Below, piece by piece: positions 1 to 64,000 of a stretch of 64,000 nt of DNA. Location of the stretch: positions 1-64,000 of the IMG/VR virus record IMGVR_UViG_3300008259_004660; one strand, written 5' to 3'. This DNA comes from a virus. The notes beneath the pieces were generated by a model. It made no database searches and was not told the DNA's origin. It worked only from the letters and a program-made list of their open reading frames with translations. The translations under genes were made by a program, and so were the position numbers. Position 1 is the stretch's first letter, and each line of letters opens with the position of its first letter.

Positions 1-37
1 TTAATTTGTATATATTATATATATTTGTATATAATAT

Positions 38-694
38 ATGGCAAAGAAACTTAAAGTAAAATTTGATGAGATACTAACTAGTCCATTGTTTGCTGGCGTT
101 CCTCCTAAATTTGTGAAGAAGGCGGCAACATTTTGTGAAGCAAAAGAATATCCTTCTGGCAGTCCCATTATAAATGAAGGAGAAAAAGGTGACTTTATGT
201 TCATTATACTTGATGGTCAAGTTGATGTACTAAAGGGACCAAAGAAAGTACATTTAGCAACACTAAGCAAAGGAGTGTTTCTTGGTGAAGGAGCATTAGT
301 AAGCAAAGCGCCGAGAAATGCAAGTATTGTTGCGAAGACAAATACTAAGGTTGCGGTTTTTGATCAAAAAGGATTTGATAAACTTTCAACGCTACATCCG
401 TGCATTCCTGTGACAATGATGAATGTTCATAATGAACGATGCAAAGACACAGTGAGAAAATTGAATGCCGCCAAATCAAAAGAATTTATGCTTATGGCAG
501 CAGTTGGTCTTGTATTGTTTGTGAAAAATTCACATTCAATTCTTCCTCCAAGCTTGCATCCTATGGCAGATCAACTTGCCGCACTCATTCCAGATCAAGT
601 TATGGCACTTGGTGGTCCCGCCGCCGCAGCACTTGGATTGAAACTAAAACAATTGGAAATGGGAGATATAGTCTCCAAGCTTGAAAAGATTTAA
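38..694 (+). CDS. Stand-alone cyclic-nucleotide-binding (CAP_ED) domain protein
   Basis: 218 aa. Residues about 15-115 form a cNMP-binding beta-roll: a 'GDFMFIILDGQVDV' strand pair and a phosphate-binding cassette, 'LGEGALVSKAPRNASIVA', that keeps both the Glu and the Arg which contact the cyclic phosphate and ribose in CRP/PKA-type domains. There is no helix-turn-helix, kinase or channel domain. The C-terminal 75 residues are helical and hydrophobic, rich in Ala, Leu and Pro, with a possible membrane or packing helix around 'FMLMAAVGLVLF'. It likely binds a cyclic mono- or small cyclic nucleotide. Its role in the phage is unknown; a ligand sponge or a virion-associated protein are both possible. 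The ATG follows an AT-rich run with no Shine-Dalgarno. The domain call is firm, the function is inference. Confidence 0.8.
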   Translation: MAKKLKVKFDEILTSPLFAGVPPKFVKKAATFCEAKEYPSGSPIINEGEKGDFMFIILDGQVDVLKGPKKVHLATLSKGVFLGEGALVSKAPRNASIVAKTNTKVAVFDQKGFDKLSTLHPCIPVTMMNVHNERCKDTVRKLNAAKSKEFMLMAAVGLVLFVKNSHSILPPSLHPMADQLAALIPDQVMALGGPAAAALGLKLKQLEMGDIVSKLEKI

Positions 695-704
695 TAAAAA
701 CTGC

Positions 705-732
705 TTGACCAGAACGAGTATATCTGTATAGT
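705..732 (+). promoter_or_regulatory. Sigma70-like promoter for the tRNA-Leu cluster
   Basis: TTGACC at 705-710, 16-nt spacer, TATAGT at 727-732 followed by TAT. It matches the promoter form repeated through this window. Predicted transcription would start near 739, 15 nt before the first tRNA. Confidence 0.7.
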
Positions 733-753
733 TATATTCGTTCTTTTAAATAT

Positions 754-837
754 GGGCGTGTGATGGAATGGCAGACATGTCAGTCTTAGAAGCTGATGCT
801 TAATTGCGTATGGGTTCAAGTCCCTTCGCGCCCACCA
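754..837 (+). tRNA. tRNA-Leu (anticodon TAG)
   Basis: The acceptor stem GGGCGTG pairs with CGCGCCC (one T-G pair). The anticodon arm TCAGT-CTTAGAA-GCTGA has TAG at positions 34-36, followed by a long class II variable arm. The T arm contains GGGTTCAAGTCCC. The discriminator is A and CCA is encoded. It reads CUN leucine codons. First gene of a tRNA-Leu trio behind a strong promoter. Confidence 0.93.
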
Positions 838-1142
838 TTTTTTTCTGGTCGTAAATACTTCAGGTCTCGTAAACCTGTTTGCTTAGTAGTGATGAATTCT
901 TACCGTAGAGCTAACGGTGGAAAAAACGAGTACCGTCTACTATCTCGACATTATGTTTTGGATAGGGAGTACATAGTTAGATGAAGTCATGAAAAGAGAA
1001 CCTAGCTGCTGGGTCATACCGCGAGATTACCAACTCAACAAGCAGTCAGAAAAGAAACAAGCACTGATATTGGGGATGACTCACCTGCTGATGAACCAAT
1101 AGCGCGGAGACGCAGGATCCTACCGCCAGTGCTTCACTTTAT
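838..1142 (+). ncRNA. Unexplained 305-base stretch between two tRNA-Leu genes, possible structured RNA
   Basis: No convincing protein gene lies here; the one long frame starts inside the upstream tRNA. Several local inverted repeats are visible: CAGGT/ACCTG with a 7-nt loop near 862-878, ACCGT/ACGGT near 903-919, ATTGG/CCAAT near 1070-1100, GCGG/CCGC near 1102-1125, and AAGCACTG/CAGTGCTT enclosing about 1058-1136. It should be co-transcribed with the tRNAs from the promoter at 705. It does not show the signature blocks of RNase P RNA, 4.5S RNA or a group I intron as far as I can see. It may be a phage RNA or a decayed tRNA/intergenic segment. Confidence 0.4.
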
Positions 1143-1228
1143 GGCCGTGTAGGAGAATTGGTATATCCAGGGGTCTCAAACACCCCCGTCGCAAGACATT
1201 GTCGGTTCGAGTCCGACCTCGGCTACCA
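1143..1228 (+). tRNA. tRNA-Leu (anticodon CAA)
   Basis: The anticodon stem-loop GGGGT-CTCAAAC-ACCCC gives anticodon CAA (reads UUG). It has a long variable arm and the T arm GTCGG-TTCGAGT-CCGAC. The acceptor stem GGCCGTG/CTCGGCT has a terminal G-T pair and one T-T mismatch. CCA is encoded at 1226-1228. Second of the tRNA-Leu trio. Confidence 0.9.
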
Positions 1229-1293
1229 TTATAATAAGCGAAAAACTAAAAATTTTCTGCGTTTTAGTATGTCGGTTCGATACTTATTAGTAT

Positions 1294-2184
1294 ATGAATA
1301 ACGAATACATTATTGAAGTAGTAAAAAATTCTTCATCAATTGCAAATGCAATGGAAAAGCTCAATGAAGGAAGAAGATTTGTAAAAAGAAAAATTGAGGA
1401 ATTATCAATTGATACAAGTCATATGACCGGTCAAGCATGGACTAGTGGAAAAACCGTAATGCAAGATTCCCGACTATCCAAGTATAGTAAGGAAGAAATT
1501 TTTTCTGAAGATTCTCCCTGCTCAAATTCTTATGTTAGAAAATTGGTTTTGAAGAATAAACTAAAAGAATACAAATGCGAGTCCTGTGAATTAGTCAATT
1601 GGAAAAATCAAAATATAAATTTACAATTGGACCATATCAATGGAAATAGGAAGGACAATAGATTGGAAAACTTGAGATGGCTGTGTCCGAACTGCCATTC
1701 CCAGACATCCACATTCTGCTCCAGAAATGTAAAAAGCAAAAGATATTCCGATGAACTTATAATCAGTTTATGTAAGAAGCACGGAAATGTCCGTGGGGTG
1801 GTAGAAGAACTTGGATGCAATCCTCGTTTATATGGAAGAATAAAACGACTTGCCAAAGAAAATGGAATAGAGTTTCCAAATCAATATGGTCAGGGAAAAG
1901 TCGCAAGAGAAAAACAAACCAAAGCCGCAAACGAAAAGCAAAAAAGTGAATATTCTGCCAAGAATAAATCAAAAGAATGGCTGGAAAAAATAGGGATGGC
2001 GAACAGAAGAGTTGAGAGACCATCCAAAGAGGACTTGACAAAACTGATAGAATCTGTTCCAATAGAGACCATAGGAAAACAATATGGAGTATCTGGAAAC
2101 GCAGTAAGAAAATGGTGTAAAACTTATGGAATACAGCCAAAACCAGTAGGGTATTGGCAAAAGAAACAATTTGGAAAAATTTAG
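1294..2184 (+). CDS. HNH homing-type endonuclease with C-terminal HTH
   Basis: 296 aa. A zinc-ribbon HNH core lies at about residues 90-140: CESC, then LDHINGN with the catalytic His and Asn, then LENLRWLCPNCH. The N-terminus looks like a small helical DNA-reading segment and the C-terminus (about 250-285) has a helix-turn-helix, 'IGKQYGVSGNAVRKW'. This layout is typical of free-standing homing endonucleases of phages, which cut DNA near their own site and spread by repair. It sits between tRNA-Leu(CAA) and tRNA-Leu(TAA), a common location for such elements. The catalytic residues look intact, in contrast to the related protein at 41115-41729. Confidence 0.87.
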   Translation: MNNEYIIEVVKNSSSIANAMEKLNEGRRFVKRKIEELSIDTSHMTGQAWTSGKTVMQDSRLSKYSKEEIFSEDSPCSNSYVRKLVLKNKLKEYKCESCELVNWKNQNINLQLDHINGNRKDNRLENLRWLCPNCHSQTSTFCSRNVKSKRYSDELIISLCKKHGNVRGVVEELGCNPRLYGRIKRLAKENGIEFPNQYGQGKVAREKQTKAANEKQKSEYSAKNKSKEWLEKIGMANRRVERPSKEDLTKLIESVPIETIGKQYGVSGNAVRKWCKTYGIQPKPVGYWQKKQFGKI

Positions 2185-2188
2185 ATAT

Positions 2189-2276
2189 GGCCGTATGGTG
2201 GAACTGGATATACACTGGAGACTTAAAATCTCCCGCCTGAAAAGGATTGAGGGTTCAAATCCCTCTGCGGCTACCA
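2189..2276 (+). tRNA. tRNA-Leu (anticodon TAA)
   Basis: The anticodon arm GGAGA-CTTAAAA-TCTCC carries TAA (reads UUA). Class II variable arm, T arm with GAGGG-TTCAAAT-CCCTC, acceptor GGCCGTA/TGCGGCT and encoded CCA at 2274-2276. It starts 4 nt after the stop of the HNH gene. Third tRNA-Leu isoacceptor in the cluster. Confidence 0.93.
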
Positions 2277-2282
2277 ATTTTT

Positions 2283-2444
2283 ATGTTAAAATCATTCTGG
2301 CGTATTTGGGCAAAAGCCCTTGGAGAAAAAGCAAGTGCTGATAACTGCGAAGCAGATACCGTCGCTGTTGTTCGCACACTCATTGTGTTGTGTTATATCA
2401 TAACGAACATATTCATTGTTGCTGGTGTGATTAGACATTGGTGA
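2283..2444 (+). CDS. Small single-pass membrane protein
   Basis: 53 aa. An N-terminal amphipathic part (WRIWAKALGEK, then acidic) is followed by a hydrophobic helix, 'LIVLCYIITNIFIVAGVI', and a short RHW tail. It resembles small conserved membrane proteins of large T4-like phages by pattern, but no function is known. I chose the internal ATG at 2283 because earlier in-frame codons lie inside the tRNA. Its TGA stop falls within a 16-bp palindrome. Confidence 0.65.
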   Translation: MLKSFWRIWAKALGEKASADNCEADTVAVVRTLIVLCYIITNIFIVAGVIRHW

Positions 2445-2456
2445 GTATATACTCAC
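2441..2456. promoter_or_regulatory. Perfect 16-bp palindrome, operator candidate
   Basis: GTGAGTATATACTCAC is a perfect palindrome overlapping the stop codon of the 53-aa gene. Just downstream, near 2466-2484, there is a second inverted repeat, ATTTGTAA-TTT-TTACAAAT. Both precede the Ig-like gene pair. They could be binding sites for a dimeric regulator or simple AT-rich symmetry. Confidence 0.4.
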
Positions 2457-2534
2457 ATATGTGATATTTGTAATTTTTACAAATTTTTTACAAATATTTT
2501 TGTATTTATTGTTAGGATACATTAAATATTACAT

Positions 2535-2885
2535 ATGAAAAAAATACTATCTGTTATACTATTGTCGGTTATATCATCTCTCGGTTTGGCTGCTCAAACG
2601 CCACCAAATCCAGACGTATCTGAGACAGTTTTTACTAATACAAAAGTCACACTAAGTGTTACTGCTGATGGTACTTCTCCAATCACATACACTTGGTTCA
2701 AAAACAATGTTCAAGTTGCTACTGGAACATCGTTGGTTTTCAATAGTATTCAAACCGCTGACGCGGGCGTGTATAAAGTGACTGCTTCAAACACCGTTGG
2801 TTCAGCTGAAAGTAACAATGCGACATTGGTGGTAATTGTTCCAGTTGCACCATCAAATGTTAAGATCACAATAATCAAAGGATGA
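2535..2885 (+). CDS. Secreted Ig-like domain protein
   Basis: 116 aa. An N-terminal signal peptide (KKILSVILLSVISSLGLAAQ, cleavage likely after the Ala-Ala) is followed by one immunoglobulin I-set-like domain: 'VTLSVTADGTSPITYTWFKN', then 'ADAGVYKVTASNTVGSAES', the classic Trp and D-x-G-x-Y positions. Ig-like domains in phages usually decorate virions and bind surface sugars, but a signal peptide is unusual for a virion part and suggests export from the infected cell. The next gene starts inside its stop codon (ATGA), so the two are translationally coupled. Confidence 0.75.
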   Translation: MKKILSVILLSVISSLGLAAQTPPNPDVSETVFTNTKVTLSVTADGTSPITYTWFKNNVQVATGTSLVFNSIQTADAGVYKVTASNTVGSAESNNATLVVIVPVAPSNVKITIIKG

Positions 2886-3490
2886 AGTTTCTTCTAATAG
2901 CGGCACTAATTTTTACATCTGTATGTTATTCACAAATAACTAGTGTCCGCACGATATTCCCTGAAAAAGAGTATACAATTAGCTCAAAAGATCAGCAGGT
3001 ATTGATAAACGTTATATCCAAACCAAATACGGTTGTTAAAATAGTCGTTCCGTTTGAAACGAGAGAAATTTTTAGAACTGGAACTACCATATATGGAAAC
3101 AGTTTAACAGACGGAACGGTTTGGATATCGGGACAAACGGGAGTCAGAATTGTGAATTCCGATAATGCTTTTAGAACAAAAGCGTTGGGATCGCGGTGGA
3201 CTCTTACAAAAATTTCCGCCAATTTTTGGATATTGAACGGAGATTTATATAGCGTTGAATTGGAAGCATATGTTGGAGATGATGTTACGATACGAGCAAA
3301 AGTAGATCCTTTGGCTACTTCACCATTAACATTCACTTGGTACAAAAACGGAATTGTTTTGCAAGGAAAAACTCAAGCCAGTTTAAAAATAAACGGCGCA
3401 CAAATATCAGATTCTGGAAATTATAAAGTTGACGTTAGAAATGATATGGGATATGCTAACAGTGAAATTACAAGTTTAATTGTCAGATAA
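2882..3490 (+). CDS. Secreted protein with C-terminal Ig-like domain
   Basis: 202 aa. Signal peptide (KFLLIAALIFTSVCYSQ), a central beta-rich region of about 100 aa without a recognised fold, and a C-terminal Ig-like domain ('TFTWYKNGIV', then 'SDSGNYKVDVRNDMGYANS') homologous to the one in the preceding gene. The pair may work together at the host envelope or outside the cell. The start overlaps the upstream stop by 4 nt and has AAAGG just before it. Confidence 0.7.
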   Translation: MKFLLIAALIFTSVCYSQITSVRTIFPEKEYTISSKDQQVLINVISKPNTVVKIVVPFETREIFRTGTTIYGNSLTDGTVWISGQTGVRIVNSDNAFRTKALGSRWTLTKISANFWILNGDLYSVELEAYVGDDVTIRAKVDPLATSPLTFTWYKNGIVLQGKTQASLKINGAQISDSGNYKVDVRNDMGYANSEITSLIVR

Positions 3491-3495
3491 TTTTC

Positions 3496-3717
3496 ATGAA
3501 AAAGGTTATAAAACGAGCTGTACTAGATAACAGTATAGCACTAACAATAGTTTACACGGTCGGTCATATCATCATCGCCGCACTTTGCAACTATTTCATA
3601 ACTGGTGCGCGGTGGGATTTGGCTACATTAGATGCCGTCGTAGAACCATGTATTAATGGAGTGTGGTTTTATATCTTGCATAAGATATATAAAAAGTATA
3701 AATCAAATAGTTATTGA
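3496..3717 (+). CDS. DUF2061-like small membrane protein
   Basis: 73 aa. Two hydrophobic helices ('ALTIVYTVGHIIIAALCNYFI' and 'VVEPCINGVWFYILHKI') with a basic tail. The second-helix pattern (E-P-x(7)-Y-x-L-H-x-I) is like DUF2061 membrane proteins. Function unknown. Its TGA stop lies inside the -35 box of the next promoter. Confidence 0.55.
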   Translation: MKKVIKRAVLDNSIALTIVYTVGHIIIAALCNYFITGARWDLATLDAVVEPCINGVWFYILHKIYKKYKSNSY

Positions 3718-3742
3718 CTTCTTATAATTAAAGAGTCATAGT
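3714..3742 (+). promoter_or_regulatory. Sigma70-like promoter overlapping a stop codon
   Basis: TTGACT 3714-3719, 17-nt spacer, CATAGT 3737-3742 followed by TAT. The TGA stop of the upstream gene is at 3715-3717. It drives the 23-codon gene at 3801, which unusually has a leader with a Shine-Dalgarno. Confidence 0.7.
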
Positions 3743-3800
3743 TATACATTCAACAGTCATCAAACCCTAGGGTCGATGACTTTAAGACAGGAGACATACT

Positions 3801-3872
3801 ATGGTAACCGCTGTAGCATGTTTGGCCTTATTGGGATTAGTCATCATATTTGATCAAGACTATAACCGATAA
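3801..3872 (+). CDS. 23-aa hydrophobic peptide
   Basis: A tiny gene between a promoter (3714) and a terminator (3900), so it is a complete single-gene unit. Sequence: a hydrophobic N-terminal helix (VTAVACLALLGLVIIF) and a polar tail (DQDYNR). It is preceded by CAGGAGACATACT, one of the few clear Shine-Dalgarno sequences in the window. A small membrane peptide that might alter the host membrane or a membrane protein. Alternatively the transcript is a small RNA and the frame is fortuitous. Confidence 0.55.
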   Translation: MVTAVACLALLGLVIIFDQDYNR

Positions 3873-3899
3873 GACCAATACTAAAAAAGAAAAACCGTA

Positions 3900-3932
3900 A
3901 GAGGATGGGCTAAAATCCATCCTCTTTTTTTC
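3900..3932 (+). terminator. Rho-independent terminator
   Basis: Stem AGAGGATGG/CCATCCTCT with an 8-nt loop, followed by six or more T. It ends the 3801-3872 unit. Confidence 0.85.
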
Positions 3933-3978
3933 TGCCTACATTTCATGCTAATATAAATCAAACATATATTTATAGAAT

Positions 3979-4419
3979 ATGTCAATTATTCCGGGGCCAA
4001 ACAACGAACTAATAACAGGTTCTCTTCCAACTCAATATGGAGCAACTTCAAATTATGTTCAGTCAAATACAGGTAGCATTACTATAGCAAGTTCTGCTAC
4101 AACTCCTGCGAATATAGTGTCAGTTAGCATTACAACAACAGGAAACCCTGTTTATGTTTCATGTTCTGGTGATGCAAATAATGCAACTGGTGGAGGATGG
4201 TGTATAATTCGACTTTACAGAGGAGATACTGCAATTGGAAAACCATTGCAAACTGAAAGTTCAGCGAATAACGAGAATAATCCATTTGGAATATCTTGTA
4301 TAGATAACCCGTCAGCAGGAACATATACATATTCTTTGAAAGTAACTTCAATAAATGGTAGCAATTTCACATTTGGAGAAGCGGACGGTCCAAATTTAAC
4401 AGTATTTGAAATAAGATAA
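3979..4419 (+). CDS. Putative virion/appendage protein with IPGPNNELIT N-terminus
   Basis: 146 aa, beta-rich, rich in Ser, Thr, Asn and Gly, no signal peptide. The N-terminal stretch (SIIPGPNNELITGSL) is shared with the protein at 6167-6760 and is likely a common attachment or assembly tag. The rest resembles a small jelly-roll-type sandwich ('PVYVSCSGDANN', 'TYTYSLKVTS'). The ATG is 5 nt after ATATTTAT, the proposed late motif. Probably a tail or capsid decoration; exact role unknown. Confidence 0.55.
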   Translation: MSIIPGPNNELITGSLPTQYGATSNYVQSNTGSITIASSATTPANIVSVSITTTGNPVYVSCSGDANNATGGGWCIIRLYRGDTAIGKPLQTESSANNENNPFGISCIDNPSAGTYTYSLKVTSINGSNFTFGEADGPNLTVFEIR

Positions 4420-4424
4420 AACAT

Positions 4425-4868
4425 ATGAGCGATACAACAACATATACATGGAAAATAGCAGCATTGGAAGCATATGCAACACAAAGTTCTTACCTTGATG
4501 TCGTATACAATATTCATTGGAGATATAATGCAACCACAGGAAGTTATTCTGCGGAGTGCTATGGAGTGCAGTCTGTCTCTCCATACAACCCAGATAGTGG
4601 ATCATTTATTCCATACGATCAACTTACAAAAGATATTGTAGTTGGTTGGTTAGTTGGATCTATGGGAGAAGAAAGAGTAAATAATTTGACAGCAAGTTTG
4701 GATACAGATATTGAAAATCAAATCAAGCCAGTAACGTTGATGCTTCAAGCGCCTTGGGATATTCCTCCAACTCCAACACCAACGCCAACACCAGATCTAA
4801 CAGCGACTCCAACTCCAATGCCAACAATGATACCGCCAATAGATCCAACAACAACACCGATTCCATAA
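4425..4868 (+). CDS. Structural-like protein with Pro-Thr-rich C-terminus
   Basis: 147 aa. The N-terminal 105 aa form a globular part ('TYTWKIAALEAYATQSSYLDVVYNI', 'SVSPYNPDSGSFIPYDQL') that recalls phage proteins of about this size with an 'IHW.Y.A..G' pattern. The last 40 aa are PT-rich (PTPTPTPTP, then PIDPTTTPIP). The same type of PT stalk appears in the 42-47 kb genes. It lies 5 nt after the preceding gene and is likely co-expressed with it as a virion component. Function unproven. Confidence 0.55.
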   Translation: MSDTTTYTWKIAALEAYATQSSYLDVVYNIHWRYNATTGSYSAECYGVQSVSPYNPDSGSFIPYDQLTKDIVVGWLVGSMGEERVNNLTASLDTDIENQIKPVTLMLQAPWDIPPTPTPTPTPDLTATPTPMPTMIPPIDPTTTPIP

Positions 4869-4907
4869 AGAGTAGTATAATCAATTAAAACCTAAACACC
4901 AAAAAAT

Positions 4908-5558
4908 ATGCCAACAACAACATACACATCAAATGGTACATTTCATGTAACAGGATCCTCGCTAGCAGTAACAATGTCTTGCGTGGGTGCTGGAGGAAAC
5001 GGAAGCTCCGCAGGAAACGGGGGATCGGGAGGTGCATATGCACAATCATATAGAACACTGTATACAGGATCATATGCAGTTTATGTAGGACAAGCTACAG
5101 CAACCGATGGCGGAAATTCATATATTCTGTCTGGTTCAAATAATATTGTTATTATTCGTGCGCCGGGCGGAAAGCAAGACGGAACAATTGACCATCAAGA
5201 AACTTTGTTAACTGGAAGCAAATATGCTTATTACGGCGGAAGAGGATGCCCAGACTTCTTGGGATACTCCAGCTATAACGGAAGTGGTGGTGGTCAAGCA
5301 GGCAGTATTGACGGCAATGGCCAAGATGGTCAAAGTGCATTTTTCTCAACAACATCAGCACCAGCATCTGGTGGATATGCTTATAGTGGGGCAGGGGCGG
5401 GTGGTGATGGCGCGTATTATCGCGCAGGATCAACCACAAATGGTGTTATAGCTGCAACCGCCGGTACAATTCCGGGCGGCGGTGGTGGTGGATCGTATGA
5501 CTATGGTACAAACACCTCGGGTGCTGGAGCCAGAGGGATTGTTACAATCGCATACTAA
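4908..5558 (+). CDS. Glycine-rich tail fibre/appendage-like protein
   Basis: 216 aa, very Gly/Ser/Tyr-rich with repeated GGxG turns (GAGGNGSSAGNGGSGGAYA, GAGAGGDGAYY, IPGGGGGGSYDYG). This is typical of glycine-rich domains in phage tail fibres and tip adhesins, which form polyglycine sandwich or beta-helix-like surfaces. The N-terminus 'TTTYTSNGTFHVTG' matches the start of such modules. Followed by a terminator at 5580. Likely a surface-exposed adhesin. Confidence 0.6.
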   Translation: MPTTTYTSNGTFHVTGSSLAVTMSCVGAGGNGSSAGNGGSGGAYAQSYRTLYTGSYAVYVGQATATDGGNSYILSGSNNIVIIRAPGGKQDGTIDHQETLLTGSKYAYYGGRGCPDFLGYSSYNGSGGGQAGSIDGNGQDGQSAFFSTTSAPASGGYAYSGAGAGGDGAYYRAGSTTNGVIAATAGTIPGGGGGGSYDYGTNTSGAGARGIVTIAY

Positions 5559-5579
5559 AAAAGAAATATATTCAAAATC

Positions 5580-5608
5580 AAAAAGCCCACCGAAAGGTGG
5601 GCTTTTTT
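5580..5608. terminator. Bidirectional rho-independent terminator
   Basis: AAAAAGCCCACC-GAAA-GGTGGGCTTTTTT, a GNRA-type loop with T tracts on both strands. It separates the plus-strand gene ending at 5558 from the minus-strand gene ending at 5615. Confidence 0.9.
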
Positions 5609-5614
5609 GTCGTA

Positions 5615-6094
5615 TTAATTTTTGAATTTGTAGATCATAACATCTCCATCATAATTGTGAAATGCAACTTCAATTAGTCGTTCCACAATTCTCCAATCTC
5701 CACCGCCAAGCCCACATCCCATAAGATACGGAAATCCTACATTTGGAATAGGAAAATCATTCTCACATTCAATAAGATAATTCTTCATTCCTTCAAGTGA
5801 ATCGTATAATGCATTGTAATTTGTTTGGCGTTTTCCTTTTCCATATAAAGTTTGACCATATAAGTTAAAAACTTTTTTGATCTGTCCGTCCAGATGGCAA
5901 AAACTATAACTTCCAAGAATGGCTTTACCATCCTTATAAGCCATAGTATCAGCATGATATGCTTTGGGATACATTTCCTTGATACTTTTAGCTATACCTG
6001 CTCCAAATGTATTTTGGCAATTAGCCTGATGTCCAATTACATCAACATCGTCGGCGGTTAATAGATTACCGTCCTTATAGATTAGACTTTTCAT
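5615..6094 (-). CDS. Macro domain protein (ADP-ribose-1''-phosphate phosphatase-like)
   Basis: 159 aa, a single macro domain over its full length. 'VIGHQANCQNTFGAGIAKSIKEMYP' is the ADP-ribose-binding block (N-x-x-G-x-G-I-A), and 'GFPYLMGCGLGGGDW' is the second ligand loop (hGxGxxGG). This layout is closest to the Poa1p/ALC1-like branch, which acts on ADP-ribose-1''-phosphate or binds free ADP-ribose. It could recycle RNA-repair by-products, remove ADP-ribosylation or sequester NAD-derived signals. It has its own minus-strand promoter. The phosphoesterase, cREC and SLOG genes of the same strand lie just upstream (6769-8282). Confidence 0.83.
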   Translation of the reverse strand: MKSLIYKDGNLLTADDVDVIGHQANCQNTFGAGIAKSIKEMYPKAYHADTMAYKDGKAILGSYSFCHLDGQIKKVFNLYGQTLYGKGKRQTNYNALYDSLEGMKNYLIECENDFPIPNVGFPYLMGCGLGGGDWRIVERLIEVAFHNYDGDVMIYKFKN

Positions 6095-6101
6095 GCACTT
6101 T

Positions 6102-6130
6102 ATTGAACATCAAATATACTGATATGTCAA
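6102..6130 (-). promoter_or_regulatory. Minus-strand promoter of the macro domain gene
   Basis: On the minus strand TTGACA (6130-6125), 17-nt spacer, TTCAAT (6107-6102), then the ATG 7 nt later at 6094. The same near-leaderless geometry is seen for plus-strand genes. Confidence 0.6.
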
Positions 6131-6166
6131 GGTGTAATAGGTATTTTCTATATATTTATTGTTAAT

Positions 6167-6760
6167 ATGAGCTTACCTATTATTCCCGGACCAAATAACG
6201 AGTTGATTACACAATCACTGGCCGTACCTCCGCAATATCCAACATTTGCCGATAGTTCTTCATTTGCAGAGACGGCTTCTTTTGTCAAGCACTATTGGGG
6301 AACATGGTATAGTACAGATATACAAACGGCGTCTTTATTAAATACTGCATATCCAGTTACAGTTAATACTGTTGGGGGAGATTTTGATGGATTTTACATC
6401 TCTGGTAGTAATGGTAGCACGGTCAGTGGAAGTACAATCGTTATACCAAAAACAGGCACATACGATTTTCAATTTTCTCTTCAATTACATAACACAGGAG
6501 GCGGTGGAGCTTCTTCCGCAATCAACATATGGTTGGTAGTAAATGGATCCGCTGTACCATATTCAAATACACAAGTGTCTGTGAATGCCAACTCTCCATA
6601 TGTTGTGGCCGCGTGGGACTTTATGGGATCGTACAATTCTGGAGATAAGCTTCAATTGATGTGGTCAACGACACATGCAAATAACAGAATTGAAACACTA
6701 CCGTCGGCATCTCCACACCCAGAAACACCATCGGTAATATTCACTATAATGCAACTATAA
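6167..6760 (+). CDS. Putative virion decoration/fibre protein with IPGPNNELIT N-terminus
   Basis: 197 aa. The N-terminus SLPIIPGPNNELITQSL repeats the tag of 3979-4419. Residues about 50-197 look like a C1q/TNF-type jelly roll: 'TVNTVGGDFDGFYISG', 'IVIPKTGTYDFQFSLQL', 'INIWLVVNGSAVPYSN', 'SYNSGDKLQLMWS'. Such domains form trimers at fibre tips or capsid surfaces in phages. ATATTTAT ends 7 nt before the ATG, in line with late expression. Specific position in the virion unknown. Confidence 0.6.
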   Translation: MSLPIIPGPNNELITQSLAVPPQYPTFADSSSFAETASFVKHYWGTWYSTDIQTASLLNTAYPVTVNTVGGDFDGFYISGSNGSTVSGSTIVIPKTGTYDFQFSLQLHNTGGGGASSAINIWLVVNGSAVPYSNTQVSVNANSPYVVAAWDFMGSYNSGDKLQLMWSTTHANNRIETLPSASPHPETPSVIFTIMQL

Positions 6761-6768
6761 TGTCCTAA

Positions 6769-7419
6769 TTATTCGGACTCTCTACGATGATCTGGGGCAA
6801 ATCCTTTTCTTGGAGATAATTCTCTTACTATTTCATTCCATTCAACGGGGCGTCTTTTCCACTCCCAACCAACGTCAAGGCGTTTGATTGATAAATCTTC
6901 TTTGAGATTTCTATGGCAATGCCCATGTATGTTGTATGCACCCTTTCCAATTCTATTCCACGAAGCAATTGGATAATGAGTTAATACGCACATAACATCA
7001 TCAATCCATACTTCTGCGTAATGTCCAAGAAAAACAAATGGACTGCTTGGATAGTTTAAAGGATAAATTTCAATATCATCCTCTAGAAGATCAAGCTGTT
7101 TGCGGCAGTCATCATAAAGAGCTTGTACACCTGCATTATGATTGCCCCAAATAAAATATTGCTGTTTGCATGGAATATGCACAACTCGTTTTGCATATGT
7201 GGTTGTGTTATCAAACGCACCAATTACAGCATCGCCAAGATTGAACACAATATCTTCTGGTCCAATATGTTCATTCATCATCTGCCATTGATGGTCGATG
7301 GCTTCATTGATGCTGCTATAATTGCGTGGACCGAGAATAAATGGCTTGTTATGACCAAGATGTAAATCGGAAACAAACCAAATCTTTTGGTCTTTGCTGT
7401 TTAGAGATATTCGCTTCAC
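6769..7419 (-). CDS. Calcineurin-like metallophosphoesterase
   Basis: 216 aa, GTG start overlapping the upstream TGA (GTGA). Metal-binding motifs in order: 'FVSDLHLGH' (D-x-H), 'DIVFNLGDAV' (GD), 'YFIWGNHNA' (GNH), 'CVLTHYPI' (H) and 'YNIHGHCHRN' (GHxH). The short form is like phage and bacterial phosphoesterases that act on small phosphodiesters or phosphoproteins. It is in an operon with the cREC and SLOG proteins, and the macro domain gene follows on the same strand. A role in cyclic-phosphate or nucleotide-signal turnover is plausible but inferred from context. One of three metallophosphoesterases in the window. Confidence 0.83.
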   Translation of the reverse strand: MKRISLNSKDQKIWFVSDLHLGHNKPFILGPRNYSSINEAIDHQWQMMNEHIGPEDIVFNLGDAVIGAFDNTTTYAKRVVHIPCKQQYFIWGNHNAGVQALYDDCRKQLDLLEDDIEIYPLNYPSSPFVFLGHYAEVWIDDVMCVLTHYPIASWNRIGKGAYNIHGHCHRNLKEDLSIKRLDVGWEWKRRPVEWNEIVRELSPRKGFAPDHRRESE

Positions 7420-7772
7420 TTGATTGTGCTCTTGAAGCTTTCAATATAAGACTTGATATTGACCTTACCAATTACGTTCATGCTATGCACTTCATATTCT
7501 GGAAATCTTAGATTGTTATTCATGCAATATTCCACAAGCCACTTGGCACAGTCCATACCTGTCTTTTCTTTGAACACTTCAGTGATTGGATGTTTGTTTT
7601 GGTCTTCAACCGACAAGTCGTGATCAAATGTCACAAAGTGTGGTAGTCCATGCTTTGTAATATAATCACAGAACTCTTTATAGCTTCGTACCACGGTCCA
7701 AGGACCAGATGGTAGATTCACCCAAGTGACTCCGTGAGGCAGTCTTTCGTCGTCTAGAAATAAGTTATACAT
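7416..7772 (-). CDS. cREC: cyclic-phosphate-processing receiver-like domain
   Basis: 118 aa from the ATG at 7772, chosen because it sits just inside the 3' end of the upstream gene and the domain begins at once (MYNLFLDDERLP). Receiver-like fold with acidic pair 'LDDERLP' and the signature 'FVTFDHDLS', which define the cREC family rather than two-component receivers. The family has been predicted from genome context to process cyclic 2',3'-phosphate RNA ends or related nucleotides in repair and conflict systems. It fits its neighbours: phosphoesterase, SLOG and macro domain. Confidence 0.7.
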   Translation of the reverse strand: MYNLFLDDERLPHGVTWVNLPSGPWTVVRSYKEFCDYITKHGLPHFVTFDHDLSVEDQNKHPITEVFKEKTGMDCAKWLVEYCMNNNLRFPEYEVHSMNVIGKVNIKSYIESFKSTIK

Positions 7773-8118
7773 AAATAATGATAGTATCTTTTTTGTGTTT
7801 TCTGGCAAGATTAATCGCACTCATTGTGCCTTTTGATTGTCCATCCCAAAAGGCAATTACCTTATCTGTGTATTGCATGATCTGCTCGTTGCGAATTGGA
7901 CCAGCGGCTTTACCGTGCTTATTCCAATCAGCAGGAAATTCTGTATATTTTAGTTTATATTCTTCTGCTAATCTTTTAGCCAACGAATCGACTCCACTTG
8001 CTCCGCCACTTACAATTTCATATGGAGAATATGTAAGATCCCTAAAGTATTTGAAAACATATCCTTTTACTTCATCATAATCATTATAATCTCTGCCACC
8101 AACAATTGCGAGTTTCAT
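7765..8118 (-). CDS. SLOG-type (YspA/DUF2493-like) nucleotide-binding protein
   Basis: 117 aa. 'KLAIVGGRDYNDYDEV' is the N-terminal Rossmann strand, 'EIVSGGASGVDSLAKRLAEE' the central GG-x-SGVD ligand loop, and 'NEQIMQYTDKVIAFWDGQSKGT' the C-terminal block, all typical of the DUF2493/YspA branch of the DprA/SLOG superfamily. Members are thought to bind or process ADP-ribose-like or other nucleotides. It overlaps the small gene before it by an ATGA and the cREC gene after it by 8 nt, so these are one translation unit. Confidence 0.78.
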   Translation of the reverse strand: MKLAIVGGRDYNDYDEVKGYVFKYFRDLTYSPYEIVSGGASGVDSLAKRLAEEYKLKYTEFPADWNKHGKAAGPIRNEQIMQYTDKVIAFWDGQSKGTMSAINLARKHKKDTIIIYV

Positions 8119-8282
8119 ATTATTGCGTCATTATATGCATCTAGATATTTGTTAATTATCAACTTTGCAACTTTTATTCCGTTCTGATTGTTAGTTTGTT
8201 CAAAGTGAGCAAGTTTTTTTCTCCAATATTCAAGATCTTCAAGTATGTCTTCTTTAGTGTGACCTGTTTTATCTGATTCCAT
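8115..8282 (-). CDS. 55-aa helical protein, first gene of the minus-strand operon
   Basis: 55 aa, charged and probably all-helical (ESDKTGHTKEDILEDLEYWR, then KLIINKYLDAYNDAII). No known family. It starts the minus-strand unit. A promoter-like TTGATT-17-CATTAT (8320 to 8292) lies 9 nt before its ATG, and its stop overlaps the SLOG start by 4 nt. Confidence 0.6.
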   Translation of the reverse strand: MESDKTGHTKEDILEDLEYWRKKLAHFEQTNNQNGIKVAKLIINKYLDAYNDAII

Positions 8283-8358
8283 CTGTGAATAATAATGTAA
8301 GTATATTAGAAATCAATCAAAAAATATATTGCTGATAAATTCTTTAAAATATTTTTGA

Positions 8359-8386
8359 TTGACTTGAACGCGATGTTCGATAATTA
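8359..8386 (+). promoter_or_regulatory. Candidate promoter for the structured RNA and tmRNA
   Basis: TTGACT 8359-8364, 16-nt spacer, TAATTA 8381-8386. The start would be near 8393, about 25 nt before the structured RNA and 210 nt before the tmRNA. Confidence 0.5.
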
Positions 8387-8416
8387 TTGTTACTGTTCTT
8401 TGAATAATAATTTTTG

Positions 8417-8596
8417 AAACATGCAGGGTAGTTAAAAGGCCAGACTTTGGAAAAAGTTTGGTCATTCTTCAGCGACAATCCTAGTAGGCATCAACGCTAT
8501 ATGCTTGTATAAAATTGCCGAAGTCAAGAAGATAGGTCGAGTCACCCAAATGTGGTTCCGGTACCGAATGCCCTAACATCGGTCCCTGCATGTTTT
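8417..8596 (+). ncRNA. Structured RNA candidate directly upstream of the tmRNA
   Basis: A 12-bp perfect terminal stem, AAACATGCAGGG (8417-8428) with CCCTGCATGTTT (8584-8595), extendable by a G-T and a T-A pair, encloses about 155 nt. Inside are at least one long hairpin, GGCCAGACTT/AAGTTTGGTC (10 bp with G-T pairs), and a GGCA/TGCC helix near 8493-8522. The base composition is less AT-rich than flanking DNA and there is no open frame. The 3' strand of the stem ends 7 nt before the tmRNA begins. It could be an independent small RNA released during tmRNA maturation. I could not match it to a known family. Confidence 0.6.
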
Positions 8597-8602
8597 ATTT
8601 TC

Positions 8603-8996
8603 GGGCGCGTTCTTGGATTCTACTATATAGTATAGGTACAGGCCGCATGCACAGAGTCCAAAGTCTCTGTATAATACCCATTGGAAAAAATAAATGCTAA
8701 GAGAAATCTTGCAAAGGTATCTTTCCTAAGCGTTCGCAAGAATGCCGATGTTGAGATGCTAGCCGCAGCCTAATTAGTGCTGCCCGTTGTCCTTGTGACG
8801 CAGATAACAAGTCAACAACGTCAAACATCTGCTGGTCATTATAAGGCAGAGAGTCGGTAATAATGACGAGTCAATACAGAACTCTCAACTTCTGAATGGT
8901 GCTCTACCAAATTCAGTCGGATTATAAGAGATAAGCATGTATATGTTTGTGGTTATATTATACAGCACGCGGGTTCAACTCCCGCCGCGTCCACCA
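8603..8996 (+). ncRNA. ssrA: tmRNA (transfer-messenger RNA)
   Basis: 394 nt including encoded CCA. The acceptor stem is GGGCGCG/CGCGTCC with the third pair G-T (the alanine identity pair), the T arm is GCGGG-TTCAACT-CCCGC, and the 5' part has the tmRNA signature TTCTTGGATTC. A run AAAAAATAAAT precedes the resume codon GCT at 8696, as in E. coli (AAAAAATAGTC before GCA). The tag frame is 25 codons (8696-8770), begins AKRNLAKVS, ends VEMLAAA, and stops with TAA at 8771. The C-terminal LAA-type end fits ClpXP-directed degradation. tmRNAs are known in some large phages. Pseudoknot helices were not traced in full. Confidence 0.93.
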
Positions 8997-9025
8997 TATT
9001 TACAGATATATAAGAAAAAAATTTC

Positions 9026-9053
9026 TTGACGAAATGATTTTCAAATGTATAGT
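9026..9053 (+). promoter_or_regulatory. Sigma70-like promoter of the barrel gene
   Basis: TTGACG 9026-9031, 16-nt spacer, TATAGT 9048-9053 followed by TAT. It leaves an unusually long leader of about 45 nt before the ATG at 9106. Confidence 0.7.
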
Positions 9054-9105
9054 TATTCATACTTTACGAAACGTGAAGTATTAAAACAATAATATACAAA
9101 AATAT

Positions 9106-9822
9106 ATGAAGAATAAAATCCTAGTATTAATCACAGCACTTATTGCAGCAGTAGCAGTAAATGCTGCACCAGTAGCACTAAGTGCAAATGCAACATATCA
9201 CACCAAGTACTTTGACAAGGGCTTGGTTGCGTTCGAAGATGTTGCTGTTGCAGGAGCTACACTGGAAGTCTACAATTTTGTTGCAGGTGTAAATACCTTC
9301 AACACATTGAAGGACACCACAACTGGAAAGTATACTGCAAGTGCTGGCTTGTTCAAGCGCACTGATCTGTCGCTCGGCTACAAGTTCACATCGCCGTTGG
9401 CCAATCTAACATTGGGCGGTACATACAAGAACTTTGCCAAGAGCGTATCAAATCTTTCCAGCAACACTGAGCCATTTGCTCTATTGAATGGTACATTCTT
9501 TGGTACACGCGCTACGTGGGATGCACGCTATCGCAACGATCTAAAGAATCGCACCAACAACACCGAGGCAAATCTCCGCTTGCCATTTGGTTTCCAACAC
9601 CTCAAGTTGGTTCCAGCAGTTGGATACGGTTTCAACGACCTTGGTGCGGATACGATTGCTCAGTACAAAAATGCAAAGCAATATGCCGTCGTTGGCATTG
9701 GTTTGGGATATTACACAAAGTATGCCACATTGAATGTTGATTTTTCTCAACTACGTGATGGTTTGATTACCGCAGGAAACACAGTAAACAGTCTTTCTGC
9801 CGGTCTTTCTGTAAAGTTCTAA
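9106..9822 (+). CDS. Outer-membrane-type beta-barrel protein with signal peptide
   Basis: 238 aa. Signal peptide (KNKILVLITALIAAVAVNA, cleaved before APVAL), then alternating amphipathic beta strands ('DLSLGYKFTSPLANLTLGGTY', 'KLVPAVGYGF', 'YAVVGIGLGYYT') ending in the C-terminal Phe typical of outer-membrane barrels. No specific porin family recognised. A monocistronic unit with its own promoter and terminator. Codon use is richer in C/G third positions (AAG, CTG, CGC) than in neighbouring genes, suggesting high expression or recent capture from a bacterium. A phage-encoded envelope protein could alter host permeability or block superinfection. Confidence 0.7.
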   Translation: MKNKILVLITALIAAVAVNAAPVALSANATYHTKYFDKGLVAFEDVAVAGATLEVYNFVAGVNTFNTLKDTTTGKYTASAGLFKRTDLSLGYKFTSPLANLTLGGTYKNFAKSVSNLSSNTEPFALLNGTFFGTRATWDARYRNDLKNRTNNTEANLRLPFGFQHLKLVPAVGYGFNDLGADTIAQYKNAKQYAVVGIGLGYYTKYATLNVDFSQLRDGLITAGNTVNSLSAGLSVKF

Positions 9823-9844
9823 TAAACTAATAAGCTTATATCGC

Positions 9845-9880
9845 AAAAAAGAGCCTCATTAAATGTGAGGCTCTTTTTAT
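9845..9880 (+). terminator. Rho-independent terminator
   Basis: Stem GAGCCTCA/TGAGGCTC preceded by an A run and followed by TTTTTATTTTT. The next gene starts at 9885, immediately after the T tract. Confidence 0.88.
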
Positions 9881-9884
9881 TTTT

Positions 9885-10952
9885 ATGAAACTATTATATC
9901 TAGCAAGACGCCAACTTGGAGATAATTTGTTCATGGTTCCACTGTGGAAAAAATTGGCGGCTGAATATGAACTATACTATCTTGGTAGAGAAGATCTATT
10001 TCCAGTAGTAAAAAGATATAACCTTTTCAAAGAATACATCAAGGGATGTAGATATTCTGATAGAAATGATGCTTGTTTGGAAAAGGCGTCAGTGGATAGA
10101 ATAAAAGAAATTTTCTCAGATAAAAATGAAAGCTACATGGTATACGACTTGGATAAATTTTCCATATTCATGAACAATCACCCAGAACTTCAATATATCA
10201 AAAGACATCCTCGGTTACTGAATGATATGCAAGTATCGGAAAAACTTTATAGTAACAATGGGACTGTTATCATAGGCGAAACCAAAAAATCATTACTAAG
10301 ATATCAATTTTATACACTGGAAGAGTTAGAGCACAAAAGTTTTAAAACCGATATGTCTCCGCCGAAAAATTTATCAAATAACGACACGGTCATCATATAT
10401 CAAGGATCTGATGAAGAATGGAGAAAATTACCAGATGGTGTTATATTGGAGTTTGCAAAACAACTTCCTCATGCAATATACTTCATAACAAAGGCGGCGT
10501 TGGAAAAAATTAACAACCAAAATATTTCAGTCAAGTTCGTTCTGACTAAGCCATATAATGTTGAAGGGTTGCTGGAAATAATTAAAATATTTGAATCTTA
10601 TCCAAAAGTCATGATAGGACCAGATTCAGGATTGACACAACTTGCATTGTCGTATGGTATACCTCAAATATGGATGCAATCCAGAATAAGACCTGAAAAC
10701 GTGATTGATCCTATACATTTTCACCTGATACGAATATACTTCAAAAATAAATTGACTTGTTTGAAAGATTGTTCTGGGTGTGCAATTTCAAGAGAACATC
10801 CAAATGAGTTACAAAACACTCCATTTTTATTAAAGGAACCATTTTTGCATAAACAATTTCTTAAATGCCATTCTAAAGTTTTACCACCGTCATGTTTAGA
10901 TTACAGCGTAGATGAAGTAAAAGAAATCATATCAATGATAGATAGTGTTTGA
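9885..10952 (+). CDS. GT9-like (heptosyltransferase-fold) glycosyltransferase
   Basis: 355 aa, GT-B architecture. N-terminal 'LLYLARRQLGDNLFMVPLWKKLA' matches the R-x-x-x-GD acceptor-site start of ADP-heptose transferases. The C-terminal half has 'VIIYQGSDEEWRKLPDGVILEFA' and 'MIGPDSGLTQLALSYGIPQIWM', the nucleotide-sugar-binding D-S-G-x-x-x-x-A block. A Cys-rich stretch (CLKDCSGCAIS) follows near residue 290. Likely transfers a sugar from a nucleotide donor to a surface glycan or virion protein. It is separated from the main glycosyltransferase array at 18-32 kb. Confidence 0.7.
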   Translation: MKLLYLARRQLGDNLFMVPLWKKLAAEYELYYLGREDLFPVVKRYNLFKEYIKGCRYSDRNDACLEKASVDRIKEIFSDKNESYMVYDLDKFSIFMNNHPELQYIKRHPRLLNDMQVSEKLYSNNGTVIIGETKKSLLRYQFYTLEELEHKSFKTDMSPPKNLSNNDTVIIYQGSDEEWRKLPDGVILEFAKQLPHAIYFITKAALEKINNQNISVKFVLTKPYNVEGLLEIIKIFESYPKVMIGPDSGLTQLALSYGIPQIWMQSRIRPENVIDPIHFHLIRIYFKNKLTCLKDCSGCAISREHPNELQNTPFLLKEPFLHKQFLKCHSKVLPPSCLDYSVDEVKEIISMIDSV

Positions 10953-10976
10953 CAAAATATATATTTTGTGCATACT
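10949..10976 (+). promoter_or_regulatory. Promoter overlapping the stop codon of the GT9-like gene
   Basis: TTGACA 10949-10954 contains the upstream TGA stop (10950-10952). A 16-nt spacer leads to CATACT near 10971-10976. The favoured ATG at 10984 follows 7 nt later. Confidence 0.6.
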
Positions 10977-10983
10977 TGATTGC

Positions 10984-11934
10984 ATGATTTTACCACCCAA
11001 TATTGTTCCTTCCCTATGTTGTATCCATGTAGGGCTACAAGAACAAAAGATCAAGTTCAATGTAATGACGTATGCCCAATACAAGAAATTGGGTAAAAAA
11101 GAAGCAATGAAAGTTCTTGCTGATCGTTCACTTAACAACATCAAGACCATTCACGCTATTCTAAAGGAATGTGCCAAGAATAATTGGAATTATCGTATTG
11201 GTAGCAATGTATTTCCATTGATGACACACCCCGACCTAGATTTCACTGTAGATGATTTTTACAATGCAGATGAAATTTATGCTGAATTTTCCGCTGCCGC
11301 ACAAACAATCAGGCAGAACAACATTCGTTGCAGTATGCATCCTGACCAGTTTGTTGTACCTGCCAGCCCCAACCCCAAAGTGGTAGAGAATTCTATTAGA
11401 GACTTGGAACAACATGCCATGATCATGGATATGCTTGAATTGCCCCAGTCATATGAAGCTCCCATTAACATCCATATGAATTGCTACAACGATGGCAAGT
11501 TCAGCGAAGTTGTTGATAGACTTGAAACTGTTCTCAAGCGTATGTCAAAGCCAGTAACAAGCAGACTAGTTTTTGAGAACGAGGACAAGGGTAAAAGCTG
11601 GACTGTTTGTAATCTATACGAATATCTTTACAAGCGTGCTGGTATTCCGATTACTTTCGACAACCTGCATCACCAATGCAATCACAATGACACCAGCGAG
11701 CAATATGCATTTGAGCTTGCATTATCCACTTGGCCCAAAGATGTGGTTCCACTGTTCCATTTCAGCGAATCTCTTGTCGGCAATAATCCTCGTGCTCACG
11801 CGGATTTTCCTACAATGCTTCCTGCCATCTATAAGAACTACAATGGTGAACTTCATCTTGACTTTGAGTTCAAGATGAAAGAAATCGCGATTAATAAGAT
11901 TTCTCGCGAAAAGTTATTGACAATTGCTGGTTAA
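10984..11934 (+). CDS. uvsE: UV damage endonuclease (UvsE/UVDE family)
   Basis: 316 aa from the ATG at 10984. The frame could begin 39 nt earlier, but that region is occupied by the promoter. TIM-barrel UVDE motifs: 'NIKTIHAILKECAKNNWNYRIGSNVFPLMTHP', 'CSMHPDQFVVPASPN' (metal-binding His), 'INIHMNCYNDG' (His), 'LVFENEDKGKSWT' (Glu), 'FDNLHHQCNH' (Asp/His), 'PLFHFSES'. It nicks DNA 5' to UV photoproducts using Mn2+ and starts an alternative excision repair route. Full family length. It likely repairs phage DNA in sunlit habitats. Confidence 0.92.
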   Translation: MILPPNIVPSLCCIHVGLQEQKIKFNVMTYAQYKKLGKKEAMKVLADRSLNNIKTIHAILKECAKNNWNYRIGSNVFPLMTHPDLDFTVDDFYNADEIYAEFSAAAQTIRQNNIRCSMHPDQFVVPASPNPKVVENSIRDLEQHAMIMDMLELPQSYEAPINIHMNCYNDGKFSEVVDRLETVLKRMSKPVTSRLVFENEDKGKSWTVCNLYEYLYKRAGIPITFDNLHHQCNHNDTSEQYAFELALSTWPKDVVPLFHFSESLVGNNPRAHADFPTMLPAIYKNYNGELHLDFEFKMKEIAINKISREKLLTIAG

Positions 11935-11984
11935 TCCACATAATGTATTTTGTTCCAATAAACAAAAATAAACTAAAAAAACAT

Positions 11985-12200
11985 ATGACAAAGCACAATA
12001 AGACAAAGAATGGTCGCAAGATCAATACCTACGTCCGCAACGAAAAGTATTCTATTTCGTTCACTCGCCCTATCGAGGGTGTGAAGGATGAAAGAATGCA
12101 TCTAAACGTAACTGGAGTTAATCCCGTTACCAAGAAGATGAATAAGGTTCAGTTGAACGGTCGCGCTATTGCTATCTTGCGCAAGCTCCTAGCAGCGTAA
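11985..12200 (+). CDS. Small basic protein of unknown function
   Basis: 71 aa from the ATG at 11985, chosen over the earlier ATG at 11943 for its AAAAAACATATG context, seen at other starts here. Lys/Arg-rich N-terminus (TKHNKTKNGRKINTYVRNEK), then a short beta-rich section and a helix ending in LRKLLAA. Possibly nucleic-acid-binding. Followed by a terminator. Confidence 0.55.
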   Translation: MTKHNKTKNGRKINTYVRNEKYSISFTRPIEGVKDERMHLNVTGVNPVTKKMNKVQLNGRAIAILRKLLAA

Positions 12201-12224
12201 AAAGTTGAAAAGGTTATAAAGTCA

Positions 12225-12254
12225 AACCCACGGCATAAACCCCGTGGGTTTTTT
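12225..12254 (+). terminator. Rho-independent terminator
   Basis: Stem AACCCACGG/CCGTGGGTT with a short loop, followed by TTTTTTATT. The next promoter begins 6 nt later. Confidence 0.9.
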
Positions 12255-12259
12255 ATTGG

Positions 12260-12288
12260 TTGACATTTTGGACTTCATCATCCATAGT
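12260..12288 (+). promoter_or_regulatory. Sigma70-like promoter of the RNA ligase gene
   Basis: TTGACA 12260-12265, 17-nt spacer, CATAGT 12283-12288 followed by TAT. The ATG at 12299 is 10 nt after the -10. Confidence 0.75.
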
Positions 12289-12298
12289 TATATTTCTT

Positions 12299-13414
12299 AT
12301 GAAAATTGATTTAGAGTCCATTGACAAAGAATCATTTATGGTTCATCAACATAAAATAGGAGAACACGAAGTAACACTTGTTCAACCTATCCACATTGGA
12401 GCGACTTGGAACAGGGGTAATCTTATATTTCGTTCCTCTGTTTGGGATAAAGAAGGCAATCCCGTATCTCTTTCTTTCAAGAAGTTTTTCAATTGGGATG
12501 AAAAGCCTGATATCGATCCTGCACCAGAAACTTTAGAAGGCGCAAAGCTTTTAGAAAAACTGGACGGATCTACTCTAATTATCTCTCGCTACAAGGGTAT
12601 TACAGTTATGCGTACACGTGGAACTGTAGATGCATATCAGCAAGCAAACGCCGACGAGCTTACATTTTTGCGTGAAAAGTATGATAAGTTTTTTGAATTT
12701 ATAGAAGCACAAGAAAACACTTCTGTTTCTTACATCTTTGAATGGTTATCACCATCTAACCGTATTGTATTGGACTACGGAAACGACCCAGATATGGTTT
12801 TAATCGGCGTGATATTTCACAACGATTATTCTATGATGTCACAAGATGGACTAAGCACTGTTGCATCACAGCTTCAGCTTCGTCGTCCAAAGCTTTATTC
12901 ATATGACTCTATTGAGGAGATGAAGACTAGCGTGGAAGCATTACGTGATCAAGAAGGTCTTTGTGTATATTACAAGGAAGAGCAGTGCATTCGTAAAGTA
13001 AAGAGCGCACACTATTTGTATCTTCATAGAGCAAAGAGTGAAATTTCTAGCATAGACAAAGTTATTGATGTGTATATTGATTGGTTCATGGAGCGTCATA
13101 AAATTTCGCCTGAAGCAACTGGATATCCTGATTTCTTCAAGTATCTTACTGAAAAGTTTGATTACGAAATCGCAACAATGGCGCAAGGTCACGCATCTCG
13201 TATCTGTGATGCTATGAAGGAAGTGAAAAAGATAATGGATGCTTTGGTTCTTTTTTCGTTCCGTCGTATCAATATTCCTCGTAAGCAAGCAGCAGCAGAA
13301 ATATTACAAGCGTATGGCAGCACAGGCAGAGCAGCTATTGTATTCAAGATGCTTGACGCGAAGTACATTGGTGCCGATGACTACAAGAAACTGCTATACC
13401 AAGTCCTCAAATGA
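12299..13414 (+). CDS. rnlA: T4 Rnl1-type RNA ligase
   Basis: 371 aa from the ATG at 12299; an earlier in-frame ATG lies inside the promoter. The nucleotidyltransferase motif I is 'LLEKLDGSTLI', with the AMP-accepting Lys at about residue 87. Motif III-like 'SYIFEWLSP', motif IV-like 'QEGLCVYY' and motif V 'RKVKSAHYLYLH' follow, all close to T4 RNA ligase 1. The C-terminal helical domain (about 240-371) is also Rnl1-like. In T4 this enzyme reseals tRNAs cut by host anticodon nucleases. It fits with the tRNA genes and with the macro/cREC/phosphoesterase genes at 5.6-8.3 kb. Confidence 0.88.
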   Translation: MKIDLESIDKESFMVHQHKIGEHEVTLVQPIHIGATWNRGNLIFRSSVWDKEGNPVSLSFKKFFNWDEKPDIDPAPETLEGAKLLEKLDGSTLIISRYKGITVMRTRGTVDAYQQANADELTFLREKYDKFFEFIEAQENTSVSYIFEWLSPSNRIVLDYGNDPDMVLIGVIFHNDYSMMSQDGLSTVASQLQLRRPKLYSYDSIEEMKTSVEALRDQEGLCVYYKEEQCIRKVKSAHYLYLHRAKSEISSIDKVIDVYIDWFMERHKISPEATGYPDFFKYLTEKFDYEIATMAQGHASRICDAMKEVKKIMDALVLFSFRRINIPRKQAAAEILQAYGSTGRAAIVFKMLDAKYIGADDYKKLLYQVLK

Positions 13415-13571
13415 TCATCATAGGCGTTCGTGCGAGAGTAAGATGGGATATGAAACTCGCACGGATGCGCTACGTGATGCTAAAAGAATATTTATGGAGT
13501 ATAGATCCGAGAAGACGCCATACAAATGCAATCATTGTGGGTATTGGCATTTAGCGACAAAAGAAGATTGA
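13377..13571 (+). CDS. Small zinc-ribbon protein
   Basis: 64 aa from the ATG at 13377, overlapping the RNA ligase 3' end by 38 nt. This start keeps the first Cys. Pattern C-x-S-K-x(2)-Y-x-T-x(2)-D-A and then 'YKCNHCGYWHLA' is a widespread small phage/bacterial treble-clef-like family that binds zinc through paired Cys and a C-terminal His. Function unknown, perhaps RNA- or DNA-binding. A shorter start at 13443 is possible but would lose the first Cys. The stop sits in a TTGACA sequence. Confidence 0.65.
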   Translation: MTTRNCYTKSSNDHHRRSCESKMGYETRTDALRDAKRIFMEYRSEKTPYKCNHCGYWHLATKED

Positions 13572-13602
13572 CATCTTTGATGCCATATAACAATATTTAT
13601 AC

Positions 13603-13800
13603 ATGATGGCAAAAACAACATATAAATTGGTCGAGAAAGCAGCAAAGCGGTTGGTAATTGGAGATAGAGTACCAAGTGCTTCTGGAAGAATACTTGTAGT
13701 GAGCCTAGTAGTTCAAAAAGCAAATAGAACCATTGTATTGTTTGATGGTGATATGGAGATTGATTTTGACCCATATTTTCAGATCAAAGTAATTGGATAA
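13603..13800 (+). CDS. Small protein of unknown function
   Basis: 65 aa. A basic N-terminus and a small beta-barrel-like body (RLVIGDRVPSASGRILVVSL, TIVLFDGDMEIDFD). ATATTTAT lies 2 nt before the ATG. No family recognised. Confidence 0.55.
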   Translation: MMAKTTYKLVEKAAKRLVIGDRVPSASGRILVVSLVVQKANRTIVLFDGDMEIDFDPYFQIKVIG

Positions 13801-13807
13801 ATAAGTC

Positions 13808-13836
13808 TTGACTTTTTATAGATTAAAAGTCATAGT
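13808..13836 (+). promoter_or_regulatory. Sigma70-like promoter of the HNH gene
   Basis: TTGACT 13808-13813, 17-nt spacer, CATAGT 13831-13836 followed by TAT. The ATG at 13854 is 17 nt later and has AAAGG before it. Confidence 0.75.
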
Positions 13837-13853
13837 TATACCATATAAAGGAT

Positions 13854-14522
13854 ATGGAAATGAATGTTATCAATCAACCAGTTTTATCTTTGAATGCTTC
13901 TTGGCAAGCTATTGGCACCAAGACAGTTAAAGATGCTTTTATAGCAATGCTAGGTGGCGACGGCGGAAAAAATGCTCCTGCTGTCGCGATTGATATGGAA
14001 TTTGAAATAGATTCTGACGGCAGTGTTGATTGGAACAGCCCAACCAATACAAATCCAGTAACTTGGGATATTTGGAAAACACTTCCTATCCGTGAATATG
14101 ACCTTGCTATTCATACTGGTAACATGACACTTCGTGTACCAAGAGTAATAATTCAGCCAAACTATGGTAAAATGCCAATGGTTCAGCCCCGCCCTACTAA
14201 GGAAAGTATTCGCAAGCGTGACGGTGGAGTGTGCCAATACACTGGTAAACCACTTTCTTGGAAAGAAGGCAATGTAGATCATGTTATTCCACGTTCACAA
14301 GGTGGTAAAAATACTTTTGAGAATATGGTATGGTGCCACAGAGATATCAACAGTAAGAAGGCGGATAAAACACCAGAACAAGCTGGACTTAGACTCATTC
14401 GTAAACCTTATGCTCCAAAAAGTATTCCTGTTAGTGCAACAATAAACATTGCACATCATCCAAGTTGGATTCATTTCTTGGATAATGTCTCCGAAGTAAG
14501 AGGGTTTCAAATAGCATCTTGA
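13854..14522 (+). CDS. HNH endonuclease family protein
   Basis: 222 aa. The N-terminal domain ('VLSLNASWQAIGTKTVKDAF', 'LRVPRVIIQPNYGK') and the HNH core ('DGGVCQYTGKPLSWKEGNVDHVIPRSQGG', then 'FENMVWCHRDINSKKADKTPEQAGLRL') match a conserved bacterial and phage HNH family with Cys-x-Y-T-G-K in place of a full zinc knuckle. Catalytic His-His/Asn positions look intact. Unlike the intergenic homing type at 1294, this family is often a resident phage gene and may take part in DNA packaging, recombination or host DNA degradation. Its own promoter precedes it. Confidence 0.85.
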   Translation: MEMNVINQPVLSLNASWQAIGTKTVKDAFIAMLGGDGGKNAPAVAIDMEFEIDSDGSVDWNSPTNTNPVTWDIWKTLPIREYDLAIHTGNMTLRVPRVIIQPNYGKMPMVQPRPTKESIRKRDGGVCQYTGKPLSWKEGNVDHVIPRSQGGKNTFENMVWCHRDINSKKADKTPEQAGLRLIRKPYAPKSIPVSATINIAHHPSWIHFLDNVSEVRGFQIAS

Positions 14523-14547
14523 CAACAAAGTTGCCCCGAAGTATAGT
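14519..14547 (+). promoter_or_regulatory. Promoter overlapping the HNH stop codon
   Basis: TTGACA 14519-14524 contains the TGA stop 14520-14522. 17-nt spacer, TATAGT 14542-14547, ATG 12 nt later at 14560. Confidence 0.72.
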
Positions 14548-14559
14548 GGGCCATATTTT

Positions 14560-14922
14560 ATGGAATTCACATATCTATTAATTTTTTCTTTGTATGCAAT
14601 TTGTGGTTACTTGCTGCACAAGCAGGTAAAAATATTGCGTATGTTGAAAGAACAAGATATTACACATAAGAAATCCTTGGCAGAAGCAGGAAGTGCCATA
14701 ACAGAAACACTAAAAGTTGCATTTGATAATTTGAAGAAAAATTCAAATGATCATAACAAATTTAATACTAAAATCGTGGAACACAATTCTAGAATACACA
14801 GAGTAGAACAACATATAAGCAGAACTGCCAAAAATTTTGATAATAAAAAAGTTAAAGCCGATGATGAAGTCGCCTTCACACGCAGAAAAATAAAAGATGG
14901 AGATGAAAATGAAAACGAATAA
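14560..14922 (+). CDS. Membrane-anchored coiled-coil protein
   Basis: 120 aa. An N-terminal membrane helix (FTYLLIFSLYAICGYLLHK), then about 80 aa of heptad-like charged helix ('KSLAEAGSAITETLKVAFDNL', 'NKFNTKIVEHNSRIHRVEQHI') and an acidic tail. No family recognised. It may organise a membrane-proximal complex. Overlaps the next gene by 26 nt. Confidence 0.6.
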   Translation: MEFTYLLIFSLYAICGYLLHKQVKILRMLKEQDITHKKSLAEAGSAITETLKVAFDNLKKNSNDHNKFNTKIVEHNSRIHRVEQHISRTAKNFDNKKVKADDEVAFTRRKIKDGDENENE

Positions 14923-15124
14923 TGATGGTCCAAAAATGATGGAATTTGGAAAATTGGATATTGGTGGAAAATTTTATCTTTCCAACCCGTCCAACTTAAC
15001 CGAGAATGCCGCTTACACAAAAATGGCTACCCAAAAAGGAATTGATGGAAAATGGTCAAATGCCAAAAATGCACTGGGTCTTGTAACCTTCGTTCAATAT
15101 GATAAGCGCATTTGGAAAAAATGA
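14897..15124 (+). CDS. Small protein of unknown function
   Basis: 75 aa. The start could be 14897, 14903 or 14909 (three close ATGs). The body 'FGKLDIGGKFYLSNPSNLTENAAYTKM' and 'GLVTFVQYDKRIWKK' suggests a small beta-rich fold. Its stop overlaps the next ATG (ATGA), so it is coupled to the clamp-loader-like gene. Confidence 0.55.
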   Translation: MEMKMKTNNDGPKMMEFGKLDIGGKFYLSNPSNLTENAAYTKMATQKGIDGKWSNAKNALGLVTFVQYDKRIWKK

Positions 15125-15582
15125 AGAAAAAAGTAAAAGAAACAAAACCCAAAGTAAGATCATTGTTTGATCATGTGAATGAAATACGTGTGGGAAAAAA
15201 TCCTAAGTATTTTGAAACTCTTTCTGATGAAGATAAGAAGACTTGGTCGAATTATATGGTATGCAGAGTTCTGAGCATGCAAACCGATCTAATTGATGTA
15301 ATCAATGATTTACAGTATTATCAGGATAAATTGTCTCCAGAACAATTCTACAGACTGTGTATCGCTTCTACACCAAAAGGAAAAGGATATTTTCCATATA
15401 TAAAGAATTCTACAGAAAAATACAACAAGTCATTACTTACATTGATGTGCATTCACTTTCAAGATAGCACGCGAAATATTGTTGAATACATGAAACTCAT
15501 TCCCAGAGATGATGTACGAAGTATACTTAGAAAATACGGATATTCCGAAGATCAAATTGAAGAGATGATGGAAAAGGCTTGA
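15121..15582 (+). CDS. Putative DNA polymerase clamp-loader small subunit (T4 gp62-like)
   Basis: 153 aa from the ATG at 15121. An in-frame TTG lies earlier. The pattern 'SLFDHVNEIRVGKNPKYFETLSDEDKKTWSNYMVCRVLSM' then 'LSPEQFYRLCIASTPKGKGYFPYIK' follows the phage clamp-loader subunit A family, which caps the gp44-type AAA+ ring. No gp44 or sliding clamp lies in the window, so this rests on sequence pattern only. The TGA stop is inside the next -35 box. Confidence 0.6.
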   Translation: MKKKVKETKPKVRSLFDHVNEIRVGKNPKYFETLSDEDKKTWSNYMVCRVLSMQTDLIDVINDLQYYQDKLSPEQFYRLCIASTPKGKGYFPYIKNSTEKYNKSLLTLMCIHFQDSTRNIVEYMKLIPRDDVRSILRKYGYSEDQIEEMMEKA

Positions 15583-15606
15583 CCATTTCAAATCAAGTGG
15601 TATCTT
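15579..15606 (+). promoter_or_regulatory. Promoter overlapping a stop codon
   Basis: TTGACC 15579-15584 contains TGA 15580-15582. 16-nt spacer, TATCTT 15601-15606, ATG 8 nt later at 15615. Confidence 0.6.
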
Positions 15607-15614
15607 GAGAGATT

Positions 15615-16253
15615 ATGACGAACAAAAAAGTTATTGGTCTTAGCGGCGTGGCAAGAGCAGGTAAAGATACATTCGCTGGAATACTTGCTTCTAAACTACA
15701 ACAAGCTGGTAAATCAGTGAGACGAGTTGCTTTGGCCGAACCTCTAAAATATCAAGTGGATGATTTTCTTGTAAAGAATCTTGGTATCACCGCGTTTACA
15801 CCAGTAACTGAGCAAAAAACTCTTATTAGACCTATGCTTGTTTGGTATGGAGATGCACAAAGAAAATTGACTAATGGAAGATATTGGATTGACCTTGCAA
15901 AGAAAACTATTGAAGAATCCAATTATGACTATTACATTATCACTGATGTGCGCTATGATGCTTATGAGAAAGATGAGCTTTATTTTCTGAAGAACGAAGT
16001 GAATGGCATTTTGTGTCATATCAGCAAATACAAAACCGTTGATGAGACCCAAGACGGTTGCCGTCTTATTGAAAAGAAATTTGTACAACCAGCAAACGAC
16101 CATGAAGCTGAAAATGATCCAAGGATTAAACGCGCAGCTGATCACATTGTTGAGTGGCCAGACGAAGGTAAGATGAATGAAGTGGAGCTTTTAATGAATC
16201 CTACACTAAATGAATATGTTGATGAGTTTATTGAAAAATTTAAACTGATCTAG
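15615..16253 (+). CDS. Deoxynucleoside monophosphate kinase (T4 gp1-like)
   Basis: 212 aa. The P-loop 'GLSGVARAGKDTFAGILA' at residues 8-25 and the following 'VRRVALAEPLKYQVDDFL' and 'LVWYGDAQRK' match T4-type dNMP kinases, which phosphorylate dGMP, dTMP and modified dCMP for phage DNA synthesis. Near family length (T4 gp1 is 241 aa). Its TAG stop shares a CTAG tetramer with the stop of the convergent gene at 16250. Confidence 0.83.
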   Translation: MTNKKVIGLSGVARAGKDTFAGILASKLQQAGKSVRRVALAEPLKYQVDDFLVKNLGITAFTPVTEQKTLIRPMLVWYGDAQRKLTNGRYWIDLAKKTIEESNYDYYIITDVRYDAYEKDELYFLKNEVNGILCHISKYKTVDETQDGCRLIEKKFVQPANDHEAENDPRIKRAADHIVEWPDEGKMNEVELLMNPTLNEYVDEFIEKFKLI

Positions 16254-16696
16254 TCTTCATATTCCTCGTCGCTATCGTCATTATTATCATAATCATCTTT
16301 TGTCTCTTCTTCAAGTTCATTTTTTAGATTTACAAAATCTTCTTGAGTAAGTTCTAGTTCTGTGATTATGGCTGAAATTAAAAATGCCAATTCTTTTTTG
16401 CTGAAATTATTTTTCTTCAAAGCTTTTGAAATTTTTTTCGTCAATGCCAAAATCGTTTGCCGCTTATCTGAATCTTCTGTTTTGTAGATGATTCCCGGAA
16501 TTGGATTAGCTTTATCGTGCATGTTTGATATTTTAGAAAGCTCTTCTTCCAATAAAGTCTTGTATTCATTTTCATCTGACGCAATTTCCTTGATGAGCTT
16601 TTTGAGATCCTCGATGTCTTTTTTCTTCACAATTTTTGCCACCGTAAAAGTCTTCAAGACCCCAGTTTTTTGTAGAACATGTGTATATAGTTCCAT
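16250..16696 (-). CDS. Acidic protein of unknown function
   Basis: 148 aa. A mixed N-terminus (ELYTHVLQKTGVLKTFTVAK), a helical middle and a very acidic tail (DYDNNDDSDEEYED). An isolated minus-strand gene. ATATTTAT (minus strand, 16726-16719) lies 22 nt before the ATG, which would suit late expression. No family recognised. Confidence 0.6.
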   Translation of the reverse strand: MELYTHVLQKTGVLKTFTVAKIVKKKDIEDLKKLIKEIASDENEYKTLLEEELSKISNMHDKANPIPGIIYKTEDSDKRQTILALTKKISKALKKNNFSKKELAFLISAIITELELTQEDFVNLKNELEEETKDDYDNNDDSDEEYED

Positions 16697-16739
16697 AGTG
16701 TAAAATGCGTTGTTCTACATAAATATAAACTCAAATGAA

Positions 16740-16767
16740 TTGACACATCTCATTTTCCCCATATAGT
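16740..16767 (+). promoter_or_regulatory. Sigma70-like promoter of the nuclease gene
   Basis: TTGACA 16740-16745, 16-nt spacer, TATAGT 16762-16767. The ATG at 16777 follows after 9 nt, giving a predicted leader of only 2-3 nt. Confidence 0.75.
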
Positions 16768-16776
16768 ATTTCAATT

Positions 16777-17772
16777 ATGTCAACCGACCAAATTTCAACC
16801 AATCCAACTGAAGTTCTTCAAACAGAAGAACAAAAGAAACCAAAAACGGTAAGTTTTAGCCAATATGCTATGTGGTTGAAATGCCCACAACAATGGAAGC
16901 TATCATATATAGACAAATTAGCACCATACGAAGCAAGCATACATACTGTGTTTGGTACAGGTATACACGCAGCCCTTCAAGAGTATCTTAGGTTATTATA
17001 TACTGTAGGAACATCAGAAGCAGATGCATTGGATACATTTGCATTATTCAAGAAGGAGTATGAGGAAGGACTAAAAGAACTCAAGATTGCAAATGAAGAG
17101 CAGTTGAAGCTTGCTGAAGGCGAGTTAGACTCTCTTGGATTAATTACACCATCCACTGTATCAGAGTTTGAGCAAGATGGTAAAGTTATTCTTGATCACG
17201 TTTTGAGTTATGCACAGCGTAGTAAACATTTTCCAAGTAAGAAATATGAATTGGTAGGTATTGAGCTTCCTTTGGAAATTCCGTTGCGAAATGGAACTAT
17301 ACTTTATAAAGGATTTCTTGATATTGTATTTAGAGACAAAGATACAAAGAAGATTTTGATTCTTGATTTTAAAACCAGTACTAATGGTTGGAACAAATAT
17401 CAGAAAGCAGATAGAACAAAGATCGATCAATTACTTTTGTATAAGCGTTTTTATAATCAGATGTTCAAGGTTCCAATGTCTGACATAGAAGTTGAATTCT
17501 TTGTTGTCAAGAGAAAACTTTTAGAAAATGTTGAATTTCCACAACAGCGAATTCAAAGAATATCTCCTCCAGATGGAAAGATGAGTATGAAGGAAGTTGA
17601 AACTACTTTCCTAGATTTTATAAATAGTGGATTCACCAAAGAGGGTGAATATAATACTTCTGTGCCATTTCCTAAAAACCCCGGTAAAGCTCGCAAAAAT
17701 TGTAAATACTGTGTTTTTAAAACTCTTAAAAACGATAAAGGTGAGTTATACTGCAACGGTAAAGAGGGTTGA
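16777..17772 (+). CDS. Cas4/RecB-like PD-(D/E)XK nuclease with predicted Fe-S cluster
   Basis: 331 aa. Nuclease core: 'FGTGIHAALQEYLR' (His), 'LYKGFLDIVFRD' (Asp) and 'ILILDFKTSTNG' (D-x-K), the RecB/PDDEXK_1 motifs. Cys36 ('WLKCPQQW') together with Cys309, Cys312 and Cys326 at the C-terminus has the spacing of the 4Fe-4S cage of Cas4 and AddB. Such phage enzymes are exonucleases used in recombination or replication-fork processing. The first 25 aa are an unstructured extension. Its own promoter and near-leaderless start are clear. Confidence 0.85.
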   Translation: MSTDQISTNPTEVLQTEEQKKPKTVSFSQYAMWLKCPQQWKLSYIDKLAPYEASIHTVFGTGIHAALQEYLRLLYTVGTSEADALDTFALFKKEYEEGLKELKIANEEQLKLAEGELDSLGLITPSTVSEFEQDGKVILDHVLSYAQRSKHFPSKKYELVGIELPLEIPLRNGTILYKGFLDIVFRDKDTKKILILDFKTSTNGWNKYQKADRTKIDQLLLYKRFYNQMFKVPMSDIEVEFFVVKRKLLENVEFPQQRIQRISPPDGKMSMKEVETTFLDFINSGFTKEGEYNTSVPFPKNPGKARKNCKYCVFKTLKNDKGELYCNGKEG

Positions 17773-17849
17773 TATAAAAAACATAAATAGTTTTTATACA
17801 TCACAAAATCTGTTGTTCATATATATGTATATAGAAGAAAGGTATATAT

Positions 17850-18059
17850 ATGAAACTAAAATCAAATCACGAAACAAGCTTCACCAGCATTCATATCTTC
17901 AAAGACAAATATACGTCGTTTAAAGAGGCTGGAGTAAGCAGCGGCATGACACTGCAAAAACTAGTAAATCGTTGCGTCTATTTGTATACAAATGACCCAG
18001 AATTCAAAGCAAAGATTGATTCTACCAACGCTCTACAAGTTAGCGGTTCGGCATTTTAA
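17850..18059 (+). CDS. Small helical protein, possible ribbon-helix-helix
   Basis: 69 aa. 'TSFTSIHIFKDKYTSFKEAGVSSGMTLQKLVNRCVYLYTND' has a short strand then two helices, as in ribbon-helix-helix regulators, though the match is weak. GAAAGG lies 9 nt before the ATG. Could be a phage transcription regulator. Confidence 0.45.
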   Translation: MKLKSNHETSFTSIHIFKDKYTSFKEAGVSSGMTLQKLVNRCVYLYTNDPEFKAKIDSTNALQVSGSAF

Positions 18060-18063
18060 ATCA

Positions 18064-18091
18064 TTGACAAACATAAGATTTAAATCATAAT
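18064..18091 (+). promoter_or_regulatory. Promoter at the head of the glycosyltransferase array
   Basis: TTGACA 18064-18069, 16-nt spacer, CATAAT 18086-18091. AAGG precedes the ATG at 18104. Confidence 0.7.
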
Positions 18092-18103
18092 ACAAGGTTA
18101 TAT

Positions 18104-19579
18104 ATGGTAAATGGTTATATTCCTCAAAAGGACAGAAAGAAAATTATACTCCTATGCGATGACCTAAGAATGCATTCTGGTATTGCCACAATGGCAAGAG
18201 AGTTTGTAACAGGTCTAGCTGGTAAATACAACTGGGTTCAGTTGGCTGGTAGTATTCAACATCCCGAAAAGGGAAAGATAATGAATCTTGATAGTGCAGT
18301 CAATCAAATGGCTGGCATCAATGATGCATATGTGCGTTTATATCCAGTGGACGGTTATGGCAATCCTGAAATTCTGAACGAGGTCATTAATCTCGAAAAA
18401 CCAGATGGTTTAATTCATTTTACTGATCCAAGATTTTGGACATGGTTGTATCAAATGGAACGTGAACTTCGCCAACGTATGCCGATTGGATTTTACAGCA
18501 TCTGGGACGACTTGCCATATCCAATGTACAATCGGGCTTTCTATGAAAGCTGTGATTGGATTGGATGCATCAGCAAGCAAACGAAAAATATTATTGAGGG
18601 TGTACTCGGGACTGCACTAAACAATCCTACTACAGTAACATATGTTCCTCACGGAATTAATCCAAAAACATTTCGTCCACTCACAACCGATCAAGAGTTG
18701 AAGGAACTTGGTGTATTGAGAAAGCAGTTGTTCAAAAAAGATTATAACTTTGTATTGTTCTATAACAATAGAAACATTCGTCGTAAGCAAACATCAACAA
18801 TAATGCTGGCGTACAGAAATTTCTGCGATAGTCTTTCTCCAGAAGAAGCAAAGAAGTGTGTTCTCTTCATGCATACAAATACAGCAGACGAAGCGGGAAC
18901 AGATTTACCAGCATGCAAAACGGCATTTTGTCCAGATTATGATGTGATCTTTAGTACAGATAAGATCATGCCAGAAAGACTGAACCAGTATTATAACATT
19001 GCCGATGTTACAATCAATCTTTCAGACAATGAAGGATTTGGTTTAGGAACTGCTGAAAGCATTTCGGCTGGGACTCCAATCATCGTTACAGTAACTGGAG
19101 GATTGCAGGATCAGTGTGGGTTTACAGATGAGAATGGAAAGCCTGTTGAATTCAATCTTGATTGGGGTACAAATGCAGATGGTAGATACAAAAATCATGG
19201 CACTTGGGCAACTCCCATATTTCCGGGAGCAAGAATGGTTCAAGGTAGTATTCCCACGCCATATATTCTCGCTGATTATGCTCGTTGGGAAGACGCCGCT
19301 GTAGCTATGATGCATTGGTATGAAGTTGGTAGAGAAGCACGCAAGGCAAGAGGACTTAAAGGTCGCGAGTGGCTAATTGGACCAAATGGTTTGAGTGCTG
19401 AAAAAATGTGTGAAAACATGGCAGACGGTATCGATAGTATGCTCCGAAATTGGAAGGGTAGAGAAAAATTCAATATTCATCGCCATGATGAATTTGTTGG
19501 GCATAATATGCCAAATAAAAAGTTGGGATTCATTCTACCAAAAATTGATAGACAAGAAGCAAAGAACAAATTTAACTAA
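18104..19579 (+). CDS. GT4-type (GT-B) glycosyltransferase
   Basis: 491 aa. N-terminal 'ILLCDDLRMHSGIATMAREFV' is the acceptor-side Rossmann start. The C-terminal half has 'YVPHGINPKTFRP', 'VLFYNNRNIRRKQ' and the retaining GT4 E-x7-E block 'NEGFGLGTAESISAGTPIIV'. It transfers a sugar from a nucleotide donor. First gene of a long one-strand glycosyltransferase/methyltransferase array. A homologue-like second copy is at 19959. Confidence 0.85.
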   Translation: MVNGYIPQKDRKKIILLCDDLRMHSGIATMAREFVTGLAGKYNWVQLAGSIQHPEKGKIMNLDSAVNQMAGINDAYVRLYPVDGYGNPEILNEVINLEKPDGLIHFTDPRFWTWLYQMERELRQRMPIGFYSIWDDLPYPMYNRAFYESCDWIGCISKQTKNIIEGVLGTALNNPTTVTYVPHGINPKTFRPLTTDQELKELGVLRKQLFKKDYNFVLFYNNRNIRRKQTSTIMLAYRNFCDSLSPEEAKKCVLFMHTNTADEAGTDLPACKTAFCPDYDVIFSTDKIMPERLNQYYNIADVTINLSDNEGFGLGTAESISAGTPIIVTVTGGLQDQCGFTDENGKPVEFNLDWGTNADGRYKNHGTWATPIFPGARMVQGSIPTPYILADYARWEDAAVAMMHWYEVGREARKARGLKGREWLIGPNGLSAEKMCENMADGIDSMLRNWKGREKFNIHRHDEFVGHNMPNKKLGFILPKIDRQEAKNKFN

Positions 19580-19588
19580 TATAAACAT

Positions 19589-19939
19589 ATGGCTAAACCA
19601 TTAACAACAGATCAGGCAAAAGATAAGATTTATAACCTAACCAAGCGTCTATTTGAACTTGAAAAGGACAAGAAGGCAGAAATGAAAACATATGCCGAAG
19701 AAGATAGAGAGTTGAAAAATGAAATTGAAGATACATACGAAAAGCAAAAACAAAAAGCCATTAGTGACGATGCCGCAAAAGGTCGTGTGTATGAAGCAAC
19801 CGAGAAGCGCCTTGAAATTGCGAAAGAAAAAAAAGCTAAAGCGCAAGAATACAAGGACGAAATTGGTGATGTTGTAAGCGAAATCTTTGCAGTATTTGCA
19901 GAGCAGGATGATCAAAACACTACCGGAACAAATCCATAA
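19589..19939 (+). CDS. Coiled-coil protein of unknown function
   Basis: 116 aa, nearly all Lys/Glu-rich helix (KDKKAEMKTYAEEDRELKNE) with heptad character. It sits between two GT4 genes with 9-nt and 19-nt gaps. No enzyme motif. Perhaps a scaffold or a virion component. Confidence 0.6.
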   Translation: MAKPLTTDQAKDKIYNLTKRLFELEKDKKAEMKTYAEEDRELKNEIEDTYEKQKQKAISDDAAKGRVYEATEKRLEIAKEKKAKAQEYKDEIGDVVSEIFAVFAEQDDQNTTGTNP

Positions 19940-19958
19940 AATAAAAAAGGTTATATAA

Positions 19959-21257
19959 ATGAGTAACGAAATTAAACCAGTCTGTGTATTGCAGGGACCA
20001 GTTGCATCTCGCAGTGGATACGGCGACCACACTTTCCAAATTGCCACTGCATTGATCAATTGGGGCAAGTTCGATGTAAAGATTGTTCCTATGCGATGGG
20101 GAGTTTGTCCAAATACTATGTTGGAAGATGAAAATCGTCCAATGGTCAAGGAAGTAAAAAGCAAAATAGTCAGCAAACTTACTGAGCAACCTGATTTGTT
20201 TGTACAAGTTTCGATTCCAAACGAGTTCAGACCAATTGGAAAATATAATGTTGGTATAACTGCTGGTATCGAAAGCACGGTTCCGAAACCGGAATGGATT
20301 GAGGGATTGAACAGAATGAATCTCAACATTGTTCCTTCTTACTTTTCAAAAGATGTATTTGTAAAAGCTGCTTATGAAAAGAAATTAGATAATGGTGCGA
20401 TTGAAAAAATTTCTTTGAATAGACCCATTGAAGTTGCATTTGAAGGAGTGGATACAAATATTTACAAGAAAACATCAGAACCTTCTGAAGGAATTGACTC
20501 CGCATTAAATGCTGTGAAAGAAGATTTCTGTTTTCTGATGGTTGGGCATTGGCTACAAGGAGATATTGGTGCCGATAGAAAAGACATTGGAATGCTTGTA
20601 AAAGTATTCAGTGAAGTGTTCAAGAACAAGAAGAACAAGCCCGCACTTATATTGAAGAGCAGTGGAGCTACATTCTCCAAGATGGACAGAACGGAAATCT
20701 TGAAGAAGATACATGACATACGTCAAAATATGATGGGCGATCTTCCAAACATCTATTTGATTCATGGAGAACTTGATCCAATCGAATTAAACAGATTGTA
20801 TAATCATCCAAAAGTAAAAGCACATGTAAGCTTCACTCACGGCGAAGGATTTGGCAGACCTTTATTGGAGGCTACACTTAGTGGCAAGCCATTGCTAACA
20901 TCTGGATGGAGTGGGCATGTTGACTTTTTGCCGTCCGAGCTTTCTAATTTATTGCCGGGCAATATTGACCACGTTCCACCAAGTGCATGTAACGATTGGC
21001 TGATTAAGGAAGCAAAATGGTTCAACGTTAACTACAGTGTCGCTGCACAAAAATTGGAAGATATGTTTGAAAATTACATCAAATATGTTCCAAATGCTGA
21101 AAAGCTACGTGTTCAAAACGCTGAAAAGTTTACATTGGAAAATGGAAATAAGGTACTGATTGACATTTTGGATAAGAATCTTCCTTCATTTGAAAAGAAG
21201 GTGGCCATTACTCTTCCAAAGTTCAAAAAAGTTTCAGCACCAACGCCAGTTTCCTAA
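19959..21257 (+). CDS. GT4-type (GT-B) glycosyltransferase
   Basis: 432 aa. 'VCVLQGPVASRSGYGDHTFQIA' and 'VGITAGIESTVPKPEW' in the N-terminal domain, then 'SFTHGEGFGRPLLEATLSGK' (E-x7-E) and 'SGWSGHVDFL' in the donor domain. Predicted to retain donor stereochemistry. Preceded by AAAAAAGGTTATATAA, a start context also seen at 38535. Its TAA stop shares one base with the next ATG (TAATG). Confidence 0.85.
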   Translation: MSNEIKPVCVLQGPVASRSGYGDHTFQIATALINWGKFDVKIVPMRWGVCPNTMLEDENRPMVKEVKSKIVSKLTEQPDLFVQVSIPNEFRPIGKYNVGITAGIESTVPKPEWIEGLNRMNLNIVPSYFSKDVFVKAAYEKKLDNGAIEKISLNRPIEVAFEGVDTNIYKKTSEPSEGIDSALNAVKEDFCFLMVGHWLQGDIGADRKDIGMLVKVFSEVFKNKKNKPALILKSSGATFSKMDRTEILKKIHDIRQNMMGDLPNIYLIHGELDPIELNRLYNHPKVKAHVSFTHGEGFGRPLLEATLSGKPLLTSGWSGHVDFLPSELSNLLPGNIDHVPPSACNDWLIKEAKWFNVNYSVAAQKLEDMFENYIKYVPNAEKLRVQNAEKFTLENGNKVLIDILDKNLPSFEKKVAITLPKFKKVSAPTPVS

Positions 21258-21937
21258 TGAAAATCAGTTATCTTGTAACTTGTCATAACGAGACACTTGA
21301 GCTTCTTGAATTGATTGAGAAGCTCAAGAAGCATATTGATTCTGATGCACCAAATGATGAAGTTGTCATACTTGACGACTTTTCAACGAACGATGAAACA
21401 ATAAAGATATTAAACAAAGCAAGGTCATATGGGTTTACTGTTGTACAACATGCATTGAACAAAAATTTTGCTGAACACAAAAATTATGGCAGCAAAAGAT
21501 GTGTTGGTGATTACATCGTTCAAATAGACGCCGACGAATATCCGCATTCAACTCTTCTTTACAACATGAAAGAACTGCTTGAGGCAAATCCAATGGTTGA
21601 ATTGTATCGTGTTCCAAGAGTTAATATTGTAAGAGGAGCAACAGAACAAGACGCTAGAACATGGGGATGGAATATTTCCAAATTACTTGATTACGGAGAT
21701 CTTCCTATCATAAACTGGCATCACGGTGACTATCAATCAAGAATATATAAGAACAGCTTGAAAATTCAATGGCACAAACCTCTGCATGAAACAATTGTTG
21801 GTGCGGAATATGTATCTCAATTGCCAAAAGAAGTTGATTGGGCATTTATACACGACAAGACAATAGATCGTCAACGTGCGCAAAATATGTTTTATAATCA
21901 AAATTGGTCTGTAAAGGCCAATATGGGGCATGGATAA
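21257..21937 (+). CDS. GT2-type (GT-A) glycosyltransferase
   Basis: 226 aa. 'KISYLVTCHNETLELLELIEKL' start, 'EVVILDDFSTNDET' (nucleotide-binding Asp), and 'GDYIVQIDADEYP' (DxD metal motif). The His-rich later part ('NWHHGDYQSRIYK', 'WHKPLHETIVGA') resembles GT2 enzymes that modify lipids or surface glycans. Inverting chemistry expected. Confidence 0.85.
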   Translation: MKISYLVTCHNETLELLELIEKLKKHIDSDAPNDEVVILDDFSTNDETIKILNKARSYGFTVVQHALNKNFAEHKNYGSKRCVGDYIVQIDADEYPHSTLLYNMKELLEANPMVELYRVPRVNIVRGATEQDARTWGWNISKLLDYGDLPIINWHHGDYQSRIYKNSLKIQWHKPLHETIVGAEYVSQLPKEVDWAFIHDKTIDRQRAQNMFYNQNWSVKANMGHG

Positions 21938-21940
21938 TTT

Positions 21941-22579
21941 ATGAGCAAATTAACACAAATAGGACTGAATTGCGGAACAGACAAGGCGTATTGGCACAAA
22001 TATACTCCTTTTTACGAAAAATATGTTAGTAACTATGTAAATCCAAATCTACTAGAAATTGGAGTTGCCAATGGTGCGTCGTTGAAAATGTGGGAACAGT
22101 ATTTTGGTACATCAACGATTGTTGGTGTTGATATAATCGACAAACGTGGATTTGAAACTCAAAACATAAAGACACTGATTGCAGATCAGAGTAAACCAGA
22201 AGAACTATTGAAGTGTCTTGATATATGCAAAGAATACGAAATCATGGTTGATGATGGTAGTCACATCATCGGACATCAAATTTCTTCAATGGCCACTCTT
22301 TTTCCATATTTGAAATCGGGTGGAGTTTACTTTCTTGAAGATCTTCATACTTCTTTTTGGAAAAACGAAGAAGGAGTAAAGTATGCCAATCCAAATAAAG
22401 ATGCAGTAACTGCATATGATTTCTTATACAATATTTCAAACAATATTCAGTTTGAAACACCACATGCTACGGCAGAACAAATACAGTACATACGAGATAA
22501 TACCGTGCGTATAGAATTTTTCTCAAGAATGGAGAATGATTTTAATGATAGCGTGACGAGTGCCATTTTGAAGAAATGA
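21941..22579 (+). CDS. Class I SAM-dependent methyltransferase (macrocin/cephalosporin-hydroxylase-like)
   Basis: 212 aa. 'GTDKAYWHKYTPFYEKYVSN' then 'NLLEIGVANGASLKMWEQYF' (SAM motif I), 'IVGVDIIDKRGF' (motif II) and 'EIMVDDGSHIIGHQISSMATL' (metal-binding DDGSH). These define the sugar O-methyltransferase group typified by macrocin/demethylmacrocin methyltransferases. It probably methylates a sugar made or placed by neighbouring transferases. Confidence 0.78.
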   Translation: MSKLTQIGLNCGTDKAYWHKYTPFYEKYVSNYVNPNLLEIGVANGASLKMWEQYFGTSTIVGVDIIDKRGFETQNIKTLIADQSKPEELLKCLDICKEYEIMVDDGSHIIGHQISSMATLFPYLKSGGVYFLEDLHTSFWKNEEGVKYANPNKDAVTAYDFLYNISNNIQFETPHATAEQIQYIRDNTVRIEFFSRMENDFNDSVTSAILKK

Positions 22580-23385
22580 ATTCTTGTGCATTCAACGGAA
22601 GACTCGGCAATAACATGTTTCAGATTGCCGCCACACTTTCTCTGGCCAAAAAGTCCAAAGATGCTGTGGTATTTCCGCACACTACATATGCTGGACACAG
22701 AGGAATAAAGCCAGTCGATCTTGGCATATTTGGTTATGATTTTCCCAGAGGAGAATTGCCAAGTGAAAATACTAGGTATGAAGAAAAAGATGACATATAT
22801 TCAGACATACCTGTAAGCAAGAATCTTACACTTTGTGGATTTTATCAATCATATCAGTATTTTGATGACATTAGAGATGAATTAATCGACAAATATTTTG
22901 TTCCAAACAAAGACATAGCTGAACGTTTGTCGAAAATTGAAATATCACCGAACGCGACTGGTGTAAGTGTAAGGCGCGGCGATTATATCATGCTGCAACA
23001 AAATCACTGTGTATTAAGTGAACAATATTACAATGATGCATTTGAAAAGTACTGCACGGACTCGGATCAATTATTTGTGTTATCGGATGATTTTGATTGG
23101 TGTAAACAGACATTTGGTGGAAATGTGATATATGTTGAAGATAGTGTTGGAGTACAATTGTTTCTGATGACAAAAATGAAACATTTGGTGATGTCTAACA
23201 GCACATTTGCTTGGTGGGGAGCATATCTTAACAGAACAAGTGGAAACATTGTGATGCCAGATCCTTGGTATGGTCCAAATTACGATGGTAGAGGAAAAGG
23301 ACTCATCTATCCAAAATGGAAAGTTTTGAATCACAAGCGTGAAGTGCAGCCTTGGACTGGTGTAACCAAAAATATGATTGATTGA
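22576..23385 (+). CDS. GT11 alpha-1,2-fucosyltransferase-like protein
   Basis: 269 aa. 'FNGRLGNNMFQIAATLSLAKK' is the GT11 start motif, 'TGVSVRRGDYIM' the HxRRxD-like donor motif (here V-R-R-G-D) and 'HLVMSNSTFAWWGAYLN' the third conserved block. It transfers fucose from GDP-fucose in alpha-1,2 linkage in characterised members. ATGA overlap with the upstream methyltransferase. No GDP-fucose synthesis genes lie in the window, so the donor would come from the host or another genome region. Confidence 0.85.
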   Translation: MNSCAFNGRLGNNMFQIAATLSLAKKSKDAVVFPHTTYAGHRGIKPVDLGIFGYDFPRGELPSENTRYEEKDDIYSDIPVSKNLTLCGFYQSYQYFDDIRDELIDKYFVPNKDIAERLSKIEISPNATGVSVRRGDYIMLQQNHCVLSEQYYNDAFEKYCTDSDQLFVLSDDFDWCKQTFGGNVIYVEDSVGVQLFLMTKMKHLVMSNSTFAWWGAYLNRTSGNIVMPDPWYGPNYDGRGKGLIYPKWKVLNHKREVQPWTGVTKNMID

Positions 23386-23388
23386 ACT

Positions 23389-24303
23389 ATGAAGAATGTC
23401 GTAATAAGCATGTTTGTTTTTCCTTGGGAGATTGATGCACTCGAACGAGTGTTGATCTCACTTAAGGAAGCATCATGTTTTTGTGATAGTGGTGTACGAT
23501 ACACTTTATCCATCACATTGGATATCACTGACAAGAAAACGGATTGGAGTAAATCAACCATCCCATCTTCATTTTTCAGAGACAAGTTTGAAAATTTCAA
23601 GGCTTTATGTAATTGGTGCGATATTGATTTTGATTATAATGAACAGAATGACTGCTTTGGGTCAGCCGCCAAAAGAAGAAAAGATTCCATCAAATACAAA
23701 GACAAATGTGATGCATTTATATGGTTGGACCCAGATATGTATTTTCCCATGCATATACTACAGGTGTTGAATGTAGGTTTAAACTCAATCAAAGACAAGC
23801 TGTATATTCTTACTCCAGAGCTTATACGATATTGGGATAGTTCATGGGATGTTATCGTGAATAAGAATTTCTTGAATGAGCCGCACAACCACAGAGATTA
23901 TTTTGACATGTATTCTATTAACAAGGTGGCACAGGAAATAGATTCTCCATACATATCAAAGTTGGATAATGGTACCATAAAGTTTGGCGGCGGATGGTTT
24001 ACTTGTATTTCTCATGATCTTATGCAGACAGCCACTGTACCAGAATTCATTGGAGAATATGGACCAGATGATACATGGCTTACGCATTTTTCATATGAGT
24101 ATAATAGAAGTAAGCGCATGGTGGTTATAAGCCAACATGTGATGAAAAACGTGGTTGTAACAGAAATTGGTAAAAAGTATATAGTAGAAAATCCATATAA
24201 AAAATATTTATCTTTAAATCCCATTGACATTGATGCACATAAGAGTAAAGTGTGGGAAGAATTTGGTGCAAAGCTCAAAGAACATATTTCTAAAACAGTA
24301 TGA
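23389..24303 (+). CDS. Putative GT-A-fold glycosyltransferase
   Basis: 304 aa. 'NVVISMFVFPWEIDALERVL' N-terminal strand-helix and 'DAFIWLDPDMYFPMHILQVL' (a D-x-D motif at the metal site) support a GT-A fold. Later 'NGTIKFGGGWFTCISHDLM' and 'EYGPDDTWLTHFSYEYN' resemble acceptor-site segments. Overlaps the next gene by 4 nt. Confidence 0.65.
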   Translation: MKNVVISMFVFPWEIDALERVLISLKEASCFCDSGVRYTLSITLDITDKKTDWSKSTIPSSFFRDKFENFKALCNWCDIDFDYNEQNDCFGSAAKRRKDSIKYKDKCDAFIWLDPDMYFPMHILQVLNVGLNSIKDKLYILTPELIRYWDSSWDVIVNKNFLNEPHNHRDYFDMYSINKVAQEIDSPYISKLDNGTIKFGGGWFTCISHDLMQTATVPEFIGEYGPDDTWLTHFSYEYNRSKRMVVISQHVMKNVVVTEIGKKYIVENPYKKYLSLNPIDIDAHKSKVWEEFGAKLKEHISKTV

Positions 24304-24872
24304 AAATTTCATTATCAAACGTAATCTTGGACTGTCTTACTACATCTCATATCGAACATATCCATCCACAAGCAAACGAATGGTTTCATTTGCAGTCTGG
24401 TAAAGAGCATTACAGATTACTGATTCATCTGTCGTATTGCTATAACAACATTCAAATCTCAGATATTGGAACGTACAGAGGCGCTTCAGCCATTGCATTG
24501 GCTCAAAATCAAAACAACAAAGTATTCAGTTTAGATGTGGGTGTATTTAGAAATGAAATACCATATAGCAATATAGAATTTTGTGTTGGACATTTTCAAA
24601 ATGATTCAAACATACAAGAAAAAATCCTAAAATCGGAACTGATATTCTTAGACATAGATCATTTGTATCATAATGAAATATGGTTTTATAATTTTCTTGT
24701 AGAAAACAATTGGAAGGGAATAATGCTTTGCGATGATATTCATCTTAGCGATGAGATGGAAAGATTTTGGAGAGAAATTAAACATGAAAAGTACGATATA
24801 ACACAGTACGGTCATCATTCTGGTACTGGAATTGTGTTGTTCAGCAACGAAACAACCTTAAACCTATCATAA
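24300..24872 (+). CDS. Class I methyltransferase-like protein
   Basis: 190 aa. 'IQISDIGTYRGASAIALAQN' is SAM motif I-like, 'NKVFSLDVGVF' motif II, 'ELIFLDIDHLYHNEIWFYNF' motif III-like and 'GIMLCDDIHLSDEMERFW' a metal-site D-D. Resembles the MTase_24 group acting on small molecules or sugars. Substrate unknown; likely a glycan in this context. Confidence 0.68.
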   Translation: MKISLSNVILDCLTTSHIEHIHPQANEWFHLQSGKEHYRLLIHLSYCYNNIQISDIGTYRGASAIALAQNQNNKVFSLDVGVFRNEIPYSNIEFCVGHFQNDSNIQEKILKSELIFLDIDHLYHNEIWFYNFLVENNWKGIMLCDDIHLSDEMERFWREIKHEKYDITQYGHHSGTGIVLFSNETTLNLS

Positions 24873-24873
24873 C

Positions 24874-25446
24874 ATGCCAGACGGATTTACACACTATAAA
24901 GGGTTCAGAGCAGCACAACACGGCGATTTTCCAAATGTATTTGGTCCATTCTTGGAAGAGCACAAATTTGACATTATCATCGAGATCGGAACATTGAATG
25001 GAGGATTGACAAGATATCTAAGAGATGCATCTCCAAGCTCAAGAATTGTAAGTTATGATATACGAAGCCAACCAGAACATCCTCAACTGATTGAATGTGG
25101 AATAGAAGTAAAGATAGTAAATATCTTTGGAGATAAAGAAGTAATTGATCAAGAAGCCTTGGATATATTGAAGTCCAAAGGTAAAAAGCTTATTCTGTGC
25201 GATGGTGGTAATAAAGCAGGAGAATTCAATATTCTATCACAATATGTTAACTCTGGAGATTTCATCATGGGACATGATTATGCCAAGTCATCCAAATATT
25301 TTCGAGAGTATATCAATGGCAAAGTGTGGGATTGGTTGGAACTGGAAGATATTCAAATATCAGAAGCATCTACCAAATATGGTCTAATTGAGTATAAACC
25401 AGATCTATTTCAATCCATAGTATGGGTTTGCAAGACAAAGAACTGA
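24874..25446 (+). CDS. Cephalosporin-hydroxylase-like / methyltransferase-fold protein
   Basis: 190 aa. 'DIIIEIGTLNGGLTRYLRDA' (motif I), 'RIVSYDIRSQPEH' (motif II) and 'KLILCDGGNKAGEFNILSQYV' with 'DFIMGHDYAKSSKYF'. This is the pattern of CmcI-type Rossmann methyltransferases found in glycan clusters. Substrate unknown. The gap to the next gene is 1 nt. Confidence 0.68.
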   Translation: MPDGFTHYKGFRAAQHGDFPNVFGPFLEEHKFDIIIEIGTLNGGLTRYLRDASPSSRIVSYDIRSQPEHPQLIECGIEVKIVNIFGDKEVIDQEALDILKSKGKKLILCDGGNKAGEFNILSQYVNSGDFIMGHDYAKSSKYFREYINGKVWDWLELEDIQISEASTKYGLIEYKPDLFQSIVWVCKTKN

Positions 25447-25447
25447 T

Positions 25448-26038
25448 ATGGAAGAGTATAAAACAGAAGACTATATTGTTGATGGAGACCACAAACCGTG
25501 GGGAGGACATTCTACGGTTATTCTTTTGGAGGAAAATGAACAATATATTCATGGAAATGTGTTAGATATAGGATGTAATACTGGTGGTATAACTTATTGG
25601 TTGGGACAAAACAAAAAAGTAACTTCAATAACTGGGGTTGATATAAACTTAAATGTCAAAGAAGGATTTGAAAAAAATCTTTCTGGGGTGGGTATACCAT
25701 TTAAATTCATATGCGCCAATCTTGTAGAAAAGAAAATAAACGAAGAGACATATGATACGGCAATTTCATTTCATTGCATAGAGCATATTCTTGAAAAACA
25801 CGTTGATGCTTTTATATCCAATTCTACCGCAGGACTGAAAATCGGAGGACATTTGATTGTTAGTATTCCATATATGAAGGAATACAAAGACGACCACCAT
25901 AGGGCGTTTTACAACGACAAACAACTTAAAAACATACTTGAAAGAAATAACTTTGAAACTATCAAGTGCAATTATTCAGAACAAGACTCCAGATGGAGAG
26001 AAAAGCACTTGATCAACGGATTGTTTGTTAAAAAATGA
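25448..26038 (+). CDS. SAM-dependent methyltransferase (Methyltransf_11-like)
   Basis: 196 aa. 'NVLDIGCNTGGITYWLGQN' (GxG loop), 'ITGVDINLNVKEGFEK' (acidic motif II) and 'DTAISFHCIEHILEKHVDAF' (motif IV). Closest in style to small-molecule or sugar methyltransferases. ATGA overlap with the next glycosyltransferase. Confidence 0.75.
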   Translation: MEEYKTEDYIVDGDHKPWGGHSTVILLEENEQYIHGNVLDIGCNTGGITYWLGQNKKVTSITGVDINLNVKEGFEKNLSGVGIPFKFICANLVEKKINEETYDTAISFHCIEHILEKHVDAFISNSTAGLKIGGHLIVSIPYMKEYKDDHHRAFYNDKQLKNILERNNFETIKCNYSEQDSRWREKHLINGLFVKK

Positions 26039-26799
26039 AAATTACAAGTGTAATCAATTATTGTACTATCGATCACATGTTTCTTAAGCCATGTATTGAC
26101 GGTGTGCTCCCATTTTCAGAAAAGGTTATTGTTGCGTACTGCGACCATTTCTTGGATGGAACACCAGAAAACAGAGAACTCATCAATAAAGGAATATCCG
26201 AAAATCCAAAAGCTGAGTTTATTGAGTTTGAATATGACCCAACTCAAAGTTCAAGATGGCATCATAACGCATGTCGCAAGTTGGGAATAATGAACGCATC
26301 AGAAGGCACAGACTATTTCATGTTTCTTGATGTGGACGAAGTACTTGAGGCGGACAAGTTCATTAAATGGTGGAGTATGCAGCAAAATAATTTAAAAGAG
26401 AGTTACAGATTGGCTTGCTATTGGTATTTCAGAGAATTTAAATACAGACTAAAGGTGTGGGAAGAAGCAATTGCGTTGGTAAGAGCGGGTAGGCTCACAC
26501 AAAACGATAATATTATTTTTCATCAAGAAGAACGCAAGGCGATGTTTTGGTGCTTGCCAGAGGAAATGAGAATGGATAAATGTAAATTGGACGGTCTTCC
26601 ATTTTCACATCATTTTTCATGGGTAAGATCCAAGGAAGGTATGTTGAAAAAAGTAAAATCTTGGGGACACAATAAGGATCTTGATTGGTCTGTATTAGTC
26701 GAAGAAGAATTTTCACAGCCATTCAGAGGCAAAGATGTGATTTTTGGAGATAGAGAATATGATATTGTTGAACCCTATCTTAACATTCCAATAACATGA
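26035..26799 (+). CDS. GT2-like glycosyltransferase
   Basis: 254 aa. 'TSVINYCTIDHMFLKPCIDGVLPFSEKVIVAYC' start and 'YFMFLDVDEVLEADKFIKWW' (DxD) support a GT-A fold. 'LPFSHHFSWVRSKEGMLKKV' near the C-terminus (His pair) is seen in several phage and bacterial GT2-like proteins. ATGA overlaps at both ends. Confidence 0.72.
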   Translation: MKITSVINYCTIDHMFLKPCIDGVLPFSEKVIVAYCDHFLDGTPENRELINKGISENPKAEFIEFEYDPTQSSRWHHNACRKLGIMNASEGTDYFMFLDVDEVLEADKFIKWWSMQQNNLKESYRLACYWYFREFKYRLKVWEEAIALVRAGRLTQNDNIIFHQEERKAMFWCLPEEMRMDKCKLDGLPFSHHFSWVRSKEGMLKKVKSWGHNKDLDWSVLVEEEFSQPFRGKDVIFGDREYDIVEPYLNIPIT

Positions 26800-27506
26800 A
26801 AGTAATATACAGATTCAGCGATAGAGGATATCCAAAACAGAAGCTCCCAATTGTAAACAATGAAAATTGTTTCAAAAACTTCTGCGTCAATTTTTTGAAT
26901 CGCGATTTATCAGATCTTACATTGATAAGAGACTACTGTAATCCATCCACTCATGCGCAATTTGATTCCATCATAAAAGACATAAACATGGGAGGCTGTC
27001 CAAAAGTTATTGATACAAATAACGGCAACGCCGGTTCATTTAAATTTGCTTTGGAGTATGCCATCAACAACTTCGGTGAAGATGAAATTGTATATTTTGT
27101 AGAAGGAGATTATATCCACGATAAAAATTCAAGAAACATGTTATTGGAAGGATATAGGCTGTTGGATGTGGCGGTAGAATATGTCACACTATATGCCCAT
27201 CCTGACAAAGAAATGGAAGAAGGAATAAAGCCAGAGTATATTTTCAGGTCTGATAGTAGTTATTGGAGAAGCTGCGACAGTACAACCATGACATTCTCAT
27301 CAAGAGTAAAGACCTTGAAAGAAGATAAACCTATATTTGACAAATGGATTTCAGGGGTTCATCCAAATGACCATCAGATGTTTTTGGAATTAAGATCAAA
27401 GGAGCGTATTCTTATTTCTCCCATGCCCGGGCATTCAACGCACGGCGAAACAAAATGGCTGAGTCCGTTTAAAGATTGGAGCAAAATATTGGATGCTTCT
27501 TTATGA
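26796..27506 (+). CDS. Putative GT-A-like glycosyltransferase
   Basis: 236 aa. 'GNAGSFKFALEYAINNFGEDEIVYFVEGDYIHD' places an acidic cluster where a DxD would be (E-G-D). The rest ('YVTLYAHPDKEMEE', 'GHSTHGETKWLSPFKDW') matches a group of phage/bacterial transferases of unknown acceptor. The call is by pattern and context. Confidence 0.55.
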   Translation: MKVIYRFSDRGYPKQKLPIVNNENCFKNFCVNFLNRDLSDLTLIRDYCNPSTHAQFDSIIKDINMGGCPKVIDTNNGNAGSFKFALEYAINNFGEDEIVYFVEGDYIHDKNSRNMLLEGYRLLDVAVEYVTLYAHPDKEMEEGIKPEYIFRSDSSYWRSCDSTTMTFSSRVKTLKEDKPIFDKWISGVHPNDHQMFLELRSKERILISPMPGHSTHGETKWLSPFKDWSKILDASL

Positions 27507-28090
27507 ATATTGTACAGATAGGAGCAAATGAAGGAAGAGACCATGTCTTTGAACTGGCGTCCACAAATAAGGAAAAACTTAACAAGTTAATTCTTGTTGA
27601 GCCAGTGGTGTTCTTGGAGACAAAATTACGTGAATGTTATTCCGATTTTCCACAGGCAGTATTTGAAATGGTTGGGATTGTTCCAGAATATTCTGATGAA
27701 AAAATGACACTGTATTATCCATTAGAAGGTAATTATGAAACCAGTACATTTGATATAAATCATCTTCTTAATCATGGATGTCCTATGAAAAAAATAGCGA
27801 CGATATCGGTTCCCGTAATGACAATCGACGAATTGATGGAAAAACATAAACTAACTGAAGTTGATTATCTTTTCATCGACGCCGAAAGTATGGATTGTAG
27901 AATACTACAAAGCATAGATTTCAAAAAATATAAGATTAAAAATATACAATTTGAAAGTGAACATTCAGACGGAACAAAAAAACGTGGAAAAAAACTTGAT
28001 GAACTTGTAGAATATCTTAAAAGCAACAATTATGATGTGGTTCGTGGTCCTTGGGCAGACCACAATGCAACACTGATTATAAATCCTTGA
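27503..28090 (+). CDS. FkbM-family methyltransferase
   Basis: 195 aa from the ATG at 27503, which overlaps the upstream TGA. 'MNIVQIGANEGRDHVFELA' is the SAM-binding start. 'VPVMTIDELMEKHKLTEVDYLFIDAESMDCRIL' is the FkbM signature (hxhDxEGxE-like). FkbM enzymes O-methylate sugars and polyketides. Its TGA stop lies in the next -35 box. Confidence 0.82.
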   Translation: MNIVQIGANEGRDHVFELASTNKEKLNKLILVEPVVFLETKLRECYSDFPQAVFEMVGIVPEYSDEKMTLYYPLEGNYETSTFDINHLLNHGCPMKKIATISVPVMTIDELMEKHKLTEVDYLFIDAESMDCRILQSIDFKKYKIKNIQFESEHSDGTKKRGKKLDELVEYLKSNNYDVVRGPWADHNATLIINP

Positions 28091-28115
28091 CTTAACTTCC
28101 AAACTGATACATTAT
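28087..28115 (+). promoter_or_regulatory. Promoter overlapping the FkbM stop codon
   Basis: TTGACT 28087-28092 contains TGA 28088-28090. 17-nt spacer, CATTAT 28110-28115, ATG 11 nt later at 28127. Provides internal transcription within the glycosylation array. Confidence 0.65.
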
Positions 28116-28126
28116 ACCAGAATAAT

Positions 28127-28576
28127 ATGATGAAACAAAAGAAAAAAGCAGCGTATTATGTATCGTTTATAGTTTCGGCAATTGGACTGCCGTTCGCCAT
28201 ATCAGCACTATTGGCATTAAAAGTTCAATGGATGAACGATACGTTGTTATCGGATATATTGAAAACGGCGAGTAACGGTCTTATGATTATGATTGAAATG
28301 TACTTTATATCAGAAATATTCAAATATGATGCGGGGTATACTGAGGTAGTAACTACAGAATATAAACTGTTCAAGTGCAGAGAGTCAGGGAACGATACGG
28401 ATTTTATGATGTTTGCCGACAGTGAAGAAGAATTACAAATTTATTTTGATGTTACTCATCCAAATAAGAAGTTTCTTATTGAAGAAGCTGAAATGAATGC
28501 AAAAAGCATCAAAATGAAGGTTATCAACGGAGATGTGGAGTACGAGGACGATGAAGACCGCAGCGTTCATTCTTAA
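28127..28576 (+). CDS. Two-helix membrane protein with acidic cytoplasmic tail
   Basis: 149 aa. Two membrane helices (YYVSFIVSAIGLPFAISALL and the TASNGLMIMIEMYFISEIF region), then about 80 soluble residues with a strongly acidic end (VEYEDDEDRS). No family recognised. It may anchor neighbouring transferases at the membrane. Its 3' end overlaps the next gene. Confidence 0.6.
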   Translation: MMKQKKKAAYYVSFIVSAIGLPFAISALLALKVQWMNDTLLSDILKTASNGLMIMIEMYFISEIFKYDAGYTEVVTTEYKLFKCRESGNDTDFMMFADSEEELQIYFDVTHPNKKFLIEEAEMNAKSIKMKVINGDVEYEDDEDRSVHS

Positions 28577-29327
28577 TCACAATCTGCCCGATTACACGGA
28601 CATGTTATATGAGTCTCTCAAGCCATATGAGAGGCACGATTATGATTTGTATGTGATCGACAATGGATCTTCACTCGAAGGAAAAAGCAAACACACTTCT
28701 TTTGAGCTTGGAGAAAATGTGTACTTTGGCGGTGGATTCAACGCCGCCATGCAATTTACACTTGAAAATAAACAGTATGACAGCATGTTGTTTCTCAACA
28801 ACGATCTCACAGTACATCCATACAATTTTGTTAGATCATTGCGCGAAGAAATGTACGAAGAAGTATTTTTGGACAAGCTTGGGTATCAGGAACAGAAGTA
28901 CGACATTGTTTCACCATCTTTCTACAATATTGAACCAAATGGACAATGTCATTGGAAAAGTATGCACAGTTGGAGCAGCAAGGATATCAGAGACGTAGAT
29001 TATATTGATTTTCAATGTCCTCTTATTTCTCGCCGCTTACTTGAACAGGTAAAGGAGATTGATTCTGATCTATTGTATGGTTGGGGAATATGCTTCTACT
29101 TTGCTCTTGTGGCAAGAAATAATGGTTATAAACTTGGGATGGTTGACCGCTGTTGTGTATTGCATCACAACTCACTCACAGTAAAGCGGGGCGTGGCTGG
29201 CTTGGATATTAAAACATATTGCATGCGAGCTGAAACGGGTCAGCAGAACTTTTTTTCAAAGAAGAACCTATTGAGAGAATACATTGAACTTAGACGAAAA
29301 GCAGAAAATTATGAATACCGTAGTTGA
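28551..29327 (+). CDS. GT2 family (rhamnosyltransferase-like) glycosyltransferase
   Basis: 258 aa from the ATG at 28551 (MKTAAFILNHN), inside the end of the upstream gene. 'DLYVIDNGSSLEGK', 'VYFGGGFNAAMQFTLEN' and 'MLFLNNDLTVHP' (the NND form of the DxD motif) are typical of GT2 rhamnosyl/galactosyltransferases of the WbbL type. Confidence 0.82.
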   Translation: MKTAAFILNHNLPDYTDMLYESLKPYERHDYDLYVIDNGSSLEGKSKHTSFELGENVYFGGGFNAAMQFTLENKQYDSMLFLNNDLTVHPYNFVRSLREEMYEEVFLDKLGYQEQKYDIVSPSFYNIEPNGQCHWKSMHSWSSKDIRDVDYIDFQCPLISRRLLEQVKEIDSDLLYGWGICFYFALVARNNGYKLGMVDRCCVLHHNSLTVKRGVAGLDIKTYCMRAETGQQNFFSKKNLLREYIELRRKAENYEYRS

Positions 29328-29619
29328 AACACAACTTGAATTTGATTTCATGAAGCCTACACAGGCTGATTTGAAATTTGACACGGACTTGTATATCAGA
29401 AACAACAGTTCCAGTAAACTAATAGCATTCTGTCCCACTTATAAAGTAATTTTTCATAACGCCGATGGAGAAGTTGGCGTGTTGGATTGGTCAGATGGCA
29501 CAATGAAATTCAGAGGAGATGCCGATGCTGCTGGACAATTATTCTTCGATCATATCATAAAGCAGCATGTTCAGATGGCATTTCAGTTTGAAAGCCAAAA
29601 GAGTGGATGGAAATCATGA
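29311..29619 (+). CDS. Protein of unknown function in the glycosylation array
   Basis: 102 aa from the ATG at 29311. Beta-rich with 'LIAFCPTYKVIFHNADGEVGVLDW' and 'DADAAGQLFFDHIIK'. The N-terminus ETQLEFDF resembles a clamp-binding QxxLxxF peptide, a weak hint of contact with the sliding clamp. No family recognised. ATGA overlap with the next gene. Confidence 0.55.
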   Translation: MNTVVETQLEFDFMKPTQADLKFDTDLYIRNNSSSKLIAFCPTYKVIFHNADGEVGVLDWSDGTMKFRGDADAAGQLFFDHIIKQHVQMAFQFESQKSGWKS

Positions 29620-30500
29620 GTGAAACAAAATATACTTGGATTATCAACACATACAAAAGCCTGCCATATTTGAAGCTGGCGATTGAATCTATTCGTGAAA
29701 ATGCTCATTATCCAAATCAACCAATCATTGTATACACAGAAAACGACGAAGAGACATATGAATGGCTGAAACAACAAAATGATATAGAAACCATTTATGA
29801 AAAAAATGAAGTTCCAAAAGGAATTGGTGGTGGAGTAAATGAAGCCGTCAAACGAGTTAAAACAGAGTTCTTTAGTCTTATACACAGCGATTTTTACATC
29901 AGTAGGCATTATGATGCTCCACTGTTTGATCTTGTATCTAATACTGAAAAGCCCCTCGTAGCATGTTCTTGGAGACTTGAACCAAATATATTCAATAATC
30001 AGGATAGGCTTGGTACAATATTTTCCCCACCAGATACAATCGGTGGATTTGGAGCATATCATCATGATTTCAAAAAGAGTGAATTTCTTGATTGGGCAGA
30101 TTATTATTTCTCTATATCAAACGCTCCCACATTCAGAAAAGTTGAGGGAGTATCATACATGATGCGTACAAAATATTTTGTGCCAAATGATTCTCGCTTT
30201 GCCCCAAGTTCATTTGAAGATCATATGCAAAGTGTGATTATGCAGTTGAAAGGATATGACTTCGCCGTATATGGAAGTGCGGTTGCTTGGCATTTTGGAG
30301 CACGCAGCAGCCATTTTCTTGGTCAACATGATAAGTTGACTGGGACATCTGATCGACAGAAACAAAGTGAAGCAAAAAACATTCGTACATGGGTTGGTTT
30401 GTGGGGAGAGCCTCCATCATATGATGAAGTTGGGTTTATAAAAGTAACAGAACAAATGCGTCAACGCTATATAAACAATAAGGACTTGTATCTATCATGA
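29616..30500 (+). CDS. GT2-like glycosyltransferase
   Basis: 294 aa from the ATG at 29616 (overlapping the upstream TGA). 'YTWIINTYKSLPYLKLAIESI' start, 'GGGVNEAVKRVKTEFFSLIHSDFYI' (S-D-F in place of DxD) and 'RFAPSSFEDHMQSVIMQLKGYDFAVYGSAVAWHFGA' (GT2 acceptor-side His). Similar in layout to 30679-31890. Confidence 0.72.
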   Translation: MSETKYTWIINTYKSLPYLKLAIESIRENAHYPNQPIIVYTENDEETYEWLKQQNDIETIYEKNEVPKGIGGGVNEAVKRVKTEFFSLIHSDFYISRHYDAPLFDLVSNTEKPLVACSWRLEPNIFNNQDRLGTIFSPPDTIGGFGAYHHDFKKSEFLDWADYYFSISNAPTFRKVEGVSYMMRTKYFVPNDSRFAPSSFEDHMQSVIMQLKGYDFAVYGSAVAWHFGARSSHFLGQHDKLTGTSDRQKQSEAKNIRTWVGLWGEPPSYDEVGFIKVTEQMRQRYINNKDLYLS

Positions 30501-30682
30501 CGGAGGCAGCGCAGAACTATTTTAAAACGTATTACAAGCTTCAACGTTTTTTTGATGAACAGATAAACGATAAGAAACTTGAAAGCGAGCTTAAAACAAA
30601 ACTTAATGAGGCTTACGCTCAAATGACAGAGAAAGAACGTGAACTACTTGACATTGTGGGTAAAAACAATATAAAGGAATGA
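30497..30682 (+). CDS. Small helical protein between GT2 genes
   Basis: 61 aa, charged helix throughout (QNYFKTYYKLQRFFDEQIND, KTKLNEAYAQMTEKERELLD). ATGA overlaps at both ends show it is translated with the flanking transferases. Function unknown. Confidence 0.6.
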   Translation: MTEAAQNYFKTYYKLQRFFDEQINDKKLESELKTKLNEAYAQMTEKERELLDIVGKNNIKE

Positions 30683-31890
30683 TGAAATATACAGCAAAAG
30701 ATGTATCGTTTATTATGCCATCGTATAATACGTTAAATTATACCCTGATGGCGTACAGAAGTTTACGAGAATATTACCCAGAAAATGAAATAATTGTACT
30801 TGATGATGGAAGTACAGATGGTAGCGCAGATTATTTAGAAGCGCAGATTAAACTTGACGACAATCTTCGTATTTGGATAAATAAAACTGGCAATATTCTT
30901 GGTCATACTATCACATATGATATGGGAATCAAGATGGCTAAAAATCCTCTAGTTACTATCTTTCACAGTGATATGATCTGTGGTAAGAATTATCTTGAGA
31001 ATATGCTCAAGCATTACAAGGAAAAAACAGTAATATGTGCCACAAGAATTGAACCAGAGGGAATATACCCATCTGGAAAAGAAAAGATACTAAAACCATT
31101 TGGAATTGAGTTTCATGAATTTAAACGTGAAGAGTTTAATGCATTTGTTGAACAAGAACAAAAAGAAAGCGAAGATAAAATCACAAAAGGAATATTTGCA
31201 CCGTGGTTGATAAGTAAGAATGACTTTCTTGATATCGGTGGGCATGATGCAAAAAGTTTCGCACCGTATCCAGAAGAAGATGCAGATTTATTTCTAAGGT
31301 ATCATCTTGCTGGATATAACCTAATACAAAGTAGAGACAGCTTATGTTGGCATTGGATCAGCAGAGGGCATAGAAGTTGGGCCAAGAATGGTGTGGGCAA
31401 AGACGACAGCATGTTTCAATTTTATCAAACAAGAGCAAGGCGCAATTATCTTCGCAAGTGGCACAAATGGATGAGTTTTGATGTCGATCATCATCCAATA
31501 TCACACCCTGTGTATAATGTGGGATTTGTATTAACCGATGTAGTGTCTGAAGATTTTCTTCATTTTGTAGAGCCTTGGGCTTCAAATATCTTTGTTGATA
31601 ACATGGTTTGCGCTGAAAGATATATTGAAAGAGAACAGCCAACTACAAAGGTTGATTTGAGGTCAAGAATTCTAAATCATGGATACATCGATCAAACAAA
31701 TAATGACATCCTACTGTATTTTAGCCAAAAAGAATTCATGGTTTCAGGTAATGATAATGCCGCCATCATAATGAAACTTACAGACATATTGTCAGAAGGC
31801 GTGGAAAATAATTCCGAACTTGAGCTTGGTATATTCAAAATGAAAACAAAAACTGTGAAGGATATCCGCAACTCTCTTATTAAGATATGA
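30679..31890 (+). CDS. GT2 family glycosyltransferase
   Basis: 403 aa. 'VSFIMPSYNTLNYTLMAYRSL', 'EIIVLDDGSTDGSADYLE' and 'VTIFHSDMICGKNYLENML' (S-D-M at the metal site), then 'FAPYPEEDADLFLRYHLAGY' (the catalytic ED pair). C-terminal 150 aa extension without clear fold. Last transferase of the array. Two ATG codons in tandem at the start; the first overlaps the upstream stop. Confidence 0.83.
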   Translation: MMKYTAKDVSFIMPSYNTLNYTLMAYRSLREYYPENEIIVLDDGSTDGSADYLEAQIKLDDNLRIWINKTGNILGHTITYDMGIKMAKNPLVTIFHSDMICGKNYLENMLKHYKEKTVICATRIEPEGIYPSGKEKILKPFGIEFHEFKREEFNAFVEQEQKESEDKITKGIFAPWLISKNDFLDIGGHDAKSFAPYPEEDADLFLRYHLAGYNLIQSRDSLCWHWISRGHRSWAKNGVGKDDSMFQFYQTRARRNYLRKWHKWMSFDVDHHPISHPVYNVGFVLTDVVSEDFLHFVEPWASNIFVDNMVCAERYIEREQPTTKVDLRSRILNHGYIDQTNNDILLYFSQKEFMVSGNDNAAIIMKLTDILSEGVENNSELELGIFKMKTKTVKDIRNSLIKI

Positions 31891-32195
31891 ACTACGACAA
31901 CCTTTTCATTTTCATTATTACACATGTAAAACAGTTGGGGGGAAATGGGCGAGGTGTTGTGGTTATAAGACAAACTCCTATATTGGAAATAACTAAGCTA
32001 TTTGATTTATTCTTATCGCGTGAAGATATTTCTAAAATAATGAAGTTTAAGAAAATCACCGACGATCAAAATCCAAATATGGTTGTATATCAGACAGAAG
32101 GAACAGAAGAACATATTGTGTTTGGAATTAGTGAACAGGGTTGGAAAGGAGATTATGGCTTGACACATAACGATATGGTTGTTAGCATCCATTGA
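31887..32195 (+). CDS. Small protein of unknown function
   Basis: 102 aa, mixed alpha/beta ('VVVIRQTPILEITKLFDLFL', 'GTEEHIVFGISEQGWKGDYG'). ATGA overlap with the upstream GT2 gene; the stop lies 2 nt before the dUTPase ATG. No family recognised. Confidence 0.55.
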   Translation: MNYDNLFIFIITHVKQLGGNGRGVVVIRQTPILEITKLFDLFLSREDISKIMKFKKITDDQNPNMVVYQTEGTEEHIVFGISEQGWKGDYGLTHNDMVVSIH

Positions 32196-32197
32196 TT

Positions 32198-32923
32198 ATG
32201 AAAGTAAAATACTATATTAAAAACGTTGATGGAGTCATCGTACCAAAGCGAGCAAATGAAAGTGACGCTGGATATGATGTAATTGCAACCAGCGGACCAA
32301 AGATAACGGGCGAAGTGTATTCTGGTCCATCATACAAGCGAATCGATTATATTGAATACGAAACAAATCTATACATCGCACCAGATTCAAAGTTTCATAC
32401 GGATCTCAGAGCAAGAAGTAGTATCAGTAAATATAATCTTGTGCTTGCCAATTCTGTTGGATTAATTGATCGTGGATATAGAAATCAAGTCCTTGCCAGA
32501 TTCAAGTATATTTGGAATCCAGAGGATTATTCCATATCAGATGGTGCGATTTTTGGAATACCTAATATTTCCAAGATATATCAAAAGGGAGACAAAATTT
32601 GTCAATTGGTTCCTATGGAAACTCATGCGATTGACTTTACTTTAGTGAAAGACCTAGATGGCGAAGATCGCGGAGGCGGATTTGGAAGCACGGATAAACC
32701 ATCACAGAGACCGATTAGTACTGAATTTCAACTGAAAGAAAGAACAACTGTTGGTAAATTCCTTGCAGGACAAAATCCAGCCAAGATTGAAATTGCAAAA
32801 TCATATTATTCAAATTATCAAGGAGAATTGTATGTGTATGAAGAAAATGGAATGAGAGGGCTTTGTGTAATAGATGCATCTGGAGAAATACTCATAAAGA
32901 CTCCAATTGAAAGAATTTCGTAA
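32198..32923 (+). CDS. dut: dUTP diphosphatase (trimeric dUTPase family) with C-terminal extension
   Basis: 241 aa from the ATG at 32198. An in-frame TTG lies 6 nt earlier. Five motifs in order: 'ESDAGYDVIA' (I), 'LRARSSISKY' (II), 'NSVGLIDRGYRNQV' (III), 'QKGDKICQLVP' (IV) and 'DRGGGFGSTDK' (V). It converts dUTP to dUMP, keeping uracil out of DNA and feeding thymidylate synthesis by the ThyX at 61 kb. About 65 aa follow motif V, which is normally the C-terminus; this extension ('FLAGQNPAKIEIAKSYYSNY') is unusual. Also about 30 aa are inserted between motifs I and II. Confidence 0.92.
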   Translation: MKVKYYIKNVDGVIVPKRANESDAGYDVIATSGPKITGEVYSGPSYKRIDYIEYETNLYIAPDSKFHTDLRARSSISKYNLVLANSVGLIDRGYRNQVLARFKYIWNPEDYSISDGAIFGIPNISKIYQKGDKICQLVPMETHAIDFTLVKDLDGEDRGGGFGSTDKPSQRPISTEFQLKERTTVGKFLAGQNPAKIEIAKSYYSNYQGELYVYEENGMRGLCVIDASGEILIKTPIERIS

Positions 32924-32930
32924 AAAAACA

Positions 32931-32956
32931 AACCCACCAAATACGGTGGGTTTTTC
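32931..32956 (+). terminator. Rho-independent terminator
   Basis: AACCCACC/GGTGGGTT stem with a 6-nt loop and a following TTTTTCTTTT. Ends the dUTPase unit and probably the glycosylation array transcript. Confidence 0.88.
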
Positions 32957-32997
32957 TTTTGTGTCAAATATTTATATGTGGATATGCTAAAAAACAT

Positions 32998-33153
32998 ATG
33001 AGTAAAAAAAATGATAGATACAAGGAAGATTATTCCAACGTCGATATAGAAGAATTGGACGAAATTGAAACAGAAAAATTTGAAAAATTTCGTCCTAAAA
33101 AGAAGAAAAATAAAAAACCAATACACAAAGATACTCAACACGATGACGAATGA
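32998..33153 (+). CDS. Small charged protein
   Basis: 51 aa from the ATG at 32998 (AAAAAACATATG context). Highly charged: acidic 'NVDIEELDEIETEKFEKF' then basic 'RPKKKKNKK'. ATATTTAT lies 22 nt before the start. Likely unstructured. ATGA overlap with the next gene. Confidence 0.5.
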   Translation: MSKKNDRYKEDYSNVDIEELDEIETEKFEKFRPKKKKNKKPIHKDTQHDDE

Positions 33154-33323
33154 GTGTCGATGACAAGTGTATAGATTATTTGGAAATGTTCCGAGATGGA
33201 AAATATCTTGAACTCTCTGAATGTTTGAAAAATGAAAACGCCGCTGTCGTAGCGGCGTTTTGTTATTACTTGTCAAAGTACGAGGGTGTCGTACATTTGG
33301 ATTTTGTTCGCAAGCTTCTTTAA
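33150..33323 (+). CDS. 57-aa protein with a terminator-like hairpin inside its coding sequence
   Basis: 57 aa, helical ('VDDKCIDYLEMFRDGKYLEL', 'AAVVAAFCYYLSKYEGVVHL'). Starts in the upstream TGA (ATGA). An 11-bp perfect hairpin followed by TTTTG lies within it at 33235-33261. Its TAA stop shares the tetramer TTAA with the stop of the convergent GMP reductase gene. Function unknown. Confidence 0.55.
   Translation: MSVDDKCIDYLEMFRDGKYLELSECLKNENAAVVAAFCYYLSKYEGVVHLDFVRKLL
33235..33264 (+). terminator. Intragenic hairpin, terminator or attenuator candidate
   Basis: AAAACGCCGCT-GTCGT-AGCGGCGTTTT, a perfect 11-bp stem ending in TTTTG. It sits inside the 57-aa gene (codons for NAAVVAAF). It could attenuate transcription just before the convergent minus-strand gene, or act for that strand as well since the stem ends in A/T tracts on both sides. 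Confidence 0.5.
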
Positions 33324-34318
33324 CGGCGTGGATAAACAACCCCCCAATCAGCCAAACGAATATCACCACCAGCATATGACATGCTGCTTTGTAGACTTTC
33401 TGTCATTTCGTTTAGCTTTTGGTGAACGAAAAACCCATTACATTCAAGAGAAACAAGTCTACCTTCAACGTGAACATTCTTTCCCTTGTTTATTGCAGAA
33501 GCGGAGCCAAAATATTGCTTATATTTTTTGTCTCCCTTTACAACTGTCTCAGCAGGTGAGTCTTCACAAGCAGCAAACACACTACCCACCATAACCATTG
33601 TACCACCAGCACGAATAGCCTTCGCAATATCTCCATTCATACGAATACCACCATCAGCGATAAGTGGTTTACGAGCGGCAGCAGAGCATTCAAGCATACA
33701 ACTAAACATTGGGAGACCGAACCCAGTTTGACCATATGTTGTGCATGCGTCGCCTTGAGCAATACCAACCTTTACAGCATCGGCACCCCAATTTTCAAGA
33801 TCAACAACAGCGGCAGGAGTAGCAACATTGCCGGCAATTATGAATGGCTTATCCAACGAGCAGTTCTTGCTACGATACATTGTAAGAATATATGAAAGCA
33901 TTTCTTTCATACGAATACTGTGAGCGTGGGCAATATCAATAGTGATATAATCAATACGAAGATTTTGTTTGATACAGTGGTCAATCAGATCCATATCTTC
34001 TTGTTTAACACCAAGACTGATACTGATAGTTTTCCACTTGTCTATATTTGCCTGTTCAATAAAGCGAATATTATCTGTATTTGGCGTGTCATAATGATTA
34101 GCATTAAAGCGATGCATTACGTAAAAGTAATCATTGTCGCTCATCCATAATGCCAACTTTTGATTTATGGTACATTTCATGTTTGCCGGAATTACAGGCA
34201 TTCTGAACTTTCTATTACCTAATTCGACCGAAACATCCGCTTCAGATCTCGAATGATATTTTGAGTATTGCGGTTTTAGGAATACATCTTGATACGATAG
34301 ATATTGTGCTTTTTGCAT
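33320..34318 (-). CDS. guaC: IMP dehydrogenase/GMP reductase family protein (GuaC-like)
   Basis: 332 aa from the ATG at 34318. A longer frame starts at a TTG inside the promoter -10. TIM barrel motifs: 'SYQDVFLKPQYSKYHSRSEADVS' start, 'IDYITIDIAHAHSIRMKEML', 'PFIIAGNVATPAAVVDLENWGADAVKVGIAQGDACTT' (the catalytic Cys loop), 'PLIADGGIRMNGDIAKAIRAGGTMVMVGSVFA' and the flap 'YFGSASA'. No CBS domains, as in GMP reductase. It would convert GMP to IMP (or the reverse oxidation), shifting purine pools during infection. Confidence 0.87.
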   Translation of the reverse strand: MQKAQYLSYQDVFLKPQYSKYHSRSEADVSVELGNRKFRMPVIPANMKCTINQKLALWMSDNDYFYVMHRFNANHYDTPNTDNIRFIEQANIDKWKTISISLGVKQEDMDLIDHCIKQNLRIDYITIDIAHAHSIRMKEMLSYILTMYRSKNCSLDKPFIIAGNVATPAAVVDLENWGADAVKVGIAQGDACTTYGQTGFGLPMFSCMLECSAAARKPLIADGGIRMNGDIAKAIRAGGTMVMVGSVFAACEDSPAETVVKGDKKYKQYFGSASAINKGKNVHVEGRLVSLECNGFFVHQKLNEMTESLQSSMSYAGGDIRLADWGVVYPRR

Positions 34319-34344
34319 ATATGTTTTTAATTGAACCGTGATAT

Positions 34345-34372
34345 ACTCTACCAAATATTACTAAATCGTCAA
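34345..34372 (-). promoter_or_regulatory. Minus-strand promoter of the GMP reductase gene
   Basis: On the minus strand TTGACG (34372-34367), 16-nt spacer, TAGAGT (34350-34345). The ATG at 34318 is 26 nt later, so this gene has a short leader. Confidence 0.6.
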
Positions 34373-34403
34373 TTTAAATAAAGTCGTATATATTTATTAA
34401 TGT

Positions 34404-34829
34404 ATGAACGCCAAATTAGTCATGGTAAAAGGATGCCCCGAACTTGATGAGTTCGAGCTAAAACTTATTGCCAAGTATGTAAAATACTGCATAGAGCAGT
34501 TAGGTTTGGAAAAACAAGACATCAAGATCAGATTGCTTGGTAAAAATCCAAATGAACCTATTACAACTGGCTGCTATAACCCATCAGACAAAACAATATC
34601 AAGTATAGCTGGCGGCAGACATATGATTGATTATTGTCGTACAATTGCTCATGAACTTGCTCATATGAAACAAGACGTTGATGGTAGAATAAATGGAAAG
34701 CAGGAAGAGATTGGCGGCGAGATAGAAGATGAAGCCAACGTTTTGAGTGGTAGATATACCAAACACTTTATCAAGAACATACTGACGGCAGAAGAAAAAC
34801 AAAAACTTGGATTGGGTTCATACAAATAA
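34404..34829 (+). CDS. HExxH metallopeptidase-like protein
   Basis: 141 aa. 'DYCRTIAHELAHMKQDVDGRI' contains the zinc-protease motif HELAH, followed by 'IGGEIEDEANVLSGRY' with a Glu that could be the third ligand. Short, SprT/WLM-like in size. Proteins of this type in large phages may process virion or host proteins. ATATTTAT ends 6 nt before the ATG. Confidence 0.7.
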   Translation: MNAKLVMVKGCPELDEFELKLIAKYVKYCIEQLGLEKQDIKIRLLGKNPNEPITTGCYNPSDKTISSIAGGRHMIDYCRTIAHELAHMKQDVDGRINGKQEEIGGEIEDEANVLSGRYTKHFIKNILTAEEKQKLGLGSYK

Positions 34830-34921
34830 TGTTTGATAAGTTTGTAAAAGTAGCAAAGAACACACTTACTGTTATATTGCTTGTATTATTATTGGTGATG
34901 TTCTTCGGTGCGGTAATGTGA
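34829..34921 (+). CDS. 30-aa membrane peptide
   Basis: Starts within the upstream stop (TAATG). A short basic N-terminus (FDKFVKVAKN) and one hydrophobic helix (TVILLVLLLVMFFGAVM). Coupled to the peptidase gene. A single-helix membrane peptide of unknown role. Confidence 0.5.
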   Translation: MFDKFVKVAKNTLTVILLVLLLVMFFGAVM

Positions 34922-34976
34922 TATATAAAAAGATGTATTAGTTGATCTGGTTTATATTTATATAAAGACCATATAT

Positions 34977-35288
34977 ATGAACGAAAATTGGAGCACAATG
35001 AACATGGATGCATTTTATCCTCGCGGAAAAAGCAAGGATGAAGTAAGTATGAATGACATCAACAATCTTCTTAAAGGTCGTTCGTATACCCAAGAACCAC
35101 TGGCATATAATCAAATACAGGAACACGATCCAAACGATATAAGAGAACTTGAAGAATATTGCCAAAAGCGTGGTATACTTGGTGTAAATTTTGGCGGAAG
35201 AAACCCAAAAGCCGTGCTGCAAATGCTAAAAGCAAGAATGGGTGAACGCAGCGAGCCAACAATCAAAAGAGGAATACTAAATGGATAA
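34977..35288 (+). CDS. Protein of unknown function
   Basis: 103 aa. 'EVSMNDINNLLKGRSYTQEP' and 'RELEEYCQKRGILGVNFGGRNPKAVLQMLKARMG' look like a small helical domain; the latter recalls phage proteins with 'GxxGxxFGxxxPxxxLxxLK' motifs. ATATTTAT lies 15 nt upstream. Overlaps the next gene by 8 nt; probably a late operon to 36494. Confidence 0.55.
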   Translation: MNENWSTMNMDAFYPRGKSKDEVSMNDINNLLKGRSYTQEPLAYNQIQEHDPNDIRELEEYCQKRGILGVNFGGRNPKAVLQMLKARMGERSEPTIKRGILNG

Positions 35289-36141
35289 ATCAATTGCAGA
35301 ATATTTTGTTGGACAATCTGGTGGATATGGCGGCGGAGCTATGACAGGCGGTGCGGTAGCTCCAACAAATTGGGCTGGAACATTTTCGAGTAATCAAACA
35401 TCTCGTCGTTTGAATGACTATCCAGCAAGTCGTCGCTACACATATATGCAAGGCAACACTGTGATTGGTAGTTCGCTATATGATACCATAACAAGCGACG
35501 ATCTTAAACATCCAAGATTTTCTCCACAAGAAATATTCACGGGACTTAGAAAAGAAATGAGCAGAATGGAATATCCAGACAAGGATGTGGCAAAACAAAC
35601 TGTGTTGAAAAATCTGGACTCAGACCCAAAATATTACAGCGATCTACACATGTATTTTAATTCAGATAAAGAAGGAAGCACTATTATGGAAAACATTGAT
35701 CAAAATGAACTAAAAATTGGTATTCAAGTTGAAAAAGAACATACTCAAGATGAAGCATTGGCAACCAAAATTGCTATGGATCATTTAAAAGAGGATCCAA
35801 AATATTACACTAAACTCAAAGCAGCTGGACTTGAAGAATATGGTAATATGGACATTGGAAATGTGTCACCAATTGCACCATCAATTGCCGTGGTAAAATT
35901 GGCAGCACCTGTTATTGGCGCGGTAATGGGTGGGAACGATGATCAAGAAAAATTGACCAGTTCTGGTTTGGGATCTTCCGGAGTTCCAAAGCCTCTTAAG
36001 AGTGATAAGTTAGAGGCACCCGAGGAAAGCAATAAAGTTGGTCCGAACAGTGTCGCCGTATCAAAGACACCTCCTATTGGTGGTCAAGCTATGTGCGATC
36101 CGTTGGATCACTATGGTGCGCAGATGAATGAAAAATGGTAA
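35281..36141 (+). CDS. DUF5661-like protein
   Basis: 286 aa. N-terminal 70 aa Gly/Ser/Tyr-rich and disordered ('VGQSGGYGGGAMTGGA'). Two repeats of a DUF5661-like unit: 'KEMSRMEYPDKDVAKQTVLKNL' with 'DPKYYSDL', and 'LKIGIQVEKEHTQDEALATKIA' with 'DPKYYTKL'. The C-terminus ends with 'CDPLDHYGAQMNEKW'; a related 'DPIDHYC' begins the next protein. Function of the family is unknown; it occurs in phages and bacteria. Confidence 0.6.
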   Translation: MDKSIAEYFVGQSGGYGGGAMTGGAVAPTNWAGTFSSNQTSRRLNDYPASRRYTYMQGNTVIGSSLYDTITSDDLKHPRFSPQEIFTGLRKEMSRMEYPDKDVAKQTVLKNLDSDPKYYSDLHMYFNSDKEGSTIMENIDQNELKIGIQVEKEHTQDEALATKIAMDHLKEDPKYYTKLKAAGLEEYGNMDIGNVSPIAPSIAVVKLAAPVIGAVMGGNDDQEKLTSSGLGSSGVPKPLKSDKLEAPEESNKVGPNSVAVSKTPPIGGQAMCDPLDHYGAQMNEKW

Positions 36142-36494
36142 ACTTGGACCCAATTGATCATTATTGCTCCTTTATTCAAAAAATAACTGAAGGAGGAGCA
36201 AAATTGACCACACCGCGTGGACACGAGGGTCTGACTACAGACATGAAAGGTAGATGGACAATTGGCACGTTTGATACATCAAAGAAAAACAAGAAAGAAA
36301 CACCTCCAATGAAAGAAGCAGTTTACGCTAACAACGCAGGAATAATGGAAGTATTCAAATTTTTTGAAGTGGCATCGGATGATCAAAAAACTCAATTTGA
36401 TAATCTTGTAAGCAGCGGAAATCACAAATTGGCATTGCAGTTGGTTGAAAAAGTTTTAGGAATAAAATTTCAAGGAGATTTAACTTCTCAATAA
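36135..36494 (+). CDS. Protein of unknown function
   Basis: 119 aa. 'LDPIDHYCSFIQKITEGGAK' start, a disordered middle and a helical C-terminus ('NNAGIMEVFKFFEVASDDQK', 'ALQLVEKVLGIKF'). Overlaps the upstream gene by 7 nt. The shared DP(L/I)DHY motif suggests both bind the same partner. Confidence 0.55.
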   Translation: MVNLDPIDHYCSFIQKITEGGAKLTTPRGHEGLTTDMKGRWTIGTFDTSKKNKKETPPMKEAVYANNAGIMEVFKFFEVASDDQKTQFDNLVSSGNHKLALQLVEKVLGIKFQGDLTSQ

Positions 36495-36520
36495 AGGTCA
36501 CATAAACAAATGAATAAAAA

Positions 36521-36781
36521 ATGATTAATCCTATTTTGCGCCACGAAGAATCATCAAAAACGGTTCATATTTGCGCGTGGTGCGATGATAGCGGTGTACT
36601 AACCAAAGAATATAAAGATCAGGGATACTATACAACACACGGAGCTTGCAAATTTCACTTTGAGCAAGTAATCGACGAAACAATTAAATTTTATGAAAAA
36701 AACGGTTTTAGTATTGGTAATGACGATATACACGCTGATGTTTCTTCCAGCGTGCAACACGATCCAAAATTTCCTATATAA
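36521..36781 (+). CDS. Small Cys/His protein overlapping a lipoprotein gene
   Basis: 86 aa. 'TVHICAWCDDSGVLTKEYKDQG' and 'THGACKFHFEQVIDETIKFY' give a CxxC and a C-x(2-3)-H pair, a possible zinc site. Its last 30 codons overlap, in another frame, the signal peptide of the next gene. Seems a real gene because of the ordered Cys/His pattern. Confidence 0.55.
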   Translation: MINPILRHEESSKTVHICAWCDDSGVLTKEYKDQGYYTTHGACKFHFEQVIDETIKFYEKNGFSIGNDDIHADVSSSVQHDPKFPI

Positions 36782-37763
36782 CAACGGCTATACAAAAAGA
36801 TCTGATGTTGAAAATCAAATCAAATCTTTGGAAGAAAAACATAAGAAGGAAGTTTCCGAAAAAGTAAAAGATGTTCAAACCAAGCTTGAGAAAACAATAG
36901 AATCTCAAGACAACCAACTTCAAGAAGGTGCCAATAAACTTTACGGTGCCAATGAAGCATTTAAATTTTACAAAAATCCAGAAAGACTGGACCTTATCAT
37001 AAACAACAGAGTAACAGAGGCACAAGCTGCAATAGGAAAACAACCAACATACAAAGCCGTACAAGAAGAGAATGAGCGACTCAAAAAAGAATTGGATGAA
37101 AAACTTACATCACTAGACGATCTTAGAAAGAAACATAATGAAGTAATAGCGGAAAATGTGAAATTATCTGAGGCAACATCAACTGCAAAGAAGGAAGTCG
37201 AAATAGCAAAAGCAGAATGGTTAAAGATTGAGCAAAAATACATATCGGACTCAACACTTCTACAAAGCAAGTTGAAGGAGGCAAATGATAGGATCATACA
37301 AATGGAAAAAGAGAAGGGAGATAATGCGGCGGCAATTGAAAGAATGAAAACCAAACTCATGATTGGATGTGGAATAGCAGCGGCAATATGTGTGATTGGA
37401 ACAATATATTCTCCTGTTGGCAAAGGTTCATTGGCAATAGCCGCTGCTGTATTTGGCGGAGCAGCCGCTGCCATACCATTCATAGAAGGTTGGATGATAT
37501 TGATTGGTGTACTTGCAGTTGCACTAATCATTACCGCTATATTCTTATACAAACATCATGTGGCGGATAAAACAAGTGACAATCTTATCAATCACATACA
37601 AGACATGAAAGAAAATCCAAACATATCTGATGATGTGAAGAAAATGTTAAAGGAAAGTCTTACACAATGGAACAGCAAATATATTGATGGTAAATCAACA
37701 ACCACGGATATATCGGTGGAAAACTATATAAAATCAAAGCTCAAGACTCATGGAAGGCTTTGA
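36693..37763 (+). CDS. Lipoprotein-like coiled-coil membrane protein
   Basis: 356 aa. N-terminal signal with a lipobox, 'VLVMTIYTLMFLPACN' (cleavage before Cys21), then about 190 aa of coiled coil ('KSLEEKHKKEVSEKVKDVQT', 'NERLKKELDEKLTSLDDLRK') and two or three membrane helices near residues 225-290 ('IGCGIAAAICVIGTIY', 'WMILIGVLAVALIITAIFLY'). This layout could link outer and inner membranes, as spanins do, but no spanin family match is claimed. The start lies 89 nt inside the preceding gene. Confidence 0.65.
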   Translation: MKKTVLVLVMTIYTLMFLPACNTIQNFLYNNGYTKRSDVENQIKSLEEKHKKEVSEKVKDVQTKLEKTIESQDNQLQEGANKLYGANEAFKFYKNPERLDLIINNRVTEAQAAIGKQPTYKAVQEENERLKKELDEKLTSLDDLRKKHNEVIAENVKLSEATSTAKKEVEIAKAEWLKIEQKYISDSTLLQSKLKEANDRIIQMEKEKGDNAAAIERMKTKLMIGCGIAAAICVIGTIYSPVGKGSLAIAAAVFGGAAAAIPFIEGWMILIGVLAVALIITAIFLYKHHVADKTSDNLINHIQDMKENPNISDDVKKMLKESLTQWNSKYIDGKSTTTDISVENYIKSKLKTHGRL

Positions 37764-37774
37764 GTTATTATGAA

Positions 37775-37803
37775 TTGACACAATCACACTTATGTTGGAT
37801 ACT
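37775..37803 (+). promoter_or_regulatory. Sigma70-like promoter
   Basis: TTGACA 37775-37780, 17-nt spacer, GATACT 37798-37803. The ATG at 37813 is 9 nt later. Confidence 0.6.
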
Positions 37804-37812
37804 ATATCCATC

Positions 37813-38349
37813 ATGAGTAATATTTTAAACAAGACTACATGTACAGTTATTGGTCCCATGCAATATGCGGATGGAAGATCCATTCGTAGTTATTTGACCG
37901 AAGAACTTGGAAAACATGGCATCACTGTATATGATCACTATCACAAGCCGTTCGTTCAGTCGGTTGATGAGGATGAAAACATAAGAGCCCAATTCAAAGT
38001 GTGGTTGGAAAATGAACAGTATGATAAATTGTCTGACCAAAAAAACATTCGCACGTTTGACCTCAAGCTTATTGATATATCTGATTTTATTATAGTGATG
38101 TTTGATCCTACAGTGCTTACTGTTGGTACATGGGAAGAATTTTTCTGGGCAAATCGCTTAAAAAAGCCTATCTTTTTTGTAAATACAAAAGGAAAGAAAA
38201 CAACTCCATATTGGATTTTTTGGACTATTCCACACAAATACATTTATTCTTCAGTAGAAGATTTGCTAAAAACAATAAATGACATAAATAGCGGAAAACA
38301 TCCATTGGACAACGATAGATGGAAACTGCTGAAACCAGAGTTTCGTTGA
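37813..38349 (+). CDS. Nucleoside 2-deoxyribosyltransferase-like protein
   Basis: 178 aa from the ATG at 37813. An earlier in-frame ATG overlaps the promoter. 'TCTVIGPMQYADGRSIRSYLTEELGKHGITVYDHYHKPF' is the N-terminal Rossmann-like strand and loop, 'LKLIDISDFIIVMFDPTVLTVGTWEEFFWANRLKKPIFFVN' the D-x(5)-D and the G-T-x-E-E active-site motif. These fit the NDT/TIR/SLOG-like superfamily. It may exchange bases on deoxynucleosides or act on NAD-like molecules. Resembles hypothetical proteins of T4-like phages. Confidence 0.68.
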   Translation: MSNILNKTTCTVIGPMQYADGRSIRSYLTEELGKHGITVYDHYHKPFVQSVDEDENIRAQFKVWLENEQYDKLSDQKNIRTFDLKLIDISDFIIVMFDPTVLTVGTWEEFFWANRLKKPIFFVNTKGKKTTPYWIFWTIPHKYIYSSVEDLLKTINDINSGKHPLDNDRWKLLKPEFR

Positions 38350-38362
38350 TATTTATATCATT

Positions 38363-38518
38363 ATGTATACTGGACAAATATATTACAAGGGAGAGCCAAT
38401 AACCGTTCAACAAGCCGTTGATTTGAAACTAGTCACCGTTGATGAAAATGGCGACATTTGGTTGTACAATGACACGGCACACTTGATAAGAATTACAGGC
38501 GATCTCAATTTAGGTTAA
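38363..38518 (+). CDS. 51-aa protein of unknown function
   Basis: 51 aa, beta-rich (YTGQIYYKGEPITVQQAVDL, NGDIWLYNDTAHLIRIT). ATATTTAT ends 6 nt before the ATG. Too short for a family call. Confidence 0.5.
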   Translation: MYTGQIYYKGEPITVQQAVDLKLVTVDENGDIWLYNDTAHLIRITGDLNLG

Positions 38519-38534
38519 AAAACAAAAAGGTTAT

Positions 38535-38852
38535 ATGTCAAAATATTATATTGTGGACTCTACTAAAAAGCAGGGTGGAAAAAATCCTGTTCTCATTTTT
38601 GAAAGTGTTGATGGCGTTGTTAAATATTTGGAGGGTATGTGCCTTCGAAGTTTTGGAAAGACACGTGCCCAATATATGAATGAAGCAGAAAGTATTGGAT
38701 ATGGGGCGGATGAGGCAAGTGGTCGTGCGTTCTATGATCAAATGGAACAATACTTCAATATCGGAGTAATTCGTAGAGATTCAACTCCAGTAAAAACAAA
38801 TATCTTTGAGGCCGCTGCATTCCTCAAAGGAAAAGATGTTCACGGCGATTGA
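38535..38852 (+). CDS. Protein of unknown function
   Basis: 105 aa. 'VLIFESVDGVVKYLEGMCLRSFGKTRAQYMNE' helical middle. Start preceded by AAAAAGGTTATATG. Its stop overlaps the helicase ATG (TGATG), so both are coupled; it may be a helicase partner. Confidence 0.55.
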   Translation: MSKYYIVDSTKKQGGKNPVLIFESVDGVVKYLEGMCLRSFGKTRAQYMNEAESIGYGADEASGRAFYDQMEQYFNIGVIRRDSTPVKTNIFEAAAFLKGKDVHGD

Positions 38853-40495
38853 TGGAAGGCGGATCAAAACTGTTTATCAATTGGTCTGAGCCTTCTAAGG
38901 TCAACACCAAATATGGTCCAAAGTGGATGCGTTGGTGGGTTATACCCACAGAATACCTTGAAGGATTCTTTGTGTTTTGGAACAGCAGCAAAGTCAAATT
39001 AAAAGCACAAGGATACAGTGTTGGAAAAAACAAACTTGGGCAATGGTCATTGTATGAATGGCAAACATACAAAGCGGATTTTCGCGAGGACTTTGGTCGA
39101 GATAATAAAGTTGCTCCACTAAAAATACAACAAGAAAGCACTCTTCAAGAATATACGGTTAAAAACAAAAATGGATTAAGAGAGTTTCAAGTTCCAAATG
39201 TCAGTAAACTATGCGCTGCAATATTGAAAAACAAAGCAGCACTTGATGGTTCCGACACTGGTGCCGGTAAGACATACACAGCAGTTGGAGTGGCAAGAGA
39301 ATTGGAAATGAACATTGCTGTTGTATGCCCAAAAGCAGTGATATCATCTTGGAACAAGGTTATTAAAGATCATTTCAAAATGAAGCCTATATTTGTATTG
39401 AATTATGAGTCTGTAAAGACTGGTAAATACAAGGAAATTGGTGTATGGAAAAAGATTAGTCGCACAAGTAATCGTGAATATTTTCAATGGAATATTCCAA
39501 AAAACACACTGCTTGTATTTGATGAAAGTCATAGATTAAAAGGACACGGTACACAAAACAGTGAAATTGCCATGCAAGCAAAGAAGCAAGGATACACCAT
39601 TCTTTGCTGTTCTGCCACAAATGCCATCAATCCAATTGAACTAAAAACTGTTGGGTTTATCACAGGATTGTACAAGAGTGGTAAATGGACAAATTTCTTG
39701 CGTGAACATGGTTGTGAACAAGGTAGATTTGGTTGGGAATTTAGCGGAGACAAAGATGTGTTGAAAAAATTACACGCGGATCTCTTTTTAGATAGAGGAG
39801 TAAGAGTTAGACGCGAAGATATTAAAGGATTTCCAGACAGTGAAGTTATTGCTGAAGCATATAACATAGATGAGCAGTCCGAAAAAGAACTAAAGAAAAT
39901 CTATGAAGAAATGGACAGAGAACTTACCAATCTTAAAGCTATATGCAAGAATACTAAGGAATATAAAATTAATGCCATGACAATCATGCTGCGTGCAAGA
40001 CAACAAGCTGAACTTATCAAGGTTCCATTGTTTGTTGAGATGGCAGAAGATGCAATTGAAAATGGTATGAGTGTTGTGTTGTTTGTGAATTTCAGCGAGA
40101 CTGTGCGAGCATTATCAAAGCGGTTGGAAACAAACTGTGTTGTGTGGGGAGAAAATAAAGGAAACGAAAGAGAAAAACACATTGCGGATTTTCAGGCAGA
40201 CAAAAAGCGTGTTATCATTGTTAACATCAAAGCGGGTGGCGCGGGATTAAGTTTGCACGACCTCAATGGAAATTATCCTCGCATAGCTTTAATATCTCCA
40301 ACACCTTCTGCTGTTGACTTACGCCAAGCACTTGGTAGAGTATGGAGAGATGGAGGCAAAACTAAATCACTTCAAAAAATTATTTTCGCGGCAAATACCG
40401 TGGAGGAAGAGGTGTGCGAAAAAGTAAAATTAAAATTAACCAGTTTGGACACTATAAATGACGGAGATGTGTCGATTGGAACCGAATTTGACTAA
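38852..40495 (+). CDS. SF2 DNA helicase (SNF2/UvsW-like)
   Basis: 547 aa from the ATG at 38852. Motif I 'LDGSDTGAGKTYTAVGVAR' (Walker A), motif Ia 'NIAVVCPKAVISSW', motif II 'LLVFDESHRLKG' (DESH), motif III 'TILCCSATNAINP', motif V 'VIIVNIKAGGAGLSLHDL' and motif VI 'DLRQALGRVWRDGG'. An N-terminal 100-aa domain precedes the core. The ordering is SNF2-like and comparable to phage fork-remodelling helicases. Likely acts in recombination or replication restart. Confidence 0.88.
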   Translation: MEGGSKLFINWSEPSKVNTKYGPKWMRWWVIPTEYLEGFFVFWNSSKVKLKAQGYSVGKNKLGQWSLYEWQTYKADFREDFGRDNKVAPLKIQQESTLQEYTVKNKNGLREFQVPNVSKLCAAILKNKAALDGSDTGAGKTYTAVGVARELEMNIAVVCPKAVISSWNKVIKDHFKMKPIFVLNYESVKTGKYKEIGVWKKISRTSNREYFQWNIPKNTLLVFDESHRLKGHGTQNSEIAMQAKKQGYTILCCSATNAINPIELKTVGFITGLYKSGKWTNFLREHGCEQGRFGWEFSGDKDVLKKLHADLFLDRGVRVRREDIKGFPDSEVIAEAYNIDEQSEKELKKIYEEMDRELTNLKAICKNTKEYKINAMTIMLRARQQAELIKVPLFVEMAEDAIENGMSVVLFVNFSETVRALSKRLETNCVVWGENKGNEREKHIADFQADKKRVIIVNIKAGGAGLSLHDLNGNYPRIALISPTPSAVDLRQALGRVWRDGGKTKSLQKIIFAANTVEEEVCEKVKLKLTSLDTINDGDVSIGTEFD

Positions 40496-40504
40496 TATAT
40501 ATAC

Positions 40505-40849
40505 ATGAGCAGTTCAATGAATAAAACAAAGATGATGAGTTTTTATGTCGAAGGACCAGATTGGGGACATACCGTCTCAATCGATCCAGAATTATTTGAT
40601 AATGAGCGTGCTCAAATCATGGAAGCTGCGAGTTCTGGTGTTGAAAAACAAATTGACTCCGACGAATTTAATCTTGGCGCAATTGTTATTGTGAAAAAAA
40701 ACAAATCCTCCAAGAAAGAAGCACTTGTTAATGCTTATCTATGTCTTGTCAACATAGGAAAATACAAAATGGCAGAGGATCTTCGTGCCAATTTCAAAAA
40801 GAGTTCTGGCCAAGATCTGGCAGAAGATAAAACAGGATACTCATTCTGA
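40505..40849 (+). CDS. Protein of unknown function
   Basis: 114 aa. 'MSFYVEGPDWGHTVSIDPELFD' then helical 'KKEALVNAYLCLVNIGKYKMAEDLRANF'. Directly follows the helicase. No family recognised. Confidence 0.55.
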   Translation: MSSSMNKTKMMSFYVEGPDWGHTVSIDPELFDNERAQIMEAASSGVEKQIDSDEFNLGAIVIVKKNKSSKKEALVNAYLCLVNIGKYKMAEDLRANFKKSSGQDLAEDKTGYSF

Positions 40850-40850
40850 T

Positions 40851-41111
40851 ATGACACGCAATCAGGCACAATCATTAATGGAAGATATTGAAAAGTCATT
40901 GACCAAGTCTGATTATTGCGAGGACATATATCTTAGCATACGAGATATTGGAACGAAAGTTTTCAAGAAGTGTGCGTATCATGAGGTTGAAGGATACACC
41001 TTCATATGGACGGTAAAAGAAAGATATCTTATCAGCAGAAAAGAAATTGGCGATTATGTTGTGATACCGTATGATGCTGCTATACAAATAACACTAAAAA
41101 AGGTTACATGA
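40851..41111 (+). CDS. Small protein of unknown function
   Basis: 86 aa from the ATG at 40851, just after the upstream stop. Earlier in-frame ATG would overlap that gene by 65 nt. Mixed alpha/beta, 'NQAQSLMEDIEKSLTKSDYC' and 'VEGYTFIWTVKERYLISRKE'. No family recognised. Confidence 0.55.
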   Translation: MTRNQAQSLMEDIEKSLTKSDYCEDIYLSIRDIGTKVFKKCAYHEVEGYTFIWTVKERYLISRKEIGDYVVIPYDAAIQITLKKVT

Positions 41112-41114
41112 TTT

Positions 41115-41729
41115 ATGTTGTACAATAACGGAAGACCAAAAAGAATGCTCCTTGAGAGCGAAATAATGGCGGCTCAGAGTATCAGCAAAACAGAAGCCGA
41201 GGCATCTCGCAAACTTGGTGTGTCTTTCATGACATACAGAAAATATGCAAAAATGTATGGACTATATGGCAGAGTAGCAAATGCCGCTGGAAAAGGAATT
41301 TCAAAAGCAATCAAGAATGAGGACAGTGGAAAATATCCATTGAACAAGATTTTGGAAGGAAAGTATCCAAACTATAGCACAAATAGATTGAAGGTAAGAA
41401 TGATTCGTGGGAAAAGAATAGAAGAAAAATGCAATAAATGCAATTTCTCAGAACGAAGAATATCAGACAATATCATGCCGCTGCTATTGAATTATATTGA
41501 TGGGAACATCAAGAACAAAAAGCGCGAGAATCTGGAACTACTTTGCTATAATTGTTATTTTCTATATGTAAATAACCCATTTGGATGCAGAAAAACATTC
41601 AAGGTTTCAAATTCTGATACACAAATTGAAACCAACATAGAAGAACTTTCCGCCGAAGAAATAGAAAACATAAAGATTGAAGTGCAGGAAGAAATCAAAA
41701 ATGAAATTCAACCGCCACAAATATCATGA
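41115..41729 (+). CDS. Degenerate HNH-like protein with HTH, catalytic His lost
   Basis: 204 aa. N-terminal helix-turn-helix, 'KTEAEASRKLGVSFMTYRKYAKMYG', then an HNH-like zinc ribbon: 'KCNKCNFSERR', 'LLLNYIDGNIKNKKRENLELLCYNCYF'. Compared with the intact enzyme at 1294 (LDHINGN, CPNCH), the catalytic Asp-His is Asn-Tyr and the last His is Tyr, while both Cys pairs and the DGN Asn remain. It should bind zinc and DNA but probably not cut. A DNA-binding regulator descended from a homing endonuclease is likely. ATGA overlap with the next gene. Confidence 0.72.
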   Translation: MLYNNGRPKRMLLESEIMAAQSISKTEAEASRKLGVSFMTYRKYAKMYGLYGRVANAAGKGISKAIKNEDSGKYPLNKILEGKYPNYSTNRLKVRMIRGKRIEEKCNKCNFSERRISDNIMPLLLNYIDGNIKNKKRENLELLCYNCYFLYVNNPFGCRKTFKVSNSDTQIETNIEELSAEEIENIKIEVQEEIKNEIQPPQIS

Positions 41730-42055
41730 GCGAAGAAAATCTACAAACTGAACAAGTAAGAATAGATCCAAATGAAGAAATCACGGATCAAAAGAAAGTA
41801 ATTTTGCTGAATCAATGGAAAGACAAAGTGCAAAACGAGATTGATGAGTATAATTCTGAAAAAGACAAAGTATATCAGGAATACAAAAAGCAAAAAGAAA
41901 AGTATGACAAGGTACTTGGTGTAAAACTCAAGAAAATGAAAAAAATTGATGGATTGATGAACAATCGAAAAAAGGTATTGGTAGATATTACCAAGGAAAT
42001 AACCAACCTTCAATCAACCATATCTCCAACGCAGAAATCAGATATTATTACATGA
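41726..42055 (+). CDS. Coiled-coil protein of unknown function
   Basis: 109 aa, one long charged helix region ('KVILLNQWKDKVQNEIDEYN', 'KEKYDKVLGVKLKKMKKIDG'). Coupled to the HNH-like gene by ATGA. May dimerise or serve as a partner. Confidence 0.55.
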   Translation: MSEENLQTEQVRIDPNEEITDQKKVILLNQWKDKVQNEIDEYNSEKDKVYQEYKKQKEKYDKVLGVKLKKMKKIDGLMNNRKKVLVDITKEITNLQSTISPTQKSDIIT

Positions 42056-42112
42056 TTTGCGCTATCATGTAGGTGATTAAAGCATACTCATGTTTATATT
42101 TATTATATATAC

Positions 42113-43465
42113 ATGAGATTACTGCCATTAACAGGTCAAGTAGAACTGGAAGAATCTAATCCAGAGAAGCTAATTAAAGCTTCAAAAGGTGACTATTTTT
42201 ATAGAAAAGGAAATGATTTGTTTTATGTTGTAGGAAAGGATGGAGAAAGACGAAGAATATATATTCCTAGAAAAAGTTTCGCACTTAAATATAGAAATCA
42301 GCCTTGGTATTTGTCTATTTCGGACCATCTGATAATATTTCAAAATTCATATGAGGTTTGGATAAAAGTTGGAAGTGGATATAATTCTGTTGGATGGCAG
42401 CTTTTGAGTTATAAGTCTTTGGATTCTATTAATCCGGCAACACCTACACCAACACCAACGACTACACCTACACCAACTCCAACGGCTACACCTACACCAA
42501 CTCCAACAGGAGCGCCTACATCAACTCCTACACCAACACCCTCGCCTGCTCCTACAGCAACCCCATCGCCCACACCAGCACCAACGGCTACCCCAACTCC
42601 AGCACCGACAGCAACACCAACACCAACTCCGACTGATACACCAACTCCAGCACCAACTTCAACGCCAACACCAACGCCAACAGCAACACCAACACCTGCG
42701 CCAACAGCAACGGCTACACCAGCACCAACTGCAACACCAACCCCAGCAGCACCGACTGATACGCCAACACCAACACCTGCGGCAACTGCAACACCAACAC
42801 CTGCGCCAACTGCAACGGCTACACCTGCGCCAACAGCAACACCAACACCTGCGCCAACTGCAACGGCTACACCAACGCCTGAACCAACGGATACACCAAC
42901 ACCAACCCCAGAACCTTCTTCAACACCGACACCAACGCCTGAACCAACGGATACGCCAACGCCGACACCAGAGCCAACGGATACGCCAACACCAACGCCT
43001 GAGCCAACGGATACACCAACACCAACGCCTGAACCAACGGATACTCCAACGCCGACACCAGAGCCAACGGATACGCCAACACCAACCCCAGAACCTTCTT
43101 CAACACCGACACCAACGCCTGAACCAACGGATACTCCAACGCCAACACCAGAGCCAACGGATACGCCAACACCAACGCCTGAACCAACGGATACACCAAC
43201 GCCGACCCCTGAACCTACCAACACTCCAACGCCGACACCAGAGCCAACGGATACGCCAACACCAACCCCTGAACCTACCAACACTCCAACGCCGACACCA
43301 GAGCCAACGGATACACCAACGCCGACCCCTGAACCAACCAACACTCCGGTTCCAACAGACACTCCATCACCAACCAATACACCAGAACCAACACCAACGC
43401 CAACGCCTACAATATATGTTGGATTTGCAAGAAGTCCTATTAGTGGCAGCGAACTATTCCCGTAA
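42113..43465 (+). CDS. Fibre-like protein: conserved head module plus long Pro-Thr stalk
   Basis: 450 aa. Residues 1-103 are a globular module ('[20 protein letters not shown]', '[17 protein letters not shown]', '[20 protein letters not shown]') shared with 43503 and 46561. Residues about 107-430 are almost pure Pro/Thr with Ala, then a regular 10-aa repeat [11 protein letters not shown] short hydrophobic tip ([16 protein letters not shown]) ends it. The stalk is probably an extended polyproline-type rod, and its Thr residues are possible O-glycosylation sites for the phage's own transferases. Preceded by ATATTTAT. Likely a virion appendage. Confidence 0.65.
42870..43350 (+). repeat. 30-bp tandem repeats encoding [10 protein letters not shown]
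   Basis: About 15 imperfect 30-bp units based on gaaccaacggatac / accaacgcc blocks. Variation between units is mainly synonymous (acaccaac versus acgccaac), plus larger repeated blocks carrying the EPSST variant. In-frame and coding; copy number is likely to vary between relatives. Assembly of this stretch from short reads would be difficult. Confidence 0.85.
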
Positions 43466-43502
43466 AATTAATCACACAGTTTTCAATCAAGTTTGAAATA
43501 AA

Positions 43503-44216
43503 ATGATCAAAATATATTTAACCAGTTCAAATCCAAATGGTGTCGTACAAGGAAACTTGGGTGATACATTTTACAGAGAAGGAAATAATTTTTATTTGCT
43601 CAATGCAGCAAAAGTGTTAAGTTCTTTATCAATTTCTAAAAAAGCATTTGCTTTTCAGTTATTAAGATCTTCAGCAAATCAATACAAAGAGAATGAAATA
43701 GCGTTCAGACAGCCGAGGGAAGTTTGGATTAAGAAAACAAGAACCAGAGACAACAGACAAGGTTGGACATTTGTAAAAAACGCAACTCCGTTGGCGCAAA
43801 TGATGCCAACACCGACACCAACTCCTACTCCAAATCCTACATACACACCTACACCAACTCCAACGGTTGCACCAACAAGCACTCCTACCCCCACACCAAC
43901 TCCAACAAATGCAGTAACAAACACACCAACCCCTACACCAACTCCTACACTTACAGCAACGCCAACAGCAACACCTGCGCCAACGAATACTCCTACACCA
44001 ACAGCAACACCAGCACCAACAGCCACACCAACGGCAACGCCAGTGCCTACAGCTACGCCAACACCAACACCCACATTGGCTCCAACGGCAACACCAACGC
44101 CAACATCTACACCAGCACCAACAGCAACTCCCGCTCCAACAAGCACACCAACTCCAACACCAACTCCGACACCAATACCGCCGGGATCTGGAGTTGTATT
44201 TGTTAGATATATTTAA
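43503..44216 (+). CDS. Fibre-like protein: conserved head module plus Pro-Thr stalk
   Basis: 237 aa. Residues 1-98 repeat the head module ('[16 protein letters not shown]', '[19 protein letters not shown]', '[20 protein letters not shown]'). Residues about 102-226 form the PT stalk, less regular than in 42113 (PTATP, PAPTA, PTSTP), and the tip is '[13 protein letters not shown]'. Paralog of the genes on either side. Confidence 0.65.
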
Positions 44217-44221
44217 AAATT

Positions 44222-46516
44222 ATGAACGCTGAAAACATAGACATTGCAAAAAAAGAAATAGAGCGATTAATAGTTGATAATCCATATGATGCATATGAAA
44301 TTGCAATAGGATGCAAATCTACAGGTGGAACATATACAGAAGAAAAGGTAATACGATTTGGCGTAGAACAAAAACTTCCCTTGGATCAGATACCAACCGA
44401 AAAATTAATTCCAAAAACAATTAGTATAGATGGGGTAGAATATAAAACGGATGTATACGTGGCTCCAACAGAAGTATACACCGCAGCAGCTATAAGAAAA
44501 ATAGACGATGTCGATTCGCAAGATTTAATACGTGTAATGGCAGTATCATATTGCAACCCTATAGGAGACAATAGTGTTCCTCCTGTAGTTTCTACGCCTG
44601 TTAGTTATAACAGAGCAACAACAAGACCATTGAGAGGTGGAGTATCAATGGCAGCGCCGCCGCCGACTGGATATGTTAATGCAGGAACTTTGGGATTGAT
44701 GGTGGTAGATAGCATGGATAGCAAATTGGTTGGACTAACAAATAATCATGTGTGTGGAAATCCCGGCGGATCAATTAACAAATCCAAATTTTTCGCAAAC
44801 GATGAATCATCTGCAAGTTTTGGGTATTACAATACTATAAACATATATCAGCAAAGTTCGTGGGATAGTGGCGTAGTAAACAAAGCATCGGACAATATAG
44901 GATTTGCAAAAAGACAATTTCCATTATCCACCAATTTCATTAATTACATTGATGCGGGAATAGTAAATTTGACTGCGTCTATTGTAGACAGCGGTAGTTG
45001 GAATGCAGTTGGATCAAGTTTTGTATCATCTCCACCTTTTGCAACGACTGCGGAAATAGATTCTATTACATCCAGTAATCTCGTATTCAAATCTGGAAGA
45101 ACAACGGGACCAATAGGACCAGATAATTACAGTGGGTGCGTTATTCAAATTACAAACACATCAACGGCATTATATGTTTCTGGATATACACCAAGCGGTC
45201 CCGCATTGCTTTTCGGAGATTGTTTGAAAATTGAAAGCACGGGTACAGTTGTCGGAATTGGTGGAGATTCTGGATCGGTGGTATATGCGAAAATAGGAGG
45301 AGTTTGGAAGGTAGTGGGATTGTTTTTTGCAGGAAACGGTGATGGTAGTGCGGGATATGCATGTAGAATAGATAGGGTTTCAAATTTATTAAAAATAAAT
45401 GCATATGATGGTGGATCATATTCCGCAGATCCGGGAACAAGAACTTATGTCACCGCAAGTCTTGCAGAGTTTGGAGGAAAAGCCAGCGCATCTTTTAATG
45501 GAGAAATTTATTGGCAGGTTGGAAAATATGAAATTTCCGATGGACCAACCCCGACTCCAACGCCTACACCTACGTTGACGCCTACGCCTACGCCAACATT
45601 AACATCTACGCCGACACCAACCCCAACACCAACCCCAGTTCCAAATACACAAAAAGCAATTTTTGGATATGGTTACAATGGATCTATATATTTGTCTCTT
45701 ACCAATCTTGTAAATAATACTGGCGTAGTTGCGACGGATACGACAGGTGTAGGTACAGCGAGAATGGATCTTGCGGCTGCTGGATATGGAACAGATAAAG
45801 CCATTTTTGGATATGGTACTGGTGGAGGTGGTGTGGTTTCACTTACAAATCTTGTAAGCAATACTGGCGTGGTAGCCACTAACACCACTGGTGTTGGAAC
45901 TGCCAGATCTACTTTGGCAGCGGCAGGTTATGGTGGAGACAAAGCCATTTTTGGATATGGATATACATCAGGTGCAGTCAATGTTTCACTTACAAATCTT
46001 GTAAGTAATACTGGTGTGGTGGCAACAGACACCACTGGTGTTGGAACTGCTAGACACTTTTTGGCAGCATCTGGATATGGCAGTGACAAATCTATATTTG
46101 GATATGGAAATGGTACTGGAGGATACCTTTCTCTTACAAATCTTGTGAGCAACACTGGAGTTGTGTCTGGAGATACATCAGGTGTTGGTACTGGAAGAGA
46201 ATATCTTGCAGCGGCTGGCTATGGTACAGATAAAGCAATCTTTGGCTATGGTACCACAATAAACGCTCTTTCTATGACAAACCTTGTAAGTAATACTGGT
46301 GTGGTGGCAACAGACACCACTGGTGTTGGAACATCAAGACTTGCCCTAGCAGCCGCAGGTTATGGAAATGATAAGGCAATATTTGGCTATGGACGAGACT
46401 TTGGATATTTCTCAACAACAAATCTTGTAAGTAATACTGGAGTTGTTGCGACAGATACAACTGGAGTTGGCACGAGTAGAATGGGACTAGCCGCCGCTGG
46501 ATATTCCTTGTCATGA
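44222..46516 (+). CDS. Trypsin-like serine protease fused to a six-repeat propeller-like region
   Basis: 764 aa. Residues 1-130 are an N-terminal domain. A trypsin-fold protease at about 150-395 shows a full triad: His176 ('GLTNNHVCG'), Asp244 ('NYIDAGIV') and Ser350 ('GIGGDSGSVVY'). A PT linker follows at 442-474. Residues 478-764 hold six repeats of about 47 aa, each 'DKAIFGYG', 'LTNLVSNTGVVATDTTGVGT', 'AAAGYG', likely the blades of a beta-propeller. The protease resembles stand-alone Nal1-like/bacterial trypsin-fold proteins. It lies among fibre-like genes, so a virion-bound protease that clips host surface proteins or matures fibres is plausible. Confidence 0.72.
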   Translation: MNAENIDIAKKEIERLIVDNPYDAYEIAIGCKSTGGTYTEEKVIRFGVEQKLPLDQIPTEKLIPKTISIDGVEYKTDVYVAPTEVYTAAAIRKIDDVDSQDLIRVMAVSYCNPIGDNSVPPVVSTPVSYNRATTRPLRGGVSMAAPPPTGYVNAGTLGLMVVDSMDSKLVGLTNNHVCGNPGGSINKSKFFANDESSASFGYYNTINIYQQSSWDSGVVNKASDNIGFAKRQFPLSTNFINYIDAGIVNLTASIVDSGSWNAVGSSFVSSPPFATTAEIDSITSSNLVFKSGRTTGPIGPDNYSGCVIQITNTSTALYVSGYTPSGPALLFGDCLKIESTGTVVGIGGDSGSVVYAKIGGVWKVVGLFFAGNGDGSAGYACRIDRVSNLLKINAYDGGSYSADPGTRTYVTASLAEFGGKASASFNGEIYWQVGKYEISDGPTPTPTPTPTLTPTPTPTLTSTPTPTPTPTPVPNTQKAIFGYGYNGSIYLSLTNLVNNTGVVATDTTGVGTARMDLAAAGYGTDKAIFGYGTGGGGVVSLTNLVSNTGVVATNTTGVGTARSTLAAAGYGGDKAIFGYGYTSGAVNVSLTNLVSNTGVVATDTTGVGTARHFLAASGYGSDKSIFGYGNGTGGYLSLTNLVSNTGVVSGDTSGVGTGREYLAAAGYGTDKAIFGYGTTINALSMTNLVSNTGVVATDTTGVGTSRLALAAAGYGNDKAIFGYGRDFGYFSTTNLVSNTGVVATDTTGVGTSRMGLAAAGYSLS

Positions 46517-46560
46517 TATTCTTGGTAGATTTAAAAAATATTTGATACTTATATACAAAT

Positions 46561-47430
46561 ATGACATACGTGCCACATCAGTTGGAAGAATCTAGTCCAG
46601 AAAACATTGTTTCTGCGCCAATCGGAAGCATGTTTTTAAGAGACAATAATAATTTTTTTCTTCTTAGTAATGGCAAGTTAGAGTCTTTGCAAATTTTAAA
46701 ATCATCATTTGCCATACACTACAGAAACAAAATATGGTTTCATACTTTGAAAGAAGAAACCATAACCTTTAAAAATGAAAAAGAGTTGTGGATAAAGAAA
46801 ACTGGACAAGGAAAAACAGGATGGGAATTTGTAAGCAACAAGAGCATAGAAGCGGAACAATATGAGTCCCCAGTTGCAACAGCAACACCAACACCAACGC
46901 CAGCACCTACATCTACTCCAACGCCAACGCCAACTGATACACCAACACCAACGCCAGCACCTACATCTACGCCAACACCAACGCCAGCGCCAACTGATAC
47001 ACCAACACCAACGCCAGCACCTACATCTACGCCAACACCAACGCCAGCGCCAACGGCAACACCAACGCCGACTCCTACGGCAACTCCTTCTGGCCCAATG
47101 GCGGCTGGATCTGGCAGCATGACATGGGCAGCGGTTGGTAATTGGACAATAAATTATACAAACGGAGTATATTCGTCGGGAACTTGGACATTTGAATTTT
47201 CAAACACAACTTCAAATGTAGGAGGATCATTTGAAACCACGGTGACATACTATTATACTGGTGGTCCTACTACAATAACCGTAGGATTTAATCCTTCATA
47301 CAACACAAATCCTGCATACTTGAATGTAAGCACAGTAACATATCCTGATTTGTACAAGATAGTAATGACTCCAAGACAGTCTCTAATAGACGCGGGCGCA
47401 GCTGGATCGATAACCATAGATATTACATAA
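46561..47430 (+). CDS. Fibre-like protein: head module, Pro-Thr stalk and beta-rich tip
   Basis: 289 aa. Residues 1-100 are the third copy of the head module ('[20 protein letters not shown]', '[17 protein letters not shown]', '[18 protein letters not shown]'). The PT stalk covers about 105-177. The tip domain (180-289) is beta-rich with '[20 protein letters not shown]' and '[20 protein letters not shown]', unlike the short tips of its paralogs, so it may be the receptor-binding or enzymatic end. Confidence 0.65.
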
Positions 47431-47436
47431 TAATTC

Positions 47437-47697
47437 ATGAAAAAAGATAACGAGTTACATTTGACATGCTCGTGTCATACACACGAACTTCATTTTGAAA
47501 AAGATCACGACATGGATATGTGGTATATTTCATTTTGGCAGCGTGGATACGTTGAACAAACATCGTGGAAATATAGATTAAGATATATTTGGCATATACT
47601 CAAAAACGGTAGACCATATGGTGATGAGGTTGTTCTTGAAAAGAAAGATCTTGAAGAGTTGAAAGATTATATTGACGAACAAGTAAAAAATACTTGA
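47437..47697 (+). CDS. Conserved small phage protein
   Basis: 86 aa. 'LHLTCSCHTHELHFEKDHDMDMWYISFWQRG' and 'SWKYRLRYIWHILKNGRPYGDEVVLEKKD' form a pattern I associate with short conserved proteins of large phages; no function is known. The Cys-x-Cys-H-x-H could bind metal. The stop TGA lies inside TTGACA. Confidence 0.6.
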   Translation: MKKDNELHLTCSCHTHELHFEKDHDMDMWYISFWQRGYVEQTSWKYRLRYIWHILKNGRPYGDEVVLEKKDLEELKDYIDEQVKNT

Positions 47698-47720
47698 CAT
47701 TCTATAAAATGTAACTCAAT

Positions 47721-48572
47721 GTGTGGGCTGTGAATAACGGTCCACACATTTCCATTTTCAGCAAGGCACTGTATAGTAATTGGTGCCATTATCCTACTTA
47801 TAATCTATTATTCGATTGTGGCGAAGGGTGTGCTACTCATATTGGAAATCACCTCGCGGGTATTGACAGCATTTTTCTCACACATGATCATGGTGATCAT
47901 ACCCTCGGTATTCCAAGTGTAGTTGGATGTCGTAATGCTGGCAGAGGAATGAGTCGCAATAAAGACACAATGGAAAATAACAAACCGTTGTATGTATATT
48001 ATCCCGATGACAATTTCTTGATGAATGATCTTATCAAGTTTGTGCAATCTCGCACAGATGGATGGCTTCGTTATGACATGAAGTTTATTCCTATCTCTGC
48101 TGGTTTTGAAAAACAACTTGGTAAGAATGTATTTCTGCGTGCTTTCAATATGCAGCATCAAAAGAACAAAAGCACTCTGGGTTATGTTATTTACGAAAAT
48201 CGCACAAGACTCAAGAAAGAATATCAAGGGAAAGATATTCCAACTCTGATCAAGCATGGTGTTGACGGTAAAACTCTCAATGAGAATTATCGTGCCAACT
48301 TGTTCGCATATTGCTTGGATGCATATGCTATTCCAGATTATAATCAACTCATTGAGTGCAAAGATGTTATAATGGACTGCACATTTATCAACGCCGATGA
48401 TCGTGATGATCCTACGCACTTTACACTTGACGAAGCATATAAATTTTGTCAGTGTATCGGAATCAAAAACATAATTGCCGCACATCTGTCTGGTCGCTAC
48501 AATTATAATGAAGTATCCAAAGATTATCCCAGTATTAAATTCATCAATCCATATAAAGTAAACGAATTATGA
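47721..48572 (+). CDS. RNase Z-like metallo-beta-lactamase fold protein
   Basis: 283 aa, GTG start. 'LLFDCGEGCATHIGN' and 'SIFLTHDHGDHTLGIPSVVG' (the HxHxDH zinc motif), 'FNMQHQKNKSTLGYVIYENR' (His plus RNase Z-like segment), 'DVIMDCTFINADD' (Asp) and 'NIIAAHLSGRYN' (AxHxSxR), which is the RNase Z signature. RNase Z trims 3' trailers of tRNAs. The three tRNAs here already encode CCA, which usually blocks RNase Z, so another RNA may be the target. Promoter-like TTGACA lies 21 nt upstream but no clear -10. Confidence 0.85.
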   Translation: MWAVNNGPHISIFSKALYSNWCHYPTYNLLFDCGEGCATHIGNHLAGIDSIFLTHDHGDHTLGIPSVVGCRNAGRGMSRNKDTMENNKPLYVYYPDDNFLMNDLIKFVQSRTDGWLRYDMKFIPISAGFEKQLGKNVFLRAFNMQHQKNKSTLGYVIYENRTRLKKEYQGKDIPTLIKHGVDGKTLNENYRANLFAYCLDAYAIPDYNQLIECKDVIMDCTFINADDRDDPTHFTLDEAYKFCQCIGIKNIIAAHLSGRYNYNEVSKDYPSIKFINPYKVNEL

Positions 48573-49438
48573 GTATCGAACATTCCATCAGGTCAGTAAA
48601 AATGCCAGATGAGCCACATCTACTCCGCAAAAAGTGGTGGGAGTTCTGTTGGTGGTGTGAAGAAAACAATCCATTCACTAAGTTTATATATGTAAATAGT
48701 GCCGAGGAATATATGAATATGCCTCGCAAAGATCGTACATATCTTTATTTTTGGTACAATCACGCCATTATCAATGGCGGAAAGCGAATACTTGGTAGCA
48801 AAGCTGACCGAGACGCTATTGATACATTTCTAAAGTATAAGTTTCCTATTCAATATTGGATTCGCGAGAACGGTTTCAAATTGAAAGTCAAATCATCTTT
48901 GATGTGGGACAAGGTACGTTGCGCAATCAACCCTCGCCAAAAATGGTTGATTAAACAGATTCCAAACGAATGGAACGATAAAGTTACACTTATCAAAGAT
49001 ATTAACTTTGCCATGATTGTTCATTTCATTGAAGGCGAGAAGTGTTTTGAAAATACTGATTATGAAGGCAGCAGTGAAGGTCATGCCAAGTTTGCCAAGG
49101 AACTTATAGAGTGCTATAACTACATAAAGAATGAAAGACCAAACTTGGACAACGCGATGATTGCGGCTGGAGGTAATGATAATACGAAACAGTGGAAAGC
49201 ACACTCTCTTGAGGAGTTTGTAGAAATTTTTGCTCAAAATGGAATTAGAGCGGTCCATATGCCAGAAAAACATATGGACGCGATTGAGATCATTTGGAAG
49301 GATCCAAGAAACAACAATATCCCACTTACCCCGCCAAATCAGCCATATAGTCCACCGAAAAAAAAGCAACTATTATGTGACTCAATGGACAAAGGTGAAA
49401 GTGATTGTGAGTTTGATGGTGATGATGTGGGTAGATAA
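48569..49438 (+). CDS. Protein of unknown function
   Basis: 289 aa. Trp-rich N-terminus ('KKWWEFCWWCEENNPFTKFI'), a middle 'YLYFWYNHAIINGGKRILGS', then 'FVEIFAQNGIRAVHMPEKHMDAIEIIWKDP' and an acidic, unstructured tail. No family recognised. ATGA overlap with the RNase Z gene suggests related function. Confidence 0.6.
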   Translation: MSIEHSIRSVKMPDEPHLLRKKWWEFCWWCEENNPFTKFIYVNSAEEYMNMPRKDRTYLYFWYNHAIINGGKRILGSKADRDAIDTFLKYKFPIQYWIRENGFKLKVKSSLMWDKVRCAINPRQKWLIKQIPNEWNDKVTLIKDINFAMIVHFIEGEKCFENTDYEGSSEGHAKFAKELIECYNYIKNERPNLDNAMIAAGGNDNTKQWKAHSLEEFVEIFAQNGIRAVHMPEKHMDAIEIIWKDPRNNNIPLTPPNQPYSPPKKKQLLCDSMDKGESDCEFDGDDVGR

Positions 49439-49813
49439 ATGAAACATATCATCCACATGGATGAAATTCATGTTAGCAGCTATGCTAACTTGGTTTTGCT
49501 CAATAAAACTTATGCTTCTATGGAGAGCAAGAGATGGAATAGAGCAAGGCGATTATTTTTGAGTGAACAAAGGAAAAAAGGTTCACTCAAGTGCTTTTAT
49601 TGCAAAAAAGATAATTTGAAATTAAGATCATTGGCAAGGAAAGACCAAGCCACCGTAGATCACTATGTACCTAAATCTGGTGGGGGAGATAAATTTAGCT
49701 CATCTAATTTTGTTGTATGTTGTCATAGTTGCAATCAAAGAAAAGGAAACATGACGCCGTATGAATTTTTGAACAGTTCTTACATTAAAAAGAAGACATT
49801 TGAAAAAATTTAG
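49439..49813 (+). CDS. HNH endonuclease
   Basis: 124 aa. 'LKCFYCKKDNL' (CxxC), 'ATVDHYVPKSGGGDKFSSSNFVVCCHSCNQRKGN' (DH, then N and CxxC with N/K). Compact classical HNH with catalytic His and Asn intact. Starts one base after the preceding stop. May be a mobile homing-type or a resident nuclease. Confidence 0.83.
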   Translation: MKHIIHMDEIHVSSYANLVLLNKTYASMESKRWNRARRLFLSEQRKKGSLKCFYCKKDNLKLRSLARKDQATVDHYVPKSGGGDKFSSSNFVVCCHSCNQRKGNMTPYEFLNSSYIKKKTFEKI

Positions 49814-49825
49814 GTACCCCCACCT

Positions 49826-50698
49826 ATGAAAACTCTCGTGTTCTCAGACATACACCACAAGCATAAGACTGTCCAGAAAATAATTAATTCTGTAAAACAT
49901 GACAATGTGATATTGTTGGGTGACTACTTTGACGCATTTCATGATAGAGTAGAAGAGGCGATTGAAACTGCCGCATGGCTCAAGGAACATGTGCTACATA
50001 ATCCAAATATCGTAGCATTGATTGGAAATCACGATGCATCGTATATTTGGAAAGACAATCATTATCTACGTTGCAGTGGATATAGTGATGAAAAAAGTTC
50101 CGCTATCAACAATATACTGAATGACAGTGACATTTTAAAATTTAAGCCATACCATATTGAACACGGTTATGTGTTTAGTCACGCCGGATTATCAAATGCA
50201 TGGTGGAAAGTTTTTTCCGAGAAAAGCACACAAAATGAAAATGAAAACAAACTACAGTATTTTGATCGCGTAATGAAATATTACATCGACGTAGATATTG
50301 AAAAAGCCAAAAACAACAATGACGCACCACTATTTAATGCAGGATGGGATCGCGGCGGCATACAAAAAGATGGTGGAATTAATTGGGTAGATTGGGAAAA
50401 TTTTGCACCTATTAAGGGAGTAAATCAAATACTTGGTCATACCACTCATTTGTGTCCACAGATATGTATCCAGAAAGTTGGAGGCGGATTACAGAAAAAA
50501 GATATATCTGAATATTACATTACTGAATTGGATAAAAATGAAACTTATTTAAGTCTAAGTTATGGATTGGATACTTGTTTAAGACACTATGCTTTGATCG
50601 AGGACGGCGATATCAATATATTTCATATTGACACAAATACAAATCTCAAGGATGTAAGAAAAATATATTTACCAGACAATCCTATGAGTGGATTGTAA
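49826..50698 (+). CDS. Calcineurin-like metallophosphoesterase
   Basis: 290 aa. 'LVFSDIHHKHKTVQKI' (DxH), 'NVILLGDYFDAFHDR' (GDxxD), 'IVALIGNHDASYIW' (GNHD), 'YVFSHAGLSNAWW' (H) and 'NQILGHTTHLCPQ' (GHTxH). PP2A/Ser-Thr phosphatase-like spacing, as in phage lambda-type phosphatases. Substrate unknown: phosphoproteins or small nucleotides. Convergent with the next gene, 4-nt gap. Confidence 0.85.
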   Translation: MKTLVFSDIHHKHKTVQKIINSVKHDNVILLGDYFDAFHDRVEEAIETAAWLKEHVLHNPNIVALIGNHDASYIWKDNHYLRCSGYSDEKSSAINNILNDSDILKFKPYHIEHGYVFSHAGLSNAWWKVFSEKSTQNENENKLQYFDRVMKYYIDVDIEKAKNNNDAPLFNAGWDRGGIQKDGGINWVDWENFAPIKGVNQILGHTTHLCPQICIQKVGGGLQKKDISEYYITELDKNETYLSLSYGLDTCLRHYALIEDGDINIFHIDTNTNLKDVRKIYLPDNPMSGL

Positions 50699-50702
50699 TT
50701 TT

Positions 50703-51338
50703 TTATTTTGAGCAATCGCTCAACTCTTTCAAACAAAGATCTATCACATTTTCAATTCCTGTAGGGAATCCTACTCCGTGTTTTTCATCGTCGTCAAGGT
50801 ATACAACGCAGTGTTTTTCATTTTCCATCCAAACCGCATATTTGTCGTGCCAAAGGTTCAAGTGAAGTTCCAGTTGATTTAACTGATCTGCCACACCTTC
50901 ACCAAATTTATCACGAATACATTTTACACTGTTGATTTTGAATTCTTTGTCCTCTTTCAACCACTTCAACATTTCCGTGTTAACAATTTTCATTGAGTTC
51001 ATTGTTGTACCACGAATGACAGAATGCATATCTCTCTCATGTTCATCCATCAATTCATAATGATCGCAAATAAATGATTGAAAACTTATTGATGTTGGTA
51101 AACTCATTTTGAGCCTTTCACTCATTGTTGAAACCAGTCTGCGAAGAAGTTTATTTTGCATTACAAATAAATTACCACTTTCAACGAGCAATCCTTTCAA
51201 CGTCTCCAATTTCTTTATACGATCCTTTTGAACTTGTCGCTTAGATTGAAAATAATCCCATCCATACTTGGCAAAAAAGCCAAAAATAGATGCTAAACCC
51301 GTACCAATCATTTCACTTATCCAAGATGCCATTGCCAT
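50703..51338 (-). CDS. Membrane-anchored helical protein of unknown function
   Basis: 211 aa. N-terminal hydrophobic segment (WISEMIGTGLASIFGFFAKY), then a helical body ('KDRIKKLETLKGLLVESGNL', 'ADQLNQLELHLNLWHDKYAV'). No family recognised. Single minus-strand gene between plus-strand units. Confidence 0.6.
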   Translation of the reverse strand: MAMASWISEMIGTGLASIFGFFAKYGWDYFQSKRQVQKDRIKKLETLKGLLVESGNLFVMQNKLLRRLVSTMSERLKMSLPTSISFQSFICDHYELMDEHERDMHSVIRGTTMNSMKIVNTEMLKWLKEDKEFKINSVKCIRDKFGEGVADQLNQLELHLNLWHDKYAVWMENEKHCVVYLDDDEKHGVGFPTGIENVIDLCLKELSDCSK

Positions 51339-51372
51339 ATAGTATAAGTATCAAATATATGAGTGAAAAATC

Positions 51373-51400
51373 TTGACTTACACATAAAACGCGGCAAAAT
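51373..51400 (+). promoter_or_regulatory. Candidate promoter
   Basis: TTGACT 51373-51378, 16-nt spacer, CAAAAT 51395-51400. The ATG at 51407 is 6 nt later. Confidence 0.5.
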
Positions 51401-51406
51401 TTAACT

Positions 51407-51817
51407 ATGAAAATGAAATCTAGATACAAAATCATTCCTCTTGAAAAGAAGAGTATTATCCAAATTACTACATACAAAACTGGGGACTCTACTCACATGA
51501 GTGAAGGAGATAAAATTGCAACCCGAGAGGATACATATCGTTGGGGATATGCTGTGGTAGAAGCAAATAAGAAAGATTTGCCCAAAGATGGTGAGATCAT
51601 TGTGTCCGACTATGAGTTGATTGAAAATGATTATCAAGATGGTGTCGCGGTATTTTGGGATTGTTCTGATAATGTAACTGAAGAAGAACTGGAAGTCATC
51701 GAAAACGCATATAATGAAGATGGTGATGATGGCTTGACCAAACTTGGTTGGCATTATTTTGACAGTGAAGATAAAATTCTTGGTCCATTTAAGATAGAAA
51801 AACAAAAACAAAAATAA
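51407..51817 (+). CDS. Protein of unknown function
   Basis: 136 aa. Mixed alpha/beta with acidic C-terminal half ('DNVTEEELEVIENAYNEDGDDGL'). Starts near-leaderless after its promoter. No family recognised. Confidence 0.58.
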   Translation: MKMKSRYKIIPLEKKSIIQITTYKTGDSTHMSEGDKIATREDTYRWGYAVVEANKKDLPKDGEIIVSDYELIENDYQDGVAVFWDCSDNVTEEELEVIENAYNEDGDDGLTKLGWHYFDSEDKILGPFKIEKQKQK

Positions 51818-51818
51818 T

Positions 51819-52214
51819 ATGAAAATACGAGTAATGTATGGTGAGTCATTCGTCACAATTTGTGGATATGAAGATTATATCGTAGATCTGGACAAGTTTC
51901 CAGAACTACAAGGCAAGAGCGAGGAAGAAATCACTGAATGGTTGTATAAGAATAGCGATAATCTTTATATCAATGATTCTTATGAAGATCCAAATCCTCG
52001 CGAAGAGATGGGTGGTGCATATGAAATTGTTCCCGAAGGAGAAGGCGAATATACTTTGGCTGATACTGTTGGAAACAATGGTGTCACTTGGGACAAGATC
52101 AAAAATGAAGAGCATTATTTCGTTTATGTAGGCGAAGAAGAGGAAGAAGCAGAGGAAACAGAAAGCGAAGAAGAAAATGGTGAAGAAGAGGGCGAGGAAA
52201 AAGAAAGTTCTTGA
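51819..52214 (+). CDS. Protein with a very acidic C-terminal tail
   Basis: 131 aa. The N-terminal 95 aa look folded ('SFVTICGYEDYIVDLDKFPEL'); the last 35 are nearly all Glu (EEEEEAEETESEEENGEE). Such tails mimic DNA or bind basic proteins; a DNA-mimic role is only a possibility. Stop inside the next -35 box. Confidence 0.6.
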   Translation: MKIRVMYGESFVTICGYEDYIVDLDKFPELQGKSEEEITEWLYKNSDNLYINDSYEDPNPREEMGGAYEIVPEGEGEYTLADTVGNNGVTWDKIKNEEHYFVYVGEEEEEAEETESEEENGEEEGEEKESS

Positions 52215-52238
52215 TTTTCTATAAACTTTGCTTAAAGT
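52211..52238 (+). promoter_or_regulatory. Promoter overlapping a stop codon
   Basis: TTGATT 52211-52216 contains TGA 52212-52214. 16-nt spacer (starting TTCTATAA), TAAAGT 52233-52238, ATG 9 nt later at 52248. Confidence 0.62.
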
Positions 52239-52247
52239 GTCTTCATT

Positions 52248-52457
52248 ATGGATGAAGTCACATATTACAACCTACACGCAAGTGCTGTTGGTGCTGGACA
52301 CGAAGCCAACAGAAACGCAAAAAAGTATGCTGAAGATTTGATGATCATTCATCTGCATCTTGAGCACAAGATGGGAGTGCGTGAACTTGCCAAGCGATTC
52401 AATCGCAAGATGGTCGAAATCAAGAATGTTATTCACCCAAGTGAAATCAACGCTTGA
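52248..52457 (+). CDS. Small HTH-like protein
   Basis: 69 aa. 'DLMIIHLHLEHKMGVRELAKRFNRKMVEIKNVI' has the helix-turn-helix spacing of sigma-region-4/homeodomain-like DNA-binding proteins. Possible small regulator. Its own promoter and a stop inside the next -35 box frame it as a one-gene unit. Confidence 0.6.
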   Translation: MDEVTYYNLHASAVGAGHEANRNAKKYAEDLMIIHLHLEHKMGVRELAKRFNRKMVEIKNVIHPSEINA

Positions 52458-52481
52458 CTTTTTATAATCCATCACTACTCT
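52454..52481 (+). promoter_or_regulatory. Promoter overlapping a stop codon
   Basis: TTGACT 52454-52459 contains TGA 52455-52457. 16-nt spacer, TACTCT 52476-52481, ATG 11 nt later at 52493. Confidence 0.62.
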
Positions 52482-52492
52482 AAAGATCTATT

Positions 52493-52819
52493 ATGAAAGA
52501 TCCACTTCGTTACTTCATTGATGAAGGCTTTGGCTGCGTTTTCGCCTACCGTGTTGGTGAAAATGATTATGCTGGAGAAATCATCTTCAACAAACTCAAC
52601 ACCGATTTTGCTCCGTCGTACTTGAACTATGATGGCAAAAAAATTGTTTATTTTGGCTGTAAGAATCGTGATAAGAAGTATGTTGTTGATCGTGAATTCT
52701 TTGAGAAGTATGCGGTAATTTTTGATAACAGAGATGATGCCGTTGATGCTGTGATGAAATATGCCGCTGAATGCGATGAAATTGCCAAGTTTGTTGCTGA
52801 ATCCACGCATCTTGCTTGA
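52493..52819 (+). CDS. Protein of unknown function
   Basis: 108 aa, compact alpha/beta ('GFGCVFAYRVGENDYAGEII', 'YLNYDGKKIVYFGCKNRDKK', 'DDAVDAVMKYAAECDEIAKF'). No family recognised. Its TGA stop is inside the next -35 box. Confidence 0.58.
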   Translation: MKDPLRYFIDEGFGCVFAYRVGENDYAGEIIFNKLNTDFAPSYLNYDGKKIVYFGCKNRDKKYVVDREFFEKYAVIFDNRDDAVDAVMKYAAECDEIAKFVAESTHLA

Positions 52820-52843
52820 CTTTCTATAAAGTATCTATACTCT
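52816..52843 (+). promoter_or_regulatory. Promoter overlapping a stop codon, upstream of DNA ligase
   Basis: TTGACT 52816-52821 contains TGA 52817-52819. 16-nt spacer, TACTCT 52838-52843, ATG 7 nt later at 52851. Confidence 0.65.
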
Positions 52844-52850
52844 ATACCGT

Positions 52851-53999
52851 ATGAAATATCTTCCTACTCTGTTCTCTCGCACTTCAACCGGAGCAGTCCA
52901 GCAATGGACCGTTCAGATTGATGGCGACAAGTTTCGCGTCGAGTCTGGACAGACCGATGGCAAGAAGGTTATCAGTGAATGGACTGTGTGCGAACCCAAG
53001 AATGTTGGGCGTGCCAATGCTACAACTGCTGAACAACAAGCTGACAGTGAAGCACAAAGCAAGTGGGACAAGAAGGTCAAACTTGGTTATACAACCGATG
53101 TAACCAAGATTGATACTTCCACATCGTTCATTGAGCCTATGCTTGCCAAGGACTTTGATGACTATCGTGCTAAGATGGATTGGAAGAGTGGCTTGATTGT
53201 TCAGAACAAGTATAACGGTGTTCGTTGCGTTGCTACATTTGATGGTGAGCGTGTTGTTCTAAAGAGTCGCAAGGGTGAGGAATGGATTAGCGTTCCTCAT
53301 ATCAACAAGGACTTGGAAAAGTTCTTTGAGCAATATCCCGATGCTGTGCTTGACGGTGAACTGTACAATTACGATCTGCGTCAGAAACTCAATGAACTGA
53401 CCAAACTTGTTCGCAAGACCAAGAATATCAGTGATGCTGATCTGAATAAGAGTGAAGATATGGTTCGCTACTACATCTATGATGGTTATGACTTTGGTAC
53501 TGCCACCGATGTCTGTGTGAAGTATAGTTCTCGCAAGGCTAAGATTGATGAACTGCTGCCAAAGTATAGCAAGTATTATCGCAAGGTAGATGATGCGGCT
53601 GTATATTCGCAGGAAGAACTTGATAAGATTTACAACAAGTATCTTGATGATGGTGAAGAAGGTGCGATTATTCGTGTTCCTTATGCTCCTTATGAACATA
53701 AGCGTAGCAAGACACTGCTCAAGTATAAGCCCGAAAACGATGATGAGGCTGTTATTGTTGATATCATTGAGGGAACTGGCAACTGGGCTGGAACTGCCAA
53801 GACCTGTACGCTGAAGTGGAATGGCAAGGAGTTTGATGCTACCTTCAAGGGTACATTTGAGCAGGGTGTTGACCGTCTCAAGAATAAGAATGATTGGGTT
53901 GGCAAGACTGTTACATTCCTTTATACAGGCTTGACTGGTCTTGGTGTTCCAAACTATGCTCGCATTGATCCAGACAATTGCTTCAAGGGAGATCGCTGA
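52851..53999 (+). CDS. ATP-dependent DNA ligase with WGR-like N-terminal domain
   Basis: 382 aa. Residues 1-80 are a WGR-like domain ('TLFSRTSTGAVQQWTVQIDG', 'KNVGRANATTAEQQADSEAQ'), known in some phage ligases. Adenylation motif I is 'IVQNKYNGVRC' with Lys120; the usual KxDG is K-Y-N-G here. Motif III 'DAVLDGELYNY', motif IV 'GEEGAIIRVP', motif V 'TLLKYKPENDDEAVI', then an OB-fold ending 'GLTGLGVPNYARID'. Joins nicks in phage DNA. Codon use is richer in G/C than neighbours. Confidence 0.9.
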   Translation: MKYLPTLFSRTSTGAVQQWTVQIDGDKFRVESGQTDGKKVISEWTVCEPKNVGRANATTAEQQADSEAQSKWDKKVKLGYTTDVTKIDTSTSFIEPMLAKDFDDYRAKMDWKSGLIVQNKYNGVRCVATFDGERVVLKSRKGEEWISVPHINKDLEKFFEQYPDAVLDGELYNYDLRQKLNELTKLVRKTKNISDADLNKSEDMVRYYIYDGYDFGTATDVCVKYSSRKAKIDELLPKYSKYYRKVDDAAVYSQEELDKIYNKYLDDGEEGAIIRVPYAPYEHKRSKTLLKYKPENDDEAVIVDIIEGTGNWAGTAKTCTLKWNGKEFDATFKGTFEQGVDRLKNKNDWVGKTVTFLYTGLTGLGVPNYARIDPDNCFKGDR

Positions 54000-54002
54000 T
54001 GC

Positions 54003-54030
54003 TTGACATTCTATAATCTTCTGCTATTCT
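54003..54030 (+). promoter_or_regulatory. Sigma70-like promoter
   Basis: TTGACA 54003-54008, 16-nt spacer (TTCTATAA...), TATTCT 54025-54030. The ATG at 54040 is 9 nt later. Confidence 0.65.
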
Positions 54031-54039
54031 ATAACCATT

Positions 54040-54678
54040 ATGAGTAAAACTCCAAGAACAGATGAACAAGCAGGGGCGTTAATAGACGCCGAAGAAGTAG
54101 TTCCGGCAGATTTTGCTCGTGAGCTTGAGATTGAGCTAAATGAACAAGTATTGCTCAATGGCAAGGGTAGTGAGCGTGAATATTCTCTGCTTGGAAAGAT
54201 TGAGCGACTTGAGCGTGAAAACTCCGCACTAACACAAAAAAATTCAGAATGGGAATCAGAGCGACTACAGTTTGCTAACCGCTCAAAAAAATTGCACAGA
54301 CTGGAAGAAGAGAATACTGAGTTAAAAGCAGCAATCAAAGATATGCTTCACGCTGCCGACGATCTTGGAATATATCCCGCCGCCACTATTCAACCTGATG
54401 GTACAGAAGTAAAAAGAACACCGCAACAAGAAGGTTATAACGAAGCAGTTATGACACTTGGATCAGCATTGGATCTTATTGCTGCTAAATATAAGATTGA
54501 AGTAGATGAAAATCGCGAAGATCCTTGGTGTTGGTCAAAACCGTTGGCAAATCTGCAAAATCTTATTGAGCAACTTAAGCGTGAGAAGTTGGAACTGTTG
54601 AGCAATAATCAAACTGAAGAATATATCTGCGTGGACAGAGAACACGGTCTGTGGAAACGAAAGGACAAAACTTTATGA
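54040..54678 (+). CDS. Coiled-coil protein (DUF-like phage protein)
   Basis: 212 aa. Starts 'SKTPRTDEQAGALIDAEEVV' with 'PADFARELEIELNE', an N-terminal pattern common in phage proteins (TPRTD...FARxLE), followed by coiled coil ('LERENSALTQKNSEWESERL') and a helical C-terminal part. Function unknown. Confidence 0.65.
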   Translation: MSKTPRTDEQAGALIDAEEVVPADFARELEIELNEQVLLNGKGSEREYSLLGKIERLERENSALTQKNSEWESERLQFANRSKKLHRLEEENTELKAAIKDMLHAADDLGIYPAATIQPDGTEVKRTPQQEGYNEAVMTLGSALDLIAAKYKIEVDENREDPWCWSKPLANLQNLIEQLKREKLELLSNNQTEEYICVDREHGLWKRKDKTL

Positions 54679-54956
54679 AAGCATACTTTGTATTCTTTTT
54701 ACCAAAAGGCATTCCTGCTCACCCGATTGCAATTTATTTTGACAAGAAGAAAGCATACGAGCATATGAAGACTGCCAACAGAGAATATGTTCAGTTGCGT
54801 CTTTGTGATTGGAAAGATGGAATATTACCTTGTTGGTCAGAAACAAGTTTTGTTGACGTTCCTGTGCCAAAGCCTAAGAAAAAGAAGTTGACAACTGAAC
54901 CTGTTTTGAGTAAGGTTTCAGAAAATGAAAGCAACAATAGAATTCCAGTTACCTGA
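54675..54956 (+). CDS. Small protein of unknown function
   Basis: 93 aa from the ATG at 54675, overlapping the upstream TGA. 'AYFVFFLPKGIPAHPIAIYF' and 'EHMKTANREYVQLRLCDWKD', basic linker KPKKKK. No family recognised. Confidence 0.55.
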   Translation: MKAYFVFFLPKGIPAHPIAIYFDKKKAYEHMKTANREYVQLRLCDWKDGILPCWSETSFVDVPVPKPKKKKLTTEPVLSKVSENESNNRIPVT

Positions 54957-55137
54957 AGATAGGCACGAACATCTACGAGCCATTTACGCCACCGAGGCTT
55001 GGTCTGTATTGTATGATATTGACAATACACTTCGTAATGTATTGAAACACGGCGATTACAGATACAAGACTGTAGAGGATCTTGCTACCGCCATTCGAGA
55101 ACAAGCAAGAATCGCGTTGGACAAGATTGATGAATAA
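54925..55137 (+). CDS. Conserved small phage protein
   Basis: 70 aa. 'TIEFQLPEDRHEHLRAIYATEAWSVLYDIDNTLRNVLKHG' is a pattern seen in many phage and prophage small proteins (FxLPE...H..A..G......L.D.D..LR...K). Function unknown. Overlaps the upstream gene by 32 nt and abuts the next. Confidence 0.65.
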   Translation: MKATIEFQLPEDRHEHLRAIYATEAWSVLYDIDNTLRNVLKHGDYRYKTVEDLATAIREQARIALDKIDE

Positions 55138-55512
55138 ATGAAAAGAAAAAAGAAACCACAAATTTCTGAACAAGATGCCAATCTATTGTCTTGCTTCATT
55201 GACACTCCAAGTGAGCTTGTGTTTTGGAGTTTCAGATACTTTATTGGTCGCATGACCATTGCCACTTGCTGCTTTGCTGATGGTTTGGCGAAAGGTTGGG
55301 TACATCTTAATCCTCGTATTCAAGAACTTATCAAACGTGAACTTGAAAGAGAGTTTGAGCGTGATGACGAAGCAAGAAAAGACAGAGTTGAAAATCCAGA
55401 AAGCATATTCAAATATTCTCTTCCACTTGGTCACGACTGTGATCGTGAAGCTTGGCAGAAAGTAAGAGATGCCTACACACATGAAGAAAAAAATAAAGAG
55501 TTTCAGAGTTAG
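55138..55512 (+). CDS. Protein of unknown function
   Basis: 124 aa. 'LVFWSFRYFIGRMTIATCCFADGLAKGW' then 'KELEREFERDDEARKDR'-like charged helix and 'HDCDREAWQKVRDAYTHEE'. Recalls small phage proteins with an 'RYxxGRxT' motif. No function known. Confidence 0.55.
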   Translation: MKRKKKPQISEQDANLLSCFIDTPSELVFWSFRYFIGRMTIATCCFADGLAKGWVHLNPRIQELIKRELEREFERDDEARKDRVENPESIFKYSLPLGHDCDREAWQKVRDAYTHEEKNKEFQS

Positions 55513-55807
55513 CAGGAAATATCTAACTAGCGTTGATGATACACGGACGATAACATTATTTTATCCATCTGGCCAAAAGGTGGAAGGAACGGCGGTTGGC
55601 ACAAAAGATCATCCCAAATTTACAGAGTTCAGAAACAAACTAGAGAAACTTGGTTATATTCAAACAGAAAGAAATTGGATAAATGGAGACAGAGTGTTGA
55701 AGTCATTCATATTAAATGGAATGAAACTAAAAAAGGGTGACAAGTTTGTATGTGCTTGTGCTCTTGAAATTCAAATCAGGGTTTATAAAAATTATGAAAA
55801 AAAGTAA
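55481..55807 (+). CDS. Protein of unknown function
   Basis: 108 aa from the ATG at 55481. Basic, beta-rich ('IKSFRVSRKYLTSVDDTRTI', 'NWINGDRVLKSFILNGMKLK'). Overlaps both neighbours. No family recognised. Confidence 0.52.
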   Translation: MKKKIKSFRVSRKYLTSVDDTRTITLFYPSGQKVEGTAVGTKDHPKFTEFRNKLEKLGYIQTERNWINGDRVLKSFILNGMKLKKGDKFVCACALEIQIRVYKNYEKK

Positions 55808-55982
55808 AATATTAGCAATACTTGGAACGGTGATTGGATTAATTATTATAATCATAGGGTTTTTTATGAAAAATACTTGGCAAGTTTGTGCTGGAACATA
55901 TATGATTCTATGGGTGTATGAAGTATATCAAAACCATAAACTCATGCAGCATCTAACAAGTATGCTTGCTAGCAAATCTTAG
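55794..55982 (+). CDS. Small two-helix membrane protein
   Basis: 62 aa from the ATG at 55794. Hydrophobic helices 'ILAILGTVIGLIIIIIGFFM' and 'WQVCAGTYMILWVYEVY' with a short polar tail. Function unknown; holin-like size but no evidence for that role. Confidence 0.58.
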   Translation: MKKSKILAILGTVIGLIIIIIGFFMKNTWQVCAGTYMILWVYEVYQNHKLMQHLTSMLASKS

Positions 55983-56029
55983 TAAATATAAAAAGTTTTA
56001 TATTATATCTCCATATATTTATATAATAT

Positions 56030-56215
56030 ATGGAAAATACTAAATATCCTATCACATTTTTAGATTATACAATAATAGTTCCGATGCCCGGTATAATAAT
56101 GTTTGACGAGGAAATAAATCCCGATGCACTCTGTGTAAGAGATGGCGATACATTTAAAGTTGTTATAGATGAAGGTAGGATAAGATTTGTAGGTGTCAGC
56201 AGAAAGCCGCAATAA
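56030..56215 (+). CDS. Small protein of unknown function
   Basis: 61 aa, beta-rich ('YPITFLDYTIIVPMPGIIMF', 'DTFKVVIDEGRIRFVGVSRK'). ATATTTAT ends 7 nt before the ATG, suggesting late expression. Confidence 0.5.
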   Translation: MENTKYPITFLDYTIIVPMPGIIMFDEEINPDALCVRDGDTFKVVIDEGRIRFVGVSRKPQ

Positions 56216-56283
56216 ATCAAAAATAAAAGGTTCTAAAATTGAAGTTGATAGTTTGTGGTAACAAAATATTTAACAAGAACTGC

Positions 56284-56312
56284 TTGACACAAACACACTT
56301 CCAAAGTAATAT
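56284..56312 (+). promoter_or_regulatory. Sigma70-like promoter
   Basis: TTGACA 56284-56289, 17-nt spacer, TAATAT 56307-56312. The ATG at 56322 is 9 nt later. It is the nearest clear promoter before the bilin cassette. Confidence 0.62.
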
Positions 56313-56321
56313 ACTTGGAAT

Positions 56322-56573
56322 ATGATTCAAATAATGGCGATTTATTTTGCTACACTGATCGTGGCGTGTGCGGTAAATTTTCAATATCGCAATGCTATCA
56401 AAGGTGACTATTTTGCCATAGCACTTACATCATGCTTGATTGGGTCGCTCAATTTGTTTATGCTCAAAACAATTCCACATGTAACTCAATTTGGAGAGGG
56501 GCTTGCTTATATTCTTGGTGGAGCATGTGGTGCAATCGGAGCAAATTATTTACACAAAAGATTTTTCAAATGA
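56322..56573 (+). CDS. Small membrane protein
   Basis: 83 aa. Hydrophobic helices ('IMAIYFATLIVACAVNFQYR', 'YFAIALTSCLIGSLNLFML', 'GLAYILGGACGAIGANYL'). Likely three-pass. ATGA overlap with the phosphoesterase gene. Function unknown. Confidence 0.58.
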   Translation: MIQIMAIYFATLIVACAVNFQYRNAIKGDYFAIALTSCLIGSLNLFMLKTIPHVTQFGEGLAYILGGACGAIGANYLHKRFFK

Positions 56574-57247
56574 CAAAACTAGTAGCAATTTCAGATACAC
56601 ATGGAAGCCATTGGAATGTGAAAGTTCCAGACGGTGATATTCTTGTACATGCTGGTGACTTTTGTTCTCATGGAAGTATGCCAGATGCATTGGACTTTTT
56701 GAAATGGTTCAACGTACATCCTCATAAGCACAAGATTATGATCGCGGGAAATCATGATTGGATTTGTGAGAGAGATCCAAATCTGTTTACACTCTTGTTG
56801 AACAATTTTCCAGACATAAAATACTTGGAAGATAACGCCTGTAAAATTGGGAATTTAAAGTTTTATGGCTCACCACAAACTCCTCGCTTTTTCAATTGGG
56901 CGTTCAATCGTGATCGTGGTGAAGACATCAAACAATATTGGGACGTTATACCAGATGATACTGATGTATTAATCACTCACGGTCCTCCACATGGCATTTG
57001 CGATGAAGCATACCGTGTTGGATTTAATACCACAGAGCATACTGGATGCAAGGATTTGCTTGACGCTACACTACGTATTGCTCCCAAGCTACATCTTTTT
57101 GGTCACATTCACTATTCTGGTCAAACATCTTATGTTGCTCCAAAAACAACATATGCCAATGTATCTATGCTCAACGAAGCATATTTGGTTTGGGGTAAAC
57201 CAATGATATTTGATATTGACAACAACAAAAATGTGAGCATAATCTAA
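56570..57247 (+). CDS. Calcineurin-like metallophosphoesterase (MPPED-like)
   Basis: 225 aa from the ATG at 56570. The longer frame runs through the upstream gene. 'LVAISDTHGSHWNV' (DxH), 'DILVHAGDFCSHGSM' (GD), 'KIMIAGNHDWICE' (GNHD), 'DVLITHGPPHGICD' (HGPP) and 'KLHLFGHIHYSG' (GHIH). The HGPP...GCxxL pattern is that of MPPED/UPF0046-type phosphodiesterases acting on cyclic or linear nucleotides. Third metallophosphoesterase of the window. Confidence 0.87.
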   Translation: MTKLVAISDTHGSHWNVKVPDGDILVHAGDFCSHGSMPDALDFLKWFNVHPHKHKIMIAGNHDWICERDPNLFTLLLNNFPDIKYLEDNACKIGNLKFYGSPQTPRFFNWAFNRDRGEDIKQYWDVIPDDTDVLITHGPPHGICDEAYRVGFNTTEHTGCKDLLDATLRIAPKLHLFGHIHYSGQTSYVAPKTTYANVSMLNEAYLVWGKPMIFDIDNNKNVSII

Positions 57248-57255
57248 AAAAGTAT

Positions 57256-57573
57256 ATGAAAAAATCTTCACTATCTGTGTTTGGTCTAACGTGTGGTATT
57301 ATTGCAACTGTGATGAGTGGAATATTATTTCCACTTGCGTTGATAACAAATTCATCAGCGGGTATTATATTTTTGGGATTCGTTGCTATATTCATCACTT
57401 TCATAGGTATGGTTGGAATTATTACTTCTACGATAAAACTTCTTATCACTGGAAATGAAATCGTGGTGGATCAGGAAAATAGAATTATAGCAAAACGAGG
57501 ACTTTGGTTTTCTCTAGTTCCTACTATCTTTTGGATTTTTACCTTTATCATGATCATTGGATCTATCAAATAA
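57256..57573 (+). CDS. Small membrane protein
   Basis: 105 aa. Helices 'LTCGIIATVMSGILFPLALI', 'IIFLGFVAIFITFIGMVGII' and 'WFSLVPTIFWIFTFIMIIG'. Sits between the phosphoesterase and the heme oxygenase with 8-9 nt gaps, so it is probably co-transcribed. Function unknown. Confidence 0.6.
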   Translation: MKKSSLSVFGLTCGIIATVMSGILFPLALITNSSAGIIFLGFVAIFITFIGMVGIITSTIKLLITGNEIVVDQENRIIAKRGLWFSLVPTIFWIFTFIMIIGSIK

Positions 57574-57582
57574 TAAAATAAT

Positions 57583-58128
57583 ATGAGTACACTAAGAGAA
57601 CTTACATCAGAGAATCACAAAAGAGCAGAAAACACATTGTTTATGCGCTTGTTTATGTCTAGAGGTCTTACAGAAGAAGAGTATATGGAATATATCACTC
57701 AACTATCTGTAATCTATACAGCACTTGAGTTTGCAGCTGAAAAGGTTGGCATTCTACAAGAACTTCAAGGTATTGAACGAGCAGCAAAAGTTCGTGCTGA
57801 TGTGGCTGAACTTAACAAGAAGCTTGGCAAACAGTCCCAACTCAATTGGGAAACGATGGCGTATTACAACCAAATCATACGAATGACTGACAAGAAAGAA
57901 ATTCTCGCTCATTTTTATGTTCGTTATGCTGGAGATATGTTTGGCGGTCAAATGCTCAAGTCTATTTCTCATGGTAGCGGAACAATGTATGAATTTGGAG
58001 ATAATCTTCCTGTTCTTCGCCAGAAAATGCGTGAACTTGCTACACCAGACTTGGCAGAGTATGCGAATGATGCATACAGTAAGAATATTCAAATATTAAA
58101 CGATATTATGAAGGTAAATAGTTTCTGA
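57583..58128 (+). CDS. ho1: Heme oxygenase (HO-1 family)
   Basis: 181 aa. Proximal heme-ligand His12 in 'LTSENHKRAENTLFMRLFMS', and the distal helix 'FYVRYAGDMFGGQMLKSIS' with the conserved GGQ at 121-123, both matching the HO-1 family of cyanobacteria and phages. It opens heme with three O2 and electrons to give biliverdin IXalpha, Fe2+ and CO. Slightly shorter than cyanobacterial HO1 (about 240 aa), as in phage versions. The bilin reductase starts 1 nt after its stop, so its product is almost certainly passed on. Confidence 0.93.
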   Translation: MSTLRELTSENHKRAENTLFMRLFMSRGLTEEEYMEYITQLSVIYTALEFAAEKVGILQELQGIERAAKVRADVAELNKKLGKQSQLNWETMAYYNQIIRMTDKKEILAHFYVRYAGDMFGGQMLKSISHGSGTMYEFGDNLPVLRQKMRELATPDLAEYANDAYSKNIQILNDIMKVNSF

Positions 58129-58129
58129 T

Positions 58130-58807
58130 ATGAGCGTCATATTCGACAAGATGAAAGTACTAGCAAGTGAACTCTATATAGAGATTGCTTCTGGTAATAG
58201 AGAAATTGAAAACTCCGATTTGGCAAAATATGCGTGGACAAACCGCATATTTCGCGGAGATAGATTTCGCCGTGGTCATCTTGAAGTACTAGATACCACA
58301 GAATCAAAGAAGATGTGGATAATGCATATCTGCATCTTTCCTCATCTTGATGATAGTTCTCCTATATTTGGATTTGATGTAATCTGCGGTGCCAACAAGA
58401 TCACAGGAGTATTCCTTGATTTTAGTATGGCTGATGAAAATCATCCTATGAATATTTGGTTCAAGGAAAGAACCAAAAATCTTGTATGGAAAAAAGATAG
58501 AGAATTGCCTGATTGGGGTAAGCGCATTTTTAGTCCAAACATGATTGCCGCTGGACAAGTTAATACTGATGAAGAACTAAATCAAATCATCGATGTGGCA
58601 AAAGATTGCTTGCATTTTTACGTAAACAATGTAGGATTAACCATCAGCAATGTTAGCAGTGTACTTGCGCACAATCATTATTGCGTTAATCAAAAACAGA
58701 ATGTTCATACACAAAGATTCCTTGTGAATTGTGGTTATGATCTGAAAGATGTAAACACATTCATTGACAAACATTTGTTCCCAGAAATTGAACCAAACTA
58801 TCCATGA
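58130..58807 (+). CDS. Ferredoxin-dependent bilin reductase (PcyA/PcyX/PebS family)
   Basis: 225 aa. Family blocks: 'RRGHLEVLDTTE' (Glu52), 'WIMHICIFPHLDDSSPIFGFDVICGANKITG' (His66 and Asp83, 17 apart as PcyA His88 and Asp105), 'GVFLDFSMADENHPMNIWF' and 'HYCVNQKQNVHT' (YCxxQxxNxxT). All three residues matching PcyA Glu76/His88/Asp105 are present. His favours the PcyA/PcyX branch over PebS, which to my knowledge has Asn at that site. It reduces biliverdin to a phytobilin (phycocyanobilin or phycoerythrobilin) with reduced ferredoxin. Product cannot be told from sequence. ATGA overlap with the next gene. Confidence 0.9.
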   Translation: MSVIFDKMKVLASELYIEIASGNREIENSDLAKYAWTNRIFRGDRFRRGHLEVLDTTESKKMWIMHICIFPHLDDSSPIFGFDVICGANKITGVFLDFSMADENHPMNIWFKERTKNLVWKKDRELPDWGKRIFSPNMIAAGQVNTDEELNQIIDVAKDCLHFYVNNVGLTISNVSSVLAHNHYCVNQKQNVHTQRFLVNCGYDLKDVNTFIDKHLFPEIEPNYP

Positions 58808-59388
58808 GTCCATCACTCGACAAACAACTCTGCGAAAAATATCCAAATATATTCTTGACTCAAGAATTGGGTACCTCATTTGGATTTGAGTGTGGAGACG
58901 GATGGTACAAAGTAATTGATATGCTTTGTATGGCTGCATCAAATACATACAGTACAGGTCTAAGAATAGACAAAGAGGATGCTGCCAAGTATGGCATTGA
59001 AAGTCCAGACGACGAGGCGGGCGAAAGATATTATTTCACTGTAGAATCTCCGCAAATTGTAGCTTCACAAGTGAAAGAAAAGTTTGGTTCACTCCGTTTC
59101 TATTACCGATTGGACTTTGACCCAAGAGTGACTGAACTTATCAAGACAGAAAAGTACCCAGAACTACAAAAGATCGTGGATAATTTTCATTTTTACTTCG
59201 ACGGTATTGTTTATATGGCAGAAATATTGTCTATCAATACCTGTGAAATTACCGGCAGAGAAGGTGAAATGCATGTAAGCAATGGTGGAAAAAACGGATG
59301 GTATAAAACTCTAAATCGTGAATATGCCAAATCTGAAGAGTTTTATGTAAGCCGAAATTATGTTCCATTTAAAGATATACCAAAATAA
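58804..59388 (+). CDS. Conserved phage protein of unknown function
   Basis: 194 aa. 'SFGFECGDGWYKVIDMLCMA', 'QVKEKFGSLRFYYRLDFDPRV', 'YMAEILSINTCEITGREGEM' and 'GGKNGWYKTLNREYA' are the blocks of a widespread phage/prophage family (FxCGDGW, VKxKFGxLRFY, CExxGxxG, WYxTLC). The Cys pair usual in that family is reduced to one here. Coupled to the bilin reductase by ATGA. Confidence 0.7.
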   Translation: MSPSLDKQLCEKYPNIFLTQELGTSFGFECGDGWYKVIDMLCMAASNTYSTGLRIDKEDAAKYGIESPDDEAGERYYFTVESPQIVASQVKEKFGSLRFYYRLDFDPRVTELIKTEKYPELQKIVDNFHFYFDGIVYMAEILSINTCEITGREGEMHVSNGGKNGWYKTLNREYAKSEEFYVSRNYVPFKDIPK

Positions 59389-59393
59389 GAAAT

Positions 59394-59552
59394 ATGAGCC
59401 AAAACGGAAAAGGAAGCAAACCACGACCATACAGCGTGAAATATTCTCAGTATTGTGAGAATTGGGAAGTAATATTCAACAAAAATAAAACCAAGGATCA
59501 AAATGATAACGATAGACACAAAATTCAAAAAAGACATACAAAGAATTCGTGA
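59394..59552 (+). CDS. Conserved small phage protein (GKGSxPRP family)
   Basis: 52 aa. 'NGKGSKPRPYSVKYSQYCENWEVIFNKN' matches a frequent phage micro-protein with GKGSxPRP at the start and N-W/Y-x-x-I-F. Function unknown. Its 3' third overlaps the next gene in a different frame by 50 nt. Confidence 0.65.
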   Translation: MSQNGKGSKPRPYSVKYSQYCENWEVIFNKNKTKDQNDNDRHKIQKRHTKNS

Positions 59553-59706
59553 TGCTCATAAAGCTCACAATGACATGATTGATTATTTCATCAAAAAAGT
59601 TGGAGAGCGTGCTGGACTAAAGACAGTAGAAGAACATGAAACGTTGTGGGATCATGTACTAAATGAAAGTAGTTGGACCGTTGAATATAAGAAAGGAAAC
59701 AAATGA
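59503..59706 (+). CDS. Small helical protein
   Basis: 67 aa. 'KKDIQRIRDAHKAHNDMIDYFIKKVG' and 'EEHETLWDHVLNESSWTVEY'. Overlaps the upstream micro-gene by 50 nt and the next by 4 nt (ATGA). Function unknown. Confidence 0.55.
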   Translation: MITIDTKFKKDIQRIRDAHKAHNDMIDYFIKKVGERAGLKTVEEHETLWDHVLNESSWTVEYKKGNK

Positions 59707-59879
59707 AAATTCAAATTCAAATTAATGATGAAATCACCGACAGGATTATTCGCGCTGAACTGAAATGGCATAGAGACAATACCAAAGACATTGGTGATAT
59801 GTGCAAAGAGGACAAGAAGTATTTCAAAAAGCTTGCTCCTGCTTTGGATATTGTGAATGAGCGAAGAAGATGCATATGA
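59703..59879 (+). CDS. Small helical protein
   Basis: 58 aa. 'QINDEITDRIIRAELKWHRD' and 'KEDKKYFKKLAPALDIVNER'. The pattern is common among small phage proteins of the 'I...L......D......K.L..A...V..YY' type. ATGA overlap with the previous gene. Function unknown. Confidence 0.6.
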   Translation: MKIQIQINDEITDRIIRAELKWHRDNTKDIGDMCKEDKKYFKKLAPALDIVNERRRCI

Positions 59880-59952
59880 ATATTTTGATTTCAACATTGA
59901 ATGCGCTTATGTCGGAGAAAAAACACCAGTTTATCTGAATACAATATCATGA
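59857..59952 (+). CDS. 31-aa micro-protein, overlapping frames on both sides
   Basis: Starts within the previous gene and ends in the ATGA of the next. 'EEDAYEYFDFNIECAYVGEKTPVYLNT' is the pattern found at the C-terminus of common phage proteins (A..YF.FNV.GAYVGE.TP.F). Here it stands alone, so it is either a split-off domain or a functional micro-protein. Confidence 0.55.
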   Translation: MSEEDAYEYFDFNIECAYVGEKTPVYLNTIS

Positions 59953-60374
59953 AAATTGCAATCAATGCAGCACACGGATCATTTGGATTATCTCCAGATG
60001 CAATTAGATTATACTGCAAGAAAACTGGAACACCATGTTACTTCTTTGATCTTACATTTAAAAACAAGGAAAACAATTACGAGGTTATATTCATGCCGAC
60101 TGATACTCCTGTAGGAATGCTACGTTGGTCTGCTTATACAATTCCAAATCCTTCCGAAGTAAAAGACCCGCACAAATACCGCTTCAATGATAATTTCAGA
60201 GATGATCGTGCTAACAAATATCTAATCGAAACAATTGAGGAACTTGGATCCAAAGTTGCAAGTGGACCATTTTCTAAATTGAAGATCGTGGAAGTACCAG
60301 ATGATGTCAAATGGCATATCGCTGAATTTGATGGATGGGAATGGGTGGCGGAAGATCATAGAACTTGGGAATAA
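59949..60374 (+). CDS. Conserved phage protein of unknown function
   Basis: 141 aa from the ATG at 59949. 'KIAINAAHGSFGLSPDAIRLYCKKTG' at the start and 'VEVPDDVKWHIAEFDGWEWVAEDHRTW' at the end are the signature ends of a very widespread phage family. Full length. Function not known. Confidence 0.75.
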   Translation: MKIAINAAHGSFGLSPDAIRLYCKKTGTPCYFFDLTFKNKENNYEVIFMPTDTPVGMLRWSAYTIPNPSEVKDPHKYRFNDNFRDDRANKYLIETIEELGSKVASGPFSKLKIVEVPDDVKWHIAEFDGWEWVAEDHRTWE

Positions 60375-60380
60375 AAACTT

Positions 60381-60596
60381 ATGAAACTAGAAGTAGATGA
60401 AAATATGTTGGATGGTATTATTGTTGCCTCATTGACTGACAGCATCAATTGTATTGAATATGAGATCAAACGGTTGAAGAAAATAAAGAAAAGAAAAGAA
60501 TATCAAGAACGTGATTTAGGAGATTGTTTCATTCATCTTGACGCATTGAAACTTACTCGCTATTATTATGGTGGCGCAAAATATTTGCCTAAATAA
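60381..60596 (+). CDS. Small helical protein
   Basis: 71 aa. 'GIIVASLTDSINCIEYEIKRLKKIKKRKEYQERDLGD' then 'FIHLDALKLTRYYYGGAKYL', a frequent small phage protein pattern. Function unknown. Confidence 0.6.
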   Translation: MKLEVDENMLDGIIVASLTDSINCIEYEIKRLKKIKKRKEYQERDLGDCFIHLDALKLTRYYYGGAKYLPK

Positions 60597-60616
60597 TATT
60601 TAGGTACCCTCCCCCT

Positions 60617-61015
60617 ATGGAATTACATGAAAAAATAGACACCATAGTAAAGGAATATGCGGATGCTATACTCAATCGTGTAAAAAGTATATCACCCAAT
60701 ATCCCCTTGGTATCTGATTTTGAACGAGGTCCAAGTGAAGATGGAAAATATTACGCCTCCGTTTGTGACATTCAAACGGAGTATGGATTTGTAACAATCT
60801 TTCCAGATTTCAACAAAGAAGGTGCCAAAGCTGCTATATTAAATAGAGGATTGGTAAGAGCAATGGATTTGGAAGGATTTAATGAAGATGAAATCAATCA
60901 AGCAAAAGTGTATGGTGACCTTATGCCTTTCACGGAAGAATCGGTGGATATAATTGTGTTGGTGCTCACAGAAGATCTTGGACTCCAACATCAAAAAAAT
61001 TTAGACGATGAATAA
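60617..61015 (+). CDS. Protein of unknown function
   Basis: 132 aa, alpha/beta ('EYADAILNRVKSISPNIPLV', 'TEYGFVTIFPDFNKEGAKAA', 'ESVDIIVLVLTEDLGLQHQ'). Overlaps thyX by 8 nt. No family recognised. Confidence 0.55.
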   Translation: MELHEKIDTIVKEYADAILNRVKSISPNIPLVSDFERGPSEDGKYYASVCDIQTEYGFVTIFPDFNKEGAKAAILNRGLVRAMDLEGFNEDEINQAKVYGDLMPFTEESVDIIVLVLTEDLGLQHQKNLDDE

Positions 61016-61637
61016 CAATAATACTGTAGAATTAATTGGATATTATGGAAGCGATGAAATCCACGCTTGTTCGGCTTGGACTTCTACTAGCAGAGAGATC
61101 ACTGAAGAAAAACGTAATCGCATTCCATCTTTATTGAAGATGCTTGCAGATCATGGGCATCATACTCCGTTTGAAAAGTCAAGCCTTCATTTCCTTGTTG
61201 ATACAGATATTGCGTCACATATTCATATCATCAAGCACCGAATTGGTGTAAGTGTTAATGGTGAAAGCGCACGATATAAAGAAATCAAGCAAGACAAGTT
61301 TCTAATTCCAAATGATTGGCCAACGGAGTGGAAGGAATTGCTACAAGCATATACTGAAAAAGGAAATGAATTGTATCACAAGTGCGTTGCCGATCTTGTT
61401 AACAAGGGATACGACAAGAAACGTGTAAAGGAAAGCGCCCGATTCTTCAAGACATACAACAGCCAAATTTGCGCCGACGTAATGTTTAATTGGAGGTCAT
61501 TCTATCATTTCTTGGCACTGAGAAACAAGCCAGACGCTCAAAAAGAAATCAGAGAAGTTGCCGCCGAAATGCTTAATCTTGTTAAGAACATTGAAGGTAA
61601 TCCATTCAAGCACACAATCGACGCATTCAATCTATGA
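61008..61637 (+). CDS. thyX: Flavin-dependent thymidylate synthase ThyX
   Basis: 209 aa. The ThyX signature RHRxxSxxxxSxRY appears as 'KHRIGVSVNGESARY' at about residues 79-93. 'LKMLADHGHHTPFEKSSLHFLVD' supplies the folate/dUMP-site His-x-x-P-x-E, and 'QICADVMFNWRSFYHFLALR' the C-terminal substrate Arg segment. It makes dTMP from dUMP with FAD, NADPH and methylene-tetrahydrofolate. Works with the dUTPase at 32 kb. The first residue of the signature is Lys rather than Arg. Confidence 0.92.
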   Translation: MNNNNTVELIGYYGSDEIHACSAWTSTSREITEEKRNRIPSLLKMLADHGHHTPFEKSSLHFLVDTDIASHIHIIKHRIGVSVNGESARYKEIKQDKFLIPNDWPTEWKELLQAYTEKGNELYHKCVADLVNKGYDKKRVKESARFFKTYNSQICADVMFNWRSFYHFLALRNKPDAQKEIREVAAEMLNLVKNIEGNPFKHTIDAFNL

Positions 61638-62146
61638 AATCATTAGACTGCAATACACCAAGGGGTCAAATTTATATAGGCACACAGCTTTCTTGTCATA
61701 CAAGAATAGAAGAAGCGTTGAACTGCGAGGTAATTTCCACAAATACAAAAAGTTCGTCTGACATAGATGCACTACTAGTGAGAAATAAGATATTAATTGG
61801 TCTTGGTGAAGTAAAATCCAGAGAGATGTCATTTGATTTAATTTCCAAAAAATTAATGTATAACGGAAGAGGATACGATTCATATTTAATCACACACGAG
61901 AAGCTTGAAAAGCTAAGAAACCTATGTAAGATATTTAATGTATCTGGATTTCTTTTTGTATCTCTTCTATTGGATGGAAAAATAGCGGTGTGGAAAATAT
62001 GCGACGCTAATGGAAATTTTTGCGTTGAAATGAAAAAAGAAAAAACAAAAACTCAAGCTACTTGTAATGGAGGAACTGCTTTTAGAGAAAACGCATACTT
62101 ATCATTAAACTCAATGCAAATATTGAAAGAGAAAGTTTTGACTTGA
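61634..62146 (+). CDS. PD-(D/E)XK nuclease-like protein
   Basis: 170 aa. 'SSSDIDALLVRNKILIGLGEVKSREM' has the D-x(n)-E-x-K catalytic pattern (Asp, then Glu-Val-Lys) of restriction-enzyme-fold nucleases, with a helix pair around it. 'YDSYLITHEKLEKLRNLCKIFNVSGFLFVSLL' resembles Holliday-junction-resolvase-like nucleases. Substrate unknown. ATGA overlap with thyX. Confidence 0.65.
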   Translation: MKSLDCNTPRGQIYIGTQLSCHTRIEEALNCEVISTNTKSSSDIDALLVRNKILIGLGEVKSREMSFDLISKKLMYNGRGYDSYLITHEKLEKLRNLCKIFNVSGFLFVSLLLDGKIAVWKICDANGNFCVEMKKEKTKTQATCNGGTAFRENAYLSLNSMQILKEKVLT

Positions 62147-62172
62147 TATATATAAGATAAAAAGGATTACTT

Positions 62173-62733
62173 ATGGGAATGTTCGATTATATCTCTGTAG
62201 CTGATAAGCTTCCTACAAACGCGGAAATTGACGCCGCTGGATTGGATCTTTATAAAGAACCATTTCAAACAAAAGACTTGGATAATGTTCTAGCCACGTA
62301 CTATATCCAAGGTGGTAGATTGTTTGTTGAAAAATATAGATCTTCAACTTGGGTTGCAGATGCAGATGCATTTGCCGGTGGATATCTCGACCGAGAAGAA
62401 CCTTATCAAGAAGAACTAGTAGATTTTCACGGCAAGATCAACTTCTATCATCTTATTGATAAAGATGACAAAGATCATTGGGTTGAGTATAATGCCTTCT
62501 TTACTCACGGTAAGCTAGACAAGATTGAACTGTTTAAATACAGTGTGGAGTCAAATGTTGAACGCAAACAAAGCCTCAAGGAAATATTTGCCAAGAGTGA
62601 AGAGCGTAATAGGATTTGGTATAACAAATATATCTTTCACACAAAAGTATGGAGAAAAGTCCGTAGGGTTATGTTCAGATCTCTTTCTTTGGTGGAAAGC
62701 AGCATCAGTTACATCAAGTACAGATTGCCTTGA
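62173..62733 (+). CDS. Conserved phage protein (MGMFDYI family)
   Basis: 186 aa. 'GMFDYISVADKLP' and 'EPFQTKDLDNVLATYYIQGGRLF' are the N-terminal signature of a common phage/bacterial family (MGMFDxI...FQTKDL). The C-terminal 50 aa are a basic helical addition. AAAAAGG lies before the ATG. Function unknown. Confidence 0.68.
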   Translation: MGMFDYISVADKLPTNAEIDAAGLDLYKEPFQTKDLDNVLATYYIQGGRLFVEKYRSSTWVADADAFAGGYLDREEPYQEELVDFHGKINFYHLIDKDDKDHWVEYNAFFTHGKLDKIELFKYSVESNVERKQSLKEIFAKSEERNRIWYNKYIFHTKVWRKVRRVMFRSLSLVESSISYIKYRLP

Positions 62734-62737
62734 TGAC

Positions 62738-63505
62738 TTATTCAAGTTTTACATCAAAAGCTTTTTCAAATGCCTTTGGTGCTTCTTTATAGCTTTCTTG
62801 AGTTTCATCTTTTGGATCATTCAAGTATTGCCAATTAAAACTTAATTCATTTGGAACTTTGAACCCAAAGAACTTCAAAACGTTCTTTTGTGTTTCCAAA
62901 ACTTGCTCACCGTTCCAATTTTGACCAATAAACACAATACCTGCATCTTTATCTTTAATAATGTTATCTTCGTTCAAAGTGCTGTGTCTGTTTTCAAGCC
63001 AAGTCAAACGTTCGATCAATCTTTGATATACTCCGTTTGTTTGTCCCCATCTTACACTGCCAAAAAATACAACTGCGTCTGACTCAAACAATACTTTGCT
63101 GATCTTCCATAACTCATCGTCTTTGTTGTTGTAGCTGCACCAACAACGATGATCTCCTGTAGGATTCTTGGTTTTGTCTTTTAGTGCTGCTTCTTTTACT
63201 CCACAATTATTTCCTTCGTTCTTACTGACGTTACCTTCACAATCATATATCTTCAATTTTGATACATCGATAACTTCAGCGTTTCCAATTTCGTTTGCAA
63301 CATATTCAGCTAGTACACTGCTCTTTGGTTTTTGTTTGTCACCAACCCAACGATTGCTCGTAGTAAGAATCAGCACTTTTTTCTTTTGTTTCAGGCTATT
63401 GATCAATTTGTCCAACTTGCCTTCATACTCTGCATTCTCATTCAACTGAAAATGCTCGTTCAGAAGCTTACGATGCTTTAAAAATGTTTGTTCGAAATTG
63501 GACAT
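62738..63505 (-). CDS. Flavodoxin-fold NAD(P)H-dependent FMN reductase-like protein
   Basis: 255 aa from the in-frame ATG six codons into the frame. 'VLILTTSNRWVGDKQKPKSS' is the FMN phosphate loop, 'LFESDAVVFFGSVRWGQTNGVYQRLIERLTWLENRHS' the isoalloxazine-side loop. These fit the NADPH-dependent FMN reductase family. A Cys-rich insert ('YDCEGNVSKNEGNNCGVKE', 'HRCWCSYN') is unusual. It could supply reduced flavin; electron supply to ThyX or to the bilin pathway is speculation. ATATTTAT (minus strand) lies just before the ATG. Confidence 0.78.
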   Translation of the reverse strand: MSNFEQTFLKHRKLLNEHFQLNENAEYEGKLDKLINSLKQKKKVLILTTSNRWVGDKQKPKSSVLAEYVANEIGNAEVIDVSKLKIYDCEGNVSKNEGNNCGVKEAALKDKTKNPTGDHRCWCSYNNKDDELWKISKVLFESDAVVFFGSVRWGQTNGVYQRLIERLTWLENRHSTLNEDNIIKDKDAGIVFIGQNWNGEQVLETQKNVLKFFGFKVPNELSFNWQYLNDPKDETQESYKEAPKAFEKAFDVKLE

Positions 63506-63563
63506 ATATATAAATATTATCATTTATTATTTTAACATAGATTATTTGATATTTATCTACTGT

Positions 63564-64000
63564 ATGAAAAACTCAAATGTATTGAGTATAAGCGTTGAAA
63601 ATGCATGGAAGCCGTTGCCAGTTTCAGAGTGGAATGAAGAAAATGCACGGCATCTATTAAACAGAGCAGGATGGACAGCGACACCAGAAATGTTGAAGCT
63701 TGCTGTTTCAGAAGGATTGGGAAAAACACTTAATAGACTTTTTTCTTTGGGAGCAATGTCAAAGGGAATTATAAAACCGCCTTCTGTAGTAAGATTTGAA
63801 AATGAGGAGAAAGAGCTTCAAGCATCATTAAGAGGAGCAACTTCACCAGAAGAGCGTGCAAAAATTCGCAGAGAAATACAAAACAAGGAAAGAAACGGAA
63901 TAAATGATTTGGCGATGCAATGGATTAAAGATGCCGCCGAAATTGAAAATTCTGCATTTTACAAGTGGGTGTTGTTTTTAAGCGATGTGTATGTAGTTGG
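63564..64000 (+). CDS. DUF1800 family protein, N-terminal part (runs off the window)
   Basis: At least 145 aa, cut by the window edge. 'WNEENARHLLNRAGWTATPEMLKLAVSEGLGKTLNRLFS' is the DUF1800 N-terminal signature (A-x-H-L-L-x-R-A-G-x-x-A-T-P). 'DLAMQWIKDAAEIENSAFYKWVLFLSDVYVV' matches the following W-x-x-x-M...EK..lFW..H-type segment. DUF1800 proteins are large bacterial proteins of unknown role, usually exported and paired with DUF1501. No signal peptide is visible here. ATATTTAT ends 7 nt before the ATG. Presence in a phage is unusual. Confidence 0.72.
   Translation, partial: MKNSNVLSISVENAWKPLPVSEWNEENARHLLNRAGWTATPEMLKLAVSEGLGKTLNRLFSLGAMSKGIIKPPSVVRFENEEKELQASLRGATSPEERAKIRREIQNKERNGINDLAMQWIKDAAEIENSAFYKWVLFLSDVYVV

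Follow-up and report, generated by a model that had tools for sequence, protein, structure and literature searches.

The window, a 64,000-nt stretch of viral DNA (positions 1–64,000 of the 184,824-bp IMG/VR record IMGVR_UViG_3300008259_004660), encodes a one-piece tmRNA on the plus strand at 8603–8996, carrying the tag AKRNLAKVSFLSVRKNADVEMLAAA and an encoded CCA. The gene was called by ARAGORN and matched Rfam RF00023 with 95.2 bits; phage-encoded tmRNAs are uncommon. A structured RNA of 179 nt (8417–8595, +) precedes it, and a U-rich linker (8596–8602, +) joins the two. Given the tmRNA call, the linker measures exactly 7 nt in the window; it is longer in some homologues.

Directly 3′ of the tmRNA, the product of a gene at 9106–9822 (+) is a 238-aa protein that has an apparent signal peptide, resembles a small outer-membrane barrel by eye and finds no match in Pfam or PHROG; in one related contig (L010), about 0.7 kb of other sequence interrupts the region 3′ of the tmRNA. 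Just upstream, an opposite-strand cluster (5615–8118, −) encodes Macro domain, calcineurin-like phosphoesterase, cREC_REC (a cyclic-phosphate-processing receiver) and YspA/SLOG proteins, and positions 12299–13414 encode an RNA ligase of the T4 Rnl1/tail-fibre-attachment family. Together, the cluster and the ligase suggest that RNA ends or nucleotide signals are metabolized close to the tmRNA. The three tRNA genes at 754–2276 (+) are all tRNA-Leu (UAG, CAA, UAA), and an HNH endonuclease gene (1294–2184) sits between them. No match among isolate phages was found for a large protein encoded in the window.

The original prediction had described a folded RNA of ~180 nt with a perfect 12-bp closing stem, internal helices and no reading frame, placed 7 nt before the tmRNA, and each of these points held. 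The closing stem P1 is formed without mismatch by AAACATGCAGGG (8417–8428) and CCCTGCATGTTT (8584–8595). The region 8417–8596 folds at −53.2 kcal/mol, compared with a shuffled mean of −39.8 kcal/mol (sd 3.9), which corresponds to a z of −3.43, and none of 200 dinucleotide shuffles folded as well. It contains no ORF of at least 60 aa, and stops interrupt every frame in every homologue of the RNA, ruling out a coding sequence within it. When the 605-nt precursor was folded, the RNA formed its own domain adjoining the tmRNA, with a P1 pairing probability of about 1.0.

The fold of the window's RNA type (type A) was derived by hand from an alignment of 13 distinct sequences, and the resulting type-A model R1 scores the window RNA at 188 bits. 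P1 and four arms, P2 to P5, meet in a five-way junction. All P1 cells of the alignment are paired (100%), and 5 of its 12 pairs change on both sides. The single-stranded junction J12 (UAGUUAAAA, 8429–8437; consensus UAGUYWAAA) is close to invariant in type A and leads into the P2 hairpin GGCCAGACUUU-GGAA-AAAGUUUGGUC (8438–8463), whose stem reads AGUCGU/GCGACU in homologue L048. The long P3 arm (8466–8532), which was supported by the alignment, covariation and RNAalifold, comprises a base UCUUC/GAAGA (8466–8470/8528–8532), the helices GAC/GUC (8474–8476/8523–8525) and GGC/GCC (8487–8489/8517–8519), and an apical hairpin CAA..UUG (8492–8507); variant forms include UCUCA/UGGGA with AAC/GUU in L048 and GGU/ACC in L002. 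Its internal loop, with an AGUA strand (8483–8486) and a GAA partner strand (8520–8522), is invariant across type A and recurs in both sequences of the second type described below. We take this loop to resemble the signature of a bulged-G (sarcin-ricin) module, its three-dimensional form being putative. Junction J34, UAGGUC (8533–8538), contains the UAGG strand between P3 and P4 that is invariant in both types. The remaining arms are the hairpins P4 (GAGUCAC-CCAAAU-GUGGUUC, 8539–8558; 4 of 7 pairs changing on both sides) and P5 (ACCGA(A)UG-CCCUAA-CAUCGGU, 8563–8583; 5 of 7), with the conserved loops CCRAAU/A and CCCNAA, respectively. A candidate pseudoknot between CCUA (8480–8483) and UAGG (8533–8536) was rejected, being lost in L023, L029 and L048. 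All these elements lie on the plus strand.

Among homologues, P1 changes in a compensatory manner (AAACAUGCAGGG/CCCUGCAUGUUU, AAACGUGUAGGG/CCCUACACGUUU and AAGUGUGUAGGG/CCCUACACGCUU). Covariation was quantified over 54 pairs in a model-fitted alignment of 15 distinct sequences, in which standard pairs fill 89.3% of the cells. Both sides change in 23 of the 54 pairs, a count reached by none of 500 shuffles, and the covariation score of 0.308 (0.172 in shuffles, again with 0 of 500 reaching it) falls to 0.075 or less once partners are slid by 1–3 columns. An unfitted MAFFT alignment gave the same picture. With no structure supplied, RNAalifold recovered P1, the P3 base, GGC/GCC, P4 and P5, with 17 covarying pairs. 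Since shuffles ignore kinship, a tree-aware null was added in which the substitutions of each column were simulated on a FastTree tree. Under this null, the covariance test on homologous phage loci found seven pairs significant at E < 0.05 (54 tests), distributed over four helices: two in P1, one in P3, three in P4 and one in P5. These occupy seven of the nine top scores among about 15,900 column pairs; none passes once every column pair is treated as a test, the set of 15 sequences being small. The weakest-supported elements are GAC/GUC, inner P2 and apical P3; a one-base indel shifts GAC/GUC out of register in the automatic alignments, and by eye the helix is consistent.

Indels in the homologues respect helices rather than codons. 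Covariation under the phylogenetic null, stops in all frames and this indel pattern all stand against a chance fold or a protein-coding remnant with no RNA at the locus, a reading that the covariation refutes and to which we give practically no credence. Evolution has kept the shape of the RNA rather than its letters.

The RNA belongs to a new family absent from Rfam. At gathering scores, Rfam 15 recovered only the tmRNA and two tRNAs from the window, and a search of the RNA region alone with E up to 10 returned a single chance match on the opposite strand (13.8 bits, with a cut-off of 80). For five variants (L080, L079, L048, L031 and L035), Rfam reported only the tmRNA, plus sub-threshold noise elsewhere. 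No model for RNase P, 6S, SRP or group I matched, in line with the original prediction, which had seen no RNase P, 6S, 4.5S or group I signature. Its suggestion of a new phage RNA gains support from this lack of any known class together with clear covariation, while another of its suggestions, a member of the large ornate phage RNA classes (GOLLD/ROOL-type), is not supported: there is no Rfam match, and the RNA is far smaller and has a single five-way junction. We found no description of the RNA in the open-access literature, most subscription papers lying outside that search.

Two further readings would make the RNA a known kind of device. Its multi-helix junction with invariant unpaired strands could mark it as an orphan riboswitch-like sensor that controls tmRNA output in response to a metabolite or the infection state, and a precedent exists in the marine phage Melnitz, where a glutamine riboswitch accompanies ssrA (PMC9004378). 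We regard such a sensor as improbable, with no known riboswitch family matching in Rfam and no terminator-like site or other expression platform found at the RNA; moreover, regulating translation initiation would be meaningless, since translation of a tmRNA does not start at the 5′ end. A self-cleaving ribozyme splitting itself off from the tmRNA would fit a compact conserved core beside a processing point; it is a very improbable reading, given that no Rfam ribozyme family matches and that tmRNA 5′ ends are already made by RNase P.

We then searched viral contigs for relatives using an exact 21-mer followed by gapped RNA-only patterns that did not require a tmRNA, and, in a complementary search, a pattern for the tmRNA tag only that did not require the RNA. 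The RNA was found in 39 distinct viral contigs, including the window: 34 carry type A and five (L079, L080, L082, L084 and L085), recovered by the tmRNA pattern alone, carry a second architecture, type B. In all 39 the tmRNA lies directly downstream (the L035 stretch stops inside the tmRNA, whose tag lies in another stretch of that contig, L081). In ten RNA-bearing records searched whole, no further copy was detected at E up to 10. The RNA–tmRNA unit is also present, in single copy, in a jumbo-sized phage record (L037, 297,258 bp). Type A and type B queries found no related leader among GenBank isolate phages. The only match in 84,980 cellular genomes (L086, a Syntrophomonadaceae MAG) fell in apparent coding sequence and was discarded as chance, as were matches of looser patterns located elsewhere, examples among many being L021, L022, L024, L038–L044, L046, L047, L049, L050, L054–L056, L059, L061, L063, L065, L066, L068–L070, L072–L075, L077 and L078.

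Type B occupies the same place as type A and cannot be aligned to it by blastn. Model R1 nevertheless matches type B, once with 40.8 bits (E 1.9e-9 within its record) and once with 23 bits (E 2e-4). The two types share the P3 arm with the AGUA/GAA loop, the strand RRAUAGG and a P4-like hairpin with CCGAA; one type B example of P3 reads AAC..AGUA-GGU..ACC-GAA-GUU with UCCC/GGGA. In type B, P1 differs, two hairpins rather than one precede P3, and P5 is missing. The folds suggest a circular permutation from A (one hairpin before P3, two after) to B (two, one), an idea that was rejected for having no sequence support. In the minimum-energy fold of the L080 precursor, the P1 5′ strand pairs with a stretch of the tmRNA instead; we read this pairing as chance because its complement is absent in L079.

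Upstream of the RNA lies a predicted promoter-like site, TTGACT-16-TAATTA (8359–8386, +), identified by consensus scan and alignment; the scan picks the same −35 with a 17-nt spacer and AATTAT. It is followed by a BoxA-like element, GTTCTTTGA (8395–8403, +), at the expected transcript start. Across 20 distinct aligned loci, TTGAC, a −10-like TANTTA at 16 nt (TATATT in L079) and GTTCTTTGA recur at constant distance; TTGAC is invariant in all homologues, including an RNA-less locus described below (L083), and GTTCTTTGA, itself invariant, always stands 31 nt after TTGAC. No other promoter-like site is conserved in homologues, and this one lies upstream of both genes, which supports the original placement of the RNA within the tmRNA precursor. 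The window holds GTTCTTTGA three times, the other two copies falling inside apparent coding sequence, so the element is not general to the promoters of this phage.

The E. coli BoxA consensus is GYTCTTTAANA, a gamma-proteobacterial form (PMC5725501). GTTCTTTGA matches GYTCTTTRA and is one position off the E. coli form. A (T)CTTTGA-type match occurs in 11 of 21 sampled Firmicutes 16S rRNA leaders, and the full GTTCTTTGA in one of the 21. A long untranslated transcript is an expected Rho substrate, which makes BoxA-type antitermination a reasonable interpretation. Given its fixed 31-nt spacing, GTTCTTTGA could instead be a promoter or start-site element rather than a BoxA.

These features bear on our main alternative, a cis-acting leader in which the fold and the BoxA-like element would govern how the tmRNA precursor is elongated, folded, stabilized or processed at its 5′ end, much as in rRNA leaders or structured antitermination RNAs. 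Several observations favor it: the RNA holds an obligate site between the transcript start and the tmRNA in 39 of 39 contigs, the BoxA-like sequence stands immediately before it, and the distance from GTTCTTTGA to the tag codon is nearly constant (284–295 nt) in both architectures. On the other side, no intrinsic terminator was found between the RNA and the tmRNA, and base pairing between the two was rejected, as the longest matches differ in nearly every homologue and no complementarity is conserved; thus, no cis expression platform is visible. Architecture B, moreover, swaps arms while the tmRNA remains unchanged. We see a cis leader as a possible but rather doubtful explanation.

Natural variants weigh on the same question. 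At the tmRNA locus of L083 (4106–4566) the RNA is absent, while the same upstream gene, TTGAC-31 nt-GTTCTTTGA and a tmRNA of the same family are retained, with GTTCTTTGA now 108 nt from the tag. The RNA therefore does not precede every tmRNA of the group. Because L083 keeps the promoter and the BoxA-like element without it, these two elements are part of the tmRNA gene; the RNA is optional, and the tmRNA gene can persist in its absence. The retention of promoter, BoxA-like element and tmRNA in L083 counts against a cis role: the tmRNA-processing leader that the original prediction had also raised is a possible function, but one that L083 shows to be dispensable.

The RNA types themselves are exchanged between otherwise related loci. 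Up to +61, L080 and L023 share 82.5% identity across 486 nt, and from +237 onward they agree at 90% across the initial 252 nt of the tmRNA; between these flanks, one carries type B and the other type A, with the core kept. Since the flanks are conserved and the RNAs cannot be aligned by blastn, the RNA was exchanged, or is diverging, as a cassette. Conversely, two nearly identical phages (96.6%), represented by L071 (1083–1500) and L060, share the same RNA and differ in the 5′ strand of the tmRNA acceptor stem (TGTGGCCGCAC in L071, ATGGGCGTGTTC in L060), a sign of recombination inside the tmRNA. With the same RNA beside a changed acceptor stem, changes in the tmRNA sequence are not mirrored in the RNA. 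The RNA is a real, optional and exchangeable cassette within the tmRNA leader.

The reading we adopt, tentatively and with confidence just short of even, is that the RNA is co-transcribed with the tmRNA, that RNase P frees it by cutting where the tmRNA begins, and that it then works in trans as a phage RNA in its own right. One promoter, with a predicted start at ~8393–8396, would transcribe both RNAs into a precursor ordered as BoxA-like 5′ end, five-way-junction RNA, U-rich linker and tmRNA. The BoxA-like element would probably recruit host Nus factors, allowing the ~600-nt untranslated transcript to escape Rho. RNase P makes the mature 5′ end of tmRNAs; its cut at 8602/8603 would release a compact RNA of ~200 nt, presumably stable, with its ends sealed by P1. 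Once freed, the RNA would act in trans, most likely through contact with a protein of the host or the phage, with the invariant junction strands and the P3 AGUA/GAA loop as putative binding sites. In favor of this trans-acting RNA we count the covarying fold, its formation as an isolated domain in the precursor, the single conserved upstream module common to RNA-bearing loci and the tmRNA-only L083, the persistence of the tmRNA gene in L083, the lack of a visible cis platform and the exchangeability of the cassette. Against it, the RNA was never found away from the tmRNA (39 of 39), which a cis role would explain and a trans role would not require.

A bolder and unlikely version holds that this is a new functional class of RNA, which phages pair with their tmRNA to govern ribosome rescue during infection; it might, for instance, sequester SmpB, a ribosome factor of the host or an enzyme of RNA decay, and its architectures would be swapped as alleles in an arms race against the host. 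In any case, a leader RNA that is conserved and yet can be lost or swapped offers a handle on why large phages carry a ribosome-rescue RNA, and a covariance model built from 13 distinct sequences is ready for this Rfam-absent family.

Broadly, the family belongs to a known kind, that of structured RNAs sharing a transcript with the stable-RNA genes of phages. The T4 stable RNAs C and D (species 1 and 2) are likewise small structured RNAs co-transcribed with the T4 tRNA cluster; they stand in another genomic context, sequence comparison here covering Rfam and the GenBank phages. GOLLD and ROOL, much larger than the 179-nt RNA described here, share with it the character of ornate RNAs of phages or prophages and often lie near tRNA genes. 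Both are homo-oligomeric RNAs, as established by cryo-EM (PMC12286853). In rRNA operon leaders, BoxA mediates Nus-factor antitermination (PMC5725501, PMC10250234), and here, too, a BoxA-like GTTCTTTGA heads a long untranslated stable-RNA transcript; unlike in rRNA leaders, the element stands right at the 5′ terminus and is followed by a distinct, conserved folded domain, and Nus binding is putative. The OM43 phage Melnitz, like Pelagibacter phage Mosig and Prochlorococcus phage AG-345-P14, has a glutamine riboswitch linked to its ssrA (PMC9004378), which is similarly a structured RNA tied to the tmRNA gene of a phage. Melnitz, however, combines a known glnA motif with a two-piece tmRNA, whereas the locus described here pairs a one-piece tmRNA with a ~180-nt five-way junction that matches no Rfam family.

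Follow-up and report, generated by a model that had tools for sequence, protein, structure and literature searches.

Organization of the locus

The window analysed here comprises 64,000 nucleotides from the start of an IMG/VR record of 184,824 bp, and all absences reported below apply to that record as it stands. We found in it an intact reading frame for a heme oxygenase (HO) followed by an intact one for a ferredoxin-dependent bilin reductase (FDBR) (Table 1). One base separates the TGA of the HO gene from the ATG of the FDBR gene, and both frames lie exactly where an earlier note on this DNA had placed two enzymes 1 nt apart. The whole record contains one HO and one FDBR. The cassette is located within a run of small non-structural genes, 9 nt from the gene upstream and overlapping the gene downstream; judged from this spacing, it is probably co-transcribed with its neighbours. 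Pfam and PHROG searches gave no match for either the small hydrophobic protein or the conserved protein that flank the pair. Small hydrophobic frames were also present upstream of HO in the related viral contigs L003, L004 and L006. The start of the metallophosphoesterase gene was set by the conserved beginning MTKLVAISD/MTRI and not by the longest reading frame.

Table 1. Genes of the HO-FDBR locus, with positions in the window.
Feature	Position	Strand	Product	Basis and conservation
Metallophosphoesterase, upstream of the cassette	56570..57247	+		PF00149, 41.1 bits; same place in L003, L004, L005 and L006
Small hydrophobic protein gene, directly 5' of HO	57256..57573	+		List of open reading frames
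HO	57583..58128	+	181 aa	PF01126, PDB matches, structural model, invariant residues
FDBR of the phage PcyA/PcyX lineage	58130..58807	+	225 aa	PF05996, 5owg, structural model, trees
Conserved protein gene, 4-nt overlap with the FDBR stop	58804..59388	+		Homologue after FDBR in L003, L004 and L006
ThyX-type thymidylate synthase, downstream	61008..61637	+		PF02511, 107.9 bits; same order in L003, L004 and L006

Family, residues and fold of the two enzymes

The HO scored 70.7 bits against PF01126 (2e-19; cut-off 23), and its best PDB relative by sequence was Synechocystis HO-1 (1we1, 3.6e-11). We located the proximal His (H12) and the distal helix G117-D118-x-x-G121-G122-Q123 (GDMFGGQ), both named in the earlier note as a proximal His and a GGQ helix; these residues were invariant across the phage HOs compared. 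The AlphaFold model (pLDDT 94.2) was matched by Foldseek to the HO structures 1we1, 4gpc and 1iw1. By family score, residues and fold, the product is a heme oxygenase, with a predicted activity of converting heme to biliverdin IXalpha.

The reductase scored 59.7 bits against PF05996 (4.2e-16; cut-off 31), PHROGs assigned it to a ferredoxin oxidoreductase family, and Foldseek matched its AlphaFold model (pLDDT 93.0) to PcyA (1.8e-12) and PcyX 5owg (7.8e-12). With a family score above the cut-off and an FDBR fold, it lies inside the family to which it had been ascribed. Its best PDB relatives by sequence were PcyX 5owg (9e-47) and then PcyA 2d1e (1.5e-11). Residues H50, E52, H66 and D83 aligned with His74, Glu76, His88 and Asp105 of PcyA, which bears out the equivalents of Glu76, His88 and Asp105 claimed before. 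The sequence matched PcyA and PcyX and not PebS; it reached 86.8 bits against the NCBIfam PcyA equivalog model, below the cut-off of 206, and 19.1 bits against the PebB model. The enzyme shares with PcyX a place in the phage lineage beside hemO, and differs from it in having Glu52 instead of Asp at the PcyA Glu76 site. It has the Glu76, His88 and Asp105 of PcyA and is placed below the PcyA cut-off and outside the cyanobacterial/cyanophage clade.

A Glu/Asp split among phage bilin reductases

We compared 165 aligned FDBRs at the column of PcyA Glu76, to which PcyX Asp55 was assigned through the 5owg alignment after subtracting an assumed eight-residue tag. Glu was present in 99 sequences and Gln in 2; Asp, which is also the residue of 5owg and of Pelagibacter phage Mosig, was present in 64 (many of the sequences are near-copies). 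The two enzymes with Gln (L007 8016-8666 and L050 near 6001-6669) carry naturally the exchange of the laboratory mutant E76Q.

For the FDBR tree the set was thinned to 71 sequences. All 31 Glu/Gln enzymes in it formed one group (support 92/98; 99/98 in an earlier tree), inside which the window enzyme grouped with those of L003, L004 and L006 (100/98). This tree, suggested as a check in the earlier note, placed the window enzyme apart from the cyanobacterial/cyanophage PcyA clade (100/100); in the earlier tree PebS of P-RSM6 was distant, on a long branch. In the HO tree, too, the partners of the Glu/Gln enzymes fell into a single group (99/90), and 99% of bootstrap trees had a single change; we therefore conclude that the pair travels together. 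With cyanobacterial PcyA as root, the FDBR tree had the Asp enzymes branching first and the Glu clade nested among them; this root is a long branch, in a tree from which bacterial AX-clade PcyA is absent. On the sequences, Glu may have been regained in a PcyX-like active site.

A search of 385 alphaproteobacterial genomes yielded two FDBR hits above the cut-off; one was a known Asp-type locus and the sequences of the other were too divergent for the tree. Asp-type HO and FDBR genes were also seen on contigs of metagenome-assembled genomes from four unrelated phyla (L101, L102, L103 and L104), all within the phage clade. These are probably viral contigs in host bins, and we set them aside as evidence for bacterial FDBRs.

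Prevalence, gene order and selection

Two scans of IMG/VR, with overlapping sets, gave at least 514 and at least 484 relatives of the FDBR, and a search of plasmids found none. HO was present in all but three loci of the first examined set and in 77 of the 78 loci of the second, usually touching or overlapping the FDBR gene. The FDBRs of L003, L004 and L006 (contigs of 31, 72 and 297 kb) were 79%, 79% and 74% identical to the window enzyme (range 73-79%). The three contigs share with the window the order metallophosphoesterase, small hydrophobic gene or genes, HO, FDBR, conserved gene, small genes and ThyX. The 297-kb relative, L006, has a homing-endonuclease-like frame between FDBR and the conserved next gene (8701-10056, minus strand).

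We estimated dN/dS between the window and these three contigs at 0.07-0.09 for FDBR and 0.07-0.15 for HO, values that are rough, with synonymous sites near saturation. Both genes are under purifying selection and are not decaying. The earlier note had named a chimeric cyanobacterial contig as an outcome that would undo its reading, and we consider such an artefact extremely improbable because the genes are intact, well modelled and selected and because the same neighbourhood recurs in related viral contigs. The sole point in its favour is that the sequence is a metagenome contig with unclosed ends. Synteny in three further contigs at 73-79% FDBR identity, the position of HO and FDBR in phage and not cyanobacterial clades, and dN/dS around 0.1 all speak against it.

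The phage genome

The record carries a T4-type terminase and a gp23-type capsid, matched by thousands of T4-like records, and a PF03237 match, together with Ig-like domains and DUF1800/DUF1501 genes, so the earlier description of a T4-like genome with Ig-like and DUF1800 genes holds. Microcystis phage Mel-JY01 had the nearest terminase and capsid (53.5% and 57.8%), followed by Flavobacterium phages immuto (50% and 56%) and Rhodothermus phage RM378 (34% and 37%). The reported lack of psb genes extends, for the psbA/psbD family (PF00124), to all 184,824 bp, and none of 44 related viral records had a psbA-family gene above the cut-off. Two related contigs gave PF00124 matches of 13.6 and 16.4 bits, which we rejected as noise; they contain internal stops and lie below the cut-off of 27. 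The gene for 5-ALA synthase (TIGR01821) was absent from the 184.8 kb and present in 6 of the 44 related viral records.

Several other genes were observed in this genome. A tmRNA (window 8603-8996, plus strand) matched the standard Rfam model over its full length (95.2 bits) and was not of the cyanobacterial type; ARAGORN read from it an unusually long tag of 25 residues. Adjacent DUF1800 and DUF1501 genes, unusual phage cargo, extend from window position 63564 to genome position 66324 (L008 1089-2324), and the DUF1501 gene has a twin-arginine-like start (TRREFLKVSS). L010 7465-9324 (genome 111465-113324) encodes a full-length DnaK that exceeds the NCBIfam equivalog cut-off, and the phage also has genes for HSP20, peptide deformylase and PhoH. 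A frame within window 38-17772 encodes a UvdE-type UV endonuclease (4e-43), and one within 32198-55807 (probably 47721-48572) has a metallo-beta-lactamase fold with a weak match to Apyc1 (anti-Pycsar; 4e-4).

Host of the phage

We examined the gene starts, taken as first-ATG guesses, and observed Shine-Dalgarno motifs at 0.02 against a background of 0.06 and T at position -1 in 62%. The 297-kb relative gave similar values (Shine-Dalgarno 0.00, T at -1 61%). A Flavobacterium phage and, in small samples, Bacteroidota plasmids also lacked the Shine-Dalgarno signal, and Persicobacter had T at -1 in 55%. The signal was present in Mel-JY01, P-SSM2, Mosig and two cyanobacterial plasmids, the plasmid samples again being small. 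Because Shine-Dalgarno motifs are absent and there is partial kinship to Flavobacterium phages, a non-cyanobacterial host, perhaps from Bacteroidota, is hinted at; the sequence data lean towards Bacteroidota or another Shine-Dalgarno-poor bacterium and away from a cyanobacterium. The best plasmid-borne matches of the phage DnaK were from alphaproteobacteria (about 61%), Parabacteroides (60%) and cyanobacteria (58%), at most about 61-64%. The Bacteroidota promoter pair TTTG/TAnnTTTG was not enriched in the phage genome, nor was it in the Flavobacterium phage used as a positive control. Octamers resembling late promoters (TATAAATA) occurred 28 times in the genome against 14 expected and 22 times against 6 in the 297-kb relative.

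Alternatively, the phage could infect a freshwater cyanobacterium and the cassette could supply the phycobilisomes of this host with phycocyanobilin (PCB), the role put forward for ho1/pcyA of cyanophages. Cyanophages do carry ho1, pcyA and pebS, and the nearest terminase and capsid, by a small margin, are from a Microcystis phage with a host known from its record alone. We regard this as quite improbable, since Flavobacterium phages are almost as close, psbA/psbD-family genes are missing from the record, and the gene starts differ from those of Mel-JY01 and the two cyanobacterial plasmids. The position of the FDBR outside the cyanobacterial/cyanophage PcyA clade and the standard type of the tmRNA are further points against it.

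Proposed function and product of the cassette

We consider it reasonably probable that the cassette is a co-expressed auxiliary metabolic pair of a T4-like phage infecting a host without phycobilisomes, and that it turns biliverdin most likely into PCB. In the scheme that we infer, HO would open heme to give biliverdin IXalpha, iron and CO, and the reductase would move four electrons from host ferredoxin to biliverdin, yielding a phytobilin, most likely PCB. A host ferredoxin is the presumed electron source because 2Fe-2S ferredoxin families had no match in the 184,824-bp record. The benefit might lie in turnover of host heme with release of iron, or in a bilin supplied to a host protein. The search for acceptors in this phage and in 26 related records neither bears out nor contradicts the light-sensing or phytochrome-related role raised in the earlier note.

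PCB is predicted because Glu, and not the Asp of PcyX, occupies the PcyA Glu76 site. Glu76 is a PcyA-specific residue that PcyX does not have, and the 18-vinyl reduction leading to PCB depends on it (PMC10151467). The reductase of the freshwater phage CB_2, which also lacks PcyX Asp55, makes PCB, and this was credited to the absence of that residue (PMC11480375). The family and PDB matches, catalytic residues, folds, co-occurrence with HO, paired trees and purifying selection are all in favour of a PCB pathway; the lack of an acceptor or a ferredoxin in the phage counts against it.

The reductase could instead be functionally a PcyX and, despite Glu52, convert biliverdin through 15,16-dihydrobiliverdin to phycoerythrobilin (PEB). 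The nearest solved relative, 5owg, is a PEB-forming PcyX, the rooted tree puts the Glu clade inside the Asp-type phage enzymes, and the sequence of an FDBR is not a dependable guide to its product (PMC13193486). We nonetheless hold PEB to be unlikely: where PcyX has Asp, the window enzyme has the Glu described as peculiar to PcyA enzymes that form PCB, and the phage enzyme that was assayed and lacks the Asp gave PCB. Somewhat below an even chance is our estimate for another possibility, namely that the purpose of the cassette is heme breakdown, either to free iron or to alter host heme or respiration. The reductase would then clear biliverdin and keep HO turning over, and the bilin would have no target. 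Neither a GAF-domain (phytochrome-type) nor a phycobiliprotein-family acceptor was found in the phage record or in 26 related records, iron supply has been considered as a role of such cassettes (PMC11480375), and heme breakdown would fit the cassettes of Pelagibacter phages too. On the other hand, cleavage of heme and release of iron need no reductase, and the conservation of active-site residues within each clade argues that a particular bilin matters. A role in heme breakdown is compatible with formation of PCB, and the two explanations overlap. Extending the PCB reading from the window phage to the clade, the sequences allow the more doubtful suggestion that the large phage Glu/Gln clade makes PCB, in part (the window phage included) in phycobilisome-free hosts, perhaps Bacteroidota, where the bilin would serve a yet unrecognised protein.

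Comparison with known systems

The HO-FDBR pair itself is already known, from hemO-pcyX of marine phages including Mosig and from the freshwater phage pair that makes PCB, and the window cassette alone reveals no new system. The surprise of the earlier note at such a cassette without photosynthesis genes is not sustained: the arrangement has been published for Mosig and for CB_2 (PMC11480375), and the FDBR has at least about 500 relatives in IMG/VR. What is new here is a clade-wide Glu/Asp split with a testable prediction of the product, and a hint of a host beyond the cyanobacterial, Pelagibacter and methanotroph cases. The window provides a nearly complete-looking, psbA-free example, from a whole phage clade that differs from PcyX at one specificity residue. 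The Glu clade, the Asp clade and the natural Gln variants of L007 and L050 allow a pair-wise test of the PCB/PEB determinant. This bears on the question, raised in PMC11480375, of the reason for a heme-to-bilin pathway in phages whose hosts do not photosynthesise.

The marine hemO-pcyX cassettes (Mosig EXVC030M and PcyX_EBK42635) are similar in that an FDBR from this lineage comes immediately after HO in a T4-like myovirus, where no photosystem gene is needed. Their FDBRs are about 38-40% identical to the window enzyme and have Asp where it has Glu. In Mosig, HO and FDBR overlap by 14 nt and a ferrochelatase and dioxygenase cluster lies alongside, whereas the window has no such cluster and a small membrane-type gene upstream; by terminase and capsid, Mosig belongs to a different phage lineage. 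The CB_2 cassette vhemO-vpcyA/X(-valaS) (Wegner et al. 2024, PMC11480375), which we compared by its description, is likewise a non-cyanophage pair without PcyX Asp55. It differs in having a 5-ALA synthase, absent from the window phage record, and in its proposed host, Methylocystis (PMC11480375).

The ho1, pcyA and pebS genes of cyanophages encode the same two reactions in T4-like phages, and the window enzyme shares Glu76, His88 and Asp105 with PcyA. The cyanophage FDBRs are 24-32% identical to the window FDBR and form a separate clade, and the window phage has neither psbA nor an evident phycobilisome host. The hemO-pcyA-alaS island of Bradyrhizobium ORS278 (AX clade) resembles the phage pair in its PcyA-type residues and in belonging to a lineage outside the cyanobacteria of which PcyX is also a member (PMC10151467); unlike that island, the phage pair has no phytochrome gene or alaS beside it.
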